Below, in pieces: positions 1 through 64,000 of a stretch of 64,000 nucleotides of DNA. Source of the DNA: Prochlorococcus sp. AG-409-J16 (GTDB lineage Bacteria > Cyanobacteriota > Cyanobacteriia > PCC-6307 > Cyanobiaceae). The position numbers were made by a program, and so were the translations under genes. Under the pieces are notes generated by a model that saw only the letters and a program-made list of their open reading frames with translations, was not told the origin of the DNA and searched no databases. Positions within the stretch are counted from its first letter, which is position 1. The number at the start of each line of letters is the position of its first letter. The DNA lies in the NCBI GenBank assembly GCA_003215655.1, contig QCKB01000005.1, forward strand, positions 62,001 to 126,000. Direction: 5' to 3'.

Positions 1-18
1 GGCTGGGTAGGTAGCAGA

Positions 19-167
19 ATGAGTCAAAGTAAAAATCAATTTTGGGCTTTATTCGTTCCACGCTCTTGCCTGCTTTGATTATTGCCATGTTTGGATTGGC
101 TTTGGTCGCAGTTACAGCTCGTATCTGGTTACCTGGTGACATGGTTGCGCCAGCTCCTATCAACTGA
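19..167 (+). pseudogene. Small single-span membrane protein gene, apparently frameshifted
   Basis: From the ATG at 19 the reading starts MSQSKNQFWALF and then stops early at 76-78. Another frame, open from about 33 to the TGA at 165-167, reads RSTLLPALIIAMFGL, followed by a hydrophobic stretch and WLPGDMVAPAPIN. One missing C near position 54 would join the two into one protein of about 48 residues with a single membrane span. Alternatives are a TTG start at 42, giving an intact protein of about 41 residues, or a sequencing error. The family is not recognised. It lies just upstream of the HEAT-repeat gene on the same strand. Confidence 0.4.
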
Positions 168-201
168 TAAGAGCTTTATAAATGCAGTTAAGCTTTTTTG
201 A

Positions 202-1011
202 ATGAAAGATTCATCAGGAAAATCAGCTGACCCCGGAATGGCCAATTTGGCTATTGATCCTGATGTATTAGCTCGTGAACTTGCCGCTGAACTGTTAGGC
301 GACCCTTTAGATGAAATCGATGCCGCTACTTTGGATAATGACGATTTATCTGTAACTCGACAATGCGACTCTGGTTTGGTTTGGCTTCAGAAAGGATATG
401 AAGAGAGACTTCAAGGCCTAAGAGTGTTTTGTGAGCATAGAGATATTCGCGCTATTCCACTGCTCTTGCCTTTATTAAATGAGCCCTGCCCTGTAATACG
501 TATGAGTGCCGTCTATGCGCTTGGCAGGAATCCCCATGCTCCTGCTGTGGAGGCACTTCTTCAATTGCTACAAGAAGACAGCAATGCTTATGTAAGGAAG
601 GCCGCTGCATGGACCCTTGGTAATTATCCAGGCGCTCCTGTTTTAAAACCACTCATTCATGCTCTTCAAAATGATGTAGCTGCGGTACGTATATGGGCAT
701 CAGGCTCTTTGGCTAAAGCAGGTGCAACATCAGTTGAAAAGGCCGATTATGCATCAACTGAGTTGCTTCTAAGCTTGCAGATTGATAGCGAGCCAGTAGT
801 AAGAAGCAACTGTATATGGGCTCTTGGTCGTTTGTACGACATTTTGCCTGAGGCTAGGAAACAAGAATTGGTAGATGCTTTTGTAAATGTTTTGATTCAA
901 GATGATGAGGTTTCAGTTAGGGATGAAGCCAGAAGTGCTCTTGAAACCTTGGAGAACCCTAGTGTTGGCAAGAGGTTGCAGGCATTAGTGGATGAAGGGA
1001 CCTTGATTTGA
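202..1011 (+). CDS. HEAT-repeat protein (CpcE/NblB-like solenoid)
   Basis: This 269-residue protein is built from helical repeats. Units such as VIRMSAVYALGR, YVRKAAAWTLGN, AVRIWASGSLAK and VVRSNCIWALGR recur about every 30 residues between residues 90 and 255, the hallmark of PBS-lyase/HEAT repeats. Known relatives include bilin lyase subunits and NblB-like chlorophyll or bilin handling proteins. The sequence alone does not show a catalytic role. The first 60 residues are acidic and precede the repeats. It stands just before the DUF2997-Ycf35-ferredoxin group, so a scaffold role in pigment or cofactor metabolism is possible but is an inference. Confidence 0.8.
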   Translation: MKDSSGKSADPGMANLAIDPDVLARELAAELLGDPLDEIDAATLDNDDLSVTRQCDSGLVWLQKGYEERLQGLRVFCEHRDIRAIPLLLPLLNEPCPVIRMSAVYALGRNPHAPAVEALLQLLQEDSNAYVRKAAAWTLGNYPGAPVLKPLIHALQNDVAAVRIWASGSLAKAGATSVEKADYASTELLLSLQIDSEPVVRSNCIWALGRLYDILPEARKQELVDAFVNVLIQDDEVSVRDEARSALETLENPSVGKRLQALVDEGTLI

Positions 1012-1100
1012 ATTATTGATTTGAAACATATCCTTGTAACAATATTCTCAATTTTTGGACAAGCTTTTCCTATAACATCTTGGAGTTTAAAAAAACTTGT

Positions 1101-1304
1101 ATGCCTCAACGCACTTTGAGATTCAAGATTCGACAAGATGGTCGGGTTGAAGAGTGTGTTGAAGGTGCAGTTGGTGCTTCATGTCATCAGCTCACTGAGA
1201 GCATAGAGAAAGCCTTGGGAGCCGTGGAGGTAAGCAAGCAAACTGCAGATGCTTATCTTCGTACCCAAGATCAGTCTCAGGTCATTCCTGCACAAATCCA
1301 CTGA
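1101..1304 (+). CDS. DUF2997 family small protein
   Basis: This 67-residue protein begins MPQRTLRFKIRQDGRVEE, the usual opening of DUF2997 proteins, so the ATG at 1101 is preferred over the upstream in-frame ATG at 1080. The middle carries a conserved C-H pair (ASCHQLTESIEKALG). Its stop overlaps the next start as TGATG, so it is translationally coupled to the Ycf35 gene, the usual partner of this family in cyanobacteria. The biochemical function is unknown. Confidence 0.8.
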   Translation: MPQRTLRFKIRQDGRVEECVEGAVGASCHQLTESIEKALGAVEVSKQTADAYLRTQDQSQVIPAQIH

Positions 1305-1696
1305 TGTCTCATTTCAGCACCGTTAAGACCGAGCTGCGTAAGCGAGAGCCCTTGCTTCAAGCTCTTCATGATCTTGGGTACCTTCCTCAAGAGGGTAAGC
1401 ATTTGGTTAGGGGATATAGGGGCCAGACTGTTCAAGCTGATCTTGCAATCTCAATGTCAAAAGGGGGAGATATTGGCTTTCGCTGGAATTCATCCACCGA
1501 GGCTTATGAACTTGTTGCGGATTTAGATCTTTGGCGAGAATCAGTCCCTGTAGAGCGTTTCTTGTCTCAATTGACCCAGCGATATGCTCTAAATACAGTT
1601 CTTAGTGCAAGTGCTCAAGAAGGGTTTGAGTTGGCTGAGCAAAAAAGCAATATAGATGGCTCTATTGAATTAGTGGTTACTCGTTGGGATCCTTGA
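1304..1696 (+). CDS. ycf35: Ycf35 (DUF1257) protein
   Basis: This 130-residue protein matches the plastid and cyanobacterial Ycf35/DUF1257 family: the MSHFSTVKTELRKREPLLQAL start, a central GYRGQTVQADLAI segment, and a C-terminal VVTRWD ending. The family is conserved in oxygenic phototrophs but has no firmly assigned function. It is coupled by a TGATG overlap to the DUF2997 gene and followed after 9 bases by a ferredoxin gene, which suggests one operon and a redox-linked role. That role is inferred from context only. Confidence 0.85.
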   Translation: MSHFSTVKTELRKREPLLQALHDLGYLPQEGKHLVRGYRGQTVQADLAISMSKGGDIGFRWNSSTEAYELVADLDLWRESVPVERFLSQLTQRYALNTVLSASAQEGFELAEQKSNIDGSIELVVTRWDP

Positions 1697-1705
1697 ATTA
1701 GTCCA

Positions 1706-2092
1706 TTGACTTTTGATCCTTCATCAGCATTTCGGGCTGAAGTTCAGGATGACTTTGGTCCAACAGGAAGGGAACCTTGTCTTGGGGGGCAACTTAGAGA
1801 TAAAGCTGTATGGGTTGATGAGTCTGCTTGTATTGGTTGTAGATATTGTGCAAATGTTGCGACAAATACTTTTGTTTTGGAACAATATTTGGGCCGATCA
1901 AGAGCAATTCGTCAAGATGGAGACTCGGCTGAGGTTATTCAGGAAGCTATAGACACTTGTCCAGTTGATTGCATTCATTGGGTTGGGTTTGAAGAGCTTG
2001 ATGAGCTGAGATCGCAACTAGAAGAGCTTGACTTGCAACCTCTTGGAAAACTGCCAAAAATATCTAAACGAATGAAGCCAAGAAATAAATAA
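1706..2092 (+). CDS. 4Fe-4S ferredoxin of the ycf35 cluster
   Basis: This 128-residue protein has one CxxCxxC set (CIGCRYC, about residues 42-48) and a distal CPVDC, enough ligands for a single [4Fe-4S] cluster. The segment between them (TNTFVLEQYLGRSRAIRQ) and the following CIHWV fit the cyanobacterial and plastid monocluster ferredoxins. It starts at a TTG, 9 bases after the ycf35 stop. The C-terminal 35 residues are a charged tail. It probably delivers electrons to a partner encoded nearby, perhaps the next gene, but no partner can be proven from the sequence. Confidence 0.82.
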   Translation: MTFDPSSAFRAEVQDDFGPTGREPCLGGQLRDKAVWVDESACIGCRYCANVATNTFVLEQYLGRSRAIRQDGDSAEVIQEAIDTCPVDCIHWVGFEELDELRSQLEELDLQPLGKLPKISKRMKPRNK

Positions 2093-2106
2093 ATTACTGA
2101 GATTTC

Positions 2107-3312
2107 GTGGGTAATTTTCTCCCGACTAGGCGCTTTGGTCGTACAGGATTAGAGATTCCTGTCCTGTCCTTGGGGGGAATGCGTTTTCAACAAAGTTGGA
2201 ATGAACTTGACGAGGGAGATATTGATTCATTGGGGCAGAATCAATTGGAGTCAATAATCCAATTAGCAGTTAAAAAGGGCCTTCACCATGTTGAGACGGC
2301 AAGGCATTATGGAAGCTCAGAGCTTCAATTGGGTCATGCTATTCAGCAAGTCCCTGATAAACAGAGGATCTTGCAGACAAAGATTCCTCCAAGGGAAGAT
2401 CCAAATCAATTTGAGAGAGAACTCCAACTCAGTTTCGAGAGACTTCAAATTGATCGATTGGATTTACTAGCAATTCATGGGATAAATCTTCCGGAGCACT
2501 TGGAGCAAACTTTGCGTCCTGGAGGCTGTCTTGAGGTTGTACGACGTTGGCAGTCTGATGGCCGTATAGGCAATGTTGGATTCTCGACGCATGGACAACC
2601 TGAATTAATTGTGCAGGCGATAGAAACCGATGTTTTTGATTATGTAAATCTACATTGGTATTTCATATACCAGGACAATGAAGTTGCTTTGAATGCTGCC
2701 TCAAAATTTGACCTTGGTGTTTTTATTATTAGTCCTACTGATAAGGGCGGGCATTTACATACCCCATCTGCAGAACTGATTAGGCTTTGTTCTCCTCTGC
2801 ATCCAATTGTTTTCAACGACCTTTTTTGCCTCAATGATCGAAGAGTTCATACGATTAGTGTGGGGGCATCAAGTTCAAGTGATTTAGAAATGCATATTGA
2901 GGCTGTGCGTTTACTCAATAGTTCTTCTGATTTGATTTCTCAAGTTCAAGGGAAATTGAATGATGCAGCAAAAAAAGCGCTAGGAGAGGCTTGGTTGACA
3001 AGTTGGAAAATAGGGTTGCCTACTTGGGAGGAGGCACCTGGCCACATGAATATTCCAATATTGCTTTGGCTACATAATTTAGTCGAAGCATGGGGAATGG
3101 AAGATTATGCAAGGGCGCGATATGGCTTGCTTGGGAATGGTAGTCATTGGTTCCCTGGTGCCAATGCAGATCAACTTGATTATGAAATAAGTGAAGATAC
3201 CCTTCGGGATGCTTTAGCAAGTAGCCCTTGGTGTAATGAGATACCTGACTTATTGAGGAGCTTGAGGAATCAATTAGGAGGTAATGCTCAAAAGCGGCTT
3301 TCAAGTTCTTGA
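2107..3312 (+). CDS. Aldo/keto reductase family oxidoreductase
   Basis: This 401-residue protein has an N-terminal TIM-barrel aldo/keto reductase pattern: RRFGRTGLEIPVLSLGG near residue 7, then VETARHYGSSELQLG with the catalytic Tyr, a Lys in ILQTKI, and a His in LLAIHGI. The usual Asp of the tetrad is Glu here (VETA). The 100-residue C-terminal extension is longer than in plain AKRs and ends with LRSLRNQLGG, as in AKRs paired with ferredoxins. The start is GTG, 14 bases after the ferredoxin stop, so both are likely in one transcript. The substrate is unknown. Confidence 0.8.
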   Translation: MGNFLPTRRFGRTGLEIPVLSLGGMRFQQSWNELDEGDIDSLGQNQLESIIQLAVKKGLHHVETARHYGSSELQLGHAIQQVPDKQRILQTKIPPREDPNQFERELQLSFERLQIDRLDLLAIHGINLPEHLEQTLRPGGCLEVVRRWQSDGRIGNVGFSTHGQPELIVQAIETDVFDYVNLHWYFIYQDNEVALNAASKFDLGVFIISPTDKGGHLHTPSAELIRLCSPLHPIVFNDLFCLNDRRVHTISVGASSSSDLEMHIEAVRLLNSSSDLISQVQGKLNDAAKKALGEAWLTSWKIGLPTWEEAPGHMNIPILLWLHNLVEAWGMEDYARARYGLLGNGSHWFPGANADQLDYEISEDTLRDALASSPWCNEIPDLLRSLRNQLGGNAQKRLSSS

Positions 3313-3314
3313 GT

Positions 3315-4052
3315 TTAAAGAGGAAATTTAGAAGGTATTCCGGTCCGTCTTGGATATGTCTTCGGACATTCTCCAGAAACTTTTATTCGTAATAAATGGC
3401 GCTCTCCTCGATCAGCTGGAAGAGTACGGTGCATTACTTTGCTTAAATTGGCTTTCAATGGGTCAAGAGCTCTTAGAAGGTTCGCCTCGTCTGTGACGTC
3501 CCATTTGCCTAGGTATAGGAGCGCTTCACCTTTTCTATTAATTAGAGGGACTAGGTATTCAGCTAAAACAGGTGCCTTGGCGACAGCTCGAGCCATTGCG
3601 AAATCAAATTTTCCTCTAAAAGATGGGTTCTGTCCAATTGACTCGGCTCGCTCTGTTCGAACAGTGACTCGTGAGCTCAGACCTATGTTGTTAGCGATTT
3701 CTCTCAAAGCATGTGTTTTCTTTCTAACTGAATCGATCAGCGTTACATCAGCACCTGGTAGTGCTATCGCAACTGCAATTCCAGGGAATCCACATCCACT
3801 TCCAATGTCGATGCATTTCCTGGTTTTGAGAGGACTCTTTAATTCATTATTGAGTGGCCATAGACAATCAAATACTTGGGCGATCCAATAGTCTTCTCCA
3901 TTCGTTAGGCGCGTTAGATTGAATTTCTGGTTCCAGCTCACAAGAGACCTTTGAAGGCATGTCATCTGTTCTAGTTGTTCAGCCGAAGGTTCCCATTGCA
4001 GTTGTTCCCATAAAGCCTTGCAAGGATTATTAAAGTAGTCCTGGTTGGACAT
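3315..4052 (-). CDS. rsmG: 16S rRNA (guanine-N7)-methyltransferase RsmG (GidB)
   Basis: This 245-residue protein has the RsmG signature: FNLTRLTNGEDYWIAQVFD early on, then the SAM-binding loop IDIGSGCGFPGIAVAI, and RAVAKAPVLAEY. The family uses S-adenosylmethionine to methylate G527 of 16S rRNA, and its loss gives low-level streptomycin resistance in other bacteria. The C-terminus is typical (GERHLLRIKV). It converges on the aldo/keto reductase gene with only two bases between the stops. No terminator is visible in so short a gap. Confidence 0.93.
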   Translation of the reverse strand: MSNQDYFNNPCKALWEQLQWEPSAEQLEQMTCLQRSLVSWNQKFNLTRLTNGEDYWIAQVFDCLWPLNNELKSPLKTRKCIDIGSGCGFPGIAVAIALPGADVTLIDSVRKKTHALREIANNIGLSSRVTVRTERAESIGQNPSFRGKFDFAMARAVAKAPVLAEYLVPLINRKGEALLYLGKWDVTDEANLLRALDPLKANLSKVMHRTLPADRGERHLLRIKVSGECPKTYPRRTGIPSKFPL

Positions 4053-4137
4053 AATTACGAATGTTGTCTCTATAGAATGACTATGAGGGCTAGCAAGATG
4101 CAGGCTTAAAAGAGCTTGCTTACTTTTTCTAAATAGT

Positions 4138-4680
4138 GTGAAAAGTGAACAAAGCTATTACGAGCTGCTAGGGGTGTCTAGGCTCGCCGATTCCTCTGCC
4201 CTTCATAAGGCCTTTCGACAAAAGAGCAAGACACTTCATCCTGATACAACGAATCTTCCACCAGATGAGGCTTCTCGGAAATTTCGTTTGTTATGTGAAG
4301 CTTACGAACTCCTTGCTGACCCAAAGAGGCGTTATGAGTATGACTTGCTTCTTCGGAAAGTAGCTTCTTTTGAATCAAATCTAACCTCATCATCTTTTGG
4401 AAAGAATGCAGGAGTGAAATCTAAGCCTTTAGCAGCAGGTGAGCTTCGAGCTCTTTCTGGTGGGGAATGGTTTTCGTTATTACTACTAGGGGTATCTCTT
4501 GTATTTTGTTTGATCCTTGGATTAGGTCTTGCAATGTTTAATGGTCGGGACTGGCAAGTTAGTCCAAGTTGGTTAACTCGTGATCAGAATCATGAGATGA
4601 TTCATTTATCACATGGAAGCAATGTTGAAGTTGCCCCCGGAAGAGACTCCATTAAACCAACACTCACTAGTTTCTCTTGA
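4138..4680 (+). CDS. Membrane-anchored J-domain protein
   Basis: This 180-residue protein starts at GTG. Residues 6-72 form a J domain (YYELLGVSRLADSSALHKAFR) with the diagnostic HPD motif (LHPDTTNLP) needed to stimulate Hsp70 ATPase. A single hydrophobic span (WFSLLLLGVSLVFCLILGLGL) lies near residues 105-130, so it is probably a membrane-bound Hsp70 co-chaperone. No zinc-finger or substrate-binding domain of full DnaJ is present. It overlaps the following DUF3143 gene by about 68 bases, which indicates coupling. Confidence 0.85.
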   Translation: MKSEQSYYELLGVSRLADSSALHKAFRQKSKTLHPDTTNLPPDEASRKFRLLCEAYELLADPKRRYEYDLLLRKVASFESNLTSSSFGKNAGVKSKPLAAGELRALSGGEWFSLLLLGVSLVFCLILGLGLAMFNGRDWQVSPSWLTRDQNHEMIHLSHGSNVEVAPGRDSIKPTLTSFS

Positions 4681-4888
4681 AAATTGGTTGCATCAACTCG
4701 GTGCTGAACGCGATCTAGAGAACCCATGTGTATGGCGATGGTTTGCATCACAGTGGTCTGCTGAAATTCAAATAGAACGTGATGAATTAACAGTGGTTTG
4801 GAACAAGGGTGGAAAGCTCAGTCAGTGTGCGTTCCCCTATGGATTATCAAGAAGTGATGTTGAGAAGGCTATGGCTCAAGGCCCATGA
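4613..4888 (+). CDS. DUF3143 family protein
   Basis: This protein of 91 residues or slightly fewer matches the cyanobacterial DUF3143 family: LPPEETPLNQHSLVSLENWLHQLGA at the start, then PCVWRWFASQW and the C-terminal FPYGLSRSDVEKAM. It starts inside the J-domain gene in another frame. An in-frame ATG at 4622 is an alternative start. The function is unknown. The overlap suggests it is made together with the J-domain protein. Confidence 0.8.
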   Translation: MEAMLKLPPEETPLNQHSLVSLENWLHQLGAERDLENPCVWRWFASQWSAEIQIERDELTVVWNKGGKLSQCAFPYGLSRSDVEKAMAQGP

Positions 4889-4913
4889 AGATAGGAGCAC
4901 TTTTAATTGCTTT

Positions 4914-6200
4914 TTATAATTCATTCAATCCCGCTTGGATAGCTGTATAGCATTGTTCTAATTGAGAGTCATCTAGGCAGAGAGGGGGAAGGAGGTAAAT
5001 GACTTGTCCTAGAGGTCTCAAATAGACACCCTTTGAAATGGCTTTCGTTTTTACTGTTCGCCCCGCTGGGTTTAGATAACCTTCTTTTTTATCCACATTA
5101 ATGTCAAAGGCTGCGATGGTTCCTAACAACCTAGGCTTGGTTACTTTTGGATGTTTCCAGAGCTCTTCTAAGTGTCTTTTATGCCGATGTTCAAATTTGG
5201 TATATCTCTCTGGATATTTTTCAAGGAGGTCAAGACTTGCATTGGCTGCTGCGCAGCCAAGAGGGTTGGCCGTAAAACTATGGCCATGCCACAGGGTTAG
5301 TTTTGGATCTTCTCCAATGAATGCTTTATAAATCTCTTCCCGAGCCATTGTTACCCCCATTGGCAAGAATCCACCTGTAAGCCCTTTGGAAAGTGAAACA
5401 AGGTCAGGCTTGATCCCGGCGCGTTGATATGCAAAAAGAGACCCACTTCGTCCGAAGCCGGTAAGAACTTCGTCAGCAATTAATAGAGCATTTGATTGCC
5501 TAACAAGTTTTTCTACTGATTGGAGGAAACTTTCTCTCACCATTGCCATTCCACCTGCACCTTGGACCAGGGGTTCGATAATGACTACGGCAGTTGGGGT
5601 CTCCAGAAATTTTTCTAGTTGATTGAGAGATTCCTTTTCGCGAGCTTCAAATGTCTCGTCTCCCCACCAGGTGGCTGGCCATGAGACTCGCTTTACAGGA
5701 AAAAGTTTGTCTTCAAAAGGTGCATTAAAGAGGTTGCGTTCGCCTAGCGCCATTGCCCCAAAAGTGTCTCCGTGATACGCCCCTTCAAAAGCGATAACTT
5801 GACTCCTGGGTTCATTTTGGTTGTGCCACCATTGGCATGCAATTTTCAATGCAACCTCAACAGCAGTTGAGCCATTATCAGAAAAAAATAATCGTTGAAG
5901 CCCTGTTGCCTCGCTCAATCGATGGGCTAATTTCTTGGCTTGTGGGTGAGTGAAATCGGCAAAAATTACCTGTTCTAAACTCTTCGCTTGATTAGAGATC
6001 GCAGCTGAGATATAGGGATTAGCATGGCCATGAAGTGTTACCCACCAACTGCTTATTGCATCAATGAGTGGTGGCGAATTTTCAAGAATTAAAAGAGCCT
6101 TCTCCCCTGCAACAACATTTTCAGGAGAAGGTGCTGATGCGATTTGTGTAAAGGGAGGCCAGAGGTTGTCTCCCCAGCCGTTAGCAATTTTTGAGGACAT
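4914..6200 (-). CDS. bioA: Adenosylmethionine-8-amino-7-oxononanoate aminotransferase BioA
   Basis: This 428-residue class III PLP aminotransferase converts 8-amino-7-oxononanoate to 7,8-diaminononanoate with SAM as amino donor. Visible signatures are SSWWVTLHGHANPYI (substrate site), FEGAYHGDTFGAMALG, LIADEVLTGFGRSG and the Schiff-base lysine in SLSKGLTGGFLPMG. It is the last gene of the biotin operon, 112 bases after bioD; that gap is larger than the others and could hold a weak promoter. The length and all motifs are intact. Confidence 0.94.
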   Translation of the reverse strand: MSSKIANGWGDNLWPPFTQIASAPSPENVVAGEKALLILENSPPLIDAISSWWVTLHGHANPYISAAISNQAKSLEQVIFADFTHPQAKKLAHRLSEATGLQRLFFSDNGSTAVEVALKIACQWWHNQNEPRSQVIAFEGAYHGDTFGAMALGERNLFNAPFEDKLFPVKRVSWPATWWGDETFEAREKESLNQLEKFLETPTAVVIIEPLVQGAGGMAMVRESFLQSVEKLVRQSNALLIADEVLTGFGRSGSLFAYQRAGIKPDLVSLSKGLTGGFLPMGVTMAREEIYKAFIGEDPKLTLWHGHSFTANPLGCAAANASLDLLEKYPERYTKFEHRHKRHLEELWKHPKVTKPRLLGTIAAFDINVDKKEGYLNPAGRTVKTKAISKGVYLRPLGQVIYLLPPLCLDDSQLEQCYTAIQAGLNEL

Positions 6201-6312
6201 ATTCTTAGTTAGCTCTTTATCATCTTGTCATTTTGGTTTAACTGCCTGGCTTTTGATTCAAAGATGAGAGAACTTGAGCAATATTGAGTGCTTTGTTTGT
6301 TTATATTTGATT

Positions 6313-6963
6313 TCATTTTTGCAAAACGCTTTTTAGCTTGATTTCCAAGCTTTGTAATTGCCATTGTTCTGCTAATACATTCGCAGTTAATTTCTCTAAA
6401 GGAGGGAGCTGGGCGAGTATGGGTACGTCCCCAAATTCTTGCAGTGTTTTTGGGTTGTCAGGGTGGATTGGACCGTTGAGTATTAAACCTAGTAAAAGTA
6501 AATTTCGATTTTTTAGAGCTTCGATGCTTAGGAGAGTGTGATTCAGTGTCCCTAATCCGCTTCTTGCTACAAGAATTAAAGGCAGCCCCCATCGTCCGAG
6601 TTGATCAATCTGTAGCCAAGTTCTTGTGATAGGAACCATCAGTCCTCCAGCAGTCTCTATGACTAAGGGACCTGTGATATTTGGCACTACTAGCTCGTTT
6701 GGATCGATAAAAGCATTCTCTTTTTCGGCGGCCCAGTGCGGGGATACAGGAGCCTTGAATTTATATTTCTCTTGTAGACATCTTTCGGGTGGAAGATTGA
6801 GTAGCTGGGCGACTCTTGTTCGATCGCCACCTCCTTCTAGGCCACTTTGGATTGGTTTCCAATAAGTTGCTTGAAGTCCTTGTACTAAAAATGAGCTGAT
6901 AACTGTTTTTCCAACGTCTGTGTCAGTGCCACAGACGACTAGTTGAGGAGATGTAGCAATCAT
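6313..6963 (-). CDS. bioD: Dethiobiotin synthetase BioD
   Basis: This 216-residue ATP-dependent carboxylase closes the ureido ring of dethiobiotin. The P-loop reads GTDTDVGKT, and a conserved ETAGGLMVPI follows near residue 100. An upstream in-frame start at 6993 exists, but the ATG at 6963 forms a 4-base ATGA overlap with the bioC stop, the same coupling used by the other genes of this operon, and leaves a normal N-terminus (MIATSPQLVVCGTDTD). The C-terminal half is typical of the family. Confidence 0.92.
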   Translation of the reverse strand: MIATSPQLVVCGTDTDVGKTVISSFLVQGLQATYWKPIQSGLEGGGDRTRVAQLLNLPPERCLQEKYKFKAPVSPHWAAEKENAFIDPNELVVPNITGPLVIETAGGLMVPITRTWLQIDQLGRWGLPLILVARSGLGTLNHTLLSIEALKNRNLLLLGLILNGPIHPDNPKTLQEFGDVPILAQLPPLEKLTANVLAEQWQLQSLEIKLKSVLQK

Positions 6964-7718
6964 CGTTGGATCATGAGTAATTGTATTGACCAAGTAAGTT
7001 CGGCGAGTCCATTCTTCCGAGATCTAGGCCAGGCTTTCTGCAGATTTCTCCAGTAAGTGATACCCATAGCAGGTTTTGGGCTTGTATGGGCTCCAATATC
7101 TCTCATAGGCTTTAAAAGAGATATCACTTCATTACTTGCTTGGGTGATTTGTTCTAGCTGTTGATATTCAATACATTGTGTAGGAATTGCATCTAGCAAT
7201 TCTGACTTGGAGGGTAATGGGAAGGCATTGCAAGTAACGCCAGCTATTCGTGCAGCATTGTGCCATTGGGGGAAACTACCTTTAATTGGAACAGCTATAG
7301 CAAGCCAGCCTCCGGGGGCTAAAGCCATAAACCATTCTTCAAGCCTTTGCTTGGGATTGTTCAACCAATGAAGAGCAAAGCTCGAAGCAAGCAAAGACGG
7401 TTTATTGGGCCATTGGGGTAGGCCAACGTTTAAATCCCAAACTTGAGATTGACTGGAATGGCGACGTTGATTGAGCATTGCATTACTACCATCTAGTCGT
7501 AGTACCTGTTGATTCGGATAGAAGGCTTCAATTGCATCTGCTAAGAGCCCAGTTCCTGCACCAAGATCAACCCACATGCCATTAGGAATATTCGTATCTC
7601 TACATTGCTTGGCTAATTTCCATGCCATGGTTCTTTGAAGACTGGCATGTTGCTTATAGGTGCTCGCAGCTTCTTCAAAGTTTAATAGCACAAGATTCTC
7701 ATTGCTTTCATTCTTCAT
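6960..7718 (-). CDS. bioC: Malonyl-ACP O-methyltransferase BioC
   Basis: This 252-residue SAM-dependent methyltransferase has motif I VDLGAGTGLLADAI, motif II LRLDGSNAML, and the BioC-like ASSFALHWLNNPKQRLEEW. BioC methylates the free carboxyl of malonyl-ACP so that fatty acid synthesis can build the pimeloyl chain. It overlaps bioK upstream and bioD downstream by ATGA. The operon position supports the assignment, because many class I methyltransferases look alike. Confidence 0.9.
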   Translation of the reverse strand: MKNESNENLVLLNFEEAASTYKQHASLQRTMAWKLAKQCRDTNIPNGMWVDLGAGTGLLADAIEAFYPNQQVLRLDGSNAMLNQRRHSSQSQVWDLNVGLPQWPNKPSLLASSFALHWLNNPKQRLEEWFMALAPGGWLAIAVPIKGSFPQWHNAARIAGVTCNAFPLPSKSELLDAIPTQCIEYQQLEQITQASNEVISLLKPMRDIGAHTSPKPAMGITYWRNLQKAWPRSRKNGLAELTWSIQLLMIQR

Positions 7719-8431
7719 TTATGCGGCTCCAACCATTTGAGAACTAGACCTATTAGCTCAGGGTCAGTAAGGACATGACCAGAAGCAGGTAATTTCAATT
7801 GTGATGGAGGTGTGCTGAGATGTTTTTGTAAATCGGCTAATAGAATTGCGCGAGTTTCAGGAACCACTATTTCGTCTTGCATCCCTTGAACCACAAGAAC
7901 TCTTGCTTTTGAAGGGAACCCTGTCGGAAGAGTTTTGATATTTTGAAGTAGTTCCAAGTCTTCTTTAAGCTTTGCTCTGCCTTTAATACTTATTCCATTA
8001 TTGAGTGGGCCTGAGGGCAGATTTATCAAAGAGATAGGCTTAGAAGCTTTCGTTAAGAAAGCTTCTAACATCCTCATTTCATTGTTTGTCCCGATATGTT
8101 TTTGCATTCCTATGAGCGCGTTTTTGAGAACTAAGCTTGAAGGCCCCCTAGGGATGAATTTGCTAAAGCTGCACAGCAAAATGATATCTGTTGCCATTTC
8201 AAGAGTGCTACTTTTCAAAAGGTGTGGCCCTAGAGAGTGGGCAATAATTGTTCTTCGCTCTTTCCCTTTGGGATTTGAAGCTCTTAGCCAATTTGGATTT
8301 TTCGGGACTCGCTTTCCATATCCTCGTTCTCCATTTTGCCATTGCCAACCACAGGTTTTAAATTCTTCTCTCCATATATTCCAGGTACTGCTATCTCCGC
8401 ACCAACCATGCATGGCGATGATTTGTTTCAT
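7715..8431 (-). CDS. bioK: Pimeloyl-ACP methyl ester esterase, BioK type
   Basis: This 238-residue alpha/beta hydrolase has the oxyanion segment MHGWCGDSSTW, a nucleophile elbow AHSLG (Ala in place of the first Gly), an acid in QGMQDEIV and a His in ASGHVLTDPE. Its place between bioF and bioC, with ATGA overlaps on both sides, is where the demethylating esterase is expected. Marine Synechococcus and Prochlorococcus are known to use the BioK family instead of BioH, so bioK is chosen. It would remove the methyl group installed by BioC. Confidence 0.85.
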   Translation of the reverse strand: MKQIIAMHGWCGDSSTWNIWREEFKTCGWQWQNGERGYGKRVPKNPNWLRASNPKGKERRTIIAHSLGPHLLKSSTLEMATDIILLCSFSKFIPRGPSSLVLKNALIGMQKHIGTNNEMRMLEAFLTKASKPISLINLPSGPLNNGISIKGRAKLKEDLELLQNIKTLPTGFPSKARVLVVQGMQDEIVVPETRAILLADLQKHLSTPPSQLKLPASGHVLTDPELIGLVLKWLEPHK

Positions 8432-9570
8432 CTATCCCCAAGTGTATTAATTAGCTTCTTCATGGCTTCTTCAGGTAGGTCTTTGTGCAGAGTTACTCGC
8501 AGTCTTGCAGTCCCTTCAGGTACTGTTGGTGGCCGAATGGCTACACAAAGGAGGCCACTCTCTTCAAGTTGACTTTGAAGATTTAAGGTTTTTTGATCTT
8601 CTCCAATAATTATTGACAGGATTGGACCATCGCCAGCAGGAGTGTCCCATCCTGCTTTTGTAAGTTCAATTCGCCATTGCTTTGACTTGTCTTTCAGTTG
8701 GATCCCCCACTGGGGATTTTTTTGGATGAGATTTAATGCGGCATATGCAGCAGCGGTAAGAGGAGGCGCCAGTGCAGTGGTGTAGCGAAACGCTCCCGAG
8801 TGTTGAAGGAGTTCGTCATTGAGCTTTTTATCGCATGAAAGAAAGGCCCCTCCGCTCCCAAATGCTTTGCCAAATGTGCCACTGATTATTGCTATTGGGC
8901 CATCAATTCCATAGCAAAGACCTCTCCCCTGAGGTCCCATTACTCCTAGAGCATGGGCTTCGTCTACCAATAGCCTTGCTCCATACTTCTCACAGAGTTT
9001 GGACATTTGGAGGAGTGGTGGGCTCGTCCCTTCCATGCTGAAAAGACTTTCAGTGATGACGAGAGGGGATTCCCTGGAAAGATTTTTTTGCTGCTTCTTA
9101 AGAAGACTCTCTAAATCTAGAAGGTTATTGTGTGCATAACGTTGGAGTTTGGCCCCGCTTGCTCTGACTCCAACTAATAAAGAATGGTGGATAAGTCGGT
9201 CTGTGATAACAGTTGTTTTTCTATTGGCGAGCGCCATAACTGCTGCCAAGTTGGCTTGAAAGCCGCTAGGGAAAATCAACGCATGTTCTCTCCCAAGCCA
9301 ATTTGCCAAAGACTCTTCAAGCTTTAGATGTATTGGCCTGCTCCCAGTTACCAATCTTGAACCGCCTGCCCCCACTCCCTCTGAAGAGATCGCTTGCTGG
9401 GCTGCATATGCAAGGTGTGGATGTCTACTAAGACCAAGGTAATCGTTGCTTGAAAGATCTATCAGCGGACTTGATGGTAGAGCATTTCTTAGCTCTTTTA
9501 ATTGGGTTGGCTCAGAGCCTGGGATCCAGGTTCTAATCCTTCTTCGCCTGGTAGTAGGAATATTTTCCAT
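8428..9570 (-). CDS. bioF: 8-amino-7-oxononanoate synthase BioF
   Basis: This 380-residue PLP enzyme of the alpha-oxoamine synthase family condenses pimeloyl-ACP and alanine. Signatures are DLSSNDYLGLSRHPHL, GAGGSRLVTGSRPIHLKLE, VDEAHALGVMGPQGRG and the PLP lysine in SGTFGKAFGSGGAF. It is the first gene of the biotin operon. The 103-base gap to the divergent helicase gene must hold the operon promoter, but no BirA-type palindrome stood out. Confidence 0.94.
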   Translation of the reverse strand: MENIPTTRRRRIRTWIPGSEPTQLKELRNALPSSPLIDLSSNDYLGLSRHPHLAYAAQQAISSEGVGAGGSRLVTGSRPIHLKLEESLANWLGREHALIFPSGFQANLAAVMALANRKTTVITDRLIHHSLLVGVRASGAKLQRYAHNNLLDLESLLKKQQKNLSRESPLVITESLFSMEGTSPPLLQMSKLCEKYGARLLVDEAHALGVMGPQGRGLCYGIDGPIAIISGTFGKAFGSGGAFLSCDKKLNDELLQHSGAFRYTTALAPPLTAAAYAALNLIQKNPQWGIQLKDKSKQWRIELTKAGWDTPAGDGPILSIIIGEDQKTLNLQSQLEESGLLCVAIRPPTVPEGTARLRVTLHKDLPEEAMKKLINTLGDR

Positions 9571-9673
9571 ATACGGTTTACTTTATGCAAGCCAGCTTTT
9601 TTGTGAAGAGGACCATTTTGGATTGGCGTTCCAATTGATTGAGGGCTTCTCTAAGATTGAGATTAAGAGTTGA

Positions 9674-12445
9674 GTGGAAAGCCTTACGGACTTCTCTGAG
9701 GAACATAAATTTGACTTGGACCCTTCAGCTGTTTTCCCATTTCCTTTAGATGGCTTTCAGCTCGAGGCAATAGATGCCTTGAACCAAGGACATTCTGTAG
9801 TTGTGAGTGCCCCGACTGGGTCAGGTAAGACAGTAATAGGTGAATATGCGATTTATCGAGCAATTGCTCATGGGCACAAAGTTTTTTATACCACGCCTTT
9901 AAAGGCTCTCTCTAATCAAAAGTTGCGAGATTTTCGCGATCAGTTTGGCGCTGAGAAGGTAGGCCTGATGACAGGTGATTTGAGTCTGAATAGGGATGCC
10001 TCCATAGTTGTAATGACTACTGAGATATTCCGCAACATGCTTTATGCCGCAGTGGATCAGAATGATGATCCACTTGCAGATGTTGAAACAGTTGTCTTAG
10101 ATGAGTGCCATTACATGAATGATTCTCAGAGGGGAACTGTCTGGGAGGAATCGATCATTCATTGCCCCTTATCTGTTCAATTGGTTGCACTTTCTGCAAC
10201 GGTTGCTAATGCTGGGCAGCTAACTGATTGGATTGCTAGGGTTCATGGTCCTACCCAGCTTATCTTTAGTGATTTTCGCCCTGTTCCACTGACTTTTAGT
10301 TTCTGTAGTGCAAAGGGCTTGCATCCGCTGCTGAATGATCAAGGAACAGGCATTCATCCTAATTGCAAGATCTGGAGAGCACCTAAAGGACATAAGCGGA
10401 AGGGGCGTTCTTTCAGACCACCCCAACCAGAAGCTCCTAGTAGCAGCTTTGTGATTAAGCAAATGGCTGAGCGAAAGATGTTGCCGGCTATTTATTTCAT
10501 TTTTAGTCGCCGTGGCTGTGATAGGGCGGTTAACGATCTTTCCTCTATACGCCTTGTTAATAATGAAGAGAGTGAAATTATTGGTGATCGACTAAATAAA
10601 TATCGTGAATTAAATCCTGAGGCTGTTCGTGATGGAATTCACGCTGAGGCTCTTTTAAGAGGAATTGCAGCACATCACGCAGGTGTCCTTCCAGCCTGGA
10701 AGGAATTGATTGAGGAGCTCTTTCAGCAAGGACTTGTGAAGGTTGTATTTGCGACGGAAACCCTTGCTGCTGGAATAAATATGCCTGCAAGAAGCACTGT
10801 TATTTCATCTTTATCAAAGCGAACGGAGGGAGGCCATCGTGCACTAATGGGGAGTGAGTTTTTACAAATGGCAGGGCGTGCAGGTAGGCGAGGTCTTGAT
10901 TCTCAGGGATATGTAGTAACTGCACAGACACGTTTTGAAGGAGTGCGTGAGGCAAGCCATTTGGCTTTAAGTCCTGCTGACCCATTAGTCAGTCAGTTTT
11001 CACCAAGTTATGGAATGGTCTTAAACCTCTTGCAACGTTATGACCTTGATAAGGCTAGAGAGTTAGTTGAGCGTAGTTTCGGTCGTTATCTAGCAAGCCT
11101 GGATCTTGTTGAGGAAGAGGAGATCCTAGAACAACTTGGTCTGCAGCTTGGACAGCTTCAGGGATTAGCTGGAGATGTTCCTTGGCAAGATTTTGAGGAT
11201 TACGAGAAGCGTCGTGGACGATTACGAGAAGAACGTCGATTACTCAGAATTCTTCAACAACAGGCCCAAGAGACACTTGCTAATGAATTGACTCTCGCTT
11301 TACAGTTTGCGAGAGAGGGTACGCTTGTGACTTTAAAGGCTCCTCAATTACGGGGTAGGATCTCTCCTGCTGTTTTGGTAGATAAGGTTGAAGGACCAGG
11401 TCAGTTCCCACTTCTTTTATGTCTAACTGATGAGAATATTTGGATACTTCTACCTTGTCAGGCAGTTGTAAGTTTGCATGCCGAGTTAACTTGCTTAAAA
11501 GTCAGTGAATTGAAAGAACCCACTCTTATTAGGGCTGGTGAGCTTTGTCATGGCGATCAGGCCAGTTTTGGTATTGCTATGGCAGTCACTCAAATTGCGA
11601 AACGCCATGACATGCGAACACCACAATATGACCTTGAGGGTGAAGTCCTTAACCAAGCTGAGTTAGTGCGAGGGTTGGAGAAAGACTTGTCAATGCAGCC
11701 TGCACATCGTTGGGGTGATCGAAAAAAACTAAAGAAACATCGTAGACGCATGGAGGAACTTGAAATTGAGATTAAAGAACGGAAAAAACATTTGCATCAC
11801 AGGGCTAATCGTCACTGGGAGACTTTCCTTTCTTTGATCGATATTCTGCAACAGTTTGGTTGTTTAGATAATCTTGACCCTACTGAGATCGGACGGACTG
11901 TAGCGGCACTTCGGGGGGATAATGAGCTGTGGCTAGGACTATCTTTGATGAGCGGTCATTTGGATGAGCTAGAACCTTCTGAATTAGCTGCAGTCTTAGA
12001 GGCGATTAGCACTGAGGTCAATAGACCTGATATTTGGAGTGGGTATTCTCCGCCTCCTAAAGCAGAAGAAGCTCTTCATGACTTAAGTGGGATACGTCGG
12101 GAGCTTTTATATGCTCAGGAAAGTCGTCAAGTTACTCTTCCTCTTTGGTGGGGTAATGAGCTAATGGGTTTAGTCGACTCATGGGCGAGAGGGATTGCTT
12201 GGAGTGATTTGATTGCAAATACATCGCTAGATGAAGGCGATGTAGTACGCATTATGAGACGTACGGTTGATTTGCTTGCTCAGGTTCCATATTGCGAGGC
12301 AACCAGTCAACAATTGCGCAATAATGCTCGACATGCGCTTAAAGCTATTAATCGTTTTCCAGTTTGTGAAGCTGAGGATCTCGTGAAAGATGCGGAAGTT
12401 GATAGAGGAGGGATTAACCCTGCAACAGAAAGAGCTCCAATATGA
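9674..12445 (+). CDS. Ski2/Mtr4-like DEAD/DEAH-box RNA helicase
   Basis: This 923-residue superfamily 2 helicase has all motifs in order: SAPTGSGKT (I), TTPLKALSNQK (Ia), GLMTGDLSLN (Ib), DECHYM (II), LSATVANA (III), FATETLAAGINMPARS (V) and QMAGRAGRRG (VI). A long C-terminal DSHCT-like region follows (near YSPPPKAEEALHDL and RTVDLLAQVPYC). The family includes plant ISE2 and cyanobacterial homologues linked to RNA processing. It starts at GTG at 9674. No partner gene is adjacent on this strand. Confidence 0.92.
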   Translation: MESLTDFSEEHKFDLDPSAVFPFPLDGFQLEAIDALNQGHSVVVSAPTGSGKTVIGEYAIYRAIAHGHKVFYTTPLKALSNQKLRDFRDQFGAEKVGLMTGDLSLNRDASIVVMTTEIFRNMLYAAVDQNDDPLADVETVVLDECHYMNDSQRGTVWEESIIHCPLSVQLVALSATVANAGQLTDWIARVHGPTQLIFSDFRPVPLTFSFCSAKGLHPLLNDQGTGIHPNCKIWRAPKGHKRKGRSFRPPQPEAPSSSFVIKQMAERKMLPAIYFIFSRRGCDRAVNDLSSIRLVNNEESEIIGDRLNKYRELNPEAVRDGIHAEALLRGIAAHHAGVLPAWKELIEELFQQGLVKVVFATETLAAGINMPARSTVISSLSKRTEGGHRALMGSEFLQMAGRAGRRGLDSQGYVVTAQTRFEGVREASHLALSPADPLVSQFSPSYGMVLNLLQRYDLDKARELVERSFGRYLASLDLVEEEEILEQLGLQLGQLQGLAGDVPWQDFEDYEKRRGRLREERRLLRILQQQAQETLANELTLALQFAREGTLVTLKAPQLRGRISPAVLVDKVEGPGQFPLLLCLTDENIWILLPCQAVVSLHAELTCLKVSELKEPTLIRAGELCHGDQASFGIAMAVTQIAKRHDMRTPQYDLEGEVLNQAELVRGLEKDLSMQPAHRWGDRKKLKKHRRRMEELEIEIKERKKHLHHRANRHWETFLSLIDILQQFGCLDNLDPTEIGRTVAALRGDNELWLGLSLMSGHLDELEPSELAAVLEAISTEVNRPDIWSGYSPPPKAEEALHDLSGIRRELLYAQESRQVTLPLWWGNELMGLVDSWARGIAWSDLIANTSLDEGDVVRIMRRTVDLLAQVPYCEATSQQLRNNARHALKAINRFPVCEAEDLVKDAEVDRGGINPATERAPI

Positions 12446-12476
12446 TTTCTCGTTGATGAGCTAAAACATTTGACGT

Positions 12477-13874
12477 CTATTCATGGGGCTTTGCCATTTG
12501 AGTTGGGTTGACGATGGTATTGAACTCAGATTCAGTTATATAGCCAAGTTCTAATGATGCCTGCCGAAGACTAATGTCTTTCTCGTGAGCTCTTTGGGCA
12601 ATATTGGCTGCTTTTAAGTAGCCAATTTTTGGAACTAAGGCTGTTACAAGCATTAGTGAAGCATCGAGATCTTTTTTGATATTTTTCAAGTTTGGCTCTA
12701 TCCCTTCAATCATATTTACTCTGCAACTTTGGCAAGCGTTTTGCAGTAATTCAATGCTATGGAGGAGGTTGAAGCCGATAAGCGGTTTGTAGGCATTCAT
12801 TTGGAGATGACCACTACTACCTCCTATGGCGACTGCTGCATCTAGACCTATTACCTGTGTGCAGACCATGGCCATTGCTTCGCATTGGGTGGGGTTTATT
12901 TTCCCAGGCATGATTGAACTTCCTGGCTCGTTTTCTGGGAGCTCAATTTCAGCAAGCCCTGCTCTAGGGCCACAGGCCAGAAGACGAATGTCATTTACGA
13001 TTTTTAGAAGGGCAACTGCTAGGGATCGCAGTTGGCTCATTGCATTAACCAAGCCATCATGGCTAGCCATGATGGCAAACTTATTGGGAGCATCGGCGAA
13101 TGGCAGGCCAGTTATCTCTGCTATTTCTTTGGCAATCTCTAGAGAAAAGCCAGGAGGGGTATTTAAGCCTGTGCCGACAGCAGTTCCACCTAAAGGTAAG
13201 GGGTAGAGCTCTTTTAGGGAGGCTTCAATTCGGTTATATGCAGTCTTAATTTGGTCCCTCCAGGCGGATGCTTCTTGCCCAAGAGAAAGAGGGACCGCAT
13301 CTTGAAGATGGGTGCGACCTGTTTTTATGATCCCATTCCAATCATTGCTTTTTTGATTAAACGTTTCTACCAGGGCATTTAATTCAGGTAAAAGTGATTT
13401 GGAAATACCTTTTGCGGCTGCTATGTGTATTGCTGCTGGAAATACATCGTTTGTTGATTGTGAGCGATTGACATCATCATTTGGATGTACTGGGGAATGA
13501 CTCCCTAGCTTTTTACCACTTGCAAGAGACGATAGGTTACTTATTACCTCGTTGATATTCATGTTCGTATGTGTTCCACTTCCTGTTTGCCATACTCTCA
13601 GCGGAAATTGATCATCATGAAGACCTGAAATAATTTCAGAACATGCTTTGATTATTAAATCCCGTTTAACTTGATCGAGTTCTCCTAGGCGATAATTTGT
13701 AGTTGCGGCAGCTTGTTTTATCTGTGTTAAAGCATGAATTAATTCTATAGGTATTATGTCTTTGCTTATGCAGAAGTTCTGGAGTGATCTTTGAGTTTGA
13801 GCACCCCATAGAGCCTCTGACGGGACTTCAATAGAACCAAGGCTATCTTTTTCAATTCGAAACGTTTCACTCAT
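12477..13874 (-). CDS. fumC: Fumarate hydratase class II FumC
   Basis: This 465-residue enzyme converts fumarate and malate. Signatures are TGSGTHTNMNINEV, HPNDDVNRSQSTND (substrate site), GRTHLQDAVPLSLGQE and the superfamily motif GSSIMPGKINPTQCEA. The length is normal for class II, the iron-independent, tetrameric type. It is followed upstream on the same strand by another member of the superfamily, purB, with about 156 bases between. Confidence 0.95.
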   Translation of the reverse strand: MSETFRIEKDSLGSIEVPSEALWGAQTQRSLQNFCISKDIIPIELIHALTQIKQAAATTNYRLGELDQVKRDLIIKACSEIISGLHDDQFPLRVWQTGSGTHTNMNINEVISNLSSLASGKKLGSHSPVHPNDDVNRSQSTNDVFPAAIHIAAAKGISKSLLPELNALVETFNQKSNDWNGIIKTGRTHLQDAVPLSLGQEASAWRDQIKTAYNRIEASLKELYPLPLGGTAVGTGLNTPPGFSLEIAKEIAEITGLPFADAPNKFAIMASHDGLVNAMSQLRSLAVALLKIVNDIRLLACGPRAGLAEIELPENEPGSSIMPGKINPTQCEAMAMVCTQVIGLDAAVAIGGSSGHLQMNAYKPLIGFNLLHSIELLQNACQSCRVNMIEGIEPNLKNIKKDLDASLMLVTALVPKIGYLKAANIAQRAHEKDISLRQASLELGYITESEFNTIVNPTQMAKPHE

Positions 13875-14030
13875 AATTTAGGTTGGAAGGTGAATGGGGT
13901 AAAGGAACTAGCTTCTCTTATAGATTTATAGTTAGGACTACTTTTTCTAGCATTATCTTGAGAGCTGATAGTAGTTGCTGATCTCAATCTTGGAAATAGA
14001 ATCTTGTTTTTTTTAAAGAGCATTTTTAAC

Positions 14031-15326
14031 CTATAAACCCAGTCTCTTCCATATGACGTTTAAATTTGATTTATGAATTTCTGTGCTGAAACAATCGTCT
14101 ATCTCATTTGGATTTAGGTGTTTGGTTACATCTTGATCAGTTTTAATATTTTGCTTGAAATTTCCTCCTTCTTTATTCCAAGCTGAATGGGCGTTTCTTT
14201 GAACAATTTTGTAGGCTTCTTCCCTACTAATTCCAGCCCCAATTAGCGCTAGAAGAACCCTCTGACTGAAAACAACCCCTCCATAGATATTCATGTTTCG
14301 AATCATGTTTTGTGGATATATTCCTAGCCCTTGAATTACCTCAGTCATTTCTCTAATCATGAAATGGAGTGTTGCTGAACAATCAGGCAACATCATCCTT
14401 TCGATTGAGCTATGACTAATGTCTCTTTCATGCCAGAGGGCAACATTCTCAAGGGCTGCAATTACATAACTCCGTAGGACTCTTGCTAGACCACTAATCC
14501 TTTCACTCCTAATAGGATTTCTTTTATGTGGCATGGCAGAACTGCCTTTCTGACCTTTAGCAAAGCTTTCTTCAACTTCCAGGACATCAGTCCTTTGTAA
14601 GTTGCGGATCTCTGTGGCGAAGCGATCTAGAGAGGCACCTACTAGGGCTATTGTTTGTACGAATTCAGCATGACGATCTCTTGAGATCACTTGAGTACTA
14701 GCTGTGTCAGGACTTAGTCCTAATTTTTCGCAGGTAAGTCTTTCTACTTCTGGGTCTGTATTGGCGTAAGTGCCCATAGCACCACTTACTTGCCCAACTG
14801 CTACTGAAATTTCTAATTGCTCTAGACGTTTGATATTTCGTCTTGTTTCAGCCAGCCAGCCAGCCAGTTTGAAACCGAAGGTAATGGGTTCTCCATGTAT
14901 TGCATGAGACCTGCCAATCATGACTGTGTTCTTGTGCTCTATGGCAAGACTTTTAATTGCCTTTTCTAGTTGTTTTTGTTCCTTCAAAAGCAACTTCACG
15001 GAGGATTTGAGTTGAAGTGCCAAGCCGGTATCTAAAACATCACTGCTGGTCATTCCTACATGGATAAAGCGCCCTGAGTCCCCAACATGCTCATTGACAT
15101 TTGTTAAGAAGGCAATTACGTCATGACGAACTTCAGCTTCTATTTCAAGAATTCTTTTGGGATCAAAGTCCGCCTTTTCCCGAATAGCCTGCATCGCACT
15201 CTCCGGAATCCTTCCCAATTGAAAGTTGGCCTCGCAAGCAGATAATTCAACATCAAGCCAGCTTTGATACTTGGCTGTTTCTGTCCAAATTTGGCCCATC
15301 TCGGGCAGTGTGTATCTCTCTATCAA
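14031..15326 (-). CDS. purB: Adenylosuccinate lyase PurB
   Basis: This 431-residue enzyme makes AMP from adenylosuccinate and AICAR from SAICAR in purine synthesis. Visible are HVGMTSSDVLDTGLA, GRSHAIHGEPITFGFK and the flexible catalytic loop KGSSAMPHKRNPIRSE with the serine nucleophile region. It starts MIERYTLPEMGQIWTE, the family's usual N-terminus. The fumC gene downstream contributes to fumarate recycling, a common functional pairing. Confidence 0.95.
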   Translation of the reverse strand: MIERYTLPEMGQIWTETAKYQSWLDVELSACEANFQLGRIPESAMQAIREKADFDPKRILEIEAEVRHDVIAFLTNVNEHVGDSGRFIHVGMTSSDVLDTGLALQLKSSVKLLLKEQKQLEKAIKSLAIEHKNTVMIGRSHAIHGEPITFGFKLAGWLAETRRNIKRLEQLEISVAVGQVSGAMGTYANTDPEVERLTCEKLGLSPDTASTQVISRDRHAEFVQTIALVGASLDRFATEIRNLQRTDVLEVEESFAKGQKGSSAMPHKRNPIRSERISGLARVLRSYVIAALENVALWHERDISHSSIERMMLPDCSATLHFMIREMTEVIQGLGIYPQNMIRNMNIYGGVVFSQRVLLALIGAGISREEAYKIVQRNAHSAWNKEGGNFKQNIKTDQDVTKHLNPNEIDDCFSTEIHKSNLNVIWKRLGL

Positions 15327-15369
15327 GGGAGCGCTGATGATTTAAGACCCTTGAATTTAGGTCCTTTTC

Positions 15370-15654
15370 TTAAGCAGATTTTAGACGTCTGTGCTCCACT
15401 TCCCATTGCACATATTTCCCCCATGCTTGTTGCCTAACTTTGCAAAGTCCTCCTCGGCAATGAATTACCTGAAAAGGGGGGAGGTCATTAGGCTGATTAT
15501 CTAGTGTTACAAAGCTGCCAGGTCTTAATAGCTCAAGAACCTTGTTTGAGTTCAATGAGCGTATTAAATCCAGCTTTCTTTTTGGATGCAGTGGTTGGCT
15601 TTTGCTTTTGTTTGGAGGATTTGATTGAGACACGTCCTTTCGGCCGGCTTTCAA
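15370..15654 (-). CDS. Conserved small cyanobacterial protein, function unknown
   Basis: This 94-residue basic protein is not in a family that can be named. The N-terminal third is lysine- and serine-rich and probably disordered. The rest is compact with LLRPGSFVTLDNQPNDLPPF and VHCRGGLCKVRQQAWG-like sequence (IHCRGGLCKVRQQAWG), ending in WEVEHRRL. The pattern of Gly, Cys and Trp residues suggests a small beta-rich fold, possibly nucleic-acid binding. It lies upstream of purB on the same strand, 43 bases away, and may be co-transcribed. Confidence 0.65.
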   Translation of the reverse strand: MKAGRKDVSQSNPPNKSKSQPLHPKRKLDLIRSLNSNKVLELLRPGSFVTLDNQPNDLPPFQVIHCRGGLCKVRQQAWGKYVQWEVEHRRLKSA

Positions 15655-15732
15655 TGATCTTTACGGGTGAAATGGCTTTTATGCCCAGTTATTCGGTTTT
15701 TGTTCGGTTTTCCTAAACGTTTTATTGATGAA

Positions 15733-17146
<1,414 letters not shown>

Positions 17147-17151
17147 GGATA

Positions 17152-17194
17152 AAAATCTGTCTGCCCCCCTATTAGGGGGGGGCAGACAGATTTT
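17152..17194 (-). terminator. Strong Rho-independent terminator
   Basis: A near-perfect inverted repeat: AAAATCTGTCTGCCCCCC (17152-17169) pairs with the complement at 17177-17194, with a loop of about 7 bases. Read on the minus strand it ends in a run of T, so it should stop transcription of the DUF4278 gene (17217-17435) before the gene beside glnB. The plus-strand form also ends in TTTT, so it could act in both directions. Confidence 0.85.
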
Positions 17195-17216
17195 GTTTGT
17201 GACTGTTGCTACCGAT

Positions 17217-17435
17217 TCAATTGTTAACGGCTTTATGGGCCATTTCTTTACGATGTTTGTAAACACTTCCGCGGTAGTGAAGTTCAATATTTTCATCTTG
17301 ATCAGTTGATTCGTGCCTTAATGGCGCTTGATAACGCTTCCCACGGTAGATGTGTTCAACAAAAGCAGAGCTTGCCTTTTCATGCTCTTTTGGGGCATAG
17401 GCGACACCTCGGTAGGTGTGTTGCTGATTGATCAT
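17217..17435 (-). CDS. DUF4278-like small protein with three YRG motifs
   Basis: This 72-residue protein begins MINQQHTYRGVAY. Three copies of a YRGxxY motif are visible: YRGVAY (about residues 8-13), YRGKRY (about 31-36) and YRGSVY (about 55-60), spaced about 23 residues apart. This is the motif of the DUF4278 family of short cyanobacterial proteins. An in-frame start at 17546 exists but gives an atypical N-terminal tail. It is followed by a strong terminator, so it is likely a single-gene transcript. Confidence 0.75.
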   Translation of the reverse strand: MINQQHTYRGVAYAPKEHEKASSAFVEHIYRGKRYQAPLRHESTDQDENIELHYRGSVYKHRKEMAHKAVNN

Positions 17436-17607
17436 TGTGTAAAACCTCGAAGGGATTGGATAAATACCCGTAGATAAGTTCTCTGACAGGCAGGCCTCTT
17501 CTAGGGAAGGAGCGTTGCTTCGCCTGGCGGGGGCTACTTCCGGCATATTGAGCCAATTGATTACTGTTGGCTCAGCTCAACGTTTTGTCCTTCAGAGCCT
17601 TTCTATA

Positions 17608-17639
17608 GCAAAAACGATGTTCATGGTGAACATTTTTGC
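17608..17639. promoter_or_regulatory. Palindrome between divergent DUF4278 gene and queF
   Basis: ATGTTCA (17617-17623) and TGAACAT (17627-17633) form a perfect inverted repeat around TGG. It is extended by GCAAAA on the left and TTTTGC on the right with a small bulge. It lies in a 336-base divergent intergenic region, about 130 bases before queF. It could be an operator or a hairpin; no regulator can be named. Confidence 0.35.
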
Positions 17640-17771
17640 CTTTATCTTGTTAAGACTTCCTTGAGAAAACTCTGCTTAAAGGGCTTTGGTTCCTTTGGCA
17701 TTAGTTAAGCCCTTTACGTTTGTCATGAAAATGTGTAGAGCTTTAGGGTCTTTTAATTACGGTTTAAGGCA

Positions 17772-18179
17772 GTGAGATTTGCTGACAAGGAAACTAGGGC
17801 GCCTCTTTATGGAGAGAGGGTGATTTCTCAGGCCGAATTAATATGTTTTGAGAATCCAAAGCCTGGTCGTCCATACGAAATTTCGATAGAGCTGCCTGAG
17901 TTCACTTGCAAATGTCCTTTCTCTGGCTACCCGGACTTTGCAGTTTTACGTTTGCTTTATCAGCCAGGGTTAAAAGTTATTGAATTAAAGGCATTGAAGC
18001 TTTATATAAATAGTTTCCGTGATCAAACCATTTCTCATGAAGAAGTTGCAAATAAGATAATTGATGATTTAGTGGAAGCTTGTAATCCAGAATGGATGCA
18101 GCTTGAAGCAGATTTCAATCCAAGGGGTAACGTCCATACATTAATTAAAGTTAGTCATGGGAAGAGAAAGCCTTTTTGA
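17772..18179 (+). CDS. queF: NADPH-dependent 7-cyano-7-deazaguanine reductase QueF
   Basis: This 135-residue unimodular QueF makes preQ1 for queuosine in tRNA. The catalytic Cys and substrate region are in [15 protein letters not shown], and the family QueF motif is seen as [16 protein letters not shown]. The start is GTG at 17772 ([15 protein letters not shown]). The stop is one base from the convergent ccs1 stop. Confidence 0.93.
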
Positions 18180-18180
18180 A

Positions 18181-19470
18181 CTAGAGATTCGCCACTTTTT
18201 CAAGCAAACTCGGAAGCTCATTGGCTAAACCTGTGAGATTTCTATTACAGAGTCCGCCTATATGCAGAGAAGAACTTTCAGGGTCAGACACTGCCCATAA
18301 TTGTTTTGTTGCAATCATGCTTAGAGCACCCCCAATGAGTGTGATAGCAAATCCTGTATATACCACTGGGACCCCAGGGTCTCGTTTTAAAAGGAGGCCG
18401 CTAGAAGGAATAACTTCTACGACCCTGATAGGAGTTCCATTGAAATCAAATGCTTGCCCGCCTGGTCTAGCCTTCCCTAGCAATGTTCCATTTGAATCGA
18501 AGATTTGAGCAGGACCAGTTTCACTGGTAAGACTTATTAGAACAGGATTTGTGCCATCTGGCTTTATTGGAACTACTACCCCCCAGGTTTGAGAACCTAA
18601 CTCTGGGTAACTTGTTAATGGCACTTGAAGCAAGGGACTTTCTCCTAATTGCAGGGTTATAGCTGCCAAAGCCCAATCTGCTTGGTAGATAGTCATACCC
18701 CTATACCTCAAAGGATGATTAACGCTTATTTCTTTAATATTTCCAGACTCTTGATTGCTTTCAAATATCTCAAGAATCGATTTGAATTGTTCAGGTGCTC
18801 CTGTTGGCGATCTATCTATTCGAAAGTTTTTTAGGCTGAGGGTGAGTTGGGATATGCCATCTTGATTCAGTAAATCAAAGGATCTACCCGGTGCCAGAAA
18901 TCTTTCTAAGTGTTGTCCACTCAATCCCCCCCAAACTGCTCCAATCATGAGAACTACCATCCCGATATGAACAAGAGGAGGTCCTATCCTTCCGATTAAA
19001 CCTTTTCGCGCAGCCAATCTTCCTTGCTTTTTACAGATTTGCCATCCTTGCTTCTCTAAAGTCGTGGCTAATTTTTCTAAGGTTAAATCTTTCGAATGTG
19101 TAGAGATTGTCTTAGCTACAGCTAGCTTGCTTAGCTGGCGAGGATCTTTATAGTCGATCCATTTAGCAGCTGCTTTTAATGCTGGTAATTGACGACGCCA
19201 GCTACATATTATTAGCGCTAGACCTAGCCATGCCAATAGGAATAGGAACCAGCTGCTGGTGTATACATGGTCTAATTGGAAGGTAAGGATTAGAGATCCA
19301 TTGAGTAAACCAAGCCAAGGGTTTTCATTAAATGCTTTTATGTAATTGCTCTTGGCCTCCCCTTGAGGAATTACAGTGCCAATAGCACTAAGTAATGCAA
19401 TTACTAATAAAAGTATGATCGCTACTTTTAAATCAGAGATCCAAAATATGAAGCGGCGTAATATTTTCAT
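18181..19470 (-). CDS. ccs1: Cytochrome c biogenesis protein Ccs1 (CcsB/ResB family)
   Basis: This 429-residue membrane protein belongs to system II cytochrome c maturation. The N-terminal spans ([29 protein letters not shown] split here as [20 protein letters not shown]), a third span near residues 72-92, a large periplasmic/lumenal domain and a final span near [19 protein letters not shown] fit ResB/Ccs1. It works with CcsA to deliver heme to apocytochromes on the lumenal side. It follows ccdA by 3 bases, forming a cytochrome c assembly operon with ftsW upstream. Confidence 0.92.
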
Positions 19471-19473
19471 GCT

Positions 19474-20097
19474 TTAAATCAATCTACCTAAAAGGCTTAA
19501 TGTGCCAGTTGCGATAAATAATGCACCACTGATTTTAGGGATGAAGCTTCCTATTGGTTTTAGTGCAAGAATCCTTGGTATGACCGCAGCAAAACTTCCA
19601 GCAATTAATAGAGGAAGAACTTGCCCTATGCCGAAACAAGTAAGCAATAGGAAAGCTTGAATAGGATTAGGAGTCTGTGAAATCCAACCAAGTAGAACGG
19701 CTAAGACTGGTGTGGTACAAGGTGATGCGGCTAAGCCAAATGCCATTCCAGCCGCTAAAGGTGCTATAGGAGCAGGTACTTTTTGCTGCCAGATCTTTGG
19801 ATCTGGCCCTTCAGGTAGGGGTAGCGTAATGATTCCGAGTAAATTGAGCCCCATAAATAACGTGAGCACTGCGACAATTGTTGGTATCAGGTCGGGAACT
19901 TGACCATAAATGCGGCCGACAAGACTACTTAGGCTTCCTAGAAGAACAAGTGCGCTAACTATGCCACTGCTGAAAGTGATACTGCGGATGAAAGGGTTTT
20001 GGTTGCTTTTAAACCCTGCCAGATAGGCAACTGTTACTGGGAGAAGTGATATTGAACAGGGTCCAAGGCTCGTGAGTAATCCTGCTCCAAACACCAA
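19474..20097 (-). CDS. ccdA: Thiol:disulfide transporter CcdA
   Basis: This polytopic protein moves reducing power across the thylakoid or cytoplasmic membrane to keep apocytochrome c thiols reduced. The two active cysteines are in LTSLGPCS and AASPCTTPV. The first normal start is the TTG at 20097, which begins right at the first span. The same frame is open upstream to beyond 20226 and encodes about 43 residues resembling the usual CcdA N-terminus (LELAISDLARNSENLL), but has no ATG, GTG or TTG. An ATT at 20226-20224, just after the ftsW stop, is a possible true start. Confidence 0.85.
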   Translation of the reverse strand: MVFGAGLLTSLGPCSISLLPVTVAYLAGFKSNQNPFIRSITFSSGIVSALVLLGSLSSLVGRIYGQVPDLIPTIVAVLTLFMGLNLLGIITLPLPEGPDPKIWQQKVPAPIAPLAAGMAFGLAASPCTTPVLAVLLGWISQTPNPIQAFLLLTCFGIGQVLPLLIAGSFAAVIPRILALKPIGSFIPKISGALFIATGTLSLLGRLI

Positions 20098-20228
20098 AAG
20101 GAGAGTAAAAGGACTTGGTTGATTGAGACCATGAACTAATAAGTTCTCGCTGTTGCGAGCTAGATCTGAGATGGCTAGTTCTAGTTGTGGGATGGTCTTT
20201 TGGGTTGAGCCTATTAAATAATAAATAG

Positions 20229-21404
20229 TTAAACCATCTGGGCACGAATTTTTCTTAATGGTCGTTCTTCTATCAAACCAGTTGATTCAAGGGAACAACG
20301 TATTAATAACCCAGCAATAATTAAGCTAGCAATAAGTGAATTCCCGCCATAGCTAACTAAAGGAAAAGGTAAGCCTGTCGTTGGCATAACTCCTGCTGCA
20401 ACAGCAATATTCATTATTGCTTGCCCGACCAATAATGTTATAGAGCCTATGGCTATTAATCTTGATTGGTTGCTTTGGCACCTAAGTGCAACTCTTAAAC
20501 CCATAAAGCCTACAAGCATAAGAAATATAAGAAGCATCATTGAACCAACGAAACCGAATTCTTCTGCAAAAACGGCATAAATGAAATCCGTGCTTTGAAT
20601 TGGCAAATATTGCAGTTTTTGAGTCGATAGACCATACCCTTCTCCAAACCAGCCACCAGAGCCAATTGCCAGAAGGCTTTGCACGAGCTGATATCCATTG
20701 CCTTGAGGGTCTTTCCATGGGTCGATAAAAGAGATCACCCTGAGGCGTTGATATTCATTAAATAATATGCTTGTTGTACCTATTATTCCTCCAGCAAGAG
20801 CTGTCGCAAATAGGCCATTGATTCTTACGCCTGAAGCAAAAGCGATTAGCCAAAGTAAAATACCTATCAACGCAGCAGTGCTTAAATTTGGTTGCTTGAG
20901 TATCATTCCAATTAAGGCAAGGAAAATAACCAACCAGATAAATTTCTGATCATTTGTTATTCTTTTCCAATGTGCAAATAAGTTTGCTGCTTGAAGTAAA
21001 GTAAAGGGCTTTATAAGCTCGGAAGGTTGTATCTGAAGTGGACCAATTATTAGCCAGCGACTTGCTCCATTAACTGTACTTCCAGCAATTAGTGTTAGTC
21101 CAATTAACAAACAGCCTATTAAAAGCCCTGGCCCAGCTAGCTTTAGCCATGTTCTAAGTCTAGTTGATATGGTAAGAAAAAATAGGCTCCAACTTGCAGT
21201 CATCCATAGTAATTGCCTCTTGATGTAGTAAGCACCATCACCCATCTCTCTGCTTGCTACCCACCAGCTAGAGGAGCCAAGAATTAGTAGGCCCGCAAGG
21301 CACCAGAAGCCAACTAATGCAATTAATAATCGCGATTCTGCCGGCCAAAACTCCCATGGCAAAGGCAGAAATCTTTGCCATAAACTATTTTTTAATTTTT
21401 TCAT
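20229..21404 (-). CDS. ftsW: Cell division protein FtsW (SEDS family)
   Basis: This is a polytopic SEDS glycosyltransferase that builds septal peptidoglycan. Signatures are GASRWLIIGPLQIQPSELIK, VQSLLAIGSGGWFGEGYG, FAEEFGFVG and the C-terminal GVMPTTGLPFPLVSYGGNSL. The ATG at 21404 is preceded by GAGAG at proper distance; a TTG at 21476 would add 24 charged residues. FtsW is favoured over RodA by the GYG-LSTQKLQYLP segment and the PTTGLPFPLVSYGG form. Confidence 0.88.
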   Translation of the reverse strand: MKKLKNSLWQRFLPLPWEFWPAESRLLIALVGFWCLAGLLILGSSSWWVASREMGDGAYYIKRQLLWMTASWSLFFLTISTRLRTWLKLAGPGLLIGCLLIGLTLIAGSTVNGASRWLIIGPLQIQPSELIKPFTLLQAANLFAHWKRITNDQKFIWLVIFLALIGMILKQPNLSTAALIGILLWLIAFASGVRINGLFATALAGGIIGTTSILFNEYQRLRVISFIDPWKDPQGNGYQLVQSLLAIGSGGWFGEGYGLSTQKLQYLPIQSTDFIYAVFAEEFGFVGSMMLLIFLMLVGFMGLRVALRCQSNQSRLIAIGSITLLVGQAIMNIAVAAGVMPTTGLPFPLVSYGGNSLIASLIIAGLLIRCSLESTGLIEERPLRKIRAQMV

Positions 21405-21688
21405 CCAACTCTCAACAGACTTATCTCTTTTTTTTATGAGACTGTTTCTGTGAGATGTTGAGTATGTTCTTTTCAATTGTTACTTAGATCTGAGCTCTAC
21501 CTATTCAGCCGTCTACCAGGCAATTTGCCAAGCCTTTAATTCACTAATTAAATTGAGACAAACCTTGGTGAGCTGAAATTACTTTTGCTAAATAGGGCTT
21601 GGATCGAAAGCGGATCTTGTTACTGAGTAGAGGGGAGATACCGGCACATGATAGATTCCGCGGGCCTTTATAAAAGAGCCTCGGGGCT

Positions 21689-22165
21689 TTGCTGGTATCC
21701 CAGTTGATCCAATCTGAAGAGGATCCTCCTAAGGAGGACAACTTTTCATTGGAAAGGCCTAAAGATCTCAGCCCAGCAAACGAGTCTTCTCTGGAAACAT
21801 ATTCGCCAGAGGAAGTAAATATTGCTTCTTCGGACGAATATCTTCATCTTCAGCGGCGCTTAATTCTGACAACTTTGATTCTTGCTGCCTTGGCAGCAAT
21901 AATCTCAGCAATTGTCTTCGATATTCCTACGACAACAAGCCTTCTGGTTGGTTCGTTATCAGGTGTTCTTTATTTGCGGCTTCTAGCTCGCAGTATTGGA
22001 AAACTGGGGAATCTTTCGACAAAGGTGAGCAAATTTCAGCTGTTAGTACCAGTTTTACTAGTACTGGCAACCTCAAGACTGCCCCAGCTTGAGTTGATCC
22101 CAGCATTGTTGGGTTTCTTGCTCTATAAGCCTGCGATGATCATTCAAGTCATTCTCGAGTCTTGA
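21689..22165 (+). CDS. atp1: ATP synthase protein I (Atp1)
   Basis: This protein of about 158 residues opens the ATP synthase operon. The first 55 residues are hydrophilic and acidic. Four hydrophobic stretches then follow (LILTTLILAALAAIISAIV, TTSLLVGSLSGVLYLRLLA, and a paired C-terminal hairpin), the pattern of UncI/Atp1 proteins that help assemble the c-ring. The start is a TTG and is uncertain because the N-terminus of this family is poorly conserved. It lies 87 bases upstream of atpB. Confidence 0.82.
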   Translation: MLVSQLIQSEEDPPKEDNFSLERPKDLSPANESSLETYSPEEVNIASSDEYLHLQRRLILTTLILAALAAIISAIVFDIPTTTSLLVGSLSGVLYLRLLARSIGKLGNLSTKVSKFQLLVPVLLVLATSRLPQLELIPALLGFLLYKPAMIIQVILES

Positions 22166-22252
22166 ACAAGAGGCGACAAATGATCATTTTTTAGCAGGTT
22201 TTCCTGCGTCACTTAATCAGTCGTAAACAACGACACCGAAACTTCTAGCAAG

Positions 22253-22978
22253 ATGGGTCTATTGCCTTTTGTTTTTCCTTTTGCCGAACTAGAGGTCGGT
22301 CAACACCTTTATTGGCAAATTGGAAATATCAGGCTCCATGGTCAGGTTTTTATGACCTCATGGATCGTGATAGGAGCACTTCTTGCTCTGGTGGTTATTG
22401 GCACCAGAAAGATGGAGCGGGACCCAAGAGGTGTTCAGAACCTTTTGGAGTTCCTTTGGGATTACATACGTGATCTGGCCCGTACTCAAATTGGGGAGAA
22501 GGTCTATCGCGATTGGATGCCATTCATTGGAACTCTTTTCTTGTTCATTTTTGTAAGCAATTGGGGTGGAGCTTTGGTCCCATGGAGGCTCATTCGCCTT
22601 CCAAGTGGAGAGCTTGGTGCCCCAACAGCTGACATCAACACCACTGTGGCTTTGGCCCTTCTCGTCTCTCTTTCTTATTTTTATGCTGGATTAAGTAATA
22701 AGGGATTGCGTTACTTCGAGTATTACGTCCATCCGACGCCGATAATGCTCCCTTTCAAAATCGTTGAGGATTTCACAAAGCCCTTATCACTATCCTTCCG
22801 TTTGTTTGGAAACATCCTTGCAGATGAATTAGTGGTAGCTGTACTTGTGTTTTTAGTCCCATTGGTTTTACCTGTCCCAGTAATGTTTCTTGGATTGTTT
22901 ACCAGTGCAATTCAAGCTTTGATCTTCGCCACACTTGCCGCCTATTACATAGGTGAAGCTGTCGAAGAGCATCATTGA
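22253..22978 (+). CDS. atpB: ATP synthase F0 subunit a
   Basis: This 241-residue polytopic subunit forms the proton half-channels. The essential arginine is in [18 protein letters not shown], and the final helix has [28 protein letters not shown], as in cyanobacterial and plastid subunit a. It is the second gene of the operon and precedes subunit c by 166 bases, a gap large enough for RNA processing or regulatory structure, though no clear element was recognised. Confidence 0.95.
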
Positions 22979-22988
22979 TCAAATGTGA

Positions 22989-23393
<405 letters not shown>

Positions 23394-23552
23394 CCATCCT
23401 TAAAGAGAAGTGGTGTGGACAGATCAATCTGACTAGGTCATGGATAGAACCCTTGATCTAGTTAGAAATTTGTTCAAATCCAATTTAAGAATGCTTTCTT
23501 TTTGCTCTTTAGCCGTTTCACGGCTTGCCTCCATCTCCTCGAACCCTGTCAC

Positions 23553-24014
23553 ATGACCAGCTTGCTTCTGTTCGGTGCTACTGAGGGAGGTCTGTTTGAC
23601 TTCGATGCCACCTTGCCGCTTATGGCGGTTCAGGTAGTTCTCCTCACGTTCATCCTTAATGCTCTTTTCTTCAAGCCTGTAGGACGGGTTGTTGAAGAAA
23701 GAGAGGGTTTTGTTACTACTAGTCGAGCTGAAGCCAAGCAAAAGCTTGCTCAGGTTGAGAAGCTTGAGGCGGATTTAAGAGATCAGTTAGCCACAGCTCG
23801 CCAGGCAGCTCAAAAGCTTATAAATGAAGCTGAGCAAGATTCTGACAAGCTTTATAGAGAAGCTTTAGCATTAGCAAATGCTGAAGCAAATACCTCTAGA
23901 GAGGAGGCTCGTCGTGAGATCGACTCTCAAAGAGATGCGGCCCTAAATCAACTCAAATCGGATGCTGACAAGCTTGGCGATTTGATCGTAGAACGTTTGC
24001 TGGCAGCCAAATGA
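23553..24014 (+). CDS. atpF2: ATP synthase F0 subunit b' (second stator subunit)
   Basis: This 153-residue protein has an N-terminal membrane helix ([18 protein letters not shown]) then a long charged helix ([18 protein letters not shown] onward), the subunit b' form found in phototrophs that carry two unequal b subunits. The start is taken at the ATG at 23553 ([13 protein letters not shown]); an upstream frame start at 23502 is atypical. It overlaps atpF by ATGA. Confidence 0.93.
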
Positions 24015-24526
24015 ATTATTCATCGATTTTTTTCGCCAGTGGATTTGGTCTCAATTTCAATCTTTTTGAGACAAATATCATTAACTTGGCGGTAGTTATT
24101 TTTGGTCTTTATAAGTTCCTTCCTAATTTTTTAGGGAGCATGCTTGAACGGCGACGCTCTGTGATTCTTTCAGATTTAAAAGATGCAGAGGAGCGCTTGG
24201 ATACTGCCAATTTGGCTTTAATCGAGGCCAAAAAAGAATTAGCAGCAGCTGAAAAGAAAGCTAAACAAATTCGAACAGATTGCAAAGCAAGAGCAGAGGC
24301 TATTCGCTTAGAGACCGAGAAGCGCACCGTCGAAGAGATGGCTCGAATTAAGCAGGGTGCTGCTTCTGATCTAAATGCTGAAGCAGCAAGAGTAAGTTCC
24401 CAACTACGTCAAGAAGCTGCTCGCCTTGCGATTGAGAAAGCTTTGGGAGCACTTCCAAAAAAGCTAGATCAAAAGGCTCAAGAGAACTTTGTGAGTCAGT
24501 CCATTAAAAATCTGGGGGATGTCTGA
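24011..24526 (+). CDS. atpF: ATP synthase F0 subunit b
   Basis: This 171-residue stator subunit has an N-terminal span ([19 protein letters not shown]) followed by a long alanine- and charge-rich coiled coil ([18 protein letters not shown]). It overlaps the b' gene by ATGA and the delta gene by TGATG, so three peripheral-stalk genes are translationally coupled. The length and composition match cyanobacterial subunit b. Confidence 0.95.
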
Positions 24527-25074
24527 TGCCACTTTTAAACACCATCACAACCCCATATGCTGAAGCTTTTTTGCAAGTTGCTTCCAATAAGAAAGAAGTA
24601 GATCAAGTTGTTTCCCAAGCGAAAGAAATCCTTGATTTATGGAATAACTGCCCTGAGTTGGGCCAAGCAATGGCTTCGCCTGTTCTGGAAGTTGAATCTA
24701 AGAAGGCAGCCATAGAAAAGCTTTTTTCCAAAAAGGTCACTCCCTCTTTTTTGAATTTGCTGAAACTTTTGGCAGATCGTCAACGTATAGGGCTTTTAAA
24801 TGCAGTTTTAGAGCGCATGCTCGAGCTTTATCGTGAACAACGGAATATTGCTCTTGCAACTGTAACCTCAGCTTCTGAGCTTTCTGATGATCAAAAGAAT
24901 GATCTTTTGAAGAAAGTAAAATCAGTTGCTGGTACGGACAATCTAGAAATTGATCTAAAAATTGATCCTTCTTTGATCGGCGGATTTGTCGTCAGCGTGG
25001 GTTCAAAGGTTATTGATGCCAGCCTTGCTGGCCAAGTTCGCAGACTTGGACTTGCACTGGCCAAGGTCACTTAG
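24526..25074 (+). CDS. atpH: ATP synthase F1 subunit delta
   Basis: This 182-residue subunit joins the peripheral stalk to the top of F1. The family signature is visible in the N-terminal ITTPYAEAFLQVASNKKEVDQ and the C-terminal IDPSLIGGFVVSVGSKVIDASL. It starts within the last codon of atpF (TGATG) and is followed by atpA after 70 bases. Confidence 0.95.
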   Translation: MPLLNTITTPYAEAFLQVASNKKEVDQVVSQAKEILDLWNNCPELGQAMASPVLEVESKKAAIEKLFSKKVTPSFLNLLKLLADRQRIGLLNAVLERMLELYREQRNIALATVTSASELSDDQKNDLLKKVKSVAGTDNLEIDLKIDPSLIGGFVVSVGSKVIDASLAGQVRRLGLALAKVT

Positions 25075-25078
25075 CTAG

Positions 25079-26662
<1,584 letters not shown>

Positions 26663-26692
26663 TTCTTAAGGTTATTTCGGAGCAACTTATCA

Positions 26693-27643
26693 ATGGCAAA
26701 CCTTAAGGACATAAGAGACAGAATTGTTTCTGTCAAAAACACCAGAAAAATCACTGAAGCAATGCGACTTGTCGCAGCGGCCAAGGTGCGTAGGGCCCAA
26801 GAACAGGTCCTTCGGAGTAGACCCTTTGCAGATCGCTTAGCAAGAGTATTGGAGAACATTCAATCACGTATTAGCTTTGAGATGGCTGATGCTCCATTGC
26901 TTAAGAGTAGAGATGTAGGCACAATCACAATTGTTGCGATTACAGGAGATCGCGGCCTTTGTGGTGGTTATAACTCCAATATCATTAAACGTACCGAGCA
27001 GCGTTACTCTGAATTAAAGGCTCAGGGTTATAACTTAGACCTTGTTTTGATTGGTCGTAAAGCTATAGGTTATTTCCAGAATCGAGCAAGTCAGTACACT
27101 ATTCGAGCAACTTTTGCTGAGTTAGAACAAGTCCCAACTGCTGATGATGCTGAGTCAATTACCACTGAGGTATTAGCTGAGTTCCTTTCTCAGAGCACTG
27201 ATCGTGTCGAAGTCATCTATACCAAGTTTATAAACCTTGTTAGCTGTAATCCAGTTGTACAAACATTACTCCCTTTAGATCCTCAGGGTATAGCAGAGCC
27301 AGAAGATGAGATCTTTAGATTGACTACCAAAGATAGTCGTTTAACTATTGAAAAAGGTGCTGCCCCTGCAAATGAGCAACCTAAGTTGCCTTCTGACATT
27401 GTATTTGAACAAAGTCCAGAACAGCTCTTGAATGCTTTATTGCCTCTTTACTTGCAAAATCAATTATTGCGAGCTCTTCAAGAGTCTGCTGCTTCTGAGT
27501 TGGCTAGTCGTATGACGGCTATGAACAACGCTAGTGATAATGCTAAGGAGCTTGCTAAGACACTTACACTTGATTACAACAAGGCCCGTCAAGCTGCGAT
27601 TACACAGGAAATACTTGAAGTTGTTGGCGGTGCTTGCTCTTAA
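26693..27643 (+). CDS. atpG: ATP synthase F1 subunit gamma
   Basis: This 316-residue central shaft subunit starts [24 protein letters not shown] and ends with [15 protein letters not shown], both canonical. A cyanobacterial insert is present around residues 190-240 ([16 protein letters not shown] and the acidic stretch after it). It has no paired cysteines of the plant redox switch. It is the last gene of the operon; no clear terminator was found in the 150 AT-rich bases that follow. Confidence 0.96.
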
Positions 27644-27795
27644 ATTTCAGGATTGAGAAAAGTCTTTCTAAAGCTTTGTCTTAAGTTTTTTCTTTAGGTA
27701 AATCTAATATGATTTTATGTAGATTTAAGTTTCTCTAGTAAAGAGAATTCTATTTAGAATAAGAAATTAACTAGTGCAGGGAAGATGTTTTGAGG

Positions 27796-27999
27796 ATGCT
27801 TCAATTGGAGTTTGATTGGCCTGTTCACGTGAAGTTGCCATATTTGAGGCAATGGGTAATTGAGAAAATCAGAGAATCAGGAGAGCCATTGCGATGGGCT
27901 ATTACATTTGTAGGCCCCGTTTCATTAGAGACTGGTGTTCGCTTGATAAGGGTTGAGGCAGTCGTAATTAATTCCCCGACATCATTAATGAAATCTTGA
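27796..27999 (+). CDS. Small conserved protein before DUF3326 gene
   Basis: This 67-residue protein starts MLQLEFDWPVHVKLPYLRQWV; a TTG two codons upstream is an alternative. Its pattern of short beta and helix segments (LRWAITFVGPVSLETGVRLIRVEAVVI) suggests one small domain. Its stop TGA overlaps the next gene's ATG (TGATG), so it should be made together with the DUF3326 protein. No family could be named. Confidence 0.7.
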   Translation: MLQLEFDWPVHVKLPYLRQWVIEKIRESGEPLRWAITFVGPVSLETGVRLIRVEAVVINSPTSLMKS

Positions 28000-29147
28000 T
28001 GGAGGACTTCTACTTTCCTAGTCCATGCAGTTCTCTTGGCGTCGGTTCTCCACTGCCTACTTTAATGGTTGTTCCATCAGGGATAGGTTGTTCAGTAGGT
28101 GGTTTTGCTGGAGATGCAATTCCATCTGCGAGGTTGCTTGCAGCTGCCAGTGGATGTTTAGTTACTCATCCCAATGTGATGAATGGTGCAATGCTTTACT
28201 GGAGCGATCCTAGAATTCATTATGTAGAGGGTTATGGTTTGGATCGATTTGCGACTGGAGAAATTGCTTTAAGGCCAGTTCGCCAACAAAAGATTGGATT
28301 ACTTGTGGATAGTGGTATAGAACTTGAATTAAGGGAAAGACAATTACAGGTAGCCGATGCATGTAAAGCCACACTTGGTTTGAATTTAGGACCAGTTGTC
28401 ATTACAGAACTCCCTCTATCAATTCAAATTTGTCCAGGAGAGAGCGGGACTAGCTGGGGCGAGGTGGGTCAGTTGAATGAGCTGCTTCGGGCGGGAAAAC
28501 TATTGCAAGAGTCTGGAGCTACGGCAATAGCAGTTGTAACTCGTTTTCCTGAAACCTCTGAAAGAGATGTCGTTAATGCTTATCGTCATGGGAATGGAGT
28601 TGACCCTTTGGCTGGTGCGGAAGCGGTCATAAGTCATCTTTTAGTACGCCATTTAGGTATCCCTTGTGCTCATGCTCCTGCGTTACCTATGCTTTCGTTT
28701 GATTCTCAACTCGATCCTAGAGCGGCTGCAGAGGAGTTAGGTCATACATTTTTGCCTTGCGTATTGGTTGGTTTAAGTCGTGCACCCGATCTAGTGAAAT
28801 TATCTAATTGCGAAAACGAAAAAAACCCCTATGGACTTCTACGAACAGAACAACTCGGAGCTGTGGTAGCCCCGGACGGAGCGTTAGGCAATGAAGCAGT
28901 GTTAGCTTGTTTAGAGAGAGGTTTGCCTCTCATTGCTGTTACTAATCAAGGTATTTTAAATGTGAACTTAGAGTCTTTGGGTATTTGTCAAGGTCAGCAA
29001 GATCTTTCGAATCTTACTATTTTAAAAGCTTCTAATTATGTAGAAGCTGCTGGTTGGCTTATGCTTATAAGAGAAGGAATTGCTGTCGAATCATTGCAGC
29101 GCCCTATTTGTGGAGTAGGTCGTTCTCTAAATGCGCAAAATGAATAA
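27999..29147 (+). CDS. DUF3326 family protein
   Basis: This 382-residue protein matches the DUF3326 family found in cyanobacteria and plants: LMVVPSGIGCSVGGFAGDAIPSAR near the start, THPNVMNGAMLYW, and a C-terminal GAVVAPDGALGNEAVLA. The glycine-rich N-terminal motif looks like a ligand or cofactor site, but the activity is not established. It is coupled to the upstream small gene and converges on ald. Confidence 0.85.
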   Translation: MEDFYFPSPCSSLGVGSPLPTLMVVPSGIGCSVGGFAGDAIPSARLLAAASGCLVTHPNVMNGAMLYWSDPRIHYVEGYGLDRFATGEIALRPVRQQKIGLLVDSGIELELRERQLQVADACKATLGLNLGPVVITELPLSIQICPGESGTSWGEVGQLNELLRAGKLLQESGATAIAVVTRFPETSERDVVNAYRHGNGVDPLAGAEAVISHLLVRHLGIPCAHAPALPMLSFDSQLDPRAAAEELGHTFLPCVLVGLSRAPDLVKLSNCENEKNPYGLLRTEQLGAVVAPDGALGNEAVLACLERGLPLIAVTNQGILNVNLESLGICQGQQDLSNLTILKASNYVEAAGWLMLIREGIAVESLQRPICGVGRSLNAQNE

Positions 29148-29206
29148 TGGATGGATTCTTATTTCTTAGAAAAATATTAGATCTTTGCAATTCTAGATCT
29201 CGATCT

Positions 29207-30319
29207 TCATCTTAAGCAGGCCATAGGGTGGCGTGGTGGAACATCTAAGGATTTTGCGACACCTGGGTGACAAACGTCACCATTAATGGTGTTAAGGCCT
29301 GAAAGCAGTTCCGGACGTTCTGTTACGGCTCCTTCTAAGCCGCGTCCAGCGATTGCAATTATATAGGGCAATGTAACACTGACAAGTGCTTCAGTAGAGG
29401 TAAAGGGCACTGCACCAGGCATATTGCCTACAGCGTAGTGCTGTACACCATTTATTGTCACAGTAGGGTTGGTGTGTGTTGTTTCTACACTGGTTTCAAC
29501 ACAACCACCTTGGTCAATTGCGACATCAACTATTACTGAATTAGGCTTCATCTGCATTACCATTTCTTTGTCGACCAAGGTAGGAGTACGACTGCCAGGT
29601 GTTAGAACAGCACCAATTAAAAGGTCTGCTGTAGGGATTAGTCTTTCCAGTAACCCACGGCTGCTGACTACGCTCATAAGCCTTCCGCGTCTATCTGCTT
29701 CTAGATCTCTTAGCCGTTCAGGTGATCGATCTAACAGCATTACTTCAGCATCCATTGCTGCGGCAAGTCTTGCTGCATTCCATCCGACAGTACCAGCTCC
29801 TAGTACTACAACCCTTGCTGGTCTGACACCAGTACACCCCCCTATAAGTACTCCGCTGCCACCATGTGGCCGCTCAAGTAAATGAGCACCAACTTGTGCA
29901 GCAAGACGCCCTGCTATTTCACTCATTGGAGCGAGGAGAGGAAGGCTGCCATTTTCCAGTTGCACAGTTTCGTAGCCAATTCCTGTTGCTTCTGCGTCTA
30001 GAAGTGCTTTGCCTACTTTTGGGTAAGCAGCGAGGTGAAGGTAGGTGAATAGCAGCATGTCACTTCGCAGAAATTTGAACTCCTTCTCTTGAGGTTCTTT
30101 CACTTTCACCACAAGATGTGCTGCCCATGCATCTTCACAGGAGACTATTTTGCCCCCCGCCTTTGCAAAAGCTGAGTCTGGGATTCCTGCTCCTGTACCA
30201 GCCCCAGATTGAATCCTTACCTCAAGGCCTTGTGTTACAAGTTCTTTGACTCCATCAGGAGTAAGAGCAACTCGTAGTTCATCGACCTTTATTTCTGTTG
30301 GGACGCCAATGCTAGCCAT
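29207..30319 (-). CDS. ald: Alanine dehydrogenase Ald
   Basis: This NAD-dependent enzyme interconverts alanine with pyruvate and ammonia. The N-terminal domain has GVPTEIKVDELRVALTPDG and KVKEPQEKEF; the NAD site is VVLGAGTVGWNAARLAAAMDAEV; the C-terminal part has VDVAIDQGGCVETS and GNMPGAVPFTST. The ATG at 30319 gives the typical N-terminus; an ATG at 30346 adds nine residues. It is transcribed from the same strand as nadE, 64-91 bases downstream of where nadE ends its own gene order, but probably has its own promoter. Confidence 0.93.
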   Translation of the reverse strand: MASIGVPTEIKVDELRVALTPDGVKELVTQGLEVRIQSGAGTGAGIPDSAFAKAGGKIVSCEDAWAAHLVVKVKEPQEKEFKFLRSDMLLFTYLHLAAYPKVGKALLDAEATGIGYETVQLENGSLPLLAPMSEIAGRLAAQVGAHLLERPHGGSGVLIGGCTGVRPARVVVLGAGTVGWNAARLAAAMDAEVMLLDRSPERLRDLEADRRGRLMSVVSSRGLLERLIPTADLLIGAVLTPGSRTPTLVDKEMVMQMKPNSVIVDVAIDQGGCVETSVETTHTNPTVTINGVQHYAVGNMPGAVPFTSTEALVSVTLPYIIAIAGRGLEGAVTERPELLSGLNTINGDVCHPGVAKSLDVPPRHPMACLR

Positions 30320-30410
30320 CGGGGTCGAAAGAACGGAGTTGACCATGGAGCTAATTATCTTTCATTAGGATGGCTACCTAACAAGACTCTTGCCAGGATT
30401 TTTGTTTTGA

Positions 30411-32105
30411 TCATACTGATGCGATTGGAACTCTCCATCCGCTCCCAAAAGCTTGCGAGGTTACTTTTAATAGCGGTGGTGATTGCCGGCGTTTAAATTC
30501 TCCTTTTTTTAAGAGGTTTTGGACGAATGTAATTAGTTTTGGGTCATGACCATCTTTTATGAGTTGTTCAGGGCTGACCCGTTCTTCTATGAGAGCCTTG
30601 AGAACTGGATCGAGGAATTTGTAGTCAGGCAACGAATCACTGTCTAGCTGATTGGGGCTAAGTTCGGCACTTGGCGGCTTATTACGGATTGACTTACCTA
30701 TTAACTCTTTATCGCTTGTCAAGCCAAACTCTTCTCGACATTTTTTAGAATAAGGACTATCGAGCCATTCGCACAGTTCAAAGACCATTGTTTTGTATAC
30801 GTCACCGATTACTCCTAGTCCACCATTCATGTCCCCATATAGGGTGCAGTAACCTACTGCAAGTTCAGACTTGTTCCCTGTAGAGAGGAGAAGGTGGCCA
30901 TTTTGATTAGCAAAAGCCATTAGCAATGTCCCTCTGATCCTTGACTGTAAGTTTTCAGCTGTGATCCCTTCGGGTGATTTCCCCAGTGGTTTAAAGAGAG
31001 CAGATTCAAAACTCTTCATTAGCTCAGTAATTTCAATTATTTTTGTTTTAATTTTTAGACGCTTCGAAAGACTGAGTGCGTCATCTATTGAGCCTGATGA
31101 GCTCCAGGGAGATGGCATTAATATTGCAGTTACGTTATTGGATCCCATAGCAGCAGCGGCTATTACGGCTACTAAAGCTGAGTCAATACCACCACTAAGG
31201 CCGAGTAAGACTTTGTCGAAGCCGCATTTGGATGCATAATCTTGTGTTCCCAAGGTCAGGGCTTTGAACAGGTCTTCCTGTGAATTTTGGGGTTGCTCAA
31301 GGGTTTGAAGATTTGTGGAGCTTGTATCCCAGACTTTTATAATTTCTTTACAGCTTGGTAGTTCTAAAACAAGATCAGCATTGGCATTAAGAACAAAGCT
31401 ACCTCCATCAAAGATAAGTTCGTCATTTGCTCCTGTTTGGTTAAGGTAGATCAATGGGCAGTGAAGTCGTTTGACTGCTTTGGTTGCTAACTTTTTTCTC
31501 AGTGATTGCTTTGAATAGCTGAATGGTGAGGCCGAAAGGTTGATTAATAGATTAATGTTCTGCGATTGTAGGTTCTCAATAGGGTCTGGTCCTTTTAGAC
31601 GATGACCCTGTATCTCCTCTTCTACCCATAGGTCCTCGCAGATCGTTAGTCCAATGCGCCAAGTGAAATCATTGCGCTTGATAGTCAAGGCACCTGGAGT
31701 TTTAGCCGGTCTAAAGTAGCGTTTCTCATCGAATACGTCGTAGGTTGGTAGAAGTTGTTTGCGTGCTATTACATGCCAATTGTTTTTGTCTACTAGTGCA
31801 ATTGCATTCAATAAATTTGGGAGTTGTTGATCGTCGGCAAGTTCTGCTATTCCAACTAGTAAGGTTAGCTCTGGAAATTTAAGAGCAATGGTTTCGACCA
31901 GATCATGTAAAACGTAATTTTGCTGTTCTAGAAGATTTGGTTTGAGCAGTAAATCTCTAGGAGGGTAGCCCCAGAGAGAGAGCTCTGGAGTGATTACAAG
32001 ATCGGCTGTAAGATTTGCGGCTTCAAGACAGGCTGATTTAATGCGGTCGCCATTCCCTTTGAGGTCTCCTATCAGAGGATTCAGTTGGGCTAGAGCGATT
32101 CGCAT
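30411..32105 (-). CDS. nadE: Glutamine-dependent NAD+ synthetase NadE
   Basis: This 564-residue two-domain enzyme makes NAD from deamido-NAD. The N-terminal carbon-nitrogen hydrolase domain has the Glu-Lys-Cys triad (TPELSLWGYPP, RKQLLPTYDVFDEKRYF, TICEDLW) and releases ammonia from glutamine. The C-terminal synthetase has the PP-loop LLGLSGGIDSALVA and the STGNKSELAVGYCTLYGD motif. Its ATG overlaps the nadD stop by one base (TAATG). Confidence 0.95.
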   Translation of the reverse strand: MRIALAQLNPLIGDLKGNGDRIKSACLEAANLTADLVITPELSLWGYPPRDLLLKPNLLEQQNYVLHDLVETIALKFPELTLLVGIAELADDQQLPNLLNAIALVDKNNWHVIARKQLLPTYDVFDEKRYFRPAKTPGALTIKRNDFTWRIGLTICEDLWVEEEIQGHRLKGPDPIENLQSQNINLLINLSASPFSYSKQSLRKKLATKAVKRLHCPLIYLNQTGANDELIFDGGSFVLNANADLVLELPSCKEIIKVWDTSSTNLQTLEQPQNSQEDLFKALTLGTQDYASKCGFDKVLLGLSGGIDSALVAVIAAAAMGSNNVTAILMPSPWSSSGSIDDALSLSKRLKIKTKIIEITELMKSFESALFKPLGKSPEGITAENLQSRIRGTLLMAFANQNGHLLLSTGNKSELAVGYCTLYGDMNGGLGVIGDVYKTMVFELCEWLDSPYSKKCREEFGLTSDKELIGKSIRNKPPSAELSPNQLDSDSLPDYKFLDPVLKALIEERVSPEQLIKDGHDPKLITFVQNLLKKGEFKRRQSPPLLKVTSQAFGSGWRVPIASV

Positions 32106-32689
32106 TATTGATTGCTATTAAGTTCATAGAGGTTTTCCTCTAGTAGTAGAGGAAGTAAAACGGGGGGTATTTGAGCAATGTCTGCATTGGCTCTTACCTT
32201 TGAACTTGAACTAGCTGGTATTGCTAGAGGAAGTATTTGGACTTGGGCACCAAGCGATTCAAGTGTTTCTAGATGAGCTTTTTCTATGGGCCAACCTTGG
32301 CGAGGGGCTATTCCAATTCGTGCTTTTTTAAATACTGATTTAGCTGCAGTCCATGTTGGGATTTGTCCTGTTAGATCACTACCGATCACAAAAATTAAAT
32401 TTGCAGTAGGCCATCGAAAAGAGGCTCTTTGAAGGGTTGTAATTGTTCGCGGACTACTTAGTTCTTGAACTAGTTCTAAATGTGGGTGAGCTATTGTGTT
32501 CACTAATACCTTTAATAAGGTTTTGCGTTTTCTAAGAGATGCTCCATGAAGTTTCATGGGGTTATCACTAGCCCAAGTTGCTACTTTTGGAAAAAGTTTT
32601 AAAAGGCCTTCTAATAGAGCTTGGTGTCCGTAGGTAGGCGGGTCTGCACTAGTGCCAAGAAGAGCAATTTCAGATTGAGTGCTACTCAT
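32105..32689 (-). CDS. nadD: Nicotinate-nucleotide adenylyltransferase NadD
   Basis: This 194-residue nucleotidyltransferase makes deamido-NAD, the substrate of the adjacent NadE. The N-terminal ALLGTSADPPTYGHQALLEG has the family HxGH-like site, reading TYGH here, and the C-terminal ISxxSS/T site appears as IPASSSSKVRAN. The overlap with both neighbours shows tight coupling of the last two NAD steps. Confidence 0.88.
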   Translation of the reverse strand: MSSTQSEIALLGTSADPPTYGHQALLEGLLKLFPKVATWASDNPMKLHGASLRKRKTLLKVLVNTIAHPHLELVQELSSPRTITTLQRASFRWPTANLIFVIGSDLTGQIPTWTAAKSVFKKARIGIAPRQGWPIEKAHLETLESLGAQVQILPLAIPASSSSKVRANADIAQIPPVLLPLLLEENLYELNSNQ

Positions 32690-34008
32690 GGCAGCAGGGC
32701 TCGCAGTTGATCTGGTTGATTATTGATTGCGTTTGGCCAATTATTAAGCCAACTTCTTATTTCTGGGTCGCTGGCTGCCAGACGTTTCAACATTGCTTCT
32801 GGTCTTGCATTAGTGCAATGTTGATTATTGAGAACCTCTTGGGCTGTAAGTCGGCCTGTGACTTGTGTCGTATGAACCGCTAAGGCTGCCTGTGCTACTG
32901 CTATAGGTGCTGCAGGAGCAAGACTTAATCCACCAGTAAAGGGAGCTGCCATTATCAGTAAGTTTTTGATTGTGCTTAGTGTGATTTGGATAGTGACTTG
33001 AGCACCTCCAAGCAGCACATTTTGGCCAGAAAGATGAGTTAGAAGTGATCTGGCCGCTGGCCCTTTAATTTGTATTCCATAGAGCTTGCAGAGTTGGAAA
33101 ACTAGTGTTGCGTCACAAGCTAATCCTCCTGCGATATCAACTAATAAAAGAGGATTCGCAGCAACTACTGAGGCTTTCATTGCAGCAAAGCGGCCTATGA
33201 GGCCTTGGGCAGCAACTTTCTTGTGATATAAATTTTTGCGGCTTAGTGATTGACAGAAATTATCAGACCTTCTTAGTGCGTTTAAGGCTAAAAGCAATTC
33301 ACCTTGACTTGTTAAAAACTTGATCAGAAACAATCGCAGGGTTTCTATCTGAGGCGGGATTGGTTGGCTTCTTGCGAGACCGTTGTGATGCAACTGCACT
33401 TCTCGAGGAGCTGCAGAAACAGCTTCTATATGTAGTTTCTGAGCTTCGGGTGGTAGTCGTCTACGGATGCTTCGAATTAGTTTTGTTTGCTCTTCTGATG
33501 ACCATTGGTCACAGCGATTGAGAACTAAAAGCACTGGCTTTCCACTTTTTAATAATGCTTGCAATGATTTCTGTTCAACCCTGGTCAAGTCACTATCAAT
33601 AACTAGAAGTATTACATCGGATTGCATCGCTATCCGACTAGATAGACGAGCTCTTCCTGCCTCTCCAATTTCGTCGATTCCAGGAGTGTCTAGGAGTTCA
33701 ACAGTGTTCAGATTTTTTATCGATTGGTTCCATCTAACTATTTTTGATTTGCGTGTAGATCCATGGGCTACATCTGTTGCGAATATATTTTTTTTGAGAA
33801 GAGCATTTAGCAGGCTTGATTTTCCTACTCCTACTCTGCCAAAGACAGCAAGCCTTAAGCGTCGGTTCATAAACCTTTCAAGTTGTTGGTCCAGAGCAAT
33901 CAGCTCGCCTTGAAGCTGGCTATGTTCTCGATTGCTTAGAACCAGTTCTCTACGCCATTTTTGGAGGAGAATCCGACAGCGATCTTGGGTAGAGGGAAGA
34001 CTTCTCAT
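32686..34008 (-). CDS. Era/TrmE-like GTPase with C-terminal DUF697-like membrane region
   Basis: This protein of about 440 residues has a GTPase domain with G1 GRVGVGKSS, G3 DTPGIDEIG and G4 NRCDQWS. An arginine-rich N-terminal helix precedes it, and a hydrophobic C-terminal half (LLLVDIAGGLACDATLVFQLCKLYG with IVQAALAVHTTQ-like segments) resembles DUF697 proteins. The ATG at 34008 forms an ATGA overlap with the upstream CNNM gene. Its role is unknown; such GTPases are often membrane associated. Confidence 0.85.
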   Translation of the reverse strand: MRSLPSTQDRCRILLQKWRRELVLSNREHSQLQGELIALDQQLERFMNRRLRLAVFGRVGVGKSSLLNALLKKNIFATDVAHGSTRKSKIVRWNQSIKNLNTVELLDTPGIDEIGEAGRARLSSRIAMQSDVILLVIDSDLTRVEQKSLQALLKSGKPVLLVLNRCDQWSSEEQTKLIRSIRRRLPPEAQKLHIEAVSAAPREVQLHHNGLARSQPIPPQIETLRLFLIKFLTSQGELLLALNALRRSDNFCQSLSRKNLYHKKVAAQGLIGRFAAMKASVVAANPLLLVDIAGGLACDATLVFQLCKLYGIQIKGPAARSLLTHLSGQNVLLGGAQVTIQITLSTIKNLLIMAAPFTGGLSLAPAAPIAVAQAALAVHTTQVTGRLTAQEVLNNQHCTNARPEAMLKRLAASDPEIRSWLNNWPNAINNQPDQLRALLP

Positions 34009-35003
34009 GTGTTGGGTTTTCGCCACCAACCTGCCAAAACAGCAAGAACTGCTTCAGCACCTATTAATCCTACGAAGCCACCGAACTCATCTACTACAAC
34101 TCGAATGCCATTTTTGTCTCCTCTGAAACCTATTAGAAGATGATCTGCACGAATCATTTCTGGAACAAATTCGACCGCTTCACTTAAGTCAGTTGCTGTG
34201 AGATGTCCTCTCCCCTGAATCAGTGCGGTTAGAAGCCTTTCCCTGCTAGCTACTCCAAGAACTTTATCCACTCCCTCACCTAGGACTACCCACCAAGGTG
34301 CGTTATTTCTTAACAGGACTGAACGAAGTGTCTCGAGGCTAGCTAGGCCATCCAAGGTAGGGGCAGCCACCCTGGGAACCATTAGATCTCTTGCTGTGAG
34401 GTCGTTAAGTTGAAAAACCTTCGCAATCATTGCTGCTTCATCGGCTTCAATTTGGCCTTTTTGAGACCCTAGTCTGGCAAGTTGACGGATTTCATTCTCA
34501 TCAGTGCTTAGTTCGTTCTCTGCAGTGATAGCAGGAAGTAGGCGCTCTAGTAAAAGTACAAGAGGACGCATAGCTATTCCTAGGAAATGCAGTAAAGGTG
34601 CACTTGCTAGTGAGACAGATAGTGCCAGTCGACTGCCAAGAGATTTTGGAAGAATTTCTCCCAAAAGAATTACAAGTATGGTTAGACCTATTGAGAAAAT
34701 CGGTAAGGCAATCCCGCTGATTCCTCGTTGTTCAAATACAAAAGCGGCATATCCTCCAAGCATCAGACTCCCAAAGACATTGAACCCATTATTTGCGATT
34801 ACTAATACTGATAGTGTTCTCCCAAGTCTCTGACGAAGTTTCGCTAAACGTTTTGCTCCAGCTACCGGAACTGGCCTTGCGGCTAGTTCATGTACTCGCA
34901 GGGGATTGACAGCTAGTAATGCTGCTTCTACGCCTGAACACAAGGCAGAACCTGCAACCACGACTGTGACAAGTAGGGCTAGTACAAAAATATCTGAGCT
35001 CAT
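34005..35003 (-). CDS. CNNM/HlyC-CorC family membrane protein
   Basis: This 332-residue protein has an N-terminal DUF21 domain with about four spans (LVTVVVAGSALCSGVEAALLA, VIANNGFNVFGSLMLG, ILLGEILPKSLGSRLA) followed by a CBS-pair region (LTARDLMVPRVAAPTLDG and DKVLGVASRERLLTAL). The GEILPKSLG motif is diagnostic. Related proteins are linked to Mg2+ or Co2+ export. The C-terminal CorC domain seems short or absent. It heads the GTPase-nadD-nadE operon with 4-base overlap. Confidence 0.88.
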   Translation of the reverse strand: MSSDIFVLALLVTVVVAGSALCSGVEAALLAVNPLRVHELAARPVPVAGAKRLAKLRQRLGRTLSVLVIANNGFNVFGSLMLGGYAAFVFEQRGISGIALPIFSIGLTILVILLGEILPKSLGSRLALSVSLASAPLLHFLGIAMRPLVLLLERLLPAITAENELSTDENEIRQLARLGSQKGQIEADEAAMIAKVFQLNDLTARDLMVPRVAAPTLDGLASLETLRSVLLRNNAPWWVVLGEGVDKVLGVASRERLLTALIQGRGHLTATDLSEAVEFVPEMIRADHLLIGFRGDKNGIRVVVDEFGGFVGLIGAEAVLAVLAGWWRKPNT

Positions 35004-35196
35004 GAGTCAGTGAATCTCTAAAAGTTGTTTAGAAGGTTGATGCGTGGGAGTGAATGTCCTATGTGTGGGACACTCAATAGTTATACAGTGTGTTTATAAG
35101 GATTTTCTATTGGTTGGATCTTTACGTTGACAGACCATCTATGGAATTAATTAATTCTGGCCATCATGGCGACTTATTGCTTTTCTGTCCTTTTAA

Positions 35197-36522
35197 GTGA
35201 TTGATCTAAAAGTTTTCTCTAAACGTCGTGACAGGTTTATGTCGCAACTGGTTAGTAGGGCGGCAATTATCCCTGCGGCAAGTTTGGTTACCCATCACGC
35301 TGATTGTGATTTTCCTTTTCGTCAGCATAGTGATTTTTGGTATTTAACTGGCTTAGACGAACCTGATGCGATCGCGCTGCTATTGCCTTATCGGAAACAT
35401 GGAGAGAGGTTTGTTCTATTTGTTAATCCCAAAGAGCCTAGTGAGGAGGTTTGGCAAGGATCTCGTTGGGGTACAGAAGGAGCAATCTCGCGATTTGGAG
35501 CAGATATCGCTCATCCAATTGATCAGTTTTCAAAGCTTTTGCTTGATTACTTAGAAGGAGCTGAAGGTATTGTTTTTAGGGTTGGGCAACATCCAAAGGT
35601 TGAGCCATTAGTTCTTCAGGTTTGGTCGGAACATCTTGATAAATCTCCAAGGACTGGAGCGGCTCCACTTTCCTTAGAAGCTCCATGTCCTTTTCTGCAT
35701 AAATTGAGACTTTATAAAGAGCCAGAAGAATTGGAGAGAATGCGCGTTGCTGCTTCTATCTCTGCAGAGGCACATGAATTGGCTCGTAAAGCTGTGCGTC
35801 CAGGATTGAATGAGCGATTTATTCAAGGCTTAATGGAGCAGCATTTTCTTGAGCAGGGCGCTCGTGGTCCAGCATATGGATCAATCGTTGCTGGAGGCGA
35901 TAACGCTTGTGTTTTGCATTACACAGCAAATAATGCCCCACTAAGAGATGGCGACTTGTTGCTGATAGATGCCGCATGCTCAATGGGCGATTATTACAAC
36001 GCAGATATAACTCGAACATTTCCAGTAAATGGGACTTTTACTGCTGAACAATTAGCTATATACCAAGTAGTACTTGAAGCACAGCAGGCTGCTATCGCTA
36101 CTGTTTTACCTGGTAATAATGCTGAAGATGTTCATATTGCAGCAGTGCGAATTCTTGTTGAAGGTTTATTGGACCTCGGCTTGCTTAAAGGCAGCATTGA
36201 TGGAGTTATTGAGCAAGGTGCGTATCGCCACTTTTATATGCATCGGACAGGCCATTGGCTAGGCCTAGATGTACATGATGTTGGATCTTATCGTTTAGGC
36301 GAGCACCCTATAACCCTCGAGCCTGGAATGGTTCTAACCGTTGAGCCTGGGCTCTATTTCAGCGATCGATTGCCAGTGCCTGATGGACAGCCTCTGATAG
36401 ATGAGAGATGGATGGGAATCGGGATAAGAATTGAAGATGATGTAAGCGTTAGCAAGAGTGGATACGAAGTTTTATCGGCTGCCGCTTGTAAATCAGTAGA
36501 AGAGTTAACCTTTACCTGTTGA
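35197..36522 (+). CDS. pepP: Xaa-Pro aminopeptidase PepP (metallopeptidase M24)
   Basis: This 441-residue aminopeptidase P removes N-terminal residues before proline. The N-terminal domain has HHADCDFPFRQHSDFWYLTG; the catalytic domain carries the five metal ligands: Asp in LLIDAACSM, Asp in YNADITRTFP, His in HRTGHWLGLDVHDVG, Glu in VEPGLYF and Glu in GIRIEDDV. It starts at GTG and overlaps the next ORF's possible TTG start by four bases. Confidence 0.93.
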   Translation: MIDLKVFSKRRDRFMSQLVSRAAIIPAASLVTHHADCDFPFRQHSDFWYLTGLDEPDAIALLLPYRKHGERFVLFVNPKEPSEEVWQGSRWGTEGAISRFGADIAHPIDQFSKLLLDYLEGAEGIVFRVGQHPKVEPLVLQVWSEHLDKSPRTGAAPLSLEAPCPFLHKLRLYKEPEELERMRVAASISAEAHELARKAVRPGLNERFIQGLMEQHFLEQGARGPAYGSIVAGGDNACVLHYTANNAPLRDGDLLLIDAACSMGDYYNADITRTFPVNGTFTAEQLAIYQVVLEAQQAAIATVLPGNNAEDVHIAAVRILVEGLLDLGLLKGSIDGVIEQGAYRHFYMHRTGHWLGLDVHDVGSYRLGEHPITLEPGMVLTVEPGLYFSDRLPVPDGQPLIDERWMGIGIRIEDDVSVSKSGYEVLSAAACKSVEELTFTC

Positions 36523-37280
36523 GAAAATATAAGGAAATGGATGAGTCTCGGGAAATTTATCAATATTATGTTCATGAGATAAATATATTAGTTGGCTGTT
36601 TGATTAGATGGAGGACTCTCCCCATAAACTATCATAAAATTATAGCTCAAAATTTAATTCTTGAGGACTTTTCTCATACATTAATTATCAATAAAACTAT
36701 TGATTCTAGGAGTAGGATTTTTCAATATTTTGTTGAGAGCATAGCTAGCTCACCTGTAAATGTAACCGCGATAAAGGCTTCTATACGATCTTTATTGCGT
36801 TCTTCTTCAGATAGAAGAGAGGCTCTTATATGTTTAGTCGAAAATACTTTTATTGGGGAGGAGAATGCTGAAAAGATGATTGCAGTTATAAAGACAGATC
36901 TTTCTGCTCTGGGAGGTGAGCTTGGATATCCTATTCCTGTTGTTGATCCGATAGGAAAAAGAGATATCTTAGAAGGAGTTGGAAAGAAAAGTTGGTTGGA
37001 GAACCTTTCTTATCAAGAGTCTATAAGGAATTTGGCTATAAGGCTTAACAGAGGTGAAATGACTTTTCTAAAGAGCAAGTTTGAATCTGATATATATAAT
37101 ATTCTGCTAAGTCAATGTCTTGATCATGGTATTCATGAGTTAAAAAGTACTTTCATGAATAGAGTTAAGAGCGGAGTGCATTTGGCCTATGCAAACTTTG
37201 CACTTAGAGAGGCTTATGATGGATATTTTTTAGATAATGAAGGTGATGTGATGATTGATCTTAATAATACTTTTTGCTAA
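36519..37280 (+). CDS. Hypothetical helical protein downstream of pepP
   Basis: This protein of up to 253 residues is not recognised. It is mostly helical, with many Ile, Ser, Arg and Lys residues and no signal peptide or membrane span. The base composition is clearly more AT-rich than pepP. The TTG at 36519 overlaps the pepP stop. An ATG at 36537 follows an AAGGA by only two bases, so the true start is uncertain. It converges on the HAD gene with four bases between. Its size and clean frame argue for a real gene. Confidence 0.6.
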   Translation: MRKYKEMDESREIYQYYVHEINILVGCLIRWRTLPINYHKIIAQNLILEDFSHTLIINKTIDSRSRIFQYFVESIASSPVNVTAIKASIRSLLRSSSDRREALICLVENTFIGEENAEKMIAVIKTDLSALGGELGYPIPVVDPIGKRDILEGVGKKSWLENLSYQESIRNLAIRLNRGEMTFLKSKFESDIYNILLSQCLDHGIHELKSTFMNRVKSGVHLAYANFALREAYDGYFLDNEGDVMIDLNNTFC

Positions 37281-37284
37281 TCAC

Positions 37285-38641
<1,357 letters not shown>

Positions 38642-38654
38642 TAAAGAAATCTAT

Positions 38655-39344
38655 TTAAATAAAGTTAGTTTCTTTTAGCATTACAGATGCATCTAATTCA
38701 AATTTATTTGCTGCTAAATTAGTAGAAGGAACATCGATAAGTGCCTTCGCGATGCTTGGGCTTATAGCAAAGGTAGTTATCCCATGATTAGCGAGGTTAG
38801 TTAATTCACTCACTTCCCTAATGCTTGCAACTAGTAATTTGGTTTTGCTGTTTATATTTTCAACAGTCTTTTGCATTTTTAAAAGTTCTTCCATACCGTT
38901 TCTTCCTTCATCATTTATTCGGCCTAAGTATGGTGCTATGTAGGTGGCTCCAATTGTCGAAGCTATTAGGATTTGTTGGCTTTTAAAGCAGGCAGTAAAT
39001 GTAATAGCTTTTCCTGCTCGGGTTAAATTTATTGCTGCTTGACACCCTTCTATTGTTAAAGGGATTTTTACGTAAATGTTTAATGATGAAGAGGATAATT
39101 TGCTAAGTGCAAGACCGCATTCGGTTAGATCTATAGCAGATTTACCCCACGCCTGAAGATGGAGCTGTTGGCAATTTAGCTTATTTGCCTTTTTTGCTAA
39201 TTTTTTTATCCACTGCAAATTACAAGGTCGTTTGCTTTGTCGAATAAGAGTTGGATTCGTTGTAATCCCTTTAAAGATGCCGGTAGGAATCCATTCTTCC
39301 CATGCAGTTATATTTGCGCTATCTAACAGAAGCTGCAGGCTCAC
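38655..39344 (-). CDS. Transaldolase / fructose-6-phosphate aldolase-like protein
   Basis: This 229-residue small transaldolase-type TIM barrel has the starting LLLDSANITAWEEW, then GITTNPTLIRQS, the Schiff-base lysine in IYVKIPLT, and TACFKSQQILIAS with ATYIAPYLGRIND. The length fits the short transaldolase/FSA group rather than the 330-residue TalB type. It probably acts on sugar phosphates of the pentose phosphate network. It follows atpC-atpD on the same strand. Confidence 0.88.
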   Translation of the reverse strand: MSLQLLLDSANITAWEEWIPTGIFKGITTNPTLIRQSKRPCNLQWIKKLAKKANKLNCQQLHLQAWGKSAIDLTECGLALSKLSSSSLNIYVKIPLTIEGCQAAINLTRAGKAITFTACFKSQQILIASTIGATYIAPYLGRINDEGRNGMEELLKMQKTVENINSKTKLLVASIREVSELTNLANHGITTFAISPSIAKALIDVPSTNLAANKFELDASVMLKETNFI

Positions 39345-39380
39345 TTTGTTCTCTATTTTCCTTTCAGGTGTTAATAATAA

Positions 39381-39791
39381 TCAATCCGATGATTTACTTG
39401 CTTGAACTCTCGCTCTCGCCCTGTTGAGCTGTTGTTGAGCTTTTAATTTTTCTGGAGAAGTTTCCTGGCCTTCCATTTGACTGAAATTATTTTTAGCTTT
39501 TTCAAGTTCGAGCTCAGCTGTTGAGGTGTCAATATTTGTCCCTAACTCTGCTCCATTGACTAGCACTGTTACATCATCGTTTTCTACTTCTGCGAAACCA
39601 CCCATAAGAGCAATTGAATTCCAATTTCCATTTGCGAGCACACGAAGAACCCCTACATCTAGAGCTGTAACTAAAGAGATGTGACCTGGAAGTATGCCAA
39701 GAAGACCTGTAGTGCTTGGAAGGATAACCTCTTGGGCTTCGCCGTCAAACACGTTCTGGTCTGGGGCCAGGACACGGAGAGTGAGGGACAT
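39381..39791 (-). CDS. atpC: ATP synthase F1 subunit epsilon
   Basis: This 136-residue subunit has an N-terminal beta domain (LTLRVLAPDQNVFDGEAQEVILPST and GLLGILPGHISLVTAL) and a C-terminal helical hairpin (AELELEKAKNNFSQ, KAQQQLNRARARVQA) that can inhibit ATP hydrolysis. It follows atpD by 76 bases on the same strand, the two-gene beta-epsilon operon separate from the main one, as in other cyanobacteria. Confidence 0.96.
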   Translation of the reverse strand: MSLTLRVLAPDQNVFDGEAQEVILPSTTGLLGILPGHISLVTALDVGVLRVLANGNWNSIALMGGFAEVENDDVTVLVNGAELGTNIDTSTAELELEKAKNNFSQMEGQETSPEKLKAQQQLNRARARVQASKSSD

Positions 39792-39867
39792 GATGCAGAG
39801 TTGAATAGAGTTTATTTAATCGGCATTAACCGAATAGTTAGTTGATAAATGATTATGCAAGGATTTT

Positions 39868-41391
<1,524 letters not shown>

Positions 41392-41488
41392 CTATAGCCG
41401 GCAAGATTACCACTGTGCATGGCAATGTGTGGAGTGTTCGGTCACCCGCACAGATTCCCTATGGTCTACATGCAGTGTCAGTAATAAG

Positions 41489-41515
41489 TTGGCACTCGTC
41501 GATCTCGAGTGCTAG
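41489..41515 (+). promoter_or_regulatory. CIRCE heat-shock operator (HrcA site)
   Basis: TTGGCACTC, a 9-base spacer and GAGTGCTAG match the CIRCE inverted repeat (TTAGCACTC-N9-GAGTGCTAA) with two mismatches. It lies 56 bases before the groES start, the expected place for HrcA repression of groESL. Confidence 0.9.
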
Positions 41516-41570
41516 CTCGAGTCTTTTTATAGGCGTTAATTGCGTCTTGTAATCGCTCCCACATTCACCC

Positions 41571-41882
41571 ATGGCTGCTGTTTCTCTCAGCGTATCCACA
41601 GTAAAACCTCTTGGAGACCGCATTTTTGTGAAAGTCTCTGAATCTGAGGAGAAGACCGCGGGAGGGATCCTCCTCCCTGATACAGCTAAAGAAAAGCCTC
41701 AGGTGGGCGAAGTGGCCCAAGTCGGCCCTGGGAAGCGCAATGACGACGGATCTCGCCAAGCTCCTGAGGTTGGTGTAGGTGACAAGGTCCTCTATAGCAA
41801 ATATGCAGGTACTGACATCAAGCTCGCTGGAGATGAGTACGTGCTTTTGTCTGAAAAGGACATTCTTGCTGTTGTCAACTGA
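41571..41882 (+). CDS. groES: Co-chaperonin GroES
   Basis: This 103-residue protein forms the heptameric lid of GroEL. Signatures are [12 protein letters not shown], the mobile loop [19 protein letters not shown] and the C-terminal KDILAVVN. It starts 56 bases after CIRCE and is followed by groEL after 68 bases. Confidence 0.97.
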
Positions 41883-41917
41883 GCTTCTCCTTTAGTTCAC
41901 CTTTGACTTCTAATTGA

Positions 41918-43588
<1,671 letters not shown>

Positions 43589-43647
43589 TGAAAAGGCTTT
43601 GACTGCTAAATACGTTTAGCAGCAAGTCACAACTTCAATTTGACTGA

Positions 43648-43677
43648 GGGGCTGGCTCTATAACCAGTCCCTTTTTT
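43648..43677 (+). terminator. Rho-independent terminator of groESL
   Basis: GGGGCTGG (43648-43655) pairs with CCAGTCCC (43664-43671) with one G-U pair, an 8-base loop, and a run of six T after it. It lies 60 bases after the groEL stop. Confidence 0.85.
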
Positions 43678-43908
43678 ATTGGGATTGCGATTAAAAGTGT
43701 AGCTAAATACTTGTTATTAGGTTTATTTATTAAAGGAAGATATAGTTATATGTTTTCTGTAATAAGAAACATTTTTTGTTTTCATCGAACTTGATAAGTT
43801 AGTTGTTTAAATACTTTGCTGTGACAGCTATTCAGTTAAGTTGTTAATATAAACTTGAAAAATATTGAGATGATTTTTTAGCATAATTGTTCATTAGTTG
43901 TTGTTTTT
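43678..43908. other. AT-rich spacer between groESL terminator and secG
   Basis: Very AT-rich sequence with many stops on both strands and no convincing gene, palindrome or repeat. It separates two convergent transcripts (groESL and secG). Confidence 0.6.
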
Positions 43909-44139
43909 TTATTTGATCCACCCTGCACTTAGAATTATCGCAAGGCTGAGAAATATTGCTAAGAAGGACCAAGTGATTCTATTAAGAGTGGCTTCAGCGC
44001 TACTAGCACTAGTGAACATTGAGCTTCCAGATGCGGCAATACCTCCCATGCCATCTCCTTTTGGACTATGAAGCAGGACGAATAATATTAGGAGAAGTCC
44101 AGAAGCCGCCCAGACCCAGGAAAGAATAGAAGAAATCAT
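43909..44139 (-). CDS. secG: Preprotein translocase subunit SecG
   Basis: This 76-residue protein has two membrane helices (SSILSWVWAASGLLLILFVLLH and the C-terminal ITWSFLAIFLSLAIILSAG) with the family's glycine-rich cytoplasmic loop SPKGDGMGGIAASGSSMF between them. It assists SecYE in export. It follows gpmI on the same strand with 56 bases between. Confidence 0.9.
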   Translation of the reverse strand: MISSILSWVWAASGLLLILFVLLHSPKGDGMGGIAASGSSMFTSASSAEATLNRITWSFLAIFLSLAIILSAGWIK

Positions 44140-44195
44140 GACTTTTTCTTGTAGAAGATGAAGGTTTTGTTCTAATTAAAGAGCAAGGATTTTTC

Positions 44196-45818
44196 TTAGA
44201 CAGGTTGAGCATGAAGGTTATTTACTGTAGGAGACTCGCATGTATTTATCAAGGAGGCACCTGTCATTGCATCTGGTTTTGGTAAGTCTAAAAGTTGAAG
44301 AAGAGTAGGGGCGATGTCAGCCAGCCCGCCTCCTTTGCGCAATAGGATTGCATTCCCATGGCCTGCTACTTTCCTTTTCTCTCCTTCTACAATAATTACT
44401 GGAACTGGGTTGGTTGTATGTGCAGTCCATGGCTGTCCATCAGATCCTTGCATTAACTCTGCATTGCCATGATCAGCAGTGATGAGAATCGTTCCACTCA
44501 TACGCCCAGTTGATTCAACAAGTTTTCCGATACACCTGTCGACAGTAGAAATTGCTTCTTTAGCAGCTTCCATCACCCCTGTATGACCAACCATGTCTGG
44601 GTTTGCATAGTTGATAACTATTAGTGAATACAAGCCACTTTCAATTGCTTCAACACAGCTTTCAGTAAGAGTATTAGCTGCCATAGCTGGGGCAAGGTCA
44701 TAAGTTGCCACTCGGGGGGAAGGAACAAGATGTCGAACTTCACCTGGCAAAGGTTTTTCTATGCCCCCATTAAGGAAATAAGTGACATGTGGATACTTTT
44801 CAGTCTCTGCAGTTCGGTATTGCCGAAGTCCATGTTCAGAGACAACTTGACCTAATAGATGATCAAGTGACTCTGGAGGGAATGCAATATTTACCGGAAG
44901 GTTTGTTTCGTACTGAGTAAAGGTGAGAATATTTATTTTTGGGATGTTTTTTCTAGAGAATTTTTCAAACGTTTCAAGGGTTAAAGCTTGGACTAGCTGG
45001 CGTGATCGGTCAGGTCGAAAGTTGAAAACTATTAGACCATCTCCTTCTTTAAGATATGAAGGACTTAGCCGAATAGGTTCAAGGAATTCGTCAGTAATTT
45101 CATTTGAATAACTCTCAGTTAAGACTTCTTGTGAGGACTTTTTGCAGATAGGGAAATTAGGATTTGTCAGTAATTCATATGCTTTTGAGATGCGCTCCCA
45201 TCGGTTATCTCGGTCCATCGCCCAATATCTTCCACAGAGGCTAGCTAGATGACCAACCTCATTTTGCTTCAGTTTCTCATGAATATTTTGTAGGTATTTG
45301 TCAGCACTTTTTGCGGGGGTATCGCGCCCATCTGTGATTGCATGAATAGCTACTTTTTTGACCCCAGAGGATGCGGCCCAATCTAAAAGCCCAAATAGAT
45401 GGTCTATATGGCTATGCACTCCACCATCTGAGCAAAGCCCCATTAAATGCAAAGTCCCATTTGTGTCCTTTAAGTTCTCAGCAAGGTCTAAAAGAGCTGG
45501 AATATTATTAAGGCCTCCCTCTTTTACTGTTTGACTTATACGGACAAGTTCTTGTTGGATTATTCGGCCTGCTCCGATAGTCAGATGGCCTACTTCCGAG
45601 TTCCCCATTTGATTGTCTGGTAGGCCTACATCTGCCCCACTGGCTTCTATCAGTGTGTGTGGGTAGGCATGCCAAAGAGCATCCATTATTGGAGTATTGG
45701 CGTCCAGAATGGCGTTGTTATCGGTTTCTTCTCGGTGGCCCCAGCCATCCAATATTGCAAGGACCACTGGTGCGACCTTGCCGGAAGGCATTGAGTCTCC
45801 GGACATGCGGTTAGGCAT
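44196..45818 (-). CDS. gpmI: Cofactor-independent phosphoglycerate mutase GpmI
   Basis: This enzyme of about 540 residues interconverts 2- and 3-phosphoglycerate using two Mn ions. Signatures are [27 protein letters not shown] (catalytic Ser), [24 protein letters not shown] and [11 protein letters not shown]. Several ATG and TTG codons lie in the first 12 codons; the ATG at 45818 is chosen, with 45806 and 45791 as alternatives. It diverges from pyrR. Confidence 0.94.
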
Positions 45819-45980
45819 TATCAATCGTGTGGATTGATTATTAGGAACTCCTTCTTATTCACGCTACTTCCTCAATGGGGTTGATAATCATTTGATCTCA
45901 ATTCCGTCAGGTTTTCCGAATGGAATGATCTGTAAAACCATATGGAATAGACATAAACTCTTTTTCTCATAATACTTTCC

Positions 45981-46529
45981 ATGGCAAACTCCTTACCTGA
46001 TGAAAGGGTTGAAATACTTTCTGACAAGGAGCTAAGTAGAACGCTAGCGCGTTTAGCTTCTCAAGTACTTGAATCTGTATCTAATAGTCGTGAGCTTTTT
46101 CTTTTAGGTATTCCTACGCGAGGAGTGCATTTGGCAAGAGTTCTTGCATTGGAGCTTGCGGCTTTAGCAGGTCATCAAATCCCACAGGGAAGTCTTGACC
46201 CAACTTTCCACCGTGATGATCTTGGCCGTATTGGAACGAGGATGGTACAGCCTACTGAGTTGCCAACGAGTATTGAAGGCCGGCAGGTGGTTTTAATTGA
46301 TGACGTTATTTTTACTGGACGTACAGTTAGAGCTGCTATGGAGGCCATGCAAGCCTGGGGCCGCCCTGAAAAGATGATGCTTTTAGTGATGGTTGATAGA
46401 GGACATAGAGAGTTGCCTATTCAACCTGATTTTTGTGGAAGGAAAGTCCCCACCAGAAGAAAGGAGATAATTGAATTGAGGTTAAGAAATGTTGATGGTG
46501 AAGAGGGGGTTTATTTACGAAGAGCTTGA
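45981..46529 (+). CDS. pyrR: PyrR bifunctional regulator / uracil phosphoribosyltransferase
   Basis: This 182-residue phosphoribosyltransferase has the PRPP site VVLIDDVIFTGRTVRAAMEA, GIPTRGVHLAR and DRGHRELPIQPDFCGRKVPT, the usual PyrR pattern. In other bacteria PyrR controls pyr mRNA attenuation and salvages uracil. No pyr anti-terminator structure was recognised nearby, so a regulatory role here is only inferred. Confidence 0.92.
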   Translation: MANSLPDERVEILSDKELSRTLARLASQVLESVSNSRELFLLGIPTRGVHLARVLALELAALAGHQIPQGSLDPTFHRDDLGRIGTRMVQPTELPTSIEGRQVVLIDDVIFTGRTVRAAMEAMQAWGRPEKMMLLVMVDRGHRELPIQPDFCGRKVPTRRKEIIELRLRNVDGEEGVYLRRA

Positions 46530-46677
46530 AAGATTTTCTATAGATCTTCTAATTCTAATAGGCAAATCTCGTGCACTATTGATTAAATAATATAGCTAAG
46601 ATGAGTATTCATTAGGATAGTTTTGCCCGAATAAACCATAGTATTTGTTAGTTGAAATAGTTAATACTTTCAACTTA

Positions 46678-48282
46678 TCATCTTACTTTTCCGAGATTTT
46701 TTATTTGTTTGTGTTCGTCAGAACGGAGGTCAAATGCTTCGACGATTAGATTTGCTTGTTCATTGATACTGAATTTGAGTCGCATACAATCTTCTCCGGG
46801 TTGGCTAGCTTGACTTAAGAAAATAATGGTTGGCTTCTCATTAAATGGATTAACTTTTGGCTCGAGTGGACCTTCTTGAATAGTTGGGATCCCATTGATG
46901 TAAATGACTTGATTCCTTTCAGTTATTTCAGGTTCTCCTAGAACAAGTTCGATCTCTGATTGGTCAACTTTGCTGGCTGAAATTACAACTTCTAGTGGAG
47001 CAGTGGTAGGCCATGGTTGCCCAGCTATGAAAAGTGGGTGCCAAAAATGATTACCTGCCTTTTTATCCCAAAAACGTAGTGAAACTCCATATTGGAGGAT
47101 GTCTTTTATGGTTACACCTGGAGTTAGTTTCAGAGCTCCCACGGCTACAGCTTCAATAGGCGGTGGTGTTAATAAAGCCGCAGGTTGAGTTTGCTTCTCT
47201 AGCCAGGTTTTAATTAGTGGGATCCTTGCACCTCCTCCAACAATTACTACTCCTTGCAAGTCCCGCAAGCCGCAATTATTACGTCGTCCTCCAGCCATTG
47301 TTTCTGCAAATAACCTGTCCAAGCTATTAAGCAGACCTCGCTCAATAAGCAGCTTTTCTAGTTCATCTCTGCATAGCTCAAGATTAAGGTGTGATTCTTT
47401 GCCTCCTACGTTTTCATTTAGCCGATCTATAGGGCTGAGATCATTTTCGCTTAGACGACACTTAAGTTTTTCAGCAGCAATAAGAATTGGTTCTGAAAGG
47501 GGTTCATTGGGAAGGAGATGATTTGCGATCCATTTATCCAAATCATTCCCACCAAGGCGGATTCCTGCTTTCCCTAGGACTTTTGCGCAACGAAGTATTT
47601 GTTTACTTTTACCTTGAAGATCAACGTTATCGAATCTAAGTAATTCAGCTATTGGTGCTGCATGACCCTCTCCACCTTCAAGTGCGACTAATGACATGTC
47701 AATTGTGCTGCCACCTATATCTAAAACCAACAATTTGGCGCCAGGGTCTAAGCCTGCTCCCATTGCAGCAGCAGTCGGTTCGTCAACTAGAGCAATTTCC
47801 TTTACTTTGAAAGTACGGCAGACCTTAAGCAGCCATTCTTTGTAAGCGATATAAGTATCAATTGGAGCAGTAAGAACTAGACGCCGTATTTTTAAAGTTT
47901 CTGGGATTCTCCTCCAGATTTCTTCCAATAAAAGTTCACCAGCTTTTTCAGGAGAGAGTTCAGGAAATTGTTGATTTTTATCAGATGACTCCTTTGCTCC
48001 TATTTGGCGCTTGAAGTTCTTTATAAGGTTTTTACTGCTTACACCTGCTAACCCTTTCTCAATAACAGCCTGTCCCACAATTAAAGTATTACTTTGAGGT
48101 GATGAATAAATTAAACTAGGTACTTCACCTTTGAATCTGCTGATAGGAGGAAGTTCTAGTAATTCTGGGGATTTATCATTTTCACCTTGAAAAGCCACAA
48201 CAGTAGTTGAGTTGCCGAGGTCAATTGCCAATGTTCCAATACGACCTAAACAGGTTTCTTCATCTAGAGGGGAAATTTCCAC
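46678..48282 (-). CDS. Hsp70/DnaK-family protein
   Basis: This 534-residue protein has an Hsp70 ATPase domain: phosphate 1 loop TLAIDLGNSTTVVAF, phosphate 2 motif KLLVLDIGGSTIDMSLV, the connect region VDEPTAAAMGAG and the adenosine motif VVIVGGGARIPLIKTWL. A shorter, diverged substrate-binding part follows (SLRFWDKKAG onward), and the helical lid seems reduced compared with DnaK of about 630 residues. It may be a specialised chaperone; several DnaK paralogues are normal in cyanobacteria. Confidence 0.85.
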   Translation of the reverse strand: MEISPLDEETCLGRIGTLAIDLGNSTTVVAFQGENDKSPELLELPPISRFKGEVPSLIYSSPQSNTLIVGQAVIEKGLAGVSSKNLIKNFKRQIGAKESSDKNQQFPELSPEKAGELLLEEIWRRIPETLKIRRLVLTAPIDTYIAYKEWLLKVCRTFKVKEIALVDEPTAAAMGAGLDPGAKLLVLDIGGSTIDMSLVALEGGEGHAAPIAELLRFDNVDLQGKSKQILRCAKVLGKAGIRLGGNDLDKWIANHLLPNEPLSEPILIAAEKLKCRLSENDLSPIDRLNENVGGKESHLNLELCRDELEKLLIERGLLNSLDRLFAETMAGGRRNNCGLRDLQGVVIVGGGARIPLIKTWLEKQTQPAALLTPPPIEAVAVGALKLTPGVTIKDILQYGVSLRFWDKKAGNHFWHPLFIAGQPWPTTAPLEVVISASKVDQSEIELVLGEPEITERNQVIYINGIPTIQEGPLEPKVNPFNEKPTIIFLSQASQPGEDCMRLKFSINEQANLIVEAFDLRSDEHKQIKNLGKVR

Positions 48283-48327
48283 GAATCAGTTTGGCTTCTA
48301 ATGAGAAAAGACTAAAGGGAGCTCACA

Positions 48328-48615
48328 ATGGATAGGCTACAGATTTTGGTGTTTTCTTTTTATAGGGAAGAGCCGTTAATAAAAACAGCTCTTGAGCCAT
48401 TAAGGCAATGTCGCATGACAAGAAGTTGGGGAACAGTTCGAATTGAATGTTTAGACCAACAACATTTAGAAGAGGTTTGCCAATTGATGAAATATCTAAG
48501 AGTACCTCTAGCGGAATTGGACTTGGGCAAACAAATTGTTTTACGTGTCCCAGGCTCATTACAAAAGGCTTTCCCAATGCATGCTCCTTTTCACAGTGAT
48601 CTTTTTGCAGGTTAG
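48328..48615 (+). CDS. Conserved small cyanobacterial protein
   Basis: This 95-residue protein starts MDRLQILVFSFYREEPLIKTALEPLR and ends FPMHAPFHSDLFAG. It is compact with mixed helices and strands and no membrane span. It opens a plus-strand group with rpoZ and the DUF1818 gene. The family is conserved in marine picocyanobacteria to my knowledge, but no function can be given. Confidence 0.7.
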   Translation: MDRLQILVFSFYREEPLIKTALEPLRQCRMTRSWGTVRIECLDQQHLEEVCQLMKYLRVPLAELDLGKQIVLRVPGSLQKAFPMHAPFHSDLFAG

Positions 48616-48660
48616 TAAGGCTTCTTTCGCTTAAGATGTCACTACATTCAAAAAAATTCT

Positions 48661-48888
48661 GTGATCCAATCAGGCGTTGATTCCCAGGACCTTGCTAAAC
48701 GAGGAGAGAGTCTGATTCGTCAGTCGCCTAATCGCTATTTGACTACTGTTCGGATTGCATTTAGAGCTAAGCAGCGTCGCTTCGATGATTTTGATGGCCT
48801 TCTTGAAGAGTCAAGTGTTAAGCCTGTCCAGAGAGCAATAGTTGAGTTGAGTGACGAACAAGATCAGCCAGATTTGCTCCCTGGATGA
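48661..48888 (+). CDS. rpoZ: RNA polymerase subunit omega RpoZ
   Basis: This 75-residue protein matches cyanobacterial omega: [23 protein letters not shown] is split here into [12 protein letters not shown] and [17 protein letters not shown], then [17 protein letters not shown]. Omega helps fold and attach the beta' subunit. It starts at GTG, 45 bases after the preceding gene, and the DUF1818 gene starts four bases after its stop. Confidence 0.9.
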
Positions 48889-48892
48889 AGGG

Positions 48893-49276
48893 ATGATCCA
48901 GCAGGAAGGTCCTGGATGGCGCTTGGCCAAGGACACTTCGAGAGAGTGTTTCCCAGTGATTATTGGAGGAGAAGGATGGGCAGTTGAGCTTACAGATTTT
49001 GAATGGCAAGTATTTTTTACTCTTGTTCGTGACCTTACTGATCAGCATAAAAAGTTGGAAGATCAGCTAATGCCTGAAGAAAAGCTTTCGATTGAGCTAG
49101 AGAGAGAGCCTTGGTGGGGCTGTTTGGATGGAGACCGAGAAGCATGGTCTTTAATGGTTGTACTTAGAAATCAAAGCGAAGGAAGGCTTAGAGGTTTAGA
49201 GGCGTATTGGCCTATTCCTGCTGCTCAAGCAATGGCCTCAGCAGTTAGAACAATGTGGGACTCCTGTCCTTCATAA
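48893..49276 (+). CDS. DUF1818 family protein
   Basis: This 127-residue protein begins MIQQEGPGWRLAKD, and an AGGG lies just before the ATG at 48893; an open frame to 48851 is less likely. The segments FPVIIGGEGWAVELTDFEW and EREPWWGCLDGD fit the DUF1818 family of cyanobacteria and plastids. The function is unknown. It is transcribed with rpoZ. Confidence 0.85.
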   Translation: MIQQEGPGWRLAKDTSRECFPVIIGGEGWAVELTDFEWQVFFTLVRDLTDQHKKLEDQLMPEEKLSIELEREPWWGCLDGDREAWSLMVVLRNQSEGRLRGLEAYWPIPAAQAMASAVRTMWDSCPS

Positions 49277-49585
49277 GGAAAACTTATCCAGAGAGGGGCT
49301 ATTGATATTTCCCCGATCCATAGGCAGATATTGCACAGGTTCTCCACAGGGCAACTGTTTAAAGCCTTCACTAGGGGGAAAACTGTGGAATTCAATTTCA
49401 GAGTTAATAGCCTCCTTGACTTTGAGGATTTATTCATTTTTTTGGAGGATGTTTGCCGTAAGGACACGATTTTTGCTTGATAAGGCTGAAGTCTTACTTC
49501 GAGACCCCTAGAGACGCTTAGAAAAATACCCTCTTGACGTCAGCCTCTTCTTGTGAGGAACTAGTGGTCGATCTATTCATGACAG
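49277..49585. other. 309-base gap with partial DnaA-box-like words
   Basis: No convincing gene. TTATCCAGA (49284-49292) and TTCTCCACA (49340-49348) each differ by one base from the DnaA box TTATCCACA. CTGTGGAA occurs at 49383-49390 in the opposite sense. Three words are too few to call an origin, and no dnaA or dnaN is near. Confidence 0.3.
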
Positions 49586-49876
49586 ATGCAATTTTCGCGT
49601 TTAGAGAGCAAGTCCATCTCTGTTGTAACTGAGGCTTCAAGCGCGGCTAAAGAGATTGTCGATGAAGATAGTGAGCAGATGGTTAGTTTCTATGCAGAGC
49701 TGCCTTCTGATCTGCAGATAGCAATGACGGCTTTTATAGAGCGCTATCCGAATTGGGACCAATATCGCTTGATCAAAGCAGCTTTAGCTGGATTTCTTGT
49801 TCAAAATGGTGTCCAGTCAAGACCAGTTACGAGACTGTACGTAGGCAATATGTTCTGCTCTGACTCTATTGCGTAA
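49586..49876 (+). CDS. DUF2811 family protein
   Basis: This 96-residue protein has a 60-residue C-terminal DUF2811 domain: VSFYAELPSDLQIAMTAFIE, YPNWDQYRLIKAALAGFL and VTRLYVGNMF. The first 35 residues are polar. The family is small, cyanobacterial and uncharacterised; the fold is probably helical and resembles ribbon-helix-helix or swarming-type regulators only loosely. Confidence 0.83.
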   Translation: MQFSRLESKSISVVTEASSAAKEIVDEDSEQMVSFYAELPSDLQIAMTAFIERYPNWDQYRLIKAALAGFLVQNGVQSRPVTRLYVGNMFCSDSIA

Positions 49877-49927
49877 TTAATTTTTTGATAGCAACTTCCA
49901 TATTTATTAAGTCAAGGTCAGTATTTT

Positions 49928-50410
49928 TCAAGATTTAGCTTTATTTAGTTTCCCTAGTTTAATAGATAAACTGTCTGCAATATCTTTTGTTATAGGAACA
50001 ATTGAAAGACGGTTCCCCTTTCTTAATAGACTTAGATCTTCAGGGGTATAGGAATTTCTAAGATCTTCTAGGCTTAGTAATTGATTATATTCTCCTAAAT
50101 ATTGAAGTTGAACACAGTCCCACCGAGGTGCATTTTTTGTCGATTTAGGATCAAAATATTTTGACTTAGGGTCAAATTGTGTTGGGTCGATAAGTCTTGT
50201 TTTAGTTACTTTCATAAGACCGGCTATTCCAGGAGGCTTGCAATTTGAGTGGTAAAAGAAGGCTTTATCGTTAATCTTCATTTGCCTCATGAAGTTACGT
50301 GCCTGGTAATTGCGAATTCCATCCCAAAGGGTTAGCCCTTCTCGTTCTAAATCTTTAATCCCATAGACGTCTGGCTCGCTTTTCATGATCCACCAGTTAA
50401 TCTCAGTCAT
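49928..50410 (-). CDS. EVE-domain protein (thymocyte nuclear protein 1-like)
   Basis: This 160-residue protein is a single EVE domain: WWIMKSEPDVYGIKDLE at the start (family consensus YWLMKSEP), LWDGIRNYQARNFMRQM, DKAFFYHSNCKPPGIAG and DPKSKYFDPKS. EVE domains belong to the PUA-like fold and bind modified bases in DNA or RNA. It starts at the ATG at 50410. Its promoter and first 11 codons are repeated several times in the island to the right, which marks its 5' end as a probable recombination target. Confidence 0.92.
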   Translation of the reverse strand: MTEINWWIMKSEPDVYGIKDLEREGLTLWDGIRNYQARNFMRQMKINDKAFFYHSNCKPPGIAGLMKVTKTRLIDPTQFDPKSKYFDPKSTKNAPRWDCVQLQYLGEYNQLLSLEDLRNSYTPEDLSLLRKGNRLSIVPITKDIADSLSIKLGKLNKAKS

Positions 50411-50470
50411 AGCAATGGATTTGGGCGAAAATGGGCGGTTTGGGTAAACCTTCGATCTCAGGGGTTCATA
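50378..50470 (-). repeat. EVE-start repeat, copy 0 (resident gene)
   Basis: Reference copy: the first 11 codons of the EVE gene, the start codon at 50410-50408, then on the upstream side CAAATCCATTGCT, CGCCCATTTTCGCC and one 11-mer GTTTGGGTAAA (plus strand 50438-50448). The far edge, around ATCTCAGGGGTTCATAG, ends six bases from the cupin stop codon. Confidence 0.8.
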
Positions 50471-50476
50471 GATTTT

Positions 50477-50752
50477 CTAGTCACCAAAACGATAGTGCTT
50501 TCGGACTGCTTTATGTACTTCCCATGTACAAGACATTCCTTTGGGAAAGACAACTAGATCCCCGACCCCAAACCTGACAGGCTGACCTTCGTTAGGCGTC
50601 ACCGTCACATCTCCTTCCAGAATTAAACAAGTCTCCTTATCGCTATATGTCCAAGGAAATGAACTTGGATCACAAGTCCATATTGGCCATTCCTTTATCC
50701 CTAACTCGTTGATAGTGCTTTCAGGGCAGGGCGATGTGATTGAGATTGCCAA
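50477..50752 (-). CDS. Cupin-domain protein (DUF861 type)
   Basis: This 91-residue single cupin has WPIWTCDPSSFPWTYSDKETC with the cupin-3 signature, then LEGDVTVTP, VGDLVVFPKGMSCTWEVH and a final KHYRFGD. The Trp-rich form is common in small (S)-ureidoglycine aminohydrolase-like or uncharacterised cupins. It may bind a small ligand or metal. It is the first gene to the right of the EVE start, so it is the left-end gene of the island. Confidence 0.85.
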   Translation of the reverse strand: MAISITSPCPESTINELGIKEWPIWTCDPSSFPWTYSDKETCLILEGDVTVTPNEGQPVRFGVGDLVVFPKGMSCTWEVHKAVRKHYRFGD

Positions 50753-50842
50753 TTAATTTTTTCGAGCTCAACTTCTTTTTAGCTTATTGAGATCTGTTGA
50801 ACAGTCTTTAATCTCTCTCTCATGTCTATAAGGTCAAATTCC

Positions 50843-51043
50843 TTAGATTGAAGATTCAGCATTTGACTGAACAACGCGTCTTTTAAGTTCATGCATGCCT
50901 TCAAGCTGGTTGTGAACAGCTAGTAATTGCTGTTTTATATGTTCTGCATGCTTTAGTTTTGCTATCAATTTTATTGCCTCTTCAATATTCTCCTTGGCTT
51001 TTAGTAATGCATAACATTCTTGTGTACCTGCTTCTGATGCCAT
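50843..51043 (-). CDS. Small helical protein, unknown
   Basis: This 66-residue hydrophilic protein reads as two or three helices (CYALLKAKENIEEAIKLIAKL, KQQLLAVHNQLEGMHELKRR). It has no span or signal and may form a coiled coil. It is 90 bases upstream of the cupin gene on the same strand. The composition argues for a real gene, but no family can be named. Confidence 0.55.
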   Translation of the reverse strand: MASEAGTQECYALLKAKENIEEAIKLIAKLKHAEHIKQQLLAVHNQLEGMHELKRRVVQSNAESSI

Positions 51044-51322
51044 TCGTAAAAATAATTTCTTTCAACTAAACTAATTTAAAGCAATTAATCGTTCAATTAT
51101 GTAGTTATTTACACTGTCAAAGATGATCTCTATGAAAGCTTTTGAAGCCTGAACACTATTGGCTATAATTTATACTAATTTGAAGCAGTTTGTAGCTATT
51201 GATATCATTCCAAACTAGAGGATGAATAAAAACTTGATCAATCGATATGAAATGTATTTTTAATTACAGTGACTAAGTGCTTATTTTGATATCTTTTGAT
51301 TATCCTTTTTTGGAGATTTCTT

Positions 51323-51448
51323 ATGACTGCTAAAGACCTGATGAGTGAGAAAGCTGAAAAATATAATGGATGGGCAGCAATGCTTGGGTTTCTAGTGGCA
51401 ATTGGAACATATGCCACTACAGGGCAAATAGTTCCAGGCATATTTTAA
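51323..51448 (+). CDS. hli: High-light-inducible protein (Hli/SCP)
   Basis: This 41-residue protein has one chlorophyll-binding-like helix: EKYNGWAAMLGFLVAIGTYATTG and the typical end QIVPGIF. The motif (E..NGWAAMLGF) corresponds to the ExxNGRxAMxGF core of Hli proteins, with Trp in place of Arg. Such proteins bind chlorophyll or carotenoids and protect photosystem assembly under stress. It is followed seven bases later by a terminator, so it is a single-gene transcript. Confidence 0.9.
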   Translation: MTAKDLMSEKAEKYNGWAAMLGFLVAIGTYATTGQIVPGIF

Positions 51449-51454
51449 TTACCT

Positions 51455-51480
51455 TTATAGGAGCCTTTTGGCTCCTATAA
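51455..51480 (+). terminator. Rho-independent terminator of hli
   Basis: TTATAGGAGCC (51455-51465), loop TTTT, then GGCTCCTATAA (51470-51480): a perfect 11-bp stem followed by a T-rich stretch. It starts 7 bases after the hli stop. Confidence 0.9.
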
Positions 51481-51518
51481 ATTCTTCTTTTTCAATCAAT
51501 AGTCTCTATCAATTATTT

Positions 51519-51686
51519 ATGAATTCTCATGATGAGCAATGTTTTGTAGAATTAGAACCATATGAATCTTGTTTGATAGCCAACGAGCTTGATCCGTATG
51601 AAAGTTTGATTGAAGTTCTTCCAAAGAAAGAGACATTAGAAATTGCGAGACCATCAAGATTCAAGGTTGGTCAAGAAATCTTTTAG
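51519..51686 (+). CDS. Small acidic protein, unknown
   Basis: This 55-residue frame begins MNSHDEQCFVELEPYESC and has two similar DPYES/EPYES elements (VELEPYESC, NELDPYESL) about 12 residues apart. The frame is open to a TTG at 51468, but that lies within the hli terminator, so the ATG at 51519 is preferred. The function is unknown. Confidence 0.45.
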   Translation: MNSHDEQCFVELEPYESCLIANELDPYESLIEVLPKKETLEIARPSRFKVGQEIF

Positions 51687-51708
51687 AAAATAATTGTGAT
51701 TAAAATAT

Positions 51709-51891
51709 TTATATTTCATATTCTCTATTGTGAAGTCTAATCTCACGGCTCCAATAGTCATCGATTCTATTTTCAAGAGGTCGCATTATCGATGAAGATA
51801 TATAGCTATATCCTTGTGGAGGAAAATTTTTAAAATGCCTAATGATTGCTTTAACTCTATTTAGCTGTTTTGTGCTGATGGAGTTTTTCAT
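51709..51891 (-). CDS. Small basic protein, unknown
   Basis: This 60-residue basic protein begins MKNSISTKQLNRVKAIIRHF and ends HNREYEI. It is rich in Arg, Asn and Tyr with no membrane span. It is not recognised and is a candidate real gene on length and composition only. Confidence 0.4.
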   Translation of the reverse strand: MKNSISTKQLNRVKAIIRHFKNFPPQGYSYISSSIMRPLENRIDDYWSREIRLHNREYEI

Positions 51892-52104
51892 GTGAACCTT
51901 ATAAAAGTGATTTAAACATATAGATTAATGAAGATACTTATTGTTTCTTTTGGTACATTTTCAACTAAAATAGAGCTTTATCTTGATGTCTTAACTATAT
52001 TGAGTCTCAATAAATACATAATACTGGATTTAAGTATTCTCTAATACTTGTCGAGTTCCCTAATTCTTAGTGATACTTACTTGTGATTAATCTCTTGGAT
52101 GCAA

Positions 52105-52126
52105 GTTTGAATAAAGTTTGAATAGA
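52105..52126 (+). repeat. 11-bp direct repeat pair (GTTTGAATAAA type)
   Basis: GTTTGAATAAA is followed at once by GTTTGAATAGA. It has the same period and sense as the repeats beside the EVE-start copies, though this pair is about 150 bases away from the nearest copy. Confidence 0.75.
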
Positions 52127-52151
52127 AATTCTTGATTAGCTGCGATCGGTT

Positions 52152-52212
52152 GCTATCAAAACCCTGCACTGACAAGGAATGATCAAGAATCAAATTTTCC
52201 TAAGTGTTGAAT
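52152..52212 (+). pseudogene. Remnant of the gene at 60869-61090
   Basis: The frame here reads GCYQNPALTRNDQESNFPKC and then a stop. The C-terminus of the intact gene ending at 61090 reads RCYQNPSLKRNDQESNLLKC. The upstream part of the gene is missing or has stops in frame (for example a TGA shortly before). This is a decayed partial duplicate. Confidence 0.75.
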
Positions 52213-52248
52213 GGCGGCTTTTTTCTACTCTTTAGAAATCAACGAAAA

Positions 52249-52270
52249 GTGTGTATTTAGTTTGTATGGA
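52249..52270 (+). repeat. 11-bp direct repeat pair, left arm of copy 1
   Basis: GTGTGTATTTA followed directly by GTTTGTATGGA. It lies 31 bases left of the mini-ORF of EVE-start copy 1, the side opposite to the copy's upstream repeats. Confidence 0.75.
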
Positions 52271-52300
52271 TTTTTCCAATTCCTTGTAATCGCTTTCCAC

Positions 52301-52412
52301 TACTCAAATGCCGCTTTTCATTAGCCAGTAGTTAATTTCAGTCATACCAAGGGGTTTGGGCGAAAATGGGCGGTTTGAGTAAAGTTTGAGTAAACCCTCG
52401 ATCTCGGGGTTT
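52301..52412 (-). repeat. EVE-start repeat, copy 1, with 13-codon mini-ORF
   Basis: The minus-strand ATG at 52345 opens a mini-ORF MTEINYWLMKSGI ending in TGA at 52304. The upstream side copies the EVE promoter side closely, including CGCCCATTTTCGCCCAAA and the CGAGATCGA region. The single 11-mer there is doubled as a perfect tandem of GTTTGAGTAAA on the plus strand (52373-52394). Confidence 0.85.
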
Positions 52413-52431
52413 TAGTTATTTCCATTGTCTC

Positions 52432-53016
52432 TCAATCTTCCCAAGGTTTTTGGTTCTTGAATCTTTGTTCCCGATCCTCGGTTGTTTTTTCTGACCAGTC
52501 AGTAATTGGTCGATTGTCATAAGGATTTAGTCCTTTGTCCCTGCCATGAGTGTCCTGAGGACCTTGACTAGCAGGATATCGATAGTTGGGGATTGGTAAT
52601 GATTTCTGTCTTTTCCATCTGACTAGAGCAGTAACAAAATCTCTTTGAGCACTTTTGTTTTGGAAAAGGAAGAGTGCTTCTCTTTGTGTCTTCCCATCTG
52701 AGGACATATAAGAGATGTAGTTGTAGTACTCACTGCATTGATCGTATATACAGTTTTTCCCTTCTTGCTCATATCTATATCTAATCAATTGAGAACGTTG
52801 AATACCTCCTTGTCCTTCAACCCACATTGCAGGGCCTTGGAATCGAACACGACATTCAGTCTTTATTGATCGACATAGTGCATCGTGATAGCTCTTTGGA
52901 CCACTTTTGAACATTCCAATTGGGAAATCTGCATCGCCAAAATCTGCCTTTGCTGGGCTTAAAGGTAATGCAAAAATTGCTGCAACCCCTATGAGTATTG
53001 GATATATGCTTCGCAT
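52432..53016 (-). CDS. Secreted protein with N-terminal signal peptide
   Basis: This 194-residue protein has a clear signal peptide (MRSIYPILIGVAAIFALPLS then PAKA, likely cut before DFGDADFP). The mature part has CRSIKTECRVRFQGP and NCIYDQCSEYYNY, four cysteines that could form disulfides, and a polar Pro/Asn-rich tail. Periplasmic or outer-membrane placement is likely. The family is not known to me. It follows the next gene by one base, so they are coupled. Confidence 0.75.
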   Translation of the reverse strand: MRSIYPILIGVAAIFALPLSPAKADFGDADFPIGMFKSGPKSYHDALCRSIKTECRVRFQGPAMWVEGQGGIQRSQLIRYRYEQEGKNCIYDQCSEYYNYISYMSSDGKTQREALFLFQNKSAQRDFVTALVRWKRQKSLPIPNYRYPASQGPQDTHGRDKGLNPYDNRPITDWSEKTTEDREQRFKNQKPWED

Positions 53017-53017
53017 T

Positions 53018-53446
53018 TTATTTCGCCTCTAGACATTCAAACCCTGTATATCCTGCAGGACTAAAACGCTTACTTGCCTTAAAGAAGGCACCTTGTTCCT
53101 CGCATTGATCAAAATCTTTCATTTCTAGTTTCTCCATTGAACCCCCAGTGATCGCGCCATACATCATGACCAACCAAACACTCCCTTCTTTAGCTCCAGC
53201 TTTGTTTAATGCTTTCAAAGACTCTGCTCTAGCTGCTTTGACCTCAGATAATGCATCTCTTCGCATTGCTTTTACTTCAGTTAGAGCTTCCTTACGAGCT
53301 TGAGTTAATTCCCGTTTTGTATTTGCTAAGGATTCTTCTAGGTCATTGTCTTTTTGGCTTGCAATGGGGACAAGGAGACCAGCGACAGCAACTATCCCAA
53401 CGGTACTGATAGTGGCCAAGATTTTGTAGAAGATGCTAGTTCCCAT
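53018..53446 (-). CDS. Membrane-anchored coiled-coil protein
   Basis: This 142-residue protein has one N-terminal span (IFYKILATISTVGIVAVAGL) followed by a 50-residue charged helix of repeated A-lysine/arginine-E units (KREL TQARKEALTEVKAM, RRDALSEVKAARAESLKAL), a likely coiled coil. A C-terminal domain with two cysteines (DFDQCEEQGAFFK, YTGFECLEAK) ends the protein. It precedes the secreted-protein gene in one transcript. Confidence 0.75.
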   Translation of the reverse strand: MGTSIFYKILATISTVGIVAVAGLLVPIASQKDNDLEESLANTKRELTQARKEALTEVKAMRRDALSEVKAARAESLKALNKAGAKEGSVWLVMMYGAITGGSMEKLEMKDFDQCEEQGAFFKASKRFSPAGYTGFECLEAK

Positions 53447-53557
53447 TTTTATGTGGAGCAGTTTTATATTTCTAGCTGTTCTAGATAAATATTCCCCTTA
53501 ATTGAAGTAAATAGGAGTTTGGGTAAATCTCGACGATTCGCTGAGAGTGCTTGCGGT

Positions 53558-53628
53558 CACTCAAATGCCGCTTTTCATTAGCCAATAGGATATGTCAGTC
53601 ATAGCAAGGGATTTGCGAGAATTGTAGA
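53558..53628 (-). repeat. EVE-start repeat, copy 2, with 13-codon mini-ORF
   Basis: The minus-strand ATG at 53602 opens MTDISYWLMKSGI with a TGA at 53561. The upstream CAAATCCCTTGCT matches the other copies. Compared with copies 1 and 4, the codons differ mostly at third positions or by conservative change (E to D, N to S), and the reading frame is kept. Confidence 0.82.
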
Positions 53629-53661
53629 GTGTGTATTTAGTTGGTATTTGGTGTGTATGGA
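53629..53661 (+). repeat. Triple 11-bp direct repeat beside copy 2
   Basis: GTGTGTATTTA, GTTGGTATTTG and GTGTGTATGGA follow one another without gap, about 27 bases right of the mini-ORF start. This is one of the clearest arrays; each unit fits one turn of DNA. Confidence 0.85.
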
Positions 53662-53749
53662 ACCAGTTTAAGTTTGATGGCGAATAAAAGGCATGATTGG
53701 TCTACAGAGCAAGCTAGGTTCTTCTTTAGAAAGGAATAAAGGCATTTAA

Positions 53750-54232
53750 ATGACGAAGGCTTTTAGATACGTTGCGATAGCTTTATTTCTTTTGCTTATT
53801 CAATTATCGCCTAAACCTGTAATTGCGTGTGTGGAAGGTTTGTCGTGGGGGATGGATCTCTCAAATGTAGAGAAGCATCTTGGGACTTCTTTAAAACCTG
53901 TTCAGGAAGGATTGAATAGGGATCTTTTTGAAGTTACAGATTTTCAGATGAGTGGTTTACCTGTGATCAGTCTGCGTGTTCGTGTTGAAGAGGCGTATGG
54001 ATTGAAACAGCTTGCTTATGAAATGGACTATGAAAATATGACTGAAGTATTGGCAGGGTTAAGACATCGTTTTGGTCCTCCAGTTGGTACAAGTGTGGAT
54101 GTTGATGGCAGATCTCCTCAGCAACAATGGATTTGGCACACAGGAGAAGATGTGATTACTGCAGTTAAGAGTGAACAAAGACCATTCTTGCTTTCTTACC
54201 GACCATCACTTCTAGACCCTTCTTTCCTTTGA
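53750..54232 (+). CDS. Exported protein of unknown function
   Basis: This 160-residue protein has a signal peptide (FRYVAIALFLLLIQLSPKPVIA, likely cut before CVEGLSW). The mature part is small and alpha/beta with GLSWGMDLSNVEKHLGTSL, a pattern seen in small exported proteins that share a W-G-M-x-x-x-x-V core. The TGA stop lies in the loop of a terminator. No family can be named with confidence. Confidence 0.7.
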   Translation: MTKAFRYVAIALFLLLIQLSPKPVIACVEGLSWGMDLSNVEKHLGTSLKPVQEGLNRDLFEVTDFQMSGLPVISLRVRVEEAYGLKQLAYEMDYENMTEVLAGLRHRFGPPVGTSVDVDGRSPQQQWIWHTGEDVITAVKSEQRPFLLSYRPSLLDPSFL

Positions 54233-54247
54233 ATAAGGAAGGTTTTT
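54222..54247 (+). terminator. Rho-independent terminator overlapping the stop codon
   Basis: CTTTCCTT (54222-54229) pairs with AAGGAAGG (54235-54242) with one G-U pair; the TGA stop of the gene is in the loop; TTTTT follows. It separates two convergent genes that are only 13 bases apart. Confidence 0.75.
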
Positions 54248-54959
54248 ATGCGAAACCCTTCCTTTTGGGATTTGTTTTGCTGCCGGCGGTAAGGAAGTGC
54301 GTTTTATCACTGCCAACGTCATAGAGGGTGTAATTCAAACCAGCTCCAATGCCAATCACGCTTCGCTTGGGAACTTCCTGTTGTTGTTCACGTTTACCGT
54401 TCAGATCCTTTACTTGTGAATTGATCCCCCCTCCAGTTAGTTCAAGATGAAATTGTTTAGTACTGCGCGCTGTGAACAGTCTGTTCACATTGAGACGGGT
54501 GAGTCGATCAAGGAGGATCAGTGGAGATGTTTCAGATGTGAGGTTGTCACCCACGTCTGAAGAGCTCCCATGGATGAGTGCACAGTCAAGTTCAATGAAG
54601 CCAAATTGCAGTGATGCCAGCCATTTCAGGTGAGATGGATTGACCGTATTTAGCAGTGCGCTGACTGCGTCTTCACCTTGGCTGAGCCGCAGAGCATCAG
54701 CTTTGCGTTCACCACGAAACCCACGCTCTGCAAGTAGTTGCTCTTCCCACCAGCCATAGATGCAATCTGGTTTTAAATCGCCGCTATGGGGATTTTTTAG
54801 TCGATCCAACAATGCGTCACAGTTGCGTTCGGGTCCGACTAGGTCTCCAAGGACAAATAAGGATGTAACTCCACGAGTCTTCTTTAGATCCCGTTGAATT
54901 AGGTCATAGGTCTCGAGATCTCCGCGTAGACCACTTACTAGTGCCCATCTTTCAATCAT
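54246..54959 (-). CDS. Degenerate metallophosphoesterase-like protein
   Basis: This 237-residue protein resembles calcineurin-like phosphoesterases in order of motifs, but the metal ligands are altered. The first motif reads VSGLRGDLE (DxH lost), the second keeps GDLVGPERN, the third reads GWWEEQ in place of GNHE, and LIHGSSSD keeps HG. It overlaps the next, better-preserved paralogue by ATGA. It could be a regulatory or structural partner. Its C-terminal 30 residues recur as a fragment at 60098-60199. Confidence 0.7.
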   Translation of the reverse strand: MIERWALVSGLRGDLETYDLIQRDLKKTRGVTSLFVLGDLVGPERNCDALLDRLKNPHSGDLKPDCIYGWWEEQLLAERGFRGERKADALRLSQGEDAVSALLNTVNPSHLKWLASLQFGFIELDCALIHGSSSDVGDNLTSETSPLILLDRLTRLNVNRLFTARSTKQFHLELTGGGINSQVKDLNGKREQQQEVPKRSVIGIGAGLNYTLYDVGSDKTHFLTAGSKTNPKRKGFA

Positions 54960-55771
54960 CTTTCACACACATGACTTGCATCTTCGGCCTGTTCGGCGAA
55001 TTCAAAACCATGACTCAGTCGCCATGCGAATACTTTCGGTAGCCCCGCTTCGACAATCGCTTGACAGGTTCGACCAACGTCATAGGGCACCTCTTTTATC
55101 TCAACTTCATCAGTTGCATCGTTGTGAATTACATAGGTGGCATTGGTACTTCCATGACGTGGCTCGCCCACTGATCCAGCATTGACGATTTTGCGCATAG
55201 GCAGGGTCAGTTCTTCACCCTGATCGCATTCATGGTCAGCATTTTGTAAACGCACACGAATAGATCCATCTCTCAACTCACGTACATAAGGCTGGTGGGT
55301 ATGCCCGCAAAACAGAATATCGGCCCCCGCTGTTTCTACTCGCTCGAGAGCCGCAAATGCATCCATGTCTGGCAGAAGATACTCATGCTGACTGTTGGGA
55401 CTGCCATGCACGAAGAGGAGTCGATCACGACGTAATGATGTCGGGAGGCTGGCCAAAAAACTTTTGTTTTCGTCCGTTAGCTGATCATCTGTCCATTGGT
55501 GGGCCAGGTGCCCACGTCTTTCTGCTAGCTGAGAAGGGTAGCTGCACTCGCAGGCATTAAGACCATCGATGATATCTTCATCCCAGCAACCCTGGCAGGT
55601 AGCGATGTCACGCTTTCGTATCAGCTCAACTACTTCGTTGGGCTGGGGGCCATAGCCCACTAGATCACCAAGACAGGTAATGGTGTCAATCCCTTGCCTA
55701 TCAATGTCATTTAAGACAGCTTCCGTTGCAGGGAGATTGGCGTGTAGACAGGAGATAATTGCGTGATTCAT
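54956..55771 (-). CDS. Metallophosphoesterase-like protein with cysteine-substituted metal sites
   Basis: This 271-residue calcineurin-like protein has motifs SCLHANLPA (Cys8 in place of the usual Asp, His10 kept), LGDLVGYGP (Asp36), QGCWDED (Cys62 where Asn is usual), FVHGSP (His122) and FCGHTHQPY (His157, His159). Two of the usual oxygen or nitrogen ligands are thus Cys, which could favour a thiophilic metal such as zinc. It lies between a degenerate paralogue and a CobW-like gene, in an apparent three-gene operon. Confidence 0.82.
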   Translation of the reverse strand: MNHAIISCLHANLPATEAVLNDIDRQGIDTITCLGDLVGYGPQPNEVVELIRKRDIATCQGCWDEDIIDGLNACECSYPSQLAERRGHLAHQWTDDQLTDENKSFLASLPTSLRRDRLLFVHGSPNSQHEYLLPDMDAFAALERVETAGADILFCGHTHQPYVRELRDGSIRVRLQNADHECDQGEELTLPMRKIVNAGSVGEPRHGSTNATYVIHNDATDEVEIKEVPYDVGRTCQAIVEAGLPKVFAWRLSHGFEFAEQAEDASHVCER

Positions 55772-55776
55772 GGCGA

Positions 55777-56562
55777 TTAAGTTGAGGGAATAGCTTCTTT
55801 GTGTCGATCTCTAAGAGGCATTTGATGCATCTCAAGTACGGCATCGTTTAGTAGGCAGAGGTCGATCGTTGATTGAATACGTAAGCCATCAAGATGTTTT
55901 CCTTGCACGACAAGCTCAGACAAGCTGGTAGGCCTGCCATTTGGAGCTGAAATTTCTTCAAGTGGAAGGAACTGAGAGCTTTCTTGACTCACGATCCAGT
56001 TGAAGAACATAGAGCGTCCATCTGGCAAGTTCATCAAGGCCTTAGCTCGATAGACGTCGCCATAGGCTCCGTTGACTAGCTCAAACCAAAAAGTATTCAG
56101 ACTGGGCGGATCCCAGACGCTGGCATTAAGACTGAGGCTGAAAGATTCAAGTTTTTTGAATTCCAATGTGTCTTTGTTTGGTAATTCAGGATCCCGACCA
56201 AAGTGGAGATGCCTGTCAGGATGAAGTTGCAAGGCTTCAAGTTGATTTTTGACGCGAGGATCCATACCCGTTAGGCCTGCATGCTGAGGAGCCTGGAACT
56301 GAGGAATCTCAACCAATGTGAGCAGGTTGCCTTGTTGCGATCTGGAGGCATGATGGGAATCCGATAGATCTATTAGTTCAGGGAATTGATCCTTGAGAAA
56401 TGTCTTATCGATTCCTGAGTCAGATACCTGCTCTAGCCCGTTAGAGGAATAGCCATCTAGTCGCAAATATCCGCATTTGCCTTGATGGCTTCGCATTGTT
56501 TTGAGAATCCAGCTGGTTTTGCCGCAGCCTGGCGAACCCGAGATCAGCCATGTCTGGCTCAT
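55777..56562 (-). CDS. CobW-like P-loop GTPase
   Basis: This 261-residue protein has Walker A at residues 8-16 (GSPGCGKTS), preceded by the WLIS strand. The later part has VYRAKALMNLPDGRSMFFNWI, reminiscent of the CobW C-terminal domain. G3E-type CobW (COG0523) proteins act as metal insertases or zinc chaperones and are often under Zur. The canonical CxCC metal motif and a clear SKxD base motif were not found, so it is a divergent member. A Fur/Zur-like box stands about 43 bases upstream. Confidence 0.65.
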   Translation of the reverse strand: MSQTWLISGSPGCGKTSWILKTMRSHQGKCGYLRLDGYSSNGLEQVSDSGIDKTFLKDQFPELIDLSDSHHASRSQQGNLLTLVEIPQFQAPQHAGLTGMDPRVKNQLEALQLHPDRHLHFGRDPELPNKDTLEFKKLESFSLSLNASVWDPPSLNTFWFELVNGAYGDVYRAKALMNLPDGRSMFFNWIVSQESSQFLPLEEISAPNGRPTSLSELVVQGKHLDGLRIQSTIDLCLLNDAVLEMHQMPLRDRHKEAIPST

Positions 56563-56604
56563 TCTTTGAACAATGGCAATCGCCCTAGGAAAATATCAGA
56601 ATAT

Positions 56605-56623
56605 GAGAACGATAACCATTTTC
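56605..56623. promoter_or_regulatory. Fur-family (Fur or Zur) box-like site
   Basis: GAGAACGATAACCATTTTC matches 15 of 19 positions of the classical Fur consensus (GATAATGATAATCATTATC), with an imperfect palindrome TGAGAA-N9-TTTTCA. It lies 43 bases before the CobW-like gene. Whether Fur or Zur binds cannot be told. Confidence 0.5.
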
Positions 56624-56716
56624 ATTGTGTAACCCTGATTTTTTGTTTTTTCATTTCTGCCATTTCTCTAGACGACCCTTCGGCCTAGAATCTTAGGCAT
56701 AAATACTTAGAAGCTG

Positions 56717-56740
56717 GTTAGAATAAAGGTTAGAATAAAT
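56717..56740 (+). repeat. 12-bp direct repeat pair, left of copy 3
   Basis: GTTAGAATAAAG followed at once by GTTAGAATAAAT. The period is 12 rather than 11, but the place, about 40 bases left of the mini-ORF of copy 3, matches the left arms of other copies. Confidence 0.65.
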
Positions 56741-56779
56741 TAACCAGGTTTTCTCCTAGATTCTTGCTGTAACTAGCTT

Positions 56780-56945
56780 TTAGACAGTTGATTTGCTTTT
56801 CATTAACCAATAGGAGATATTCTCAGCCATAGCAAGGGATTTGGGTGAATCTCAGTGTGTGAACTTTGTGTGAACTTTTGGAAAACGAGCAGTTCTTAAT
56901 CCTTACTTTATTCTGCCTCAGAAAAGCTTTGAAGGGTATGGGACG
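56780..56945 (-). repeat. EVE-start repeat, copy 3, with extended flank
   Basis: The minus-strand ATG at 56830 opens MAENISYWLMKSKSTV ending in TAA at 56780, a variant that keeps YWLMKS. Upstream, the perfect 11-mer tandem GTGTGAACTTT x2 lies at 56857-56878. The following 65 bases, to about 56943, are nearly the same as those beside copy 4. Confidence 0.8.
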
Positions 56946-57067
56946 AGAAAGGGAGTAAAGCATGAGGCTTAGCAAATTAATAGAACCAGCTAAGTGTATC
57001 GAAGTAGAAAGTATGATTTATTTTTATTTGTAGGGCTCTAGCTATATATTTGTGGATATTAATATAC

Positions 57068-58090
57068 TCATAGTTCTACAGTACATGAATCGATTAATTG
57101 CTGAACAAACGGATTCTCTAAGTGTGGCTTTTTAAACCATTCCATAGAAGACTTAAGTATTTTGTGTATACATATGAATTCATGACCTAATCTACGAGAA
57201 GTTACCATTAGCGATGAAGCTTCTCCTATTAATTTAAGGCCTTTAAGATTGTAGAGCATATAATCTATGCATTTAATTGTAGTTAATTCGACATTGTGCC
57301 TCTTTAGTATTGACTGATAATCTGCTTGAAAGGATAATAAGGATGGATGTGGGCAGTATACGAGGCTTTTGTTATATGCTTTCGCATATTTAAGTGAAAT
57401 TTTCAATGTTTCGTTGAGTATAGCTAGGTCGCATTCTTCTTTGCATCCAATGTGAATTAGATTATTCTCGTAATTTGCATTAGCCAAGTTTGGCAACTCT
57501 TGAAGCGCATTGAATATTTCCTCATCACTAAGGATAATCTTCTTAATGCCGGATAGGTCTTTATTGTCTAGTGAACCTATAAATGTTAGATCTTCTGGGG
57601 AGATTCTATAAGTAAGGTGAAAGGGTATTGAGAAGTATCTAGTTGGATCTTCTGATTTATAAACTATGTCTTTAAACTCTGAACCACATAGTGGACCTGT
57701 GTTTTGCTCTCTAGGGAATTGAGAGCCTTCTTCTATAAAATCAACGGATTTACAATTTACACTAAATGCTATGAGCTGCATTAAAGGGTCAATTAGATGT
57801 GAAACAAATACTGCATCCCATTCTCCAGGGCACAGCTCTTTAATATATTTAGAGTATTCTCTAATATTGCTCCACTGACTATTGTCGGATAAATACGCAT
57901 AAGGTGTTGTCCTATATTCATCAAGGTCGCAATGATTTAAATTTAATGTGTTTATAACTTTTCCATAGCCTCTTGTAGAGAGAAAAAGGCATTTTGTCCT
58001 GTCAAGTTTAAATCTATTTAAATAGGCAAGAGATATTATTAATGTCCTCCAGCTATGAACATGGAAAATACAGCTTTTAGGATTGTCCAT
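57068..58090 (-). CDS. Sialyl/polysialyltransferase-like glycosyltransferase
   Basis: This 340-residue protein has features of bacterial sialyltransferases (GT52 and related): the acidic-acidic-Gly element in VDFIEEGSQFP, the His-Pro element in LVYCPHPSLLSF, and a Ser pair in IGEASSLMVTS near the end. The protein is soluble, AT-rich and without signal. It would add sialic or other nonulosonic acids to cell surface glycans. Sequence identity to characterised enzymes cannot be judged here, so the exact donor is not known. Confidence 0.6.
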   Translation of the reverse strand: MDNPKSCIFHVHSWRTLIISLAYLNRFKLDRTKCLFLSTRGYGKVINTLNLNHCDLDEYRTTPYAYLSDNSQWSNIREYSKYIKELCPGEWDAVFVSHLIDPLMQLIAFSVNCKSVDFIEEGSQFPREQNTGPLCGSEFKDIVYKSEDPTRYFSIPFHLTYRISPEDLTFIGSLDNKDLSGIKKIILSDEEIFNALQELPNLANANYENNLIHIGCKEECDLAILNETLKISLKYAKAYNKSLVYCPHPSLLSFQADYQSILKRHNVELTTIKCIDYMLYNLKGLKLIGEASSLMVTSRRLGHEFICIHKILKSSMEWFKKPHLENPFVQQLIDSCTVEL

Positions 58091-58390
58091 TATTCTTGGC
58101 GAACTTTACTTAATTCTTGCTTTATGGAACGGAATAAAACCTTACTTAGGTAAAGAAAGTAACAAATATAGATAATCTAGAACGCTTATTCGATCAGTCT
58201 TTAACGGTTTTTAGCGCTACAAAAGAAAGCTCTGCCAAGCAGCTGCTGTGATAATTGCTTACTTTCCTTTTTTATTCCTTTTATATATATGTGTAAGAAA
58301 ATTAGCTGCTTATAAATGAACATCAACTTAATTATCTCAAGATTTAAGTGAAATAAAATTCGAACCGCAAATCGTTAGCGAAAGAGTTTT

Positions 58391-58575
58391 TTAGCTTTTG
58401 GAACGAGTCAATCTAGCTCTTAGTAAATTGCGAAGGATGTCAACTTGTTCAGGCTTTTTTAATGATGCGCTGGTTTTTAAGAAATCAAGCCTTGATTTAG
58501 AACGTTGGAATAGGTCTACGTATTGCGCTTGGCTTGGTTCGCTATCTGAGGCATTGAGAGAACATCAGCAGTCAT
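58391..58575 (-). pseudogene. Frameshifted small gene
   Basis: The ATG at 58575 reads MTADVLS and then runs into a stop 12 codons later. In a second frame, starting at about the same point, a good protein-like stretch follows: SEPSQAQYVDLFQRSKSRLD, then LKTSASLKKPEQVDILRNLL and RARLTRSKS to the TAA at 58391, with no usable start of its own. A single frameshift near residue 8 would join them. It resembles a helical picocyanobacterial microprotein; no family is known to me. Confidence 0.5.
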
Positions 58576-58585
58576 AAAAAGAGTG

Positions 58586-58607
58586 GTGTGTATTTAGTTG
58601 GTATTTA
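58586..58607 (+). repeat. 11-bp direct repeat pair, left arm of copy 4
   Basis: GTGTGTATTTA followed at once by GTTGGTATTTA, 30 bases left of the copy 4 core. It is the same sequence as in the triple array beside copy 2. Confidence 0.8.
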
Positions 58608-58636
58608 TTTTTGCGTTTCCTCGAGATCCCTGTCCA

Positions 58637-58800
58637 CCACTCAAATGCCGCTTTTCATTAGCCAATAGTTTATCTCAGTCATAGCAATGGATTTGGGCGA
58701 ATTGCAGTGTGTGAATTTTGTGTGAACTTTTGGGAAACGAGCAGTTCTTCAGCCTGTCTTTATTCTGCCTCAGAAAAGCTTTGAAGGGTTTGGGGATACA
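58637..58800 (-). repeat. EVE-start repeat, copy 4, with 13-codon mini-ORF
   Basis: The minus-strand ATG at 58682 opens MTEINYWLMKSGI with a TGA at 58641. The peptide is identical to that of copy 1 although codons differ (for example GAG ATA for GAA ATT). Upstream are CGCCCAAATCCATTGCT, as in the resident gene, and a tandem GTGTGAATTTT-GTGTGAACTTT (58709-58730), then the flank shared with copy 3. Confidence 0.85.
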
Positions 58801-58863
58801 AGAAATCGGGGTAAAGGGTTCATAACCAAGGAACAGACGTTCCAGCATGATTTCTGATTTGCC

Positions 58864-59091
58864 TTAGTGGTACTCCAGAAACAATTCTCCTTCATACCCA
58901 AGCAATTTCATATATTCCCTCCATTCGGCTTCATCTTCTAGCTCATATCGATAAGACTTTGCGATGTTCTCTTCACCCCACAAAGGCGCAAGGTTTCTCC
59001 AATTAAAACAAATCCTTTTCTGTCTCTCATCATCGAGATCAAAACCTGAGCAAGTAGTAAATATTTCATTTTCAATCCAGCCTATCTGCAT
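58864..59091 (-). CDS. Small acidic protein, unknown
   Basis: This 75-residue protein has several Trp residues (IGWIENEIFTTC, FNWRNLAPLWGEEN, EAEWREYMKLLGYEGELFLEYH). It is acidic and soluble. Its start overlaps the end of the upstream 45-residue gene by 20 bases, so the two are likely translated together. The family is unknown. Confidence 0.6.
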   Translation of the reverse strand: MQIGWIENEIFTTCSGFDLDDERQKRICFNWRNLAPLWGEENIAKSYRYELEDEAEWREYMKLLGYEGELFLEYH

Positions 59092-59209
59092 AGTCCCTTA
59101 AAACCTCTGCCATTTTGTGTGGAGGAATTTCTTGCTGATATTCCCTACATAAATCAAAGAACTTATCTAAAAATTCCTTCATAGGATTTGGTCTTTTTTC
59201 TTCTGTCAT
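59072..59209 (-). CDS. 45-residue protein coupled to the next gene
   Basis: This microprotein begins MTEEKRPNPMKEFLDKFFDL and ends VLRDYADRLD. It is a likely two-helix peptide with balanced charge. It overlaps the following gene by 20 bases. The clean start, helical pattern and coupling support a real gene, though it is short. Confidence 0.6.
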   Translation of the reverse strand: MTEEKRPNPMKEFLDKFFDLCREYQQEIPPHKMAEVLRDYADRLD

Positions 59210-59223
59210 TTAGGACCTCAAAA

Positions 59224-59245
59224 GTGTGAACAGAGTGTGAACGGA
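59224..59245 (+). repeat. 11-bp direct repeat pair, left arm of copy 5
   Basis: GTGTGAACAGA followed at once by GTGTGAACGGA, about 30 bases left of the copy 5 core. Here the left arm has the GTGTGAAC form that other copies show on the right. Confidence 0.8.
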
Positions 59246-59274
59246 TTTTGCTAATTCCTTGTAATCGCTTTCCC

Positions 59275-59325
59275 TCACTCAAATGCACTTGTTCATTAGC
59301 CAGTAAGAAATGTCAGTGCATGAAG
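59275..59325 (-). repeat. EVE-start repeat, copy 5 (frame lost)
   Basis: The minus strand still encodes TDISYWLMNKCI and the CATTTGAGTG edge of the other copies, but the ATG is one base out of frame, and the upstream CAAATCC block and right-side 11-mers are missing. The left part (CGATTACAAGGAATT) equals that of copy 1. Confidence 0.75.
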
Positions 59326-59343
59326 TAAAGAGAATTAAACTTG

Positions 59344-59517
59344 TCAATTCTTTAACTCAACAATTTCATAGTAAGGGCGGTCTTCGTAGTCAGCATCTGA
59401 GCAGCACATATCTCCGTAGATCGCCTCTAGTAAGTCATAGGCATCGTCGTAGTTGTCGAAATCTTGAGAGGTGATGTCGTCCTCTTCTCCATCGTGTCTG
59501 GTGATGCGATATATCAT
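59344..59517 (-). CDS. 57-residue acidic protein, unknown
   Basis: This acidic microprotein begins MIYRITRHDGEEDDITSQDF and includes YDDAYDLLEAIYGDMCCSDA with a Cys pair. The strand-turn-helix order (IYRITRHDG, then DDAYDLLE) suggests one small folded domain. It is preceded and followed by other tiny minus-strand genes. The composition strongly supports coding. Confidence 0.65.
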   Translation of the reverse strand: MIYRITRHDGEEDDITSQDFDNYDDAYDLLEAIYGDMCCSDADYEDRPYYEIVELKN

Positions 59518-59529
59518 GCCTTTGTCCTC

Positions 59530-59661
59530 TTAGGTTTCCCAGTCGACACCATCGTCATCTTCGTCGTATTCATAATTCAGTAGAGAGTTCTCACCCTTTT
59601 CTTTTTTCTCTTCTTTATTTGCAAGAGGCGTTTCTTCTTCCATTCTCACCATTTCTCTCAT
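59530..59661 (-). CDS. 43-residue acidic protein, unknown
   Basis: This very polar peptide has a Lys/Glu-rich stretch (NKEEKKEKGENS) and an acidic tail (NYEYDEDDDGVDWET). Either the ATG at 59661 or one at 59643 (MEEETPLAN) may be the start. It is upstream of the 57-residue gene by 12 bases, so probably in one transcript. Confidence 0.5.
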   Translation of the reverse strand: MREMVRMEEETPLANKEEKKEKGENSLLNYEYDEDDDGVDWET

Positions 59662-59670
59662 TGGAACAAA

Positions 59671-59681
59671 GTTTGGGTAAA
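59671..59681 (+). repeat. Solitary 11-mer GTTTGGGTAAA
   Basis: Identical to the single 11-mer beside the resident EVE gene (50438-50448) and to that at 53517-53527, but with no EVE-start core next to it. Confidence 0.6.
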
Positions 59682-59747
59682 CACTCTCCCATTAGCTTTA
59701 CTGATAGGCATTCTGGCCTGTTCCCATATAGAGGTGAATTATATGTT

Positions 59748-59942
59748 TCACACTACTCCTAATTTCATTGCTCCCTTAACCTTTCTGACTATTGCATCAT
59801 CAATATCGTTGTCCGTTTGAAGGGCTAACCATTCCAAAGCAGAAACGATCCAAGCCTTCATTTGTTTCTTGAATAGCTTTTTAAGGGTTAAGAACAGCAT
59901 GGGCTTGAATAATAAAAAAAAGAATCCTGTAATACCTGTCAT
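59748..59942 (-). CDS. Small membrane-associated protein, unknown
   Basis: This 64-residue protein has a hydrophobic N-terminal stretch (ITGFFFLLFKPMLFLTLKKLF) and a soluble helical tail (ALEWLALQTDNDIDDAIVRKV, ending GAMKLGVV). It may sit at the membrane surface. The family is unknown; the pattern of a tail with DNDIDDAIV suggests constrained coding sequence. Confidence 0.55.
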   Translation of the reverse strand: MTGITGFFFLLFKPMLFLTLKKLFKKQMKAWIVSALEWLALQTDNDIDDAIVRKVKGAMKLGVV

Positions 59943-59959
59943 TCTTTGAACCTCATTGA

Positions 59960-60199
59960 TTAAAAAGCTAGGGGTTTTCCCCGGTAGTGAGCTATTAGTC
60001 CTAGGTGATTATTAATGCAAATTTGAGTAAAAAGGTTGTTTTCACTCTTGCTGAGATATTTGTCAACCAGCTTTTCGCTAATCAGGAAAGTTTTTAGACG
60101 AGACCTACCCCTTTTGTTGTTGGTTTGACTGTAGGCGGTTAGGAAGTGCGTTTTATCAATATCTAAGTCATAGAGGGGGGAATTCAACCCTGCTCGAAG
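59960..60199 (-). pseudogene. Fragment of the 54246-54959 phosphoesterase-like gene
   Basis: The minus-strand frame reads RAGLNSPLYDLDIDKTHFLT and then AYSQTNNKRGRSR. The intact gene's end is GAGLNYTLYDVGSDKTHFLT then AGSKTNPKRKGFA. The frame continues past the old stop into unrelated sequence to 59960. Only this C-terminal end is present, so it is a truncated duplicate; a short protein from a TTG at 60187 cannot be ruled out. Confidence 0.7.
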
Positions 60200-60208
60200 A
60201 CATAACGG

Positions 60209-60649
60209 TTACTTCTTATAAGGAAGAGTTAATTGCTGTCCTTTGATTCCTGCAGAAGCAACAAAAACTAGTGCAGCTTGATCACCAACGCTTTCGCAAA
60301 AATGAACACTATCTTGAGGAGTAGCAAAGCTTTCTCCAGGACCTACTTGTAGTGCTTTGCCATTGAGGGTTTGACAGGAAAGGTTCCCTTGCACCACATA
60401 CGCAATTCCTGGTTGTGAGTGGAAATGAAGAGGAGTTTTAAAGCCTGGTTGGGCAGTTATGCGTTGAAGTGTCATTTGCGCCTGCCCTTTTGGATACTCA
60501 TAAGAACCTCCACTCCAAGACTCAGTCGCGCTTATAAGAGTTTCGACAACTACAGGTTCAACATTTGCAGATGTTTCTTTCTTTGAAGTACAGGAGACTA
60601 GTGGTAAAGCAATCCCAGCAGTTAGCGCGAATAGTAAAAAGCGTCGCAT
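60209..60649 (-). CDS. Cupin-domain lipoprotein
   Basis: This protein of about 146 residues has a lipoprotein signal (FLLFALTAGIALPLVSC with lipobox LVSC). A cupin domain follows: TPLHFHSQPGIAYVVQGNLS holds the His pair of motif 1, and GPGESFATPQDSVHFCESVG is motif 2. An ATG at 60691 would add 14 residues. It is probably a membrane-anchored small-molecule binding cupin. Confidence 0.8.
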   Translation of the reverse strand: MRRFLLFALTAGIALPLVSCTSKKETSANVEPVVVETLISATESWSGGSYEYPKGQAQMTLQRITAQPGFKTPLHFHSQPGIAYVVQGNLSCQTLNGKALQVGPGESFATPQDSVHFCESVGDQAALVFVASAGIKGQQLTLPYKK

Positions 60650-60868
60650 TTTTGAATTAAGGAGAAGTGTTGGTTTTATTGCCGTTTTCATATTAAGTAC
60701 GGTTGAAAAGCTGATTCAGCAAACATTCCATCTTTAGGAGCTATTGCAAGAGCTTCCCAGCAATTAATGATTTCTTTTTTCTGGGCGCCTTTGGTCTTAG
60801 CTTTTCTTTTGGATGCTTGTTGCCTTCAATTTCTCTACCCCCAGGGAATACCTTCTTCAAGCCTAAGA

Positions 60869-61090
60869 ATGTCCTTACGTCACCCTCTCTTTCATCGAAC
60901 GATTTTGGCTCTTCTTTTAGATATCCAAGAGTCAGGGTATGAACCACCAACCCTTGAGAATAGAAAAGCTTTCCAGGATGAATTAATCCAAGAACTTGAA
61001 GAAGGGATTTTGCCGATCATTGAAAAAAGGTGCTATCAAAACCCTTCACTTAAAAGAAATGATCAAGAATCAAATCTTCTTAAGTGTTGA
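60869..61090 (+). CDS. Small helical protein, intact relative of the 52 kb remnant
   Basis: This 73-residue protein from the ATG at 60869 begins MSLRHPLFHRTILALLLDIQ and ends RNDQESNLLKC. It is helical with an acidic middle (DELIQELEEGILPIIEK). The frame is open to 60767, but that part is hydrophobic and less protein-like. A degenerate copy of its C-terminus lies at 52152-52212, so this family was duplicated inside the island. Confidence 0.6.
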   Translation: MSLRHPLFHRTILALLLDIQESGYEPPTLENRKAFQDELIQELEEGILPIIEKRCYQNPSLKRNDQESNLLKC

Positions 61091-61168
61091 AGGTGATCTT
61101 TCGTTGACCGTTTAGAAATGAATAAAGCGTGCAAATACTGTGAGAATAAATTTCCCTGACACTTTGCA

Positions 61169-61330
61169 ATGCCCCTCAACAAACCTATCCCTGATTCGGT
61201 TATGCGCCTGTGGCGTAAGATTCGCAGGTTTGAATTAACACGCCCTCTTCGGGCTACTGAGAAGAGGATGGAATCCGTTAAAAAATCATTGAAATATATA
61301 GACCGAGCCGAACCCAGAACCTCGAAATGA
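61169..61330 (+). CDS. 53-residue basic protein
   Basis: This basic microprotein begins MPLNKPIPDSVMRLWRKIRR and has many Arg and Lys residues over an amphipathic helix. Its stop overlaps the next gene by ATGA, a strong sign that both are real and coupled. Confidence 0.6.
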   Translation: MPLNKPIPDSVMRLWRKIRRFELTRPLRATEKRMESVKKSLKYIDRAEPRTSK

Positions 61331-61464
61331 ACAATAAAACAACTTACGGATGGAAAGACTTACTGACTGACACGGCAATTATTGCTGTGGCTTGTGGAAT
61401 CGTACTTGTAATTATTGGATCATTCCCAGATTTCTTTGGAAGGAACTTGCATCTCTTGAAATAG
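61327..61464 (+). CDS. 45-residue single-span membrane protein
   Basis: This microprotein has one hydrophobic helix (TAIIAVACGIVLVIIGSFP) between a polar start (MNNKTTYGWKDLL) and a short end (GRNLHLLK). It overlaps the upstream gene by ATGA. Size and topology resemble accessory photosystem subunits, but it is not recognised as one. Confidence 0.6.
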   Translation: MNNKTTYGWKDLLTDTAIIAVACGIVLVIIGSFPDFFGRNLHLLK

Positions 61465-61550
61465 ATCCATATTAAAGCTGATTGCTCTTTAGGAATTACT
61501 TAGTGCTTATCTTCACATCAGTCATAGTAAAAAAAGCTTATACAAGATTT

Positions 61551-61727
61551 TTATCGCGTAGTTTGTAATGCGGGGATCATTTTTCCCCCATCTTGATCAT
61601 CATCATTATCAAAAATTCTTGAAAGAAACTCAAGGGTAAGAAGAATTACCATTGGATAAAAACACCAAAGGATTGCTTTCCATTCTGAAACCTGATCTAC
61701 AGATGCTTGAAGTTCTTCTAAAGACAT
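61551..61727 (-). CDS. 58-residue membrane protein
   Basis: This microprotein begins MSLEELQASVDQVSEWKAIL and has one hydrophobic span (ILWCFYPMVILLTLEFL), then an acidic DNDDDQDGG tail. It is divergent from the 56-residue gene at 61743, with 15 bases between starts. Confidence 0.6.
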   Translation of the reverse strand: MSLEELQASVDQVSEWKAILWCFYPMVILLTLEFLSRIFDNDDDQDGGKMIPALQTTR

Positions 61728-61742
61728 AGTTGTAAATAAAAA

Positions 61743-61913
61743 ATGTTTAAATTTAGATGGCTATCGCAATTTTTATCGGTTGAACATTCCACTAGATATA
61801 GATGTTGGCAACAATTGATTAATTCCTACCTTGAAGATGCCTCAATAAGAAAATTAACTTGTTCGCTTAAAGAATTTCGCAAGAAATTGTTTGTAAGGCC
61901 TGAAAGGATTTAA
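61743..61913 (+). CDS. 56-residue basic protein
   Basis: This frame begins MFKFRWLSQFLSVEHSTRYR and ends KLFVRPERI. It is basic with aromatic residues early and a helical end (SLKEFRKKLF). It is very close to the divergent 61551-61727 gene. Support is the clean start and length only. Confidence 0.45.
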   Translation: MFKFRWLSQFLSVEHSTRYRCWQQLINSYLEDASIRKLTCSLKEFRKKLFVRPERI

Positions 61914-61923
61914 TTCCATAGGT

Positions 61924-62031
61924 TTAAAAAACACCAGGAATAATTTGGCCCGTCAAAGAGTAGGCTCCGAGAGCGGCAAAGATGCCGATCATTGCCCACC
62001 TTCCATTTTGAAGTTCAGCGTTTTCGTTCAT
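61924..62031 (-). CDS. hli: High-light-inducible protein (Hli), short form
   Basis: The ATG at 62031 gives 35 residues: ELQNGRWAMIGIFAALGAYS, the exact ExxNGRxAMxGF chlorophyll-binding pattern, and the end GQIIPGVF. An upstream frame to 62127 exists, but it is hydrophobic and overlaps the next hli gene. It is the second gene of a tandem hli pair, 31 bases after the first. Confidence 0.85.
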   Translation of the reverse strand: MNENAELQNGRWAMIGIFAALGAYSLTGQIIPGVF

Positions 62032-62062
62032 TGTTTTGTAGTAATAGTAGGTTCTGCTTGAG

Positions 62063-62200
62063 TTAGAAAATCCCTGGAATAATCCAGCCAAAAAGAACAT
62101 AGTTGTGAATGAGAACGAGAAAACCAATCATTGCAAGGCGACCATTGGTTTGCTCTCCTTCTTTCCAAAAGTTTGGAAGTTCGTTGGTAGATGAAGTCAT
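62063..62200 (-). CDS. hli: High-light-inducible protein (Hli), divergent
   Basis: This 45-residue protein begins MTSSTNELPNFWKEGEQTNG, then RLAMIGFLVLIHNYVLFGW and ends IIPGIF. The core reads EQTNGRLAMIGF, the Hli motif with His and Asn in the second half of the helix. An upstream start at 62272 would add 24 residues. With the next gene it forms a two-gene hli operon. Confidence 0.85.
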   Translation of the reverse strand: MTSSTNELPNFWKEGEQTNGRLAMIGFLVLIHNYVLFGWIIPGIF

Positions 62201-62272
62201 CAGAAGGCGGCTAGATTGAATACCGAGAGTAGTTAAAGACCAAATTGGCTGATCCATGAAGAACTGTAACAC

Positions 62273-62617
62273 AAAATATTACCAAGTGTGAAGGGCTTTC
62301 TCCCCCAGCCAGTTCGATTTCGTATTTAAACATTAAAAAAGCCTTTGATGCTAATGATTTTTTCTGTTAAATTTAATTGCTTTAGGTCAAGAATGAGGAG
62401 CTGATAATAAATCTATAATAACATTTTTTGGTTGAAATTATTTAAAATTATTTAAACTAGTAGTTCTCCCCTGATTTAGTCTTGAAAATTATTTCTCATT
62501 TGCAGGAACAATTTCTCTTAATCGAAGTCAACAATAGTTTGAGGCAATTTTTTCTGGCTTGTTTAAAACTGTTGGTAAGACTCTAATCAACTATTTTATT
62601 GTCGAGTACTTAGTTTT
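62273..62617. other. AT-rich spacer upstream of the hli pair
   Basis: A 345-base AT-rich stretch. No gene or clear structure was found; the hli promoter must lie in its first 100 bases. Confidence 0.55.
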
Positions 62618-62722
62618 ATGTATAACAAGTTATCTCAAGTAATTTCAAGATTTGAACAACTTAGAAAGTTGAATGAGCTAATCTTCCCCTGCAGCAAGTT
62701 TCGAGTGCAGATAGGCCTTTAG
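62618..62722 (+). CDS. Possible 34-residue protein
   Basis: The frame begins MYNKLSQVISRFEQLRKLNE and ends FRVQIGL, a plausible helix. It overlaps the stop of the convergent gene by four bases. Only the helix pattern supports it. Confidence 0.25.
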   Translation: MYNKLSQVISRFEQLRKLNELIFPCSKFRVQIGL

Positions 62723-62907
62723 TCTTCCCTTGTGTGTATTTTGCTAAAGAGAGTTTCTATGCGTAATTGGATTGAGTACAACTTAGTTCGATCTAATAAA
62801 TAATTTTCACCTTTCTTGTTCTTGACGATTGAAACCAGAACATAAAGCTGTAAGCCCAGAAAGATGAGCCCAATGAGAACCAGCACTGTATATGGATCAC
62901 CAATCAT
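62719..62907 (-). CDS. Small membrane protein, unknown
   Basis: This 62-residue protein has an N-terminal span (YTVLVLIGLIFLGLQLYVLV) and a basic cytoplasmic tail (KNKKGENYLLDRTKL). It overlaps the upstream open frame by 11 bases. It is plausible as a microprotein of the thylakoid or plasma membrane. Confidence 0.5.
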   Translation of the reverse strand: MIGDPYTVLVLIGLIFLGLQLYVLVSIVKNKKGENYLLDRTKLYSIQLRIETLFSKIHTRED

Positions 62908-63094
62908 ATAAAACCTGTTTTCCTTTTTCCTTTCTAGTATTTTTCATAAGCATTTTACCTATAGTCTCTAGGTTGATTTTGATAAGCAATGGAAGAACTA
63001 ACCAAAAGAGTGGAAGAGCTTGAGAAGAGAGTCCAGCATTTAGAAGCAATGCTGCGATACCAAGCAAGAAAAAACAAATGAGTTCGGTTGTCAT
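62897..63094 (-). CDS. Hydrophobic ORF opposite a coiled-coil ORF
   Basis: This 65-residue frame is very hydrophobic (FFLLGIAALLLNAGLSSQAL). It lies exactly antisense to the plus-strand coiled-coil ORF at 62989-63081. The antisense of a Lys/Glu-rich helix is automatically Leu/Phe-rich, so it may be only a shadow. The overlap with the next minus-strand gene speaks in its favour. Confidence 0.3.
   Translation of the reverse strand: MTTELICFFLLGIAALLLNAGLSSQALPLFWLVLPLLIKINLETIGKMLMKNTRKEKGKQVLYDW
62989..63081 (+). CDS. 30-residue coiled-coil microprotein
   Basis: The frame begins MEELTKRVEELEKRVQHLEA and continues MLRYQARKNK. Hydrophobic residues follow a strict 4-3 heptad pattern (L4, V8, L11, V15, L18), which argues for selection as a coiled coil. 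It resembles short SlyX-like or picocyanobacterial coiled-coil proteins. Confidence 0.55.
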   Translation: MEELTKRVEELEKRVQHLEAMLRYQARKNK

Positions 63095-63176
63095 GCCCCT
63101 TTTCTAGCTGAAACAAGCTATGTGAGCATTGTTTAGTTGAATTGCCTCTATGATTTTGCTCTGATTTCTTTTACAA

Positions 63177-63449
63177 ATGGATTTTTCTGGACCAGATGCG
63201 ATTGATAAAGCTATTGAGGCAGGTTTGGACCTTGATGGCAGTTCAATACCCGTTGAAATGCTAAAGCTTTACCGAGAGGTTATGCAAAAAGAAGGGGCAA
63301 GAAAAAGAAGTGGAGTGAAAAAATCTATGCGGAATAGGATCGTACGCTCTGGATCAAAGCATTTTGACCAAGAGACTCTTAATCACCGGCTGATCGATGC
63401 TGGTTGGGACGGGTTGAATTCAAAGGAGGTTGATTTTTTCTTCAGTTGA
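63177..63449 (+). CDS. Conserved picocyanobacterial protein, unknown
   Basis: This 90-residue protein begins MDFSGPDAIDKAIEAGLDLD and includes a basic middle (ARKRSGVKKSMRNRIVRSG) and FDQETLNHRLIDAGWDGL. It is soluble and helical. I believe close relatives occur in marine Synechococcus and Prochlorococcus, but no function is known. It stands at the right edge of the island. Confidence 0.7.
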   Translation: MDFSGPDAIDKAIEAGLDLDGSSIPVEMLKLYREVMQKEGARKRSGVKKSMRNRIVRSGSKHFDQETLNHRLIDAGWDGLNSKEVDFFFS

Positions 63450-63661
63450 TTTTTTCTTCTTCTTTGTTGGTTTGGATAACGTTTGCCTAGAAATTGCTGA
63501 TTTTCTTAGAATATTTGGTATTCATTAAAGGGAAGCACTCAACCCTATATGGTTTAGTGAAGGCATATCAAGGGTTTTTTGCAAAAATAGGTGGCTTGGT
63601 AAATCCTTAATCTTGGGATTGTTACTTTGTCTATTTCTCAGTCAACACGAAAAGGTGGATT
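63450..63661. other. Gap carrying the decayed EVE-start copy beside yjbQ
   Basis: A 212-base gap ahead of yjbQ. It contains the diverged EVE-start relative (63536-63625) and presumably the yjbQ promoter in the remaining 40 bases. Confidence 0.55.
63536..63625 (-). repeat. EVE-start repeat, copy 6 (decayed)
   Basis: CATATCAAGGG, then TTTTTTGCAAAAATAGGTGG, GGTAAATCC and ATCTTGGGATTGTTA align in order with the EVE upstream block (CATAGCAATGG, TTTGGGCGAAAATGGGCGG, GGTAAACC, ATCTCAGGGGTTCATA). The coding part is no longer readable apart from a CACTCAA edge. It ends 36 bases before yjbQ. Confidence 0.6.
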
Positions 63662-64000
63662 ATGTTTATAGAAAAGATTTCGATCCAGACCAGCTCATCA
63701 TTTTCCTGCCACGCAATTACCAATCAAATTGAGAATATTATTGAGTGTGTGGGGCAGCAGGAAGGTGTTGTATGCGTGTCTGGGATGCATTCGACTACTG
63801 CCTTAATTGTAAATGAGATGGAAGAGAGGTTGATTCTGGATCTAGAAAAATGGTTGAATGAATTAGCTCCTCCCTTGCAAGGATATAAGCATGATGATTT
63901 ATATTTAAGAGACAATATCCCGGAAGATGAGCCAAAGAATGCACATTCTCACTTGCAAGCTTTATTACTTGGTAATGATGTGACTGTGCCTTTTAAAGAT
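63662..64000 (+). CDS. yjbQ: YjbQ/UPF0047 family protein, cut by window end
   Basis: The first 113 residues are present. They show HSTTALIVNEMEERLILDLE, then LQGYKHDDLYLRDN, EDEPKNAHSHLQALLLGND and TVPFKD, the YjbQ/UPF0047 signature with its conserved His and Asp residues. Family members bind metal or phosphate and may have weak thiamine phosphate synthase activity. It begins at the ATG at 63662, directly right of the decayed EVE-start copy, and continues beyond the window. Confidence 0.9.
   Translation, partial: MFIEKISIQTSSSFSCHAITNQIENIIECVGQQEGVVCVSGMHSTTALIVNEMEERLILDLEKWLNELAPPLQGYKHDDLYLRDNIPEDEPKNAHSHLQALLLGNDVTVPFKD

Follow-up and report, generated by a model that had tools for sequence, protein, structure and literature searches.

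Repeated EVE gene starts in a Prochlorococcus island as probable attachment sites of integrative elements

Integrons line up mostly small cassettes that lack a recombinase, in tandem next to a single fixed port. In Prochlorococcus, tycheposons were reportedly described by Hackl et al. in 2023, and a repeat of the genomic islands of this organism, PRE1, is said to have been reported by Coleman in 2006. A further class of elements, the dusA-specific genomic islands, enters the 5' end of a protein-coding gene, replacing and displacing the old 5' end, and their description lists semi-conserved 21-bp repeats, a tyrosine recombinase and variable cargo (PMC4482086).

The window analysed here, the whole stretch of 64,000 nt, covers positions 62001-126000 of contig C5 (QCKB01000005.1) of Prochlorococcus sp. 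AG-409-J16 (G000; genome 1.84 Mb), the sole member of its genus among the genomes compared. It contains an array built on copies of the start of an EVE gene, and such EVE arrays seem to work like dusA 5'-end islands, but in long tandem arrays. Both have an element-supplied 5' end of the target gene and a displaced old 5' end, whereas the EVE arrays differ in their target (EVE, PF01878, instead of dusA), in their host group, in consisting of many integrase-less units in tandem and in a linked integrase family without the first catalytic Arg (PMC4482086). The dusA islands carry an integrase gene; here, one lies beside the attachment (att) site in 13 loci of relatives, and the window's genome has none of this family among the matches listed. 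Like integrons, the EVE arrays hold tandem, mostly small recombinase-less units at one fixed port; unlike integrons, they have a switch point central in the site, single-strand folds that vary between sites and a gene's own start codons as target. With the tycheposons they share cargo-carrying integration with a tyrosine recombinase in the same organisms (PMC10872708), and arrays of relatives combine such a recombinase with metabolic, nitrogen-related cargo. The borders of tycheposons are tRNA genes (PMC10872708), whereas the target here is EVE, and neither the window nor 17 array loci contained a tRNA or tmRNA gene. No description of EVE-start insertion arrays was found in the literature searched, although the main tycheposon study may contain one.

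The comparison was based on 40 EVE loci of relatives taken from the top of the EVE ranking, and the fractions reported are not population estimates; G097, G099 and G183 were left out (contig ends), and several genomes of the genera g5 and g35 were passed over. Read on the EVE strand, a site consists of an X half (~80 nt), a core and a Y half (~80 nt). The X half contains the ATG and about five EVE-like codons, the core is TAYTGGYTAATGAA, followed by AAGCG in several sites, and the X and Y halves resemble each other as inverted-repeat-like arms (1 of 2000 column shuffles was as good). EVE itself has only X and core, with the EVE body next, and the core consists of EVE's own codons; at the EVE start of the window it has diverged to TGGTGGATCATGAA. 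Named records carrying the att core were mostly Prochlorococcus single-cell genomes among the matches listed. The arms were unrecognised at the EVE start in 11 of 41 loci, including all eight of g35/g5. The core string is the target gene's own coding sequence, since Methylococcales and others likewise have it at their EVE start, where arms are absent or matches around it are weak (among the matches listed).

Copies of the ~165-bp block were found at EVE (core 50395), at 52330, 53587, 56812, 58667 and 59305 and, decayed, at 62608 and 63551, and every recognised site of the window sits on EVE's strand. The features are as follows, in window coordinates.

49928-50410, minus strand: EVE gene, the proposed insertion target (PF01878, E 5.3e-51)
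50371-50461, minus strand: X half and core of the EVE start, with start codon, first codons and upstream region (nhmmer E 6.4e-14)
50396-52310, no strand assigned: cassette 1, with a Cupin_3 protein at 50477-50752 (PF05899) and small ORFs
52098-52159, minus strand: orphan Y half (nhmmer E 7.4e-10)
52241-52408, minus strand: putative displaced att site, core 52330-52317 (nhmmer E 7.4e-46)
52432-53446, minus strand: cassette 2, two proteins without Pfam family
53509-53647, minus strand: putative displaced att site, core 53587 (nhmmer E 2.1e-27)
53750-56562, no strand assigned: cassette 3, with shared blocks in relatives; ORFs at 53750-54232 (plus), 54246-54959 (minus) and 55777-56562 (minus)
54956-55771, minus strand: metallophosphoesterase of cassette 3 (PF12850)
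56709-56873, minus strand: putative displaced att site, core 56812 (nhmmer E 2.3e-13)
57068-58090, minus strand: cassette 4, a 340-aa protein without Pfam family
58577-58726, minus strand: putative displaced att site, core 58667 (nhmmer E 3.6e-32)
58864-59091, minus strand: cassette 5, a 75-aa ORF
59220-59317, minus strand: putative att site, core and Y half, core 59305 (nhmmer E 4.8e-23)
59748-62272, no strand assigned: cassette 6, with a cupin protein at 60209-60691 and small ORFs
62515-62688, minus strand: putative decayed att site, core 62608 (full matrix)
62719-63449: segment 7, with ORFs at 62719-62907 and 62897-63094 (minus)
63177-63449, plus strand: DUF4090 gene of segment 7 (PF13319)
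63458-63631, minus strand: putative decayed att site, core position 63551, core lost (core-masked matrix and half scores)
63662-64000, plus strand: yjbQ (UPF0047), 142 aa, running off the window (PF01894, E 3.8e-33)

Most sites were found by nhmmer, including that at 56812, which carries an indel and was missed by the ungapped matrix. The decayed site at 62608 scored 7.4 with the full matrix against -38.5 for the next unlisted position, and its nhmmer match was not significant (E 4.6). Two Y halves lack core and X, the orphan listed above and one at 61125-61174 (E 0.065), and these are possibly remnants of deletions between sites. At 54232, two modules found apart in relatives stand directly next to each other with no recognised att site between them, a side observation that would fit the precise loss of one site. 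Cassette 6 has two weak chlorophyll a/b-binding matches (61924-62127 and 62063-62272). A DUF4090 gene lies 2.2-2.7 kb from EVE in L040, L042 and L045, and the gene may therefore be an older resident than the cassettes. A candidate X half near 69430 was rejected as not significant by the half-matrices. Phage records gave no match to the DNA of the EVE region, and the three exact core matches in viral contigs were all without att context.

The outermost copy, immediately before yjbQ, had been proposed by the first-pass annotation as a decayed EVE start at 63536-63661. Its existence was borne out, at shifted limits (63458-63631) and with the core lost. The position-weight matrix used for this purpose has 174 columns and was built from the core-found array sites in the EVE loci of the 40 relatives, with the window excluded (47 sites before removal of identical ones). 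With core columns masked, the site scored 42.6, compared with 2.8 for the best position outside the island and -9.3 for the best opposite-strand or reversed-sequence decoy. Scored separately, the Y half reached 27.9, against 7.4 for the best of the reversed decoys and 14.3 for the best unrelated position of the window, and the X half, at 13.1, was no better than its best decoy at 13.2. By nhmmer, the match at 63600-63564 was not significant alone (E 0.39) and that at 63532-63469 had an E-value of 0.0053; the X and Y matches stand in exact register, with the model spacing kept. In a plain BLAST comparison with EVE this was the weakest of the EVE-start relatives (73% over 48 bp, E 0.04). The copy is best read as a genuine, old displaced or worn attachment site of the EVE array. 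No further site was recognised (E<=0.01) over the remaining 6.4 kb of the contig to its right, and the recognisable array may have its distal end here.

The identity between sites of different genomes switches at the core. This was followed in four pairs chosen as the clearest. The EVE start of G011 is identical to window site 53587 over X and core (84/84) and then drops to 29/90, and the EVE starts of G020 and G021 agree at 84/84 and then at 55/90. The reverse pattern was found between G036 and window site 52330 (39/70, then 103/104), and the displaced site of G036 matches the EVE start of the window on the X side (68/70) and in the core (12/14), followed by 25/90. At 20 of 35 EVE sites the X half has at least 80% identity with a displaced site in some other genome, and the EVE bodies of these pairs are on average 71% identical. 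The 20 include L042 and L045, whose match is in a near relative (96% body identity), and L070, whose match is in a closer one (82%).

Taken together, the EVE-start copies are very probably att sites of integrative elements that enter the first EVE codons by site-specific recombination. The element would carry the X half (EVE upstream region, start codon and about five codons), the core and, at its other end, the Y half. Insertion would join the X half of the element to the EVE body, giving EVE a borrowed start, and the previous start would be pushed outward, fused to the Y half and then left to decay, so that repeated rounds would yield a tandem array. In the window and in many relatives, each cassette thus appears to give EVE a new promoter and start codon as the island forms. 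The likely enzyme would be a divergent tyrosine recombinase of ~517 aa, encoded beside the att site of autonomous members, and the cargo-only units of the window would need a recombinase in trans. The pairing of enzyme and site, the order of arrival, movement in trans and the effects on EVE expression are what we infer from this arrangement.

The cargo points in the same direction. Window positions 50377-52357 are 97.7% identical to a block of G036, 53569-54237 are 99% identical to the EVE-proximal block of G011, and 54232-56671 recur at different positions in six relatives with 94-96% identity. Across the loci, 236 shared blocks were collected (length at least 400 bp, identity at least 80%, with every pair entering once from each side). 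Their ends lie within 100 bp of a site more often than expected by chance, namely in 143 of 441 cases (32%) compared with 5.7% for shifted positions; 220 of the 441 ends have no recognised site within 300 bp. A total of 85 array sites were recognised in 25 of 41 loci, and the 21 loci with both an EVE site and an array contain 67 units with a median length of 2.1 kb. Genomes have near-identical cargo in common although their EVE proteins are no more than about 61-69% alike, and the arrays therefore look like a recent route of gene exchange. Genes of the nitrite/sulphite-reductase and formate/nitrite-transporter families were found within the EVE arrays of L046, L054 and L066. Near EVE in L036, L052 and L073 there is a recurring set of ArsR-like, GAPDH-like, MFS-like and PBP-family (PF12849) genes, of which the PBP protein was the one examined with Pfam.

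The recombinase of about 517 aa occurs in three loci and matches phage integrases (phrog_1, E 8.6e-14). Its PF00589 match (E 1.9e-4) lies below the curated cut-off, and the domain was found in 9 of 14 family members (best 1.9e-7). Among the matches listed for the 400 family genomes, at least 86 genomes have some integrase match and at least 23 a strong one (at least 55% identity and E<=1e-10); 21 of these 23 have it on the contig and strand of EVE, 0.4-41 kb upstream, in some cases as fragments only. The integrase of G183 and G214 is on a contig other than EVE's, and G227 carries one further copy on a different contig. Weaker, decayed pieces lie upstream of EVE in G373, G043, G364 and G355, and the other weaker matches compared (e.g. 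G020, G021, G029, G055, G146 and G185) lie off the EVE contig or at distances above 100 kb. Short matches were dropped in G189 (56% over 36 aa) and G205 (90% over 20 aa), the latter 2.3 kb upstream of EVE on the opposite strand. In all 13 loci with the integrase N-terminus, the att site ends 0-108 bp from it; the site is partial in G335 and G399, and the gene of G399 is split. In alignment A1 (L053:16122-17672 and relatives), all 14 integrases have Ser286 at what we take to be the position of the first catalytic Arg, and Lys368, Arg453 and Tyr485, which we assume to be the other catalytic residues, are invariant. The tyrosine recombinase catalytic set is incomplete in this family, as the first Arg is absent. 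The structure model is poor (pTM 0.36), and a PDB fold search with it returned nothing at E<=0.001 and a weak match to 3nrw (E 0.066, prob 1.00), which was also the best relevant match of a PDB sequence search with the integrase profile (E 0.1). Phage records gave no match to this integrase, and viral contigs contained one relative at 34% identity (L271).

Because the window's own genome has no member of this family among the matches listed, its cassettes are presumed to be non-autonomous units carrying cargo only. When 30 genomes were searched with PF00589, the EVE-linked integrase was missed, being below the reach of that model. The search gave one match in the own genome, a 386-aa protein (G000:C1:425660-426820; L204:1661-2821, plus strand; E 6.6e-6), which scored far below the cut-off of the NCBIfam integron model. 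Its neighbours are presumably ferrochelatase-, CobO- and PyrH-like genes, and frames of about 390 aa with a PF00589 match are present in many relatives. This tyrosine-recombinase-like protein is a candidate for a housekeeping or trans-acting recombinase. A possible but rather doubtful reading goes further and sees an integron-like platform, in which a trans-acting recombinase would capture small integrase-less cassettes successively at the EVE start. The enzyme would be either the 386-aa protein or the EVE-linked integrase that lacks the first Arg, and each capture would reset the promoter, first codons and expression of EVE. An attC-like mechanism is not claimed, as the sites share no common single-strand structure; their folds differ from site to site, and a few fold well (one with z -5.2).

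Three other explanations for the copies were weighed. The first, short-homology or homologous recombination and segmental duplication acting on the EVE start with no dedicated recombinase, would make use of the short homologies offered by cores and arms, and it agrees with the roughly half of shared-block ends that lie away from any site and with the lack of the EVE-type integrase in the window's genome among the matches listed. Against this explanation stand the single fixed switch point, the almost uniform orientation and an integrase gene that adjoins the sites in all 13 loci, and it is unlikely. One opposite-strand att site each was seen in L046 and L075 (scores 115.1 and 24.7), possibly by inversion. 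The inverted-repeat-like arms and the few well-folding sites (one with z -5.2) would suit a dispersed regulatory or MITE-like repeat that resembles the EVE start by chance, but the copies continue EVE's own codons, no Rfam family was detected in 49800-64000 at gathering scores, and the exact-core copies of the own genome are restricted to the EVE island with the exception of one match on C8. That match showed no att context by eye and was taken as chance. With a degenerate core, five of six matches in the own genome were upstream of EVE on its strand. This second explanation is considered very improbable.

The third, put forward in the first-pass annotation, holds that EVE and yjbQ were ancestral divergent neighbours sharing one promoter region, with the outermost copy marking the right junction and the island ends at about 50.41 and 63.6 kb. 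In its favour, yjbQ is divergent from EVE here and starts at 63662, 31 bp past the modelled 63551 block, and the last recognised site of G011 is likewise followed by a stretch that carries SelO- and yjbQ-like genes. The proposed comparison of gene order was carried out by searching yjbQ in 80 genomes (matches of 22-33% identity were set aside as paralogues, and fragments on C7 of G001 were not counted), and matches of at least 53% identity were found in 24 genomes besides that of the window. Among the matches listed, yjbQ was on another contig than EVE in 11 of the 24 and on the EVE contig in 13, and it was adjacent to EVE in none of these; it lay on EVE's strand 11.8 kb away in G011, the closest case, and 34 kb away in G144, divergent at 69 kb in G064, and more than 300 kb away in the other ten. 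Only one of the 40 fetched EVE loci contains yjbQ. The gene next to EVE is instead a MurD-like one in all eight g35/g5 loci, located 16-68 bp upstream on the same strand, with a serA-like gene further on. On the genomes searched, ancestral adjacency of EVE and yjbQ thus deserves almost no credence. The left end at EVE holds as the fixed end of the island, with the DNA between the copies as inserted DNA, and the right end at 63.6 kb is not supported as an ancestral EVE-yjbQ junction.

With the copies read as att sites, the island extends beyond the array. EVE and the MurD-like gene have known places on one contig and strand in 17 of 32 genomes searched, separated by 3-171 kb (among the matches listed): 3.4 kb in G070, 22.5-27 kb in G129, G109, G160, G085 and G055, 47-50 kb in G116, G358, G144, G399, G172 and G011, 66-68 kb in G396 and G052, and 102, 140 and 171 kb in G077, G064 and G031. 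Contig C1 of the own genome carries the MurD-like gene, 33 kb from the contig end, and EVE is ~20 kb from the end of C5; if these two ends meet, the island would be at least ~53 kb long. The 33-kb stretch on C1 contains no recognised site, so the array occupies the part next to EVE, with other island DNA beyond. Since yjbQ lies between EVE and the MurD-like gene in G011, G064 and G144, on differing strands, it is an island gene. Cassette-type cargo also continues past 63.6 kb, because the 121-aa gene to the right of yjbQ (L205:803-1168) has relatives in L063, L068 and L071 that lie no more than ~0.6 kb from a site.

With the EVE start as the target, there would be a definite mechanism and an exact entry point for a large variable island, which spans 3-171 kb in 17 genomes among the matches listed. 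In Prochlorococcus-type genomes, the integration target would be a protein gene and not a tRNA gene, and the history of insertions may be readable from the displaced sites.
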